From a virus, in IMG/VR virus record IMGVR_UViG_3300025120_014603, positions 1-20,071 of that record: a DNA stretch of 20,071 nt. One strand, written 5' to 3'. Both the position numbers and the translations under genes were made by a program. Within the stretch, counting starts at the first letter, position 1. Each line of letters begins with the position of its first letter. The notes under the pieces are model-generated. The model made no database searches, had not been told where the DNA came from, and saw only the letters and a program-made list of their open reading frames with translations. Below, piece after piece: positions 1 through 20,071 of the stretch.

Positions 1-703
1 CACCGTCCTTGCTAAAAATGAATTTGTTTTCATTTGTTTTGGTAATATTGTAAGGTCCAAAAAATTTAGTTAAGTGCATGGTCTCTGCCATGGATTTTTG
101 ATCAATAGCAAATGCTTTTGTTTCTTTAATTACTTTGTTTGTTTGATCAAAATCATGTATTTCAAAAGATAAACTTTCTTGTTGACCATCTTTTTTTATG
201 GTCATTATGTTGTTATCTAATTTCATTTCCATCATATCGAAATTATCAAAGAATTTTTTAGTTTCGCCTATTCTTATACTTTGGATTTTTTGTGTATAAG
301 AGTCTGCATTATTTGGTAAAGCATTTAAATTTTCATCGATTGCATCTACAGGCATTGAACCTTTATGGTATGTGTAAGAAAAATTATCAATGTTCGTAAG
401 TTTTTTTAAATCTGTTAAAAACTCTTTAATGCTGTTACCTAGCATTTCGTCTCTTGGAAATTCTATAAAAACTCTATACTTGCCATCTTGCATTGTGCCT
501 GGAGTTGCATCTGCATCTAAAACTTTTTTAAAACCTTTTTCAGCAAAACTTTCTAAATCTTTTGCTCCTGCCTGTGAATTACATACAAAGGATACAACAC
601 ATACGTCTTGGTCCTCTCCCATTTTGCTTTTGTATTGATCCACAGAAAATTGTTTTTCAACAATACCTTCTAGATCACCTGCTTTTAGTCCTTCTGCTAT
701 CAT
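1..703 (-). CDS. Unknown phage protein, C-terminus beyond the window edge
   Basis: This reading frame starts at an ATG at 703-701 and stays open to the left edge, giving at least 234 residues. It begins MIAEGLKAGDLEGIVEKQ and is rich in Lys, Asp and Phe. I see no membrane segment, signal peptide or catalytic motif. The ATG overlaps the stop of the preceding gene as TAATG, so the two are probably translationally coupled. The N-terminal part (roughly residues 1-130) reads as a small alpha/beta domain, and the rest is a charged region. It looks to me like one of the small conserved proteins found near the head genes of T4-like marine phages, but that is memory of a pattern and not a match I can check. 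Function is unknown. Confidence 0.75.
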   Translation of the reverse strand, partial: MIAEGLKAGDLEGIVEKQFSVDQYKSKMGEDQDVCVVSFVCNSQAGAKDLESFAEKGFKKVLDADATPGTMQDGKYRVFIEFPRDEMLGNSIKEFLTDLKKLTNIDNFSYTYHKGSMPVDAIDENLNALPNNADSYTQKIQSIRIGETKKFFDNFDMMEMKLDNNIMTIKKDGQQESLSFEIHDFDQTNKVIKETKAFAIDQKSMAETMHLTKFFGPYNITKTNENKFIFSKDG

Positions 704-1146
704 TAAATATTTTCTTCTTCTGGCTCTTGCACGTTTGTACTGTGTTTGAAGTTTCCTATTAGTTCTTTAGGCATTTTTATTTCAACTACCCATATATCAT
801 GTGAATCTATTTTGCCTTTTACAGTGCCCGGTCTGTAGTCGTCTGGTTTTTTAATTGTTCGAGGTTTGAAAAGAATATCTTTTTTATAAGTGACTTTGCA
901 ACCTCTATCTAGTAATCTTTTTCCACCCGATGGGTCTGGCATTTGATCTTCTAGCCACATAAATGAACAAGTGACAAAATGACGAGAGTCAATAGGGCCT
1001 TCTAAAAGTTCCCCGTCTTCCCAATTTTTGAACACATAAACATCTAGTGCATCTATTACACGTTCAAAATCCTTTAATATACCTAGACTAGGCGATATAC
1101 TGTATAAAGACTGTACGTTACGGATTATGTTTAAAATATCATGCAT
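703..1146 (-). CDS. Conserved phage protein, possibly virion structural
   Basis: The product is 147 residues if translation starts at the ATG at 1146-1144 (MHDILNIIRN). A TTG further upstream at 1179 would add 11 residues, but nothing supports it. The centre has the pattern VYVFKNWEDGELLEGP, then RHFVTCSFMW, then MPDPSGGKRLLDRGCKV. This resembles a family of small proteins I associate with the head/portal region of large marine myophages; I cannot confirm it. The C-terminal 15 residues are acidic. No enzyme motif is visible. The stop overlaps the start of the next gene (TAATG). No good Shine-Dalgarno sequence precedes the ATG, but an ACTAAATA lies 5 bases upstream and is a weak variant of the late-promoter-like motif seen elsewhere in this window. 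Confidence 0.72.
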   Translation of the reverse strand: MHDILNIIRNVQSLYSISPSLGILKDFERVIDALDVYVFKNWEDGELLEGPIDSRHFVTCSFMWLEDQMPDPSGGKRLLDRGCKVTYKKDILFKPRTIKKPDDYRPGTVKGKIDSHDIWVVEIKMPKELIGNFKHSTNVQEPEEENI

Positions 1147-1267
1147 GAGTATATTTAGTTCAAAAATGCATAGCGACAATTATGCTATTATTACTTGTAA
1201 ATGTACTCAGTAAATACTTTTATCAAATGTCTCGAAATACAGACACATCTAAACACAAAATTAACCT

Positions 1268-1273
1268 AAAGGA
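1268..1273 (+). promoter_or_regulatory. Shine-Dalgarno for the basic plus-strand protein
   Basis: AAAGGA lies five bases before the ATG at 1279. It is the main reason for choosing this frame and start over the overlapping frame that opens at 1182. Confidence 0.5.
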
Positions 1274-1278
1274 TTCAT

Positions 1279-1506
1279 ATGCTATTTTACAACAGTCTAC
1301 AACTACGACCATTATATCAAAGAAAATTATGGAGGCAAATGAAGAAAAAACGGGTGTACGACAAAAGAGTAAGGTTGTACATACTAAATCAAAATTGGTT
1401 AAAGATAAGAAAACAAAAAGACAGGAGGAGAAGAAGAATTTTAACTAAGATATACAAAGCAAAAAGATCAGCATTTCTTAGACATAGATACGCAAATTTT
1501 ATTTAA
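1279..1506 (+). CDS. Small, highly basic protein on the opposite strand
   Basis: This is a 75-residue frame on the plus strand, against the direction of nearly all its neighbours. It is supported by a good ribosome binding site: AAAGGA at 1268-1273, five bases before the ATG. The product is extremely rich in Arg and Lys, including a run of five Arg near residue 50, and has few acidic residues, so binding to nucleic acid or an acidic surface is plausible. A second in-frame ATG at 1339 follows GGAGG by only three bases and could give a 55-residue form. It ends at 1506, overlapping the last three bases of the convergent gene that ends at 1503. A longer frame from 1182 overlaps it in another phase but lacks a comparable start site. 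Function is unknown. Confidence 0.45.
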   Translation: MLFYNSLQLRPLYQRKLWRQMKKKRVYDKRVRLYILNQNWLKIRKQKDRRRRRILTKIYKAKRSAFLRHRYANFI

Positions 1507-1766
1507 TTTTTTAAAAAACTATCAATTGCTTCAGCATAATACTTTTTGTAGTGTTGTTCTAATTTTTCATACTCAACCTGTTCTACTCCGGGTAACACAC
1601 ACTTTAAAACTTTTTTATTCAATAAATCTAATACAACTTTAGATTTTGTCATTTTTCCAGCACCAATTTTTTTCTTGCTTAATTCAACCACTTCGTCAAA
1701 TTTTTTATCAGGTTTCTGAATATAGTTGACAATAAGATATCTTTTTTTACTATGTTTAGTACCCAT
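1503..1766 (-). CDS. 87-residue conserved phage protein, unknown function
   Basis: I start this gene at the ATG at 1766-1764, which overlaps the stop of the membrane-protein gene upstream as TAATG. The frame stays open to 1979, but that extension would run across the whole neighbouring membrane-protein gene and looks spurious. The product starts MGTKHSKKRYLIVNYIQKP. It alternates short beta-strand-like stretches (YLIVNYI, KVVLDLL, KVLKCVL) with charged helices and ends in a Tyr-rich helix. I recall similar 'YLIVNYIQKP..KFDEVVE' proteins in T4-like marine phages, without a known role. It ends against the convergent plus-strand gene, with a three-base overlap. Confidence 0.75.
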   Translation of the reverse strand: MGTKHSKKRYLIVNYIQKPDKKFDEVVELSKKKIGAGKMTKSKVVLDLLNKKVLKCVLPGVEQVEYEKLEQHYKKYYAEAIDSFLKN

Positions 1767-2011
1767 TATGCTATCCAATTCCATATTGCTCTTAAGGCCA
1801 ATAGCAAATACATTAGTTCCATTAATGCTCTTGGAGTGTCGCCATCTTTGATACCCATATAAATCCATATAGAACAACTGCATGTAGCAATCGCCCAACC
1901 CATCCATTGTGTTTCCACATTGGCATTTGATAGTATAAATGCTCCTATCATGGCTAATAAAAAGCCCGTCCATCTCCAACCATCAATATCTTTGTAGTAT
2001 CTAATTTTCAT
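1766..2011 (-). CDS. Small inner-membrane protein (81 residues)
   Basis: The protein opens with a charged stretch (MKIRYYKDIDG). Two or three hydrophobic segments follow: about residues 16-29 (FLLAMIGAFILS), 38-52 (GWAIATCSCSIWIYM) and 62-79 (ALMELMYLLLALRAIWNW). It should sit in the host inner membrane. Its ATG is one base after the stop of another small membrane-protein gene, and its stop overlaps the next start as TAATG. The four genes from the clamp loader down to 1503 are therefore read as a chain. Proteins of this look recur in marine T4-like phages without a known function. Roles in host takeover or lysis control are guesses. Confidence 0.8.
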   Translation of the reverse strand: MKIRYYKDIDGWRWTGFLLAMIGAFILSNANVETQWMGWAIATCSCSIWIYMGIKDGDTPRALMELMYLLLALRAIWNWIA

Positions 2012-2012
2012 T

Positions 2013-2183
2013 CTACCACCAACCTAATATTCTTCCATTACCTATTATTATCATACTGCAAGTGAAAATGTGTAGAACTACCCAAAAAGTTCTAATTAGA
2101 GCAACTTGTTTATCGTAAGGTCGTGTTTTCTTATCTGAGAAACTGCCTAGGGCATACAACCAAACTTTTAACCAATTACGCAT
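2013..2183 (-). CDS. Small membrane protein (56 residues)
   Basis: I translated this short frame by hand. It starts at an ATG at 2183-2181 inside the end of the clamp-loader gene (ATGCGTAA, where TAA is the stop of gp44) and ends with TAG at 2015-2013, one base before the next ATG. The product begins MRNWLKVWLYALGSFSDKK. It has one clear hydrophobic segment (about residues 31-48, IRTFWVVLHIFTCSMIII) and ends NGRILGWW. The tight overlaps on both sides, the membrane segment and the lack of any other frame in this 165-base interval support it as a real gene. With its neighbour it forms a pair of small membrane proteins of unknown role. Confidence 0.75.
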   Translation of the reverse strand: MRNWLKVWLYALGSFSDKKTRPYDKQVALIRTFWVVLHIFTCSMIIIGNGRILGWW

Positions 2184-3102
2184 TTTGCAGTCTTGCTAGT
2201 TTTATCATAACACTTGCTAGATTTATTTCTGGATCTGCAACAAATGAATGATCAACTAGTCCTTGTTTGATTATTAGTATTGCTTTGTCTTGAGAGTCTT
2301 CGTCTTTGGATATGATTTCCAAGTTGTCATACAACCATCTAAATATTTCTTCACACTCTTCTGGTCTTGCTTGAGCACACACCAGTTTCCTTGCTTCATT
2401 TATTTTGCCTGCCTTGAATAGTTCAACCATTTTTAATCTGTAGTCCTGTTGATGTGAATCACCTTTAGCTGGCGCAACAAGTTTGCCGTCTCTGGTATTC
2501 ATTTGTACCATGTTAATACATTTTCTCAGATCCGGGTATGTAGCTTTTACATATGTGTCTAATGTGTCTATGTCCTGTTCAACTTTTTCTTCTATTAGTA
2601 TAGTGGCTACTCTAGCTGTAAATTCATTTTTGTCAATTGTTTCAATGTGAAAGCCTTGACATCTTGAATGAAGTGCAGGTATGACTCTGTTGGGATAGTT
2701 GCAAGTTAAAATAAATCTAGCTGATGTATGATACGTTTCCATCACGCCACGTAAGGCCGCTTGTCCGTTTGGAGTTATATAGTCTGCTTCATCTAGTAAA
2801 ACATACTTGAAAGCACCAAATGGCATGATTTGCACAAAATTTATAATTTTATCTCTTACTGTGTCAACACTGTTTTCTCTTGAAGCATTTATTTCAAGTA
2901 TGTCGTATGCATCTACTTTTAACTCTTGAAATAATATTTTAGCCAATGTAGTTTTACCCACACCCGGAGCACCAGAAAATAACAAGTGAGGAATAGCACC
3001 GTCTTTTATCCATGCTTGTATTTGCTGTCGTTGTTGATCATCTCTGACTACATAATCTTTTAATGTATCAGGACGATATTTTTCTACCCAAAGTTCTTTC
3101 AT
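2176..3102 (-). CDS. gp44: Sliding-clamp loader ATPase subunit (T4 gp44 / RFC-small type)
   Basis: This AAA+ ATPase loads the ring-shaped sliding clamp onto primer-template DNA for the replicative polymerase. In T4, gp44 acts as a tetramer with gp62. Starting at the ATG at 3102 (MKELWVEKYRP, the canonical RFC opening), the protein is 308 residues, close to T4 gp44 (about 319). Visible motifs are Walker A GAPGVGKT (44-51), Walker B LLDEAD (102-107), sensor 1 around FILTCNYPN (130-138) and the SRC arginine-finger motif (146-148). A C-terminal helical collar follows. The frame stays open to 3165, but those 21 residues precede the family start and lie inside the upstream gene. The start overlaps the phosphomannomutase-like gene by 35 bases. 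No gp62 or gp45 gene is recognisable in this window. Confidence 0.95.
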   Translation of the reverse strand: MKELWVEKYRPDTLKDYVVRDDQQRQQIQAWIKDGAIPHLLFSGAPGVGKTTLAKILFQELKVDAYDILEINASRENSVDTVRDKIINFVQIMPFGAFKYVLLDEADYITPNGQAALRGVMETYHTSARFILTCNYPNRVIPALHSRCQGFHIETIDKNEFTARVATILIEEKVEQDIDTLDTYVKATYPDLRKCINMVQMNTRDGKLVAPAKGDSHQQDYRLKMVELFKAGKINEARKLVCAQARPEECEEIFRWLYDNLEIISKDEDSQDKAILIIKQGLVDHSFVADPEINLASVMIKLARLQNA

Positions 3103-3793
3103 ATAATATATTTTTTGTATCCTTCCAATTGCTAACAGCATAACACGAACCACGTGCTTGGTCAATGATTACCTGTTTTAAAGGATAATCATTTCCATGC
3201 GTGTTCATTGCATCACCAAAAAAATGTAATGTATCATTTTGATCAAAGTCCTTGATAATCTGACTTTTGTTTGCACCCTTAGGAGCAATATCTATTCCTG
3301 TTTCTCCACCAACAGTGGCCTCTAACTCTGTAAACAGTTTATTAAATTTTTTGGAAATTGTTTCACGTTCCTTATTTGCAATATCCCATTCACGATATTT
3401 TGCACGTTGTTTTAGTGTGCATTTTCTACCTACTACACTGAAATTTAACATACAAGCACGTTGCTCTAGATGATTGCCTGTTTTTTCATTAAACTCACTT
3501 TCTTTTAGACAGGATTGCAAAAATTCACTTGCCCTTTGAGGTATGATCCAATTGTCACGTCTTATGTTTTGATTTTTTTCCCAAACATCACTGCCTGAAC
3601 AGTTGTAAACACGTTTGGCTAAATTGTAAATTTGTTCACCAACTTGTTCTATGGTTTTTTGTTTGTCACTGCCTGTGATTAGATATACATGATTTTCTCT
3701 ACAAAAATTTTTAAAAAAAACAGCAAAGTCTGAATCTATTGTTTGACGACTAGGAGTAAGTGTGCCGTCAACGTCAAATATAAATCTTTCCAT
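3068..3793 (-). CDS. Phosphomannomutase-like HAD-superfamily enzyme
   Basis: The 241-residue product matches the layout of eukaryotic-type alpha-phosphomannomutases (PMM1/PMM2, about 246 residues). These convert mannose-6-phosphate to mannose-1-phosphate on the route to GDP-mannose. HAD motif I is FDVDGTLT (6-13, nucleophile D7 and acid D9). Motif II is the T40-G-S-D segment. The substrate-cap signature NFSVVGR lies at 117-123, followed by an ER..I..KF helix. The motif III Lys is probably K176 in KGANKSQ. Motif IV is GDAMNTHGNDY (193-203). All expected catalytic residues are present. The start overlaps the stop of a 39-residue membrane peptide (TAATG), and the end overlaps gp44 by 35 bases. 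A host-derived role in sugar-nucleotide supply is likely, but a different phosphosugar phosphatase or mutase activity cannot be excluded. Confidence 0.85.
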   Translation of the reverse strand: MERFIFDVDGTLTPSRQTIDSDFAVFFKNFCRENHVYLITGSDKQKTIEQVGEQIYNLAKRVYNCSGSDVWEKNQNIRRDNWIIPQRASEFLQSCLKESEFNEKTGNHLEQRACMLNFSVVGRKCTLKQRAKYREWDIANKERETISKKFNKLFTELEATVGGETGIDIAPKGANKSQIIKDFDQNDTLHFFGDAMNTHGNDYPLKQVIIDQARGSCYAVSNWKDTKNILYERTLGRKISS

Positions 3794-3912
3794 TAACTTT
3801 GTAAGTAATTTAAAAATAGAACCAAACTGTAAAACAATAAACCAATAAGTCCTAATCCTGTCATTGCTTGTTTCACTGTTCTAAATGCTTTTGCTTTTTG
3901 TGATATTTTCAT
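3793..3912 (-). CDS. 39-residue single-span membrane peptide
   Basis: I found this short frame by hand between the ParB-like and phosphomannomutase-like genes. The ATG at 3912-3910 is preceded by a very strong ribosome binding site (AGGAGG followed by four A), which overlaps the stop of the gene upstream. The product begins MKISQKAKAFRTVKQAM, a basic amphipathic stretch, and continues with one hydrophobic helix (about residues 18-35, TGLGLIGLLFYSLVLFLN). It ends by overlapping the next ATG as TAATG. The positive-inside rule suggests a cytoplasmic N-terminus. Function is unknown. Its position between metabolic genes, four genes after cytochrome b in the same chain, makes an accessory role at the membrane possible but unproven. 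Confidence 0.7.
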   Translation of the reverse strand: MKISQKAKAFRTVKQAMTGLGLIGLLFYSLVLFLNYLQS

Positions 3913-3913
3913 T

Positions 3914-3922
3914 TTTCCTCCT
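3914..3922 (-). promoter_or_regulatory. Strong Shine-Dalgarno before the 39-residue peptide
   Basis: Read on the minus strand this is TAGGAGGAA, followed by AA and the ATG at 3912. It overlaps the TAG stop of the ParB-like gene. It is one of the best ribosome binding sites in the window and supports the very short gene as real. Confidence 0.6.
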
Positions 3923-4313
3923 AATGTAACATTGCTTGTAATACTGCCCAGTGTGCCACTATGCCACTGGTATCCAATTTGTAATTGAATTCTTTGTCTA
4001 TGTCTCTTAATAACTTGTTAACTTTTGCCATTGTAAGTCCAACCCTTACAGGAATTTGTAGTGCGTAAATTGTTTTTTTGTTTTTCTTTTTGGCGGCTTG
4101 TACTCTATGCCAACCATCTGCTAACACATAATATCCTGAATCTTTTATTGGAGTAACTAGTATAGGCTGGTCACTGCCTTCTCTAGCCAGTTTTGCAATC
4201 CATTTTCTTTTTTCTGTATTAAGAGGCCTTTCAACTCCTAGGCCCAATTCTGCAAGTGTAACTAATTTTTCGATTGAAACATGGCAGGGTATAGGTGTGT
4301 AATTATTTGCCAC
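3921..4313 (-). CDS. ParB/Srx-like domain protein
   Basis: The core resembles ParB-like nuclease / sulfiredoxin-like domains, which occur in chromosome-partitioning proteins, nucleases and phage DNA-modification factors. Around the middle it has QPILVTPIKDSGYYVLADGW followed by HRVQAAKKKNKKTI. This is close to the family's pattern of 'preference for a value, then a DGxHRxxAA' loop, with Trp in place of the second Gly/Asn. I choose a GTG start at 4313, because AAGGA sits five bases before it and it leads directly into [11 protein letters not shown], a typical domain opening. The frame stays open to an ATG at 4403, but that adds a Lys/Arg-rich stretch that overlaps the Zn-ribbon gene. Even with the GTG the overlap is 52 bases. 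The true activity is not visible from sequence. Confidence 0.72.
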   Translation of the reverse strand: MANNYTPIPCHVSIEKLVTLAELGLGVERPLNTEKRKWIAKLAREGSDQPILVTPIKDSGYYVLADGWHRVQAAKKKNKKTIYALQIPVRVGLTMAKVNKLLRDIDKEFNYKLDTSGIVAHWAVLQAMLH

Positions 4314-4510
4314 TCTTTTCCTTTTGGATAAGGTGCTTTTCTTAGTTCCCAATCTTTTACGTTGTTTTCTTTGTGCCATTCGTCTACGCATTTTGGACCA
4401 CAAAAAGGAATAATTTTTCTATGGTCGAATTTAGTATAGTATAAACTATCGAACCAGTAAACGCAAGGATAAAAGTTGGTTGCACATTTACCACATGTGA
4501 ACTCTGTCAT
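4262..4510 (-). CDS. Small Zn-ribbon-like protein coupled to cytochrome b
   Basis: The product is 82 residues. It has CGKC near the N-terminus (residues 6-9), one further Cys at 16, and CGPKC at about 37-41 followed by a helix (VDEWHKENN), so a Zn-binding fold of two Cys pairs is likely. Between them lies an aromatic-rich stretch ([16 protein letters not shown]). The ATG overlaps the TGA stop of cytochrome b as ATGA, the strongest form of translational coupling in this operon, so the two should be made together. I do not recognise a named family. It could be a DNA-, RNA- or protein-binding Zn finger. An assembly factor for the cytochrome is a guess based only on coupling. Confidence 0.8.
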
Positions 4511-5766
4511 TTTTTGGATTTTTTATAGAGGTGTATAGCCGCAGGTGGTGGTGTTGGTTTTTCTGTCCAACCCACAACAGGTGCAATTACTATGAAAAAC
4601 AAAAACCAATATGCTGTTCCTATTTGACTTAGAAGCACAAAAGGTTGCTCTGCTGGCATGGCTCCACAGTACATCAATAAGAAAAAGTCTGCTACCAATA
4701 TCCATACAAACTGTTTCCAGATTGGTCTGTAAATTGAACTTCTAATTTTACTAGTATCTAACCATGGTAGTAAACCAATTATACCGATTGCTGACACCAT
4801 TGCAATGACTCCACCTAGTTTGTCAGGTATTGCTCTCAGCACTGCGTACCAAGGTAAAAAGTACCACTCAGGCACAATGTGTGCAGGTGTCACTAGTGGA
4901 TTGGCTTTTATATAGTTGTCAGGGTGTCCAAGATAGTTTGGCATAAAAAATAAAAATGCCGCAAATATCAAAATGAAAACTAAAAATGCAAATAGATCTT
5001 TTGTTGTGACATAAGGATGAAAACTTATTGTGTCTCTGGTGTCTTTGGGTTCAACACCTGTTGGATTGTTTGAACCTGTCATGTGTAAAGCAATTACATG
5101 AAAAACAACAACACCTAATATTACAAACGCAATAAGCCAGTGTAACACATAGAATCTGTTTAGTGTTGGATCGTCAACTGCATATGCACCCCATAACCAA
5201 TATGTGATTGTTTCACCAACATATGGTATGGCACCAAATAAACTTGTGATAACAGTTGCTCCCCAAAAACTCATCTGTCCCCATGGTAGAGTGTATCCTA
5301 AAAATGCAGTTGCTACCATTAAGAAATAAATTATCAATCCTAAAATCCACATTAGTTCTCTAGGTGATTTGTAAGAACCAAAATACAATCCGCGGAACAT
5401 GTGAATATACACCGCAATAAAGAAGAACGATGCTAGGTTCATGTGCATGTACCTTATCAGCCAACCATAGTTGACATCACGCATAATTTTTTCAACACTG
5501 TCAAATGCGTCTGTGGTGGACGGTTTATAATGCATTCCTAATATTAGGCCTGTGATTATTAAACCCAACAAACAGAATGTCAATATTGCACCAAAACTCC
5601 AAAAGTACGACAAATTTTTTGGCACTTGGAAATCCAAGTACTCGTTCTTGAACATTCTAAATATAGGAAGTCTGTTGTCTAGCCAACCTAATACGCCTTT
5701 AAACGGTGATGTGTTTTCTGAAACTTTGTTTGTGTTTACTGGTTTATATTTTTTTTCTTCTTCCAT
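4507..5766 (-). CDS. petB: Cytochrome b, quinol-oxidising core subunit of the bc1 complex
   Basis: This is a full-length 419-residue cytochrome b of alphaproteobacterial/mitochondrial bc1 type, an integral inner-membrane protein that oxidises quinol and carries electrons through haems bL and bH. The four haem ligands are H108 and H122 (helix B) and H209 and H223 (helix D). Both pairs are 14 residues apart, which is the bc1 rather than b6f spacing. The Qo-site motif PEWY is at 299-302, with [19 protein letters not shown] at about 157-175. Qi-site positions H228, K256 and D257 match, as does LHMTGSNNP (227-235). About eight membrane helices fit the unsplit bc1 form. No Rieske or cytochrome c1 gene is nearby. 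It starts three bases after the co-chaperonin stop and ends with an ATGA overlap into the Zn-ribbon gene, so it is embedded in the phage operon. A host-derived auxiliary metabolic gene is the best reading. Confidence 0.97.
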
Positions 5767-5769
5767 ACA

Positions 5770-6216
5770 TTAATCATTACCTGGCAATTTTGTCATTTGT
5801 TTTGCACCACCCATGTTAATGTAACCAGCCTTTGATGCAACTTCATCCCCAGGATCATTTTCTGAAACAAGAAGAATGTCGTTTTCGTCTATCATTCTCA
5901 CTTCTAATTCAGTGTGTTGCTTTTTGACTTTGAACGCTCTTGACCATCTTCCATGTGCTACCATAACCCATTCGCCAACTTTTACATCTTTTTGTTGACT
6001 GCCAACAGCATACACTTTGGCCCATCTTGGGTGAATACCGTGATCTGATCCATCATCGTCGGGCATAATAATTCCGCCTTTGGTTTTTATTTCACCAAAT
6101 TTCATGTGCGATACCAATACTCTTTTCTTTAAAGGTACAATGTCATTTTCCACGGTCCATGTTTTTCCACCGTGTGATCCAAATCCTTTTGCTTGTAAGT
6201 CTTCTATCTGTCCCAT
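5770..6216 (-). CDS. gp31: Co-chaperonin, GroES / T4 gp31 type
   Basis: The 148-residue protein has the GroES beta-barrel pattern. NDIVPLKKRVLVSHMKFGEIKTKGGIIMPDD covers the first strands and the mobile loop that contacts GroEL, and AKVYAVGSQQKDVKVGEWVMVAHGRW covers the later strands. In T4, gp31 replaces host GroES so that GroEL can fold the large capsid protein gp23. The loop is extended compared with GroES (about 97 residues), and there is an extra N-terminal segment (EDLQAKGFGSHGGK) of the kind seen in T4-like marine phages. It begins two bases after the SGNH hydrolase stop, and cytochrome b follows three bases after its own stop. The same expression timing for the capsid chaperone and the respiratory subunit is implied. 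Confidence 0.9.
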   Translation of the reverse strand: MGQIEDLQAKGFGSHGGKTWTVENDIVPLKKRVLVSHMKFGEIKTKGGIIMPDDDGSDHGIHPRWAKVYAVGSQQKDVKVGEWVMVAHGRWSRAFKVKKQHTELEVRMIDENDILLVSENDPGDEVASKAGYINMGGAKQMTKLPGND

Positions 6217-6218
6217 TT

Positions 6219-6986
6219 TTATATTATATTAGTTTCTTTGTGTTTTGTCAATGTTCTATTAAACTGTGGTTCTAATAATTCTGCTAATTTTTCATGCCCT
6301 TTTACTCCAGGGTGACCGCCATCTATGGAAACAAGTTCAGGATTTTTCAACACATAGGTATCGTATGCGTCACCGTCAAAATTATAAAAATGTTCTTTGT
6401 CAATTTGTGCTTTAATTTCCAAAACTTCTCTATCTTTGCTATTGTGTTCACTTCCACAGCCGTTATACATAAGATAGGGTATATTATTCAATTTTAACAT
6501 TTCTTGTGTCTGTAAAATAATATTATATTGCCTAAATTCAATATGCTCATCATAGGCCAAAGGTCTGTTTTTTCTCTCATTGAACTCAATCATCATTCTT
6601 GATGCATTGTACTCTGTACGGCCAAATAAAGATCTATGATTAGGTATTTCTCGATATTGCGTAAATTCACCTTTGCTATCGTTTATATTCCAACTCATGT
6701 ATTCGCGTCTAAAAGCATGAGTCCATCCTATCAAAACAAACATGTTTTTTTTATCATTTTGCTGAATGTAAGTTCTTAAAGTTCTTGATATTGCTTCATT
6801 GCTATTACCATTACGGGCAAGATCAACATATTCAATACTTTTACTTTTTGCTAGATGGTAGCCTGCACTTTCATACGCAGGTACTTTTACAGATGCTAAT
6901 CCTTTTTGTGCAACTGGTTTATAGTCGTCCATAACTTTACTGTTATAACCGTGTGCAAAACTACATCCACAGTTTATTAGTTTCAT
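6219..6986 (-). CDS. SGNH/GDSL-fold hydrolase-like protein
   Basis: The 255-residue protein has the SGNH hydrolase blocks. Block I is NCGCSFAHG, with the candidate nucleophile S9. Block II is around LARNGNSNE (56-64), giving the Gly/Asn pair. Block III is replaced by VLIGWTH (84-90), with Thr where the family usually has Asn. Block V is DGGHPGVKGHEKLAELL (222-238), providing D222 and H225. Members cleave esters such as acetyl groups on lipids or polysaccharides, and many phage versions are uncharacterised. There is no signal peptide, so action in the infected cell or on the virion is expected. The gene starts just after the preceding stop (GAGTAAGTTCATG) and ends two bases before gp31. The altered block III makes activity less certain. 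Confidence 0.75.
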   Translation of the reverse strand: MKLINCGCSFAHGYNSKVMDDYKPVAQKGLASVKVPAYESAGYHLAKSKSIEYVDLARNGNSNEAISRTLRTYIQQNDKKNMFVLIGWTHAFRREYMSWNINDSKGEFTQYREIPNHRSLFGRTEYNASRMMIEFNERKNRPLAYDEHIEFRQYNIILQTQEMLKLNNIPYLMYNGCGSEHNSKDREVLEIKAQIDKEHFYNFDGDAYDTYVLKNPELVSIDGGHPGVKGHEKLAELLEPQFNRTLTKHKETNII

Positions 6987-6990
6987 GAAC

Positions 6991-7359
6991 TTACTCTATA
7001 CCGTCAAGTGCGGCGTCAATGCCTGATTTTGTTGCTTTTGATTTTACTGGTTCAACTTTTTTTGTTACTGCTGGTGCAATTGGCTTAGGTTGTGGAGCCA
7101 TTTTTTGTTTAGGTGGTGGAGTTTTAATTCTTGGATTGTCCTGAGCCCTGCCTTTAGGAGTTTGGTAATATTCTTTCATTACTTTTTCCTTAGGTTTAAC
7201 TATTGTGCCACTTGGGCCTAAAACGTCACCTCTTGCATTCACTCTCATGTTTCCTACTGCTTGAACATTTTCGTTAGCGCCTCTTAATTTTTCTATGTCT
7301 ACCATACGCCCTTGCATGGTTCTATACATTTTTCTTCTTGGTGCTCTGCTTATTGGCAT
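6991..7359 (-). CDS. Basic, Pro/Lys-rich phage protein, unknown
   Basis: The 122-residue product has a structured N-terminal half (PISRAPRRKMYRTMQGRM, then IEKLRGANENVQAVGNMRVN and RGDVLGPSGTIVKPKEKVM). A low-complexity second half follows, rich in Pro, Lys and Ala and probably disordered, with a short acidic tail (GIDAALDGIE). The basic first half and charged tail resemble small head or scaffold-associated proteins of T4-like marine phages, but I cannot name a gene. It has a clear ribosome binding site (AGGAG, nine bases before the ATG) directly behind a late-promoter-like AATAAATA, so it may open a transcription unit that runs into the SGNH, gp31 and cytochrome b genes. Confidence 0.75.
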   Translation of the reverse strand: MPISRAPRRKMYRTMQGRMVDIEKLRGANENVQAVGNMRVNARGDVLGPSGTIVKPKEKVMKEYYQTPKGRAQDNPRIKTPPPKQKMAPQPKPIAPAVTKKVEPVKSKATKSGIDAALDGIE

Positions 7360-7372
7360 AATATTATTCTCC

Positions 7373-7380
7373 TATTTATT
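7373..7380 (-). promoter_or_regulatory. Candidate late promoter AATAAATA before the basic protein
   Basis: On the minus strand this reads AATAAATA, one base away from the T4 late-promoter core TATAAATA. It lies 13 bases before the ATG at 7359, with AGGAG in between. It is the nearest such site upstream of the gp31-cytochrome b segment. Confidence 0.5.
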
Positions 7381-7387
7381 TTACTTA

Positions 7388-7909
7388 TCATCTTAAAAAT
7401 TCACGATAATCTAAATTATATAACAATGGGTTTATTTTATGTACTCCTATCAAAAACAAACAAAAACTGCTAACTGATGATCCTCTTCCTACACCCCATA
7501 CTACATTATTTGCCCTTAGTGTATCTACAAAATAAATTAAAAATTGCAATACTTTCGAAAAACCTTTTTGTTCAAAAAGTTTATATTCTATTAGTACTCG
7601 ATCTCTTTCTTCTTCAGTGTTGGTCTTGTCTAACAAATATTGTTTTACATCTAAATTTGTGTATGATTCGGGCATACTCCATTGGTCATAGTTTGCTTTG
7701 TCAAAATCATTAATTGATTGTTTGTGTGCAATAATATTTGGTAATCGAGGAAGATCAATCTCTAATTTTTCTAGTGCTTGATTGTATAGACTTGATTCAA
7801 TTTGTATTTTTGAAATATCTAGTTTTGGATTTTGATAAACAAGATCTATGACAGCGTCTTCACTGTACACACAATCACCATAATCATTTATTTTTATGTT
7901 TGTCACCAT
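7388..7909 (-). CDS. Short DnaE-like fragment (C-family DNA polymerase, palm/thumb-adjacent part)
   Basis: The second half of this 173-residue protein matches the bacterial replicative polymerase DnaE. RVLIEYKLFEQKGFSKVLQF corresponds to the 'RLxYELxVIxxMGF' segment, and GVGRGSSVSSFCLFLIGVHKINPLLYNLDYREFL (139-172) corresponds to the GPGRGS...GITDIDPL...FERFL nucleotide-binding region. It stops right there, before the motif that carries the catalytic aspartates, and has no PHP, finger or OB domain, so it cannot be a polymerase by itself. The end is a clean stop; I see no frameshifted continuation in the 28 bases that follow. It overlaps the gene upstream by 26 bases. It may be a nucleotide- or DNA-binding remnant put to a new use. 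Confidence 0.75.
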   Translation of the reverse strand: MVTNIKINDYGDCVYSEDAVIDLVYQNPKLDISKIQIESSLYNQALEKLEIDLPRLPNIIAHKQSINDFDKANYDQWSMPESYTNLDVKQYLLDKTNTEEERDRVLIEYKLFEQKGFSKVLQFLIYFVDTLRANNVVWGVGRGSSVSSFCLFLIGVHKINPLLYNLDYREFLR

Positions 7910-8528
7910 CTAAAACCTTTGGATTAAATTCAAATATTTTAGCATGTTCTTGGTGCTCAGTGTCAATCTTTTCTGGCTCACTGTAGTTGTGCCATCTATA
8001 ATGGCCTGTATAAATTCCTTTGTCCAAAATTTTATCATAAGTTGCTGTGTCCGATCTTAACCACCATGGATCAAACTTATTATACTTGGTTGGAAACCAA
8101 TTGTCAACGTCTAACAACTGTATTTCTGGTCCTTCTTTTACAATACTGTATGTAATACCATCGCCTTGGTAACTGCTCAGTTCTAGTTCTTTGACCACAA
8201 TTTTGCCTTCTAGTACAGCGTTTGATTTAGTAAAGCAAACTGCGGCCATTAATTGATCATAAGGCTGTCTTGGTAATTGAACAAATCTATTGTTTGTTTC
8301 TTTGTCTAAAATTTTATAAAGTTTTTCTTCCTTACTGGCAACGATTGTATTAGCAAACACATTTTCAAAAAGCAGTTTTAGTCTTTCGAAATAATTTGCT
8401 TGTTCTGGTAAATCTGTTGTTAAAGGTGTTATGTGTAATTTTATAGAGTATTCATTATTAAACAGTTCATTGTCCACAACAATGATACTCTTAAACTTTG
8501 TAGTCCAACTAAATCTTTTTTTTGACAC
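7884..8528 (-). CDS. Unknown phage protein (214 residues)
   Basis: The frame opens with a GTG at 8528 (MSKKRFSWTTKF) and lacks a clear ribosome binding site. The product is acidic, with many aromatic residues. Examples are IVVDNELFNNEYSIKLHITPL early on, and DVDNWFPTKYNKFDPWWLRSDTATYDKIL then YTGHYRWHNYSEPE in the last third. No membrane segment, Zn site or catalytic motif is evident, and I do not recognise the family. It overlaps the DnaE-like fragment by 26 bases and follows the small coiled-coil gene after 10 bases. It lies between tail genes and replication-related genes, so context does not settle its role. Confidence 0.7.
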   Translation of the reverse strand: MSKKRFSWTTKFKSIIVVDNELFNNEYSIKLHITPLTTDLPEQANYFERLKLLFENVFANTIVASKEEKLYKILDKETNNRFVQLPRQPYDQLMAAVCFTKSNAVLEGKIVVKELELSSYQGDGITYSIVKEGPEIQLLDVDNWFPTKYNKFDPWWLRSDTATYDKILDKGIYTGHYRWHNYSEPEKIDTEHQEHAKIFEFNPKVLDGDKHKNK

Positions 8529-8538
8529 GTAGTAATTA

Positions 8539-8793
8539 TTATTCTACGTTTATCAATTCGCCAAGATCTGGCTCGCCTCTATTTTTTTTGTTTGTGTCAA
8601 TCCAACCTTTGAGTCTTTTCTGTTTTAAGGTTTGTTGATAAGATAAAAGTGCTTTTTGTAGTTGCCCTTGAAGGTCAGGATTTCTTCCGAATCTTCTTGC
8701 ACTGGCTAATTTTTTGGTAAGTTCACGAATCCTGTTTCCAAGATCTTCTTCCTTCATGTTGTCTAGTTCTTCTTGTAGGGGATGAAAGTACAT
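8539..8793 (-). CDS. Small coiled-coil protein of the tail region
   Basis: The 84-residue product begins MYFHPLQEELDNMKEEDLGNR and is almost entirely helical and charged through residue 60, with a heptad-like pattern of Leu and Ile (IRELTKKLASARR, LQKALLSYQQTLKQKRL). A disordered tail follows. It has an excellent ribosome binding site (GGAGG, five bases before the ATG). Short proteins with this 'HPLQEEL...L..KI.ELT.K' pattern are frequent in T4-like marine phages, without a firm function. A small assembly or bridging protein of the tail is a guess. It directly follows the last of the adhesin-type genes. Confidence 0.75.
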   Translation of the reverse strand: MYFHPLQEELDNMKEEDLGNRIRELTKKLASARRFGRNPDLQGQLQKALLSYQQTLKQKRLKGWIDTNKKNRGEPDLGELINVE

Positions 8794-8809
8794 TGGTACC
8801 TCCTAACTA

Positions 8810-9373
8810 TTATGAGTGATAATCACCTAATTGGTGCATGTACACAGTTGTTCCGGCATCAGTGGTCATAAACTCCCACATGTATCTGCCAACTCCTGGA
8901 TTTACAGTAACTGACGAACCATCTGCGCCTGTAACATTAGTTGCTTTTCTTACAGCACTTGGTACTGTAATTGCTGTTACACTTGCTCCAACAGTCGCTA
9001 GTATTATGATTCTTCCTAATCTTCCTGAAGTTGGAAAATTACTAAAAGCTAAACTACAATTACCAGTTATACTTGCAGTTTGAAAATTACCGTTTTCATG
9101 ATTTAAAGTTAATGTACCGCTTGACACTGTGCCCTGAGCATAAACTATTTCTGCTGAATCTTTTGTGGCCATTCTTGATACAATGTTATCTGAAAAATCG
9201 GAAGCCGCGTTAGTTGATGCTTTATTGGCCTGTAAGTCTGTTATTTCTGAAGATGCAGTTGTAAAATTATTTTTTACTGCTGTAAAATTGTCTCTAAAAC
9301 CTTGTGAGGAATTGTCCTGTCCTGCTATAGGAAAGGTGCCATCTATATTACCTGGTACTATTGAACTTGCCAT
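8810..9373 (-). CDS. Tail fibre-type protein with diverged N-terminal anchor
   Basis: The 187-residue protein opens PGNIDGTFPIAGQDNSSQGF followed by RDNFTAVKNNF. This is a variant of the 'NDGTGD..R.A..K.N.NF' anchor used by the larger proteins of this cluster. Residues 37-75 are helical linker. The rest is Ser/Thr/Gly-rich and beta-type, with no repeated NGTG modules, and it ends VGRYMWEFMTTDAGTTVYMH. It is probably a short virion fibre or a collar-type protein. AAAGGA lies 11 bases before the ATG, inside the stop region of the Ig-like gene (the TAATAA overlaps the leader). A GATAAATA is 28 bases upstream of the start. Confidence 0.8.
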   Translation of the reverse strand: MASSIVPGNIDGTFPIAGQDNSSQGFRDNFTAVKNNFTTASSEITDLQANKASTNAASDFSDNIVSRMATKDSAEIVYAQGTVSSGTLTLNHENGNFQTASITGNCSLAFSNFPTSGRLGRIIILATVGASVTAITVPSAVRKATNVTGADGSSVTVNPGVGRYMWEFMTTDAGTTVYMHQLGDYHS

Positions 9374-9379
9374 ATTTTA

Positions 9380-11665
9380 TTACGTCCTTTTAAACGCTAC
9401 GTATTTATCTCCAATTCGTTCCACACGTATCTTACTTGTAGCAGAAGGAGCATTGGTAAATGTAATTGTAGTTTTTTTATTACTAGTATTGTGAGATAAA
9501 CTGAATCCCGGTTCGTAATCTGCTGATCTTGTTAATGAATCTGCTGATAGATATGTAGGATCAAGCGTGTTATCCGCTGTGACTTGCTGTCCATGATTTA
9601 AAACAGTGGCATTTTCTCTTAACCTAATTTCCTCTTCATTTACAATTTCATTCATAGTAAATGTCACTGTTGAGCCGTCAGGTGTAATTGTGCCTGTATC
9701 TATTAAATTGATATCTGTCGTGTATCTATCTATTTTAAAATTTATTTTCTTAAAGTCGATCAGTTTATCTTGTATTCTTTTTTTGACAAGTCCTGATTTA
9801 CCCACTTTACAGTATGCTATAGCTACTGCCATTGTGTAACCTAAAGGCACACCTGAACTATCTTGTGCTGTTCTCATCCATAATGGTAAATGCACAAACT
9901 CTTTTTCTCCAAGTTCTTTTATGTGAGCCCTCATGTCCTTGATTACTTTGTTGGCTGGATCATCTTGCATTTCAAGATATACCACTTCATATTTTGTAGT
10001 GCTATTTTGTTTTGCCACAGCAGTTTTTAAATTACCAAAATAGACATCGGTCAATGGATGTTTTGTTTCCATCTTGTTTTGCAATGTGGTCAAAGTTTGA
10101 TGTTGTAAACCTGCAACCAATAACATATCAGGAGTACTTCTTATTCCAAAATTAGGATCTTCTGGTCTAAAAATATTTTCTACACTGTTGATATTAGGAT
10201 CCTGTGCAATGTTATAAAAAAGATCACGATCGGTTTCTGGAACAAGTCCTTTGGCAGTAAGACTACCATATTCAACACTGTAAGGTAAACTTACTGAAAG
10301 GGTAAATTCTTTTGTTGAAGCAACTGTTTGATACTGATCACTAACTGTAACTGTAAAAGTGTAATTTCTATCTATGCTTAAAGTGTTAGTATCAAATGTA
10401 ATTTCGTTACCGTCAATTGTTGTAAATTCTGTTTTGTCTATGGTTCCGATTAAGTTTCCTGTTCTCGAAAGAGTAAGACCTGTGGGCAAACTGCCTTCTG
10501 TAATGTAATATTCTAAAACTCTATTAGTCTCTGCGGCAGTGGCTTCTATAGATAATAAAGTAGGAAATCCTGCGGTGACTGTGCCAAGCTCTGGAGATGT
10601 TGTAAAATTAACACCTACATCAATCTCACCTATTACAGTCATAGTAAATGTACGTTCTGAAAATACAGTTAGTCCGTCAGTAGGAGTTCTTGATGCACGT
10701 ATTGTAAAACTGTAATTTACTGATACCAAACTCTGTGTTGGTAAAGTTCCAAATATTTCGCCGTTGTTTGAATTTAAAGTTAAGCCTGTCGGTAGAGATC
10801 CTGAAACAATTGAATAATAAAAATTTTCTTCTAATGAATCTGGATCTGTAACATCAATTTTTATTGCAGTCCTGTTGTCATGCCTAAATGTGCCTAACGC
10901 AGAAGGTGTAGTAAAAATAGGTCTTCGGAAACCACTTAAACTCATAATCAAAGGGAATCCTTCGTATGTGGTTCCGTCTATTGTCAACCTAGTGTTGTCA
11001 ACTTTAAAAAAATCAGCGGTGTATACAAAAATACTATTAACCTGTTCTACGGTAGATGATCCGTCTGATACCCGTACAGTAAATTCAAAGTTTTCTGCTC
11101 TACTTGAAGTTTTGGTGCTAGAGTCATCTCCAAAAACGTTAAATCTTTGTTCGTCAGTGAGTTCTACCTGTCCATAGACTAGACCTGTTGTGTTCATTTG
11201 CACTCCAGATGGTAAAGAACCTGATACGATATCATATACTAAACTTTTTCCTGTTGCTGTATCTATGTCAGATGCTTGTATTTGATATTCTATGTATGCT
11301 CCATCTAAGACCCATTTAAAACCAACCCTTGATGAATCACTTAAATCTAGTTGTCCTGACGCTGTAGAAAAGGTTGGAGCGTCTTGTCCTTGAACTTGTA
11401 AATTGAAACTTCTATCAGCAACATTATTGCCATCGGAGGCTCTTACAACAAAAGTGTAAAGAGCTCTTGTTGGTACCTCCGTTGGCACACCTTGCAGAAC
11501 GCCTCCGCTAGTAAGTTCAATTCCTGTGGGTAGAGTGCCTGCTATTTTGGAATAAGTTAAGTCATCGCCATCACTATCAGTTGCTGATAATGTTACCGAA
11601 TAAAAATCACGCTCGTTAATTACTCCTAACAAGCCTGCTGTTGTTTGCCAGACGGGTGCGGCCAT
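9380..11665 (-). CDS. Large virion protein with four Ig-like (He_PIG-type) repeats
   Basis: The product has 761 residues. The N-terminal 460 carry four cadherin/He_PIG-like units. Each has the pattern 'Y.I..G.LP.G(I/V/L).L....G.(I/L).G', at about residues 43-60, 148-166, 288-307 and 391-408, and each is preceded by T/D-rich strands such as ATDSDGDDLTY. These beta-sandwich folds are common in phage adhesins and surface-binding virion proteins. The C-terminal 300 residues form a different domain, with LLVAGLQHQTLTTLQNKM, LPLWMRTAQDSSGVPLGY and an FKIDRYTTDI beta-rich end. It may be the baseplate- or fibre-attachment part. AAAGGAG precedes the ATG, and a GATAAATA lies 24 bases upstream. Confidence 0.88.
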   Translation of the reverse strand: MAAPVWQTTAGLLGVINERDFYSVTLSATDSDGDDLTYSKIAGTLPTGIELTSGGVLQGVPTEVPTRALYTFVVRASDGNNVADRSFNLQVQGQDAPTFSTASGQLDLSDSSRVGFKWVLDGAYIEYQIQASDIDTATGKSLVYDIVSGSLPSGVQMNTTGLVYGQVELTDEQRFNVFGDDSSTKTSSRAENFEFTVRVSDGSSTVEQVNSIFVYTADFFKVDNTRLTIDGTTYEGFPLIMSLSGFRRPIFTTPSALGTFRHDNRTAIKIDVTDPDSLEENFYYSIVSGSLPTGLTLNSNNGEIFGTLPTQSLVSVNYSFTIRASRTPTDGLTVFSERTFTMTVIGEIDVGVNFTTSPELGTVTAGFPTLLSIEATAAETNRVLEYYITEGSLPTGLTLSRTGNLIGTIDKTEFTTIDGNEITFDTNTLSIDRNYTFTVTVSDQYQTVASTKEFTLSVSLPYSVEYGSLTAKGLVPETDRDLFYNIAQDPNINSVENIFRPEDPNFGIRSTPDMLLVAGLQHQTLTTLQNKMETKHPLTDVYFGNLKTAVAKQNSTTKYEVVYLEMQDDPANKVIKDMRAHIKELGEKEFVHLPLWMRTAQDSSGVPLGYTMAVAIAYCKVGKSGLVKKRIQDKLIDFKKINFKIDRYTTDINLIDTGTITPDGSTVTFTMNEIVNEEEIRLRENATVLNHGQQVTADNTLDPTYLSADSLTRSADYEPGFSLSHNTSNKKTTITFTNAPSATSKIRVERIGDKYVAFKRT
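9402..9409 (-). promoter_or_regulatory. Candidate late promoter GATAAATA before the short fibre gene
   Basis: On the minus strand this reads GATAAATA, 28 bases before the ATG at 9373, with AAAGGA in the leader. It lies inside the end of the Ig-like gene. Confidence 0.4.
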
Positions 11666-11689
11666 ATTGAACTTACTCCTTTACAAGGA

Positions 11690-11697
11690 TATTTATC
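11690..11697 (-). promoter_or_regulatory. Candidate late promoter GATAAATA before the Ig-like gene
   Basis: GATAAATA on the minus strand, 24 bases before the ATG at 11665, with AAAGGAG between. It lies in a true intergenic gap of about 45 bases. The spacing gives a normal leader with a ribosome binding site. Confidence 0.5.
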
Positions 11698-11710
11698 GTG
11701 GTTTTAAATA

Positions 11711-13495
11711 TTAAGATACAGCGGACGTGAATGGCGTAGCAGGGTCGGCTCCAGCAGATACTCGCATTTGACCTTTGACTGCGTATTTGTCTGCGGCTAT
11801 GTCAATTAATGTAACTGTGTCACCTATAAGCCCGCCTTGTGTGCCACTGTTAAGTGTGATCGTGTCAGATTGGGCAACTGTTGGAAAGGCCGTTACTGCT
11901 GTACCATCTTCATCTAGATATTGTACCTGGCCTGAGAAAGTATTGTTGGCATCCGGTGCTTGAATTTTGTATGTTGTTGATCCGCCCATTGCGACACTTA
12001 CTATAAATTCGTAAACATTACCTGAACCTGTTGCGTCAGGCATTGTTAAAACAACATTAGCATTTCCACCAACTTCACCAAGTAAAAGTGTTCTTCCTGC
12101 GTGTTCTGTTTCTGTAACACTGTCCGTTGCTGTAAATGTGTGTATTGCTTTTTTGAAAGATCCAGTCAAAGTCAATTGAGCAGATGTTGTTACTGCTCCA
12201 GTGCCGTTAGTTTGTAAAACTAAGTCTTCATTAGTAGTGATTTGTATTATTTTTGCACCTGTCGCTAACAACAGTTCACTGCCAACTGCAACATCATTAG
12301 CGGATAATTCATTTGTCACAGCAACATAGTTTCCGCCCAAAGTTATAAGACCTGTGCCATCTGGAGTGATGTTTATACCACCATTTGTATTTGTAGATGA
12401 AATAGTATTTGCGTCAATTCTAATATTGTCCACATTCATTTGTCCTGTTGTGGTTTGTGTTCCTGCGTGTGTTATTGGACCTGTTAAAACAATTGCGCCT
12501 GTACCTGCAGGATCTATGGTTATGTCACCATTAGAGTTGCTTATAAATGTATCTGCATTTACAGTGCCTTGCACAGTTAAAGTTCCGCTTGTTGTAAGAT
12601 TACCGCTGATTGTTTGATTTCCATCTGTAGTGATATCGTCTGTGGTTAAAGTTCCAACGACTTCTGTATTTGCACCAAGTAAAATAGTTCCTGAACCACC
12701 TGGATTCAAAGTCAACACTGCACTTGACGCTGTTGTTATTTCAGAATCATTAATGGTGATGTTGTCTATTGAGACATTACCTGTCATTGTTGCGGCATTA
12801 ATTGTTGGTGATGTCAAAGTTTTATTTGTTAAAGTCTGTGTATCTGTTTTTGTTACAACTGTGCCAGTATCTATTGCATGTGTGACTGTGTTGTTGCTTA
12901 CAGATGTGCTAATACCTGTGCCACCTGCAAAGTGCAAAGTTTCTGAATCCAAGTCAATTGACAACACAGTTGAATCATCTGCACTGAAATCTAAATCTTG
13001 TGCTGTAACCTGTGCATCAACGTAAGTTTTAATTGCACCTTGTGTGGCTAATAATGTTGCACTTGATCCCAAACTACCGTTATCTATACCAGTGACTGTT
13101 GCTCCTGTTGCCAATGCCAAACTGGTAGAAGAAGTTAATGCACCTGACACTGTGGCAGTTCCATCAACAATTAATCCATCGTTTACATTTATTATTGTTG
13201 AATCACTTGAGGAAATACTTGTGCCTTTAATTTGAATTGCACTGATACTAACATTTCCTGTGCCGTTTGGCTGTATATTAACATTGCCATTGGTTTTGTC
13301 AGTTGTTATTTGAAAGTTATTGACATCAAGGTTAGCCGCTAATTTTGGCGCTGTGTCATGTTCTAAAATAGTAGAAGCATCAGAATCAACATAAAGTTCT
13401 GTGAAATTGTCGTTGATTTTATCAAAGGCTGTTCTTAACGGATCACCTGTTCCGTCATTAGCCGTGGTACCTATATTGATTGTTTGTCTTGCCAT
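11711..13495 (-). CDS. Tail fibre/adhesin protein with NDGTGD anchor and repeated NGTG modules
   Basis: I start at the ATG at 13495 (MARQTINIGTTANDGTGD); a TTG two codons earlier is less likely. The product is 594 residues. Residues 1-36 are the shared anchor ending NFTELY. The long middle has repeated short beta modules of the type 'NGNVNIQPNGTGNVSI' and 'SSAVLTLNPGGSGTILLG', each followed by a strand and a T-rich link, a pattern typical of a fibrous shaft. The module GTSISSSDSTIINVNDGLIVDG is shared with three neighbours. The last 150 residues form a separate cap domain (HTFTATDSVTETEHAGRTLL, YKIQAPDANNTFSG). It is probably a receptor-binding fibre. The only candidate promoter lies 6 bases upstream, and there is no Shine-Dalgarno. 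Confidence 0.88.
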   Translation of the reverse strand: MARQTINIGTTANDGTGDPLRTAFDKINDNFTELYVDSDASTILEHDTAPKLAANLDVNNFQITTDKTNGNVNIQPNGTGNVSISAIQIKGTSISSSDSTIINVNDGLIVDGTATVSGALTSSTSLALATGATVTGIDNGSLGSSATLLATQGAIKTYVDAQVTAQDLDFSADDSTVLSIDLDSETLHFAGGTGISTSVSNNTVTHAIDTGTVVTKTDTQTLTNKTLTSPTINAATMTGNVSIDNITINDSEITTASSAVLTLNPGGSGTILLGANTEVVGTLTTDDITTDGNQTISGNLTTSGTLTVQGTVNADTFISNSNGDITIDPAGTGAIVLTGPITHAGTQTTTGQMNVDNIRIDANTISSTNTNGGINITPDGTGLITLGGNYVAVTNELSANDVAVGSELLLATGAKIIQITTNEDLVLQTNGTGAVTTSAQLTLTGSFKKAIHTFTATDSVTETEHAGRTLLLGEVGGNANVVLTMPDATGSGNVYEFIVSVAMGGSTTYKIQAPDANNTFSGQVQYLDEDGTAVTAFPTVAQSDTITLNSGTQGGLIGDTVTLIDIAADKYAVKGQMRVSAGADPATPFTSAVS

Positions 13496-13501
13496 TTGCA
13501 A

Positions 13502-13509
13502 TATTTATT
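13502..13509 (-). promoter_or_regulatory. Candidate late promoter AATAAATA, 6 bases before a fibre gene
   Basis: AATAAATA on the minus strand, with only TTGCAA between it and the ATG at 13495. If it works like a T4 late promoter (start about 6 bases downstream), the transcript would begin at or next to the start codon. Confidence 0.5.
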
Positions 13510-13538
13510 GTATAATTCTACAAACCTAATGTAAAAAA

Positions 13539-14828
13539 TTACACATTTACAGTAATTCTTTGAAACTTATATACAATTGAGTCGCTGGTAATTGGAGTAA
13601 CTCTAAATCTAACACTGCCGCTGTTAATGTCAGCACTGTAGACACCAAGTGTGTCTGTATAATTTGTTACGGAACCAAATGTTGCAATATAAGCGTTGGT
13701 GCCATCATGCGTGATATTGGCTTCAAATATTTCAAATCTACTGTCTGCTGTGTTGGTTGCTGACACAACGTATTTGGCACTTCTAGATGCTGATGCAGTG
13801 AAAGTGTCAATGTTAGCAGTGGTTGAAGAACTTAAAGTTGTAGTGCCGTCTGCTATGGCAGTGTTATTTAAAGTAACACCAGCAGTGGCAAAACTTAAAG
13901 TGCCATTGCCGTCTGTTTTTAAAAATTGACCATTTGATCCATCTGAAGTTGGAAAAGTAAATCCGCTTATGGATACACCACCTGATCCATTACCAGATAG
14001 TTCCAAGTTTGCATTTGTAGCATTTGCTGATATTTCATTATCACTCAAAGTGATCCCATCAACTGTGATACTTGTATTTGCAGTCAATGTAGTAAACACA
14101 CCTGTAGTCGCTGAACTTGCTCCAATTGTTGTGCCATCGATGGCTCCGCTGTCTATGTCTGCTTTTGCCATAACAACTTGTCCAGTGCCAGATGGAGAAA
14201 TTACAAGATCATCATTAGTTTGTATTGCACTAATTTCATTGTCTTCTATTAACACTTTTGAATCAACAGTAAGTTTGTTAACAATTACTTGTCCAGTACC
14301 TGAAGGAGTAATGTTTATATCTTCATTTGTTCTTGTTCCTTCGATGTTGTTGTCGTCTATTTGGATAGCAGGAAGAACAACCTTACCTGTTCCACCAGGA
14401 CTTAATGTTATATCTGCATTTGATGGTGATGTTATAGTAGATCCAATAACTGCCAAATCACCCAAAGCACTTGCAGAAAGTCCTGTTAATCCACTACCAT
14501 CACCTGTAAAACTTGTGGCAGTAATTGTGCCGTCTACAATTAAACCTTCGTTAATATTAACAATTGTTGAGTCATCGGAACTGATACTTGTACCATTAAA
14601 GATTAATGCTCCTGCTGTTACACTTCCTGTACCAGAGGCATTTAAAACTAAATCATCATTGGTTCGTGTTGCTTGTATTTCATTGCCTCTAACAGTGATA
14701 CCACTTGCTAACAGAGGAGAATTATAAAGTTCAGTAAAGTTTTCGTTGGTCTTAACCATTGCGGCTCGTAATGTATCACCTGTGCCGTCGTTTGCTGAAC
14801 TACCTACATTTAAAATTTGTTGTGTCAT
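13539..14828 (-). CDS. Tail fibre/adhesin protein, NDGTGD family with C-terminal beta domain
   Basis: The 429-residue product starts MTQQILNVGSSANDGTGDTL and ends its anchor with NFTELY near residue 35. The shaft region repeats the modules 'EI.A..TNDDLVL.ASGTGSV' and 'TNEDINITPSGTGQVIV' several times, together with GTSISSDDSTIVNINEGLIVDG. The last 100 residues (SRSAKYVVSATNTADSRFEI followed by FEANITHDGTNAYIATFG) form one copy of the domain that is repeated seven times in the 1141-residue neighbour. Compared with that neighbour it therefore looks like a shorter paralogue with a single cap unit. It begins three bases after the neighbour's stop, and no Shine-Dalgarno is visible in its short leader. 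Confidence 0.88.
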   Translation of the reverse strand: MTQQILNVGSSANDGTGDTLRAAMVKTNENFTELYNSPLLASGITVRGNEIQATRTNDDLVLNASGTGSVTAGALIFNGTSISSDDSTIVNINEGLIVDGTITATSFTGDGSGLTGLSASALGDLAVIGSTITSPSNADITLSPGGTGKVVLPAIQIDDNNIEGTRTNEDINITPSGTGQVIVNKLTVDSKVLIEDNEISAIQTNDDLVISPSGTGQVVMAKADIDSGAIDGTTIGASSATTGVFTTLTANTSITVDGITLSDNEISANATNANLELSGNGSGGVSISGFTFPTSDGSNGQFLKTDGNGTLSFATAGVTLNNTAIADGTTTLSSSTTANIDTFTASASRSAKYVVSATNTADSRFEIFEANITHDGTNAYIATFGSVTNYTDTLGVYSADINSGSVRFRVTPITSDSIVYKFQRITVNV

Positions 14829-14831
14829 ACT

Positions 14832-17800
14832 TTATATATTTAATAATTTCTTTTGAATTTTTACTGTGTGATCTTGAGTGCCTGCTACTTCTCCTCTTAA
14901 TCGCACATTGTCACCACTTATGTCTGCTGTAAATGTAACAAGATCTGTTGTCTGTGTGCCTACTTTTCCAAATATACTAGCATAAGCAACTGATCCATCG
15001 TGTGTGACATTTATATCACAGAATTCAAATTTGTCGTCATCAGTCCTGTGCGTTTGCACAAGATATTTTACTGATCTCTGTTCTGTTTTATCAAATGAAT
15101 CTAGTGTAGTCAAACTACTACTTGATCCATTTCCTCGAAGTAAATTTATTCTGTATGCGTTTATTGTGAAACTAGATGTTCCATCAGTTGGTAAGGCTTT
15201 CAATCTTGCACCGCTTGAATAATCAGCAGTAAAGTCTAACAGAGCACTGCTTGTAGTTGAAACCTGCGGAGTAGCACTAATATAAGAATCACTACCGTCT
15301 GTAACCATTTGTATCTCTGTGATGCAACTGTCATTACTTCCGTCTTTTTTGCCTACAACTATGTAATGTGCTCCTGTGAATGTTGAATCTGACCAGCTAT
15401 CAATGACCTTTTCATTACTAATTGGTGCTTTTAATTTAATTGCAAACGCCTGCACTGTTGTTGAACCACCTGAAGTAGAACTGGCTTTTACACTTACAGT
15501 TCCGCTTGATATTGTGGCAGTAATTTCTAACATGTCAGTCCCTTTACTGCTGACATTTGGACCTTGTGATACAAAAACATTTGTACCATCAGTGACAACC
15601 ATTGCTTCACACATAAAATTTTCAGTGGAACCATTTTGTCCTGTGATTACATAATGAGCCGCATCAACATCAACGCTTGAAAAGGTATCAAAGGCTGTGG
15701 CAGTACTAGAAACAGTGACATTACCTACTACCTTTCTTGTGCTATCTGAATTTGCCTCATTTGATTCTGAATCACCAAATGCTACTACTCTGTTGACTAT
15801 TACTTTGGTGCTACCACCTGCTGTGGCCGAACCTCTTAATCTAAAGGCACTACCAGAGATGTCTGCTGTCAAATTTATTAGACTGTTGTTGCCTGAGAAA
15901 AATTCGTTGTATGTGGTGATGTATGCGTTGGTTCCGTCATGGGTAACCAATGCTTCAATGTTGCCCACTTCGCCTGTGGATTGATTGTTCACTGTGATGA
16001 AATATTTTGCTCCTACGTGTGGGCTATGTGTTATACTATCAAGTGTCACTGTAGCACTATCTATAATTGATACATGCATAATGTCATTCACTAAACCAAG
16101 TTCACCAACATAGCCAGTCGAGTCACTGTCTCCTAAACCTATTCTGTAGAATGCCATAGTGTTTGCAGGTGTTACAGATGATCCGTCATTGTCTGTCATT
16201 CTCAATCTAACAGTGCTGGTACTGTCGCCTGCACTAACAATGTCTGCATCAAAAGTTGGATGAACGTCTGTAGAATCTGTGCCAACAATGCTGGAATGTG
16301 TTGTAAATGCACTGCTTAAATTATGTAGGACACTGACTTTGCCAGTTTCAAAACCTGAGTTTGCAACGTCTTTGGTTAACACATAGTATAAAGCACTGTC
16401 ATATTCACCAACTGTAAAACTGTTTACAGTTTTTGTTGCGGCCGCATTGCCAATAGCAGTTCCAGTACTAGTGACATGATCTATTACTGTTTCTGTAGTC
16501 GCGGCGGCAGTTGTTGCGCCAATTATACTTACGTTATCTCCTGTGCTAGATGATTCATTGTCAGATAAAAGTATTCTATACATTCTAACTTTTGTGTTTG
16601 GTGTAAGTGCCGCGGCACTAAGAACTACGTTACTGCCACTGATTGCCGCAGTCAAAGTTAAAAGATCATTGTTTCCAGTGTTGACAACGTTAAATGAACT
16701 TATGAAGGCGGCACTGGAGTTGTGTGTCACCATTGCTTCGATATTACTAACTTCTCCGTTATCAGTATTTTCTGCACTAATATAATATTTTGCACCTCTG
16801 TAACTTGCATATGCCCATGTGTCAAGTGATTCACTTGCACTGTCAACATCAGCATTTACAATAGTTGTAACATTACCAGATGATGTGCTTGAATCATTGT
16901 CACCAAGTCCAATTCTATAGGCCTTGAATGTGTTTAGTGCTGAAGGGCCTGTGCCATCTAATTGTGTAAAAGTCCCGTTGACTTGTGTGTCAACAACTAT
17001 ATGATTGTGTGTTGTGGTTCTAACTAAATTTGACTGAGAAACAACAGTGTCAATTGTGGAAGCGTTAATCTTACCTCTAGCCAAAGAGTATTTGGCAACT
17101 GAAAATCTACTGTTAGTTTGATCTTTTGTTACTGCATGGTACCATACACTGTCATATTGAGTAGATGTAAATTTATCTAATGGAGTACTTGATGCAGGTA
17201 CAATTTCGTGTGCAACAACAGCAACATTTGCATCAACTGTAGTAGTGCTTCTAAAACTTATGTCTTGGGTTGTATCTTGGAAAGTTGACACTCCAAGGAT
17301 CAATGGTGATGTTTCAAAACTTAAAGTTTTACTTCCATTTGTCTTTAATATTTGTCCTGAACTTCCATCACTGCTGGGTAATGCAAAACCATTTACTTTT
17401 ACAGATCCACTACCACTACCTGTAAAAATCAATTTGTCATTGGACTGTGTGGTTGTTATTTCATTGTCAGTAATTTGTATTCCTGATGTTGACAAAGTGG
17501 TTGCACTCAAAGTAGTAAACGATCCTGCCGCTGGAGTTGTTGCACCAAGTGTAGTCCCGTCCACTGTGCCATTGTTTATGTCCACCTTTGACAGTCGCAC
17601 ACTGCCAGTGCCTGACGCATTTAAAATAATATCATCATTAGATCTTTGTGCAGTTATTTCGTTGTCTTTTATTTTTAAACTAGAGTCAATTGTTATACTT
17701 GTAACATTTACTGCTCCACTTACACTTGCAAACAAATTTATGTCATCGTTTGTTCTAGTGCCTTTGATATTGTTGTTTTCAATAGTAATACCAGGCATCA

Positions 17801-18257
17801 CAAAACTGCCTGTGCCAGCAACACCAAAAGTTAAATTTGCATTAGATGGAGTAACTATTGTGGAGCCTACAGCAGAAAGATCACCAACATTTACTATTGT
17901 TCCTCCTGTTATGCCTGAACCACTACCAACAAATGAAGTACCAGTTACAGCACCACCAACAATAACATTTTCATTGATATTGATACTTGAAGAATCATCT
18001 GAACTTATGCTTGTTCCACTTAATTTTATCCCTGCAAGTTTGACAGCGCCTGAGCCTGATGCAGTAAGTTTCAAATCAGCATTAGATTCATCAACTTGGA
18101 TGTTGTTTTCAATCCAAGTCATTTGCACACTTTCTATTACGTTATCAGTGTACAGTTGTCTAAAATTGTGATTTATTTTGTTCCCTGCAGTCTGGATACT
18201 GTCACCAGTGCCATCGTTCCTGGTCACACCTACATTTATGATTTTTTGTGCTGTCAT
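14832..18257 (-). CDS. Giant tail adhesin (1141 residues) with seven C-terminal repeat domains
   Basis: The largest gene in the window. Residues 1-36 are the NDGTGD-type anchor (NVGVTRNDGTGDS ... NFRQLY). Residues 50-320 carry shaft modules of the 'SNADLKLTASGSGAVKL' kind and the shared GTSISSDDSSSININENVIVGG module. Seven related beta-domains of about 95-130 residues follow, starting near residues 368, 486, 617, 746, 866, 960 and 1060. Their pattern is '(A/V)(K/H)Y.(I/V)....(N/D)' then 'IEA.VTHDGT.AYI' then 'L...TA.ISG..(V/F)RL'. Such tandem beta-domains suggest a long cell-surface binding fibre. The start lies 7 bases after an AATAAATA and has no Shine-Dalgarno. Confidence 0.9.
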   Translation of the reverse strand: MTAQKIINVGVTRNDGTGDSIQTAGNKINHNFRQLYTDNVIESVQMTWIENNIQVDESNADLKLTASGSGAVKLAGIKLSGTSISSDDSSSININENVIVGGAVTGTSFVGSGSGITGGTIVNVGDLSAVGSTIVTPSNANLTFGVAGTGSFVMPGITIENNNIKGTRTNDDINLFASVSGAVNVTSITIDSSLKIKDNEITAQRSNDDIILNASGTGSVRLSKVDINNGTVDGTTLGATTPAAGSFTTLSATTLSTSGIQITDNEITTTQSNDKLIFTGSGSGSVKVNGFALPSSDGSSGQILKTNGSKTLSFETSPLILGVSTFQDTTQDISFRSTTTVDANVAVVAHEIVPASSTPLDKFTSTQYDSVWYHAVTKDQTNSRFSVAKYSLARGKINASTIDTVVSQSNLVRTTTHNHIVVDTQVNGTFTQLDGTGPSALNTFKAYRIGLGDNDSSTSSGNVTTIVNADVDSASESLDTWAYASYRGAKYYISAENTDNGEVSNIEAMVTHNSSAAFISSFNVVNTGNNDLLTLTAAISGSNVVLSAAALTPNTKVRMYRILLSDNESSSTGDNVSIIGATTAAATTETVIDHVTSTGTAIGNAAATKTVNSFTVGEYDSALYYVLTKDVANSGFETGKVSVLHNLSSAFTTHSSIVGTDSTDVHPTFDADIVSAGDSTSTVRLRMTDNDGSSVTPANTMAFYRIGLGDSDSTGYVGELGLVNDIMHVSIIDSATVTLDSITHSPHVGAKYFITVNNQSTGEVGNIEALVTHDGTNAYITTYNEFFSGNNSLINLTADISGSAFRLRGSATAGGSTKVIVNRVVAFGDSESNEANSDSTRKVVGNVTVSSTATAFDTFSSVDVDAAHYVITGQNGSTENFMCEAMVVTDGTNVFVSQGPNVSSKGTDMLEITATISSGTVSVKASSTSGGSTTVQAFAIKLKAPISNEKVIDSWSDSTFTGAHYIVVGKKDGSNDSCITEIQMVTDGSDSYISATPQVSTTSSALLDFTADYSSGARLKALPTDGTSSFTINAYRINLLRGNGSSSSLTTLDSFDKTEQRSVKYLVQTHRTDDDKFEFCDINVTHDGSVAYASIFGKVGTQTTDLVTFTADISGDNVRLRGEVAGTQDHTVKIQKKLLNI
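14835..17156 (-). repeat. Seven tandem protein repeats in the giant adhesin
   Basis: Seven diverged copies of one beta-domain (about 95-130 residues each) make up residues 368-1141. The recurring signature is GAKYxI, then IEAxVTHDGTxAYI, then LTAxISG. The copies centred near residues 486-570 and 746-830 are the most alike. An eighth copy ends the neighbouring 429-residue paralogue. The two types with 'YDSxxYxxxTKD' (near 368 and 617) form a sub-family that alternates with the first type. Confidence 0.7.
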
Positions 18258-18264
18258 GTACGGG

Positions 18265-18272
18265 TATTTATT
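18265..18272 (-). promoter_or_regulatory. Candidate late promoter AATAAATA, 7 bases before the giant adhesin
   Basis: AATAAATA on the minus strand, followed by CCCGTAC and the ATG at 18257. It lies in the 40-base gap between two fibre genes. The start of transcription would be expected next to the start codon. Confidence 0.5.
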
Positions 18273-18297
18273 GGATTTTTAATATGATAAGCAAGCC

Positions 18298-18792
18298 TTA
18301 GCCTACGCTTACTTTGAGATCTGTGCCGGATCTAAACAGTCTACCGGCTACATTGGGATCTGACGTAGGTAATGCAGTAAAATTTATTTGTGCGTTTAAC
18401 ACAGTCAAACTGCCATCTACAACAAGGCCATCATTGATATTAATTGTGGTAGAATCTGAAGAACTAATTGATGTGCCATTTATTGTCACAGCACCTAAAA
18501 CTATCTGTCCTGTACCGTTTGCTGTAATTGTTACATCACCATTGGTCACTGTACTTGTAATAGCAGAATCAGTGATAGATAATTTATCCACTTCAATAAT
18601 ACCTGTGCCGTTTGGCTGAAGTATCAAATTTCCGTTTGTTTTAGTTGGTGTAATCAACCCAGTGTCTAAGTCAGCTCCAACCAGACTGTAAAGCTCGTCA
18701 AAATTAGAATTAACCTTGAGCATGGCGCCTCTAAGAGTGTCGCCTGTGGCTGGATTTCCTGCTGTGCCTGTGTCTATGTTTTGTTTTGACAT
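18298..18792 (-). CDS. Short tail fibre-type protein (164 residues), NDGTGD family
   Basis: The product starts MSKQNIDTGTAGNPATGDTL, a slightly changed anchor (NPATGD in place of NDGTGD), and keeps NFDELY near residue 35. It has two shaft modules (TNGNLILQPNGTGIIEV and TNGDVTITANGTGQIVL) and the shared GTSISSSDSTTININDGLVVDG. It ends with LPTSDPNVAGRLFRSGTDLKVSVG, a short tip common in marine phage fibre proteins. This is the minimal version of the family: an anchor, two modules and a tip. It is the first adhesin gene in transcription order and has two AATAAATA motifs upstream, so it may lead the unit. Confidence 0.87.
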   Translation of the reverse strand: MSKQNIDTGTAGNPATGDTLRGAMLKVNSNFDELYSLVGADLDTGLITPTKTNGNLILQPNGTGIIEVDKLSITDSAITSTVTNGDVTITANGTGQIVLGAVTINGTSISSSDSTTININDGLVVDGSLTVLNAQINFTALPTSDPNVAGRLFRSGTDLKVSVG

Positions 18793-18801
18793 ACTATTAC
18801 C

Positions 18802-18809
18802 TATTTATT
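18802..18809 (-). promoter_or_regulatory. Candidate late promoter AATAAATA at the head of the adhesin cluster
   Basis: AATAAATA on the minus strand, 9 bases before the ATG at 18792, with a weak GGT in the leader. Confidence 0.5.
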
Positions 18810-18837
18810 TTAATCTTACCATATTAATTTGTACTGA

Positions 18838-18850
18838 TATTTATTAAATA
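18838..18850. promoter_or_regulatory. Overlapping divergent late-promoter-like motifs
   Basis: TATTTATTAAATA reads AATAAATA on the minus strand (18838-18845) and ATTAAATA on the plus strand (18843-18850). It lies between the adhesin cluster and the plus-strand Zn-ribbon gene that starts at 18865, and could serve both. Confidence 0.4.
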
Positions 18851-18864
18851 TTTGTGCAGTTATT

Positions 18865-19143
18865 ATGTTCGTAGAAACACTCAAAACTCTCCGGCTTTAT
18901 GAACGCCAAAGCAAACTTGGCATTTACCATTCCTTCAAAAGAAAAAGTACCCTTTATGTTTTTAAATGTGACTGTTGTGGTGTAATATTTTTAAGAGCAA
19001 GATCTAAGATAGATCCTATCAGAGCAACAAATGACTATAAACATGTTTGCCCAAACTGTGATTGTAAAAAGTTCGCACAAAAAATTGGTGTCAAAATGCG
19101 TAGCATTTACAGCCTAGATGCAAGTTCTACAAAGTTTCTGTAA
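18865..19143 (+). CDS. Small Zn-ribbon protein on the plus strand
   Basis: The 92-residue product has two Cys pairs, CDCC (residues 34-37) and CPNC (about 65-68, with one more Cys at 70). Between them lies LRARSKIDPIRATNDYKHVC, the spacing of a single Zn ribbon. The N-terminus is TLRLYERQSKLGIYHSF. Small proteins of this kind are frequent in marine T4-like phages. The same ribbon also occurs at the N-terminus of some HNH homing endonucleases, but no HNH motif follows here. It is one of only two probable plus-strand genes in the window and ends three bases short of the convergent DUF115-like gene. There is no Shine-Dalgarno before the ATG. Confidence 0.75.
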   Translation: MFVETLKTLRLYERQSKLGIYHSFKRKSTLYVFKCDCCGVIFLRARSKIDPIRATNDYKHVCPNCDCKKFAQKIGVKMRSIYSLDASSTKFL

Positions 19144-19146
19144 GTA

Positions 19147-19926
19147 TTAAGGTCGCAAAGAGAAAACAAAAAATGACCTAGGGTCTCTTGGATTTTCTAT
19201 GAATTTTTGTAATTGTGCGTAGTGCGTACCGTACATATTTTTTTTACTATATTTTATATAGTGCGGTAATAGACTATTTCCTTTGATGTATTCTTTTCTG
19301 TTAATTAGATAAAAATTTGATTTAGGAAACTGTCTTGTTATTTGACAAAGTTGATACATCCATTCAAATTTGAGATATGCTTTCATATTCATTCTTTCCG
19401 GATAGTTGTCAGAATTTTTATATATGTTATTTTGTTTTCTAGAAGCCAATCCCATGTCTTGCCGCCATTGTTCAGCACCCAACATATCAAAAGCAATTAC
19501 AAATATGTGTTTAAAACCTTTTTCTGCCGCGTCCAGCACAGCACTCATTCCAGAGCCACGTGCTTTAGAAAGATCTAGAGTTCTCCAAGTGTTACGTTTA
19601 GAGTCACCACCTACCCATGTTCTATAAATTCGCAAGCCCAAAGGCATGGCATTTGCAGGATCACCAGCAACCATGTAGTTCCATTGACTAATATCCTTTG
19701 GTCCAATTATTTCTGCCTTAAAATTTTTTTCTTTTTTTCCTTGAATTAATTCTTCGTACATGGGTTGATTGACTGCAAATATTTTGTCACAAAGGTCTGG
19801 CAAATCTCTGTAAATTGCGTTACAGCCATAAATTGAACCATGACTTTTCAATCTACTAAGGTCTCCAAAAATTTGACGGCTTTCTCCGTTGCCAATTACG
19901 AAACAAGTTTCATCTTTTATTGCCAT
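19147..19926 (-). CDS. Rossmann-like protein, DUF115 / sialyltransferase (CST-I)-like
   Basis: The 259-residue protein opens TCFVIGNGESRQIFGDLSRL and continues GSIYGCNAIYRDLPDLCDKI followed by FAVNQPMYEEL. This is the pattern of a nucleotide-sugar-binding Rossmann fold (G-N-G-x-S, then a 'x-G-x-N-x-x-Y' strand) seen in DUF115 / MptE-like proteins and in CST-I-type sialyltransferases (family GT42). The middle has GSGMSAVLDAAEKGFKHIFV and AFDMLG, a second Rossmann half, and a Tyr/Asn-rich stretch (NNIYKNSDNYPERMNMKAYLKFEWMY). I infer a sugar-transfer role acting on the virion, DNA or host surface. It lies between the Fe-S carrier (three bases apart) and the adhesin cluster. Confidence 0.72.
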   Translation of the reverse strand: MAIKDETCFVIGNGESRQIFGDLSRLKSHGSIYGCNAIYRDLPDLCDKIFAVNQPMYEELIQGKKEKNFKAEIIGPKDISQWNYMVAGDPANAMPLGLRIYRTWVGGDSKRNTWRTLDLSKARGSGMSAVLDAAEKGFKHIFVIAFDMLGAEQWRQDMGLASRKQNNIYKNSDNYPERMNMKAYLKFEWMYQLCQITRQFPKSNFYLINRKEYIKGNSLLPHYIKYSKKNMYGTHYAQLQKFIENPRDPRSFFVFSLRP

Positions 19927-19929
19927 CTG

Positions 19930-20071
19930 TTATACACCAAAAGATTCACCGCAACCACATCCTGCTGTTGCATTTGGATTGCTAATTTCAAATTGAGACC
20001 CAAAAACTTCTTCTTTCCAATCTATCTGGGTGCCTGCAACATACAACATGGATTGTGAATCAACCACAAAC
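19930..20071 (-). CDS. A-type Fe-S carrier (HesB/IscA-like), C-terminus only
   Basis: Only the last 47 residues are in the window. They read [17 protein letters not shown], then [13 protein letters not shown], then [11 protein letters not shown] before TAA at 19932-19930. The 'NPNA..GCGCG.SF' ending is the signature of A-type carriers (IscA, SufA, HesB, ErpA), and the two Cys of the CGCG motif help hold a [2Fe-2S] or [4Fe-4S] cluster. The third conserved Cys should lie upstream of the edge. Such genes are known from T4-like cyanophages. The stop is three bases before the next ATG, so it is in one operon with the DUF115-like gene. Confidence 0.93.

Follow-up and report, generated by a model that had tools for sequence, protein, structure and literature searches.

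The PMM gene and its place in the window

The window, that is, the whole stretch of DNA that we analysed, is a 20,071-base virus record from IMG/VR. On its minus strand the ORF at 3068-3793 is complete, running through 241 codons from ATG to stop, and the plus strand across the same positions is riddled with stops. An earlier note on this DNA, made from the letters alone, had placed here a full-length phosphomannomutase (PMM) of 241 residues without stating the strand; the gene is real, of that length, and lies on the minus strand. The features of the locus on which our analysis draws are the following.

2176..3102, minus strand: large subunit of the sliding-clamp loader (gp44-like); the first ~35 bases of the gene overlap the 3' end of the PMM gene
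3068..3793, minus strand: gene of the alpha-PMM family (PF03332), a probable phosphosugar mutase of 241 aa (ORF, Pfam, PDB match, model and tree)
3793..3912, minus strand: 39-aa ORF immediately upstream of the PMM gene; its TAA overlaps the PMM ATG (TAATG)
3921..4403, minus strand: 160-aa protein, weakly similar to ParB; a conserved gene that flanks the variable PMM site on the side away from the clamp loader
4507..5766, minus strand: full-length cytochrome b, a second, independently variable cargo gene (PF00033, PF00032, PDB)
19147..19926, minus strand: NGES-motif protein; about one third of the viral loci examined have a homologue of it upstream of PMM

The stop/start overlaps on both sides indicate that the PMM gene is built like a translated gene of a phage operon, and its GC content is 0.34 compared with 0.36 in the neighbouring genes. 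The earlier description of the surroundings as a replication block holds for one flank, where the clamp loader adjoins PMM, but not for the other, which is occupied by the weakly ParB-like protein, cytochrome b and a GroES-like protein.

Comparison with related phages revealed that the site is variable. In L002, which comes from another metagenome, a PMM 95% identical to that of the window occupies the same place and cytochrome b is absent. Conversely, L003 and L004 carry cytochrome b (96-98%) and lack PMM at the site: L003 keeps the end of the 39-aa ORF and, in the interval from the 160-aa gene to the clamp loader that houses PMM in the window, shows just a 27-aa ORF, and the whole 172-kb record of L004 is without PMM. 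PMM and cytochrome b are each single-gene cargo, gained or lost independently in otherwise syntenic phages. As phages closely related to that of the window have no PMM at this site, the gene is a swappable cargo beside the clamp loader, and its absence from L003 and L004 rules it out as a core gene of the window's phage. That same absence would fit host contamination or a decaying passenger, but we regard this as highly improbable, given that the gene sits between phage genes on one contig, has a GC content like theirs, and is full length, no catalytic residue having been lost across a deep clade; the copy at the same place in L002 and the viral clade described below largely refute it.

The second cargo gene, a cytochrome b of the bc1 type ~0.7 kb from PMM, matched PF00033 (1.2e-69) and PF00032 (2.4e-40), had a proteobacterial bc1 cytochrome b as its best PDB match (6e-141) and keeps the four haem His positions and PEWY. 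Other bc1 subunits were not found near it; it sits among phage genes, with a GroES/gp31-like co-chaperonin (5770-6216, minus strand; PF00166 4e-9, phrog_931) directly upstream. Its relatives occur in 59 other viral loci (L003-L061), whose contexts are of at least three kinds; in two of these they adjoin apparent ribonucleotide reductase genes (NrdA/NrdB-like and NrdJ-like, judged by eye). The protein had no PHROG match, its relatives among 50,697 phage records were confined to one Helicobacter phage record, and the nearest one among 240 alphaproteobacterial genomes was 66% identical. We found no description of a viral cytochrome b in the literature searched, and it looks more surprising than PMM.

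Elsewhere in the window, the gene at 19147-19926, which the earlier note had called glycosyltransferase-like, could not be confirmed as such: it has no Pfam match, and its low-confidence model gave no significant fold match. At 7388-8528 (minus strand) a 214-aa ORF is accompanied by a 173-aa piece that resembles a section of DNA polymerase III alpha (PF07733; phrog_11127, full length). The piece is short, but its family is conserved, and it may come from a polymerase that was split or be a domain that was captured. Four consecutive proteins at 11711-18792 (minus strand) have internal repeats and a common N-terminal motif of the type NxGTxxNDGTGDxLRxAxxKxNxNFxELY, and are probably tail-fibre or virion surface proteins.

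Family and predicted fold

The window protein matched PF03332 with an E value of 7.1e-25 and 88.6 bits, against a Pfam cut-off of 22.4, in an alignment spanning residues 26-231 (positions 4-216 of the 221 of the model). In the profile search against this and related HAD families PF03332 was the best, in agreement with the PMM assignment made earlier, and Hydrolase_3 was far weaker. Among the NCBIfam models HAD-SF-IIB scored above its cut-off and no phosphatase equivalog came near its own, with 14.8 bits for T6PP (cut-off 68), 26.9 for Cof (cut-off 137) and 12.3 for phosphoglycolate phosphatase (cut-off 122.8). The HAD and PMM cap motifs reported as intact were all found: DVDGT (7-11), NFSVVGR (117-123) and GDAMNTHGNDY (193-203). 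Human PMM1 was the best PDB sequence match (8.7e-25), and the protein matched PHROG 29277 (3.9e-88), which carries no function.

We also examined the AlphaFold model of the protein, built from 78 homologues (pLDDT 93.4). The best 24 Foldseek matches in the PDB were all eukaryotic PMMs or the Lactococcus alpha-phosphoglucomutase (alpha-PGM), with E values of 1e-16 to 1e-21; IMP nucleotidase and trehalose-6-phosphate phosphatases ranked much lower (1e-10 or weaker). The predicted structure includes the PMM-type IIB cap fold. The earlier note had named a better phosphatase match or a model without the PMM cap as results that would count against it; we found neither, and the NCBIfam scores together with the Foldseek ranking rule out a phosphatase family as the better match.

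Active-site residues and a change in the substrate pocket

To compare individual residues we aligned 88 viral proteins with eight from Flavobacteriales, six bacterial alpha-PGM-like proteins, three other phage proteins, the lactococcal alpha-PGM and four eukaryotic PMM segments from PDB alignments; residue roles were taken from PMC5736207 and family knowledge. Fourteen positions, in the numbering of human PMM1 (hPMM1), were invariant in all 88 viral copies: D19, D21, T23, R28, S54, K58, R132, N137, S139, R143, R150, D190, N225 and D226. In the window protein the nucleophile and the acid/base Asp are D7 and D9, the residues R16, R112, R123, R130 and D168 correspond to hPMM1 R28, R132, R143, R150 and D190, and GDAMNTHGND is the GDxxxxxGND motif.

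Two positions of the pocket departed from hPMM1 in every one of the 88 viral copies, with Thr in place of I187 and Gly in place of S188 (Gly166 in the window). Gly at the S188 position was absent from all the groups outside the viral clade sampled in the alignment. In a docking study the phosphate of the ligand is bound by a patch that lies opposite the Mg2+ site and includes S188, M186 and R150; the same patch holds Man-1-P in structure 2FUE (PMC5736207). The viral proteins and human PMM1/PMM2, both PF03332, are alike in the fold including the cap, in the DxDGT(L)TP.R and GND motifs and, for PMM1, in R132/R143/R150/D190 and S54/K58, but they share only 28-32% identity, and the viral copies are set apart by the I187 to T and S188 to G exchanges and by being phage-borne. 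The Lactococcus lactis alpha-PGM (PDB 4bnd) has the same fold (Foldseek 3e-17) at 23% identity, but carries Lys at R28 and R150, Gln at R143, Thr at S188 and Asn at D190, and falls in the outgroup of the tree.

As read from the alignment, the mutase machinery appears intact; the substrate pocket carries one change, common to the whole clade. Because Ser188 of the distal phosphate patch is replaced by Gly, we place the window protein in the alpha-PMM family and do not name it a strict phosphomannomutase (EC 5.4.2.8). The Gly and Thr exchanges could reflect a changed substrate or a phosphatase.

Distribution and phylogeny

At least 536 viral contigs encode relatives; the gene is common in marine viruses and not peculiar to one phage. 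Among the 50,697 phage records, close relatives were found only in the cyanophages S-SSM7, S-SSM6a and P-TIM68. Their proteins, which belong to PHROG 29277 and are annotated as hypothetical only, are 48-50% identical over ~95%, fall in the same clade and have the same TG exchange, but their gene neighbours differ from those of the window. Distant relatives (23-25%) occur in Acinetobacter and gut phages, and a DNA-level search with positions 1-12000 of the window found no isolated relative.

In the bacterial genomes sampled PF03332 was rare, being present in 3/296 Bacteroidota, 4/398 Pseudomonadota and 1/14 control genomes (Lactococcus only). It was found in 11/12 genomes of one streamlined marine Flavobacteriales family, of which 8/12 also keep the usual bacterial PGM/PMM. 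The proteins from Flavobacteriales (L145, L147-L150, L155, L169-L175) are the nearest cellular relatives, at 41-45% identity; unlike the viral copies with their Gly, they keep Ser at the S188 position (GG-E/Q-ISID), and their genes are chromosomal, in a conserved non-sugar context.

In a maximum-likelihood tree the viral copies formed a single clade with a long stem (support 100/100) that joined the marine Flavobacteriales (96/99), and this pair in turn grouped as sister with eukaryotic PMM, to the exclusion of the bacterial alpha-PGM-like proteins (100/100). The term eukaryotic-type, applied to the gene in the earlier note, is thus apt for the lineage, but there was no sign of a recent eukaryotic transfer: the 100/100 clade, its long stem and its junction with Flavobacteriales rule out recent capture from a eukaryote.

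Neighbouring genes at viral PMM loci

We counted the genes on the same strand within 2.5 kb of PMM at 86 viral loci. An HldC/TagD-like nucleotidyltransferase was present at 40 of them, always on the same strand and usually overlapping PMM (median overlap 7 bases), a GT8-like gene at 31, an NDP-sugar epimerase at 30, KdsA at 11 and an NDP-sugar dehydrogenase-like gene at 4. There were two main settings. The order in group A is DNA polymerase, (cupin), HldC/TagD-like nucleotidyltransferase, PMM, NDP-sugar epimerase, 242-aa protein and 517-aa protein, while that in group B is NGES-motif protein, QueD-like, (KdsA), GT8-like, (2OG oxygenase), PMM and UvdE. The nucleotidyltransferase also adjoins PMM in the group-B virus L117. 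In Acinetobacter phage Ab1-TPeters (L152, 3520-4738) a distant PF03332 protein (23% identical) lies directly downstream of an HldC-like nucleotidyltransferase 59% identical to that of the marine viruses, an independent recurrence of the pair. In the window no recognisable sugar-nucleotide gene adjoins PMM. Downstream of PMM, group A viruses encode a ~510-aa protein (cluster 8; in L106 at 8330-9880, with relatives) that has no Pfam or NCBIfam match but contains a DSGGFQ motif like that of tRNA-guanine transglycosylases, and that is possibly connected with DpdA-like DNA modification.

The best equivalogs of the nucleotidyltransferase were rfaE_dom_II (heptose-1-P adenylyltransferase) and then glycerol-3-P cytidylyltransferase, all below cut-off, and PDB profiles favoured cytidylyltransferases. 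For the epimerase the best equivalog was heptose_epim, also below cut-off; its type is ambiguous between HldD and GalE, and its PDB matches favoured dTDP-glucose 4,6-dehydratase. The roles of HldA, HldC, HldD and KdsA are well established, HldA being the kinase that makes heptose bisphosphate. Both complete PMM cyanophages, P-TIM68 and S-SSM7, encode HldA-like and HldC-like genes and nucleotide-sugar epimerases, that of P-TIM68 being HldD-like. Their cassettes (L203, 3474-6823, in P-TIM68; L204, 5001-9159, in S-SSM7) consist of an HldA-like kinase, an HldC-like adenylyltransferase, an epimerase, a cupin and a small HAD protein, and represent a nearly complete phage ADP-heptose route. A 112-aa protein of P-TIM68 annotated as phosphoheptose isomerase weakly matched a capsule biosynthesis phosphatase family instead.

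The partnership between PMM and the HldC-like gene is not obligate, since Vibrio phage pv27 has an HldC-like gene (78% identical) and no PMM, and HldC-like genes occur in many cyanophages without PMM, as do most of the heptose cassettes in cyanophages. PF01467 was present in 11/16 PMM-carrying records vs 6/12 PMM-free viral records, a weak excess. On these grounds, and with the equivalog cut-offs missed, we did not accept the heptose pathway as a proven context. A paper on pelagimyophages describes small clusters, of two or three genes each, in which rfaE and UDP-glucose 6-dehydrogenase occur, and its account of those clusters names no PMM-type enzyme (PMC7029224). Our literature searches found no paper joining phosphomannomutase, auxiliary metabolic gene and phage; four papers mention phosphomannomutase together with cyanophage, but the enzyme is in the title or abstract of none of them.

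These neighbours would also suit a sugar-(bis)phosphate phosphatase with the PMM fold, for example a GmhB-like (heptose-1,7-bisphosphate) or KdsC-like (Kdo-8-phosphate) enzyme of a viral inner-core pathway: KdsA (11 loci), HldC-like and HldD-like genes are among them, and the HldA-like kinase of both complete PMM cyanophages would be a source of bisphosphate. Human PMM1 has bisphosphatase activity (PMC5736207), and no viral copy retains the pocket Ser. We nevertheless consider a phosphatase unlikely. All 88 viral copies, diverged as they are, keep every mutase arginine and the equivalent of K58, even though phosphatases with this type of cap are not known to require a second phosphate site; both the fold and the sequence are far nearer to mutases; and the cyanophage heptose clusters work without PMM and have a small HAD phosphatase-like gene of their own.

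We searched 16 PMM-carrying records, two complete genomes included, for PF00483, the family of ManC, GalU and RmlA. It was absent from 15 and gave one weak match in the remaining record, and the search thus revealed no virus-encoded GDP-mannose cassette. Synthesis of GDP-mannose or fucose, the role offered in the earlier note, is not borne out by this search or by the pocket residue, which is changed in every viral copy. An ordinary phosphomannomutase/phosphoglucomutase could still raise the host's supply of GDP-mannose (or UDP-glucose) with the help of a host nucleotidylyltransferase. HldC/TagD-type enzymes, the usual partner at the viral loci, are not known to accept hexose-1-phosphates, and this, the missing viral ManC/GalU-type partner and the clade-wide S188G/I187T exchange speak against such a role, which we regard as possible but doubtful. 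It is in keeping with the epimerase and NDP-sugar dehydrogenase-like genes that adjoin PMM in some viruses, and with the closest characterised relatives, which are PMMs that also act on glucose (PMC5736207); it would be a special case of the explanation that we favour.

Proposed function

From the family, predicted fold, residues, clade and neighbourhood we infer a mutase rather than a phosphatase activity. The window gene probably encodes an intact phosphosugar mutase (alpha-PMM, HAD with a type IIB cap) that feeds host-envelope or virion glycans, its sugar being a hexose or a heptose. The PMM mechanism runs through a bisphosphate. In the window protein, Asp7 would take up the phosphate and Asp9 would act as acid/base, with Mg2+ held at Asp7/Asp9/Asp194, while the cap with Arg16, Arg112, Arg123, Arg130 and Asp168 would grip the sugar together with its second phosphate. 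The reaction would convert a sugar-6(7)-phosphate to the corresponding sugar-1-phosphate, and back, via the bisphosphate. The sugar-1-phosphate would then be activated by a virus- or host-encoded nucleotidyltransferase and the activated sugar used during infection to alter host-envelope or virion glycans.

Both a hexose and a heptose are compatible with the Ser-to-Gly pocket change and the HldC/HldD-like neighbours. Mannose is a possible substrate but is not singled out: the GDP-mannose partner is missing, the pocket residue is changed, and the neighbours are of heptose, Kdo or glycerol-phosphate type. A more specific and quite improbable version is that the viral clade is phosphoheptomutase-like, converting heptose-7-phosphate directly to heptose-1-phosphate ahead of HldC-like activation and HldD/GalE-like epimerisation; if this were true, one phage enzyme with an S188G pocket would replace the kinase and phosphatase steps of the bacterial ADP-heptose route.

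On this phylogeny, the alpha-PMM lineage termed "eukaryotic" also comprises a branch that lies deep among viruses, and its presence in bacteria is narrow. The invariant exchange in the pocket may be a sign that the substrate is a sugar phosphate of a kind other than mannose phosphate, and the genes next to PMM suggest remodelling of envelope or virion glycans by marine phages through small sugar-nucleotide cassettes of their own. The mutase proposed here offers a testable function for PHROG 29277, a hitherto unannotated family encoded on hundreds of contigs of marine viruses and by cyanophages.
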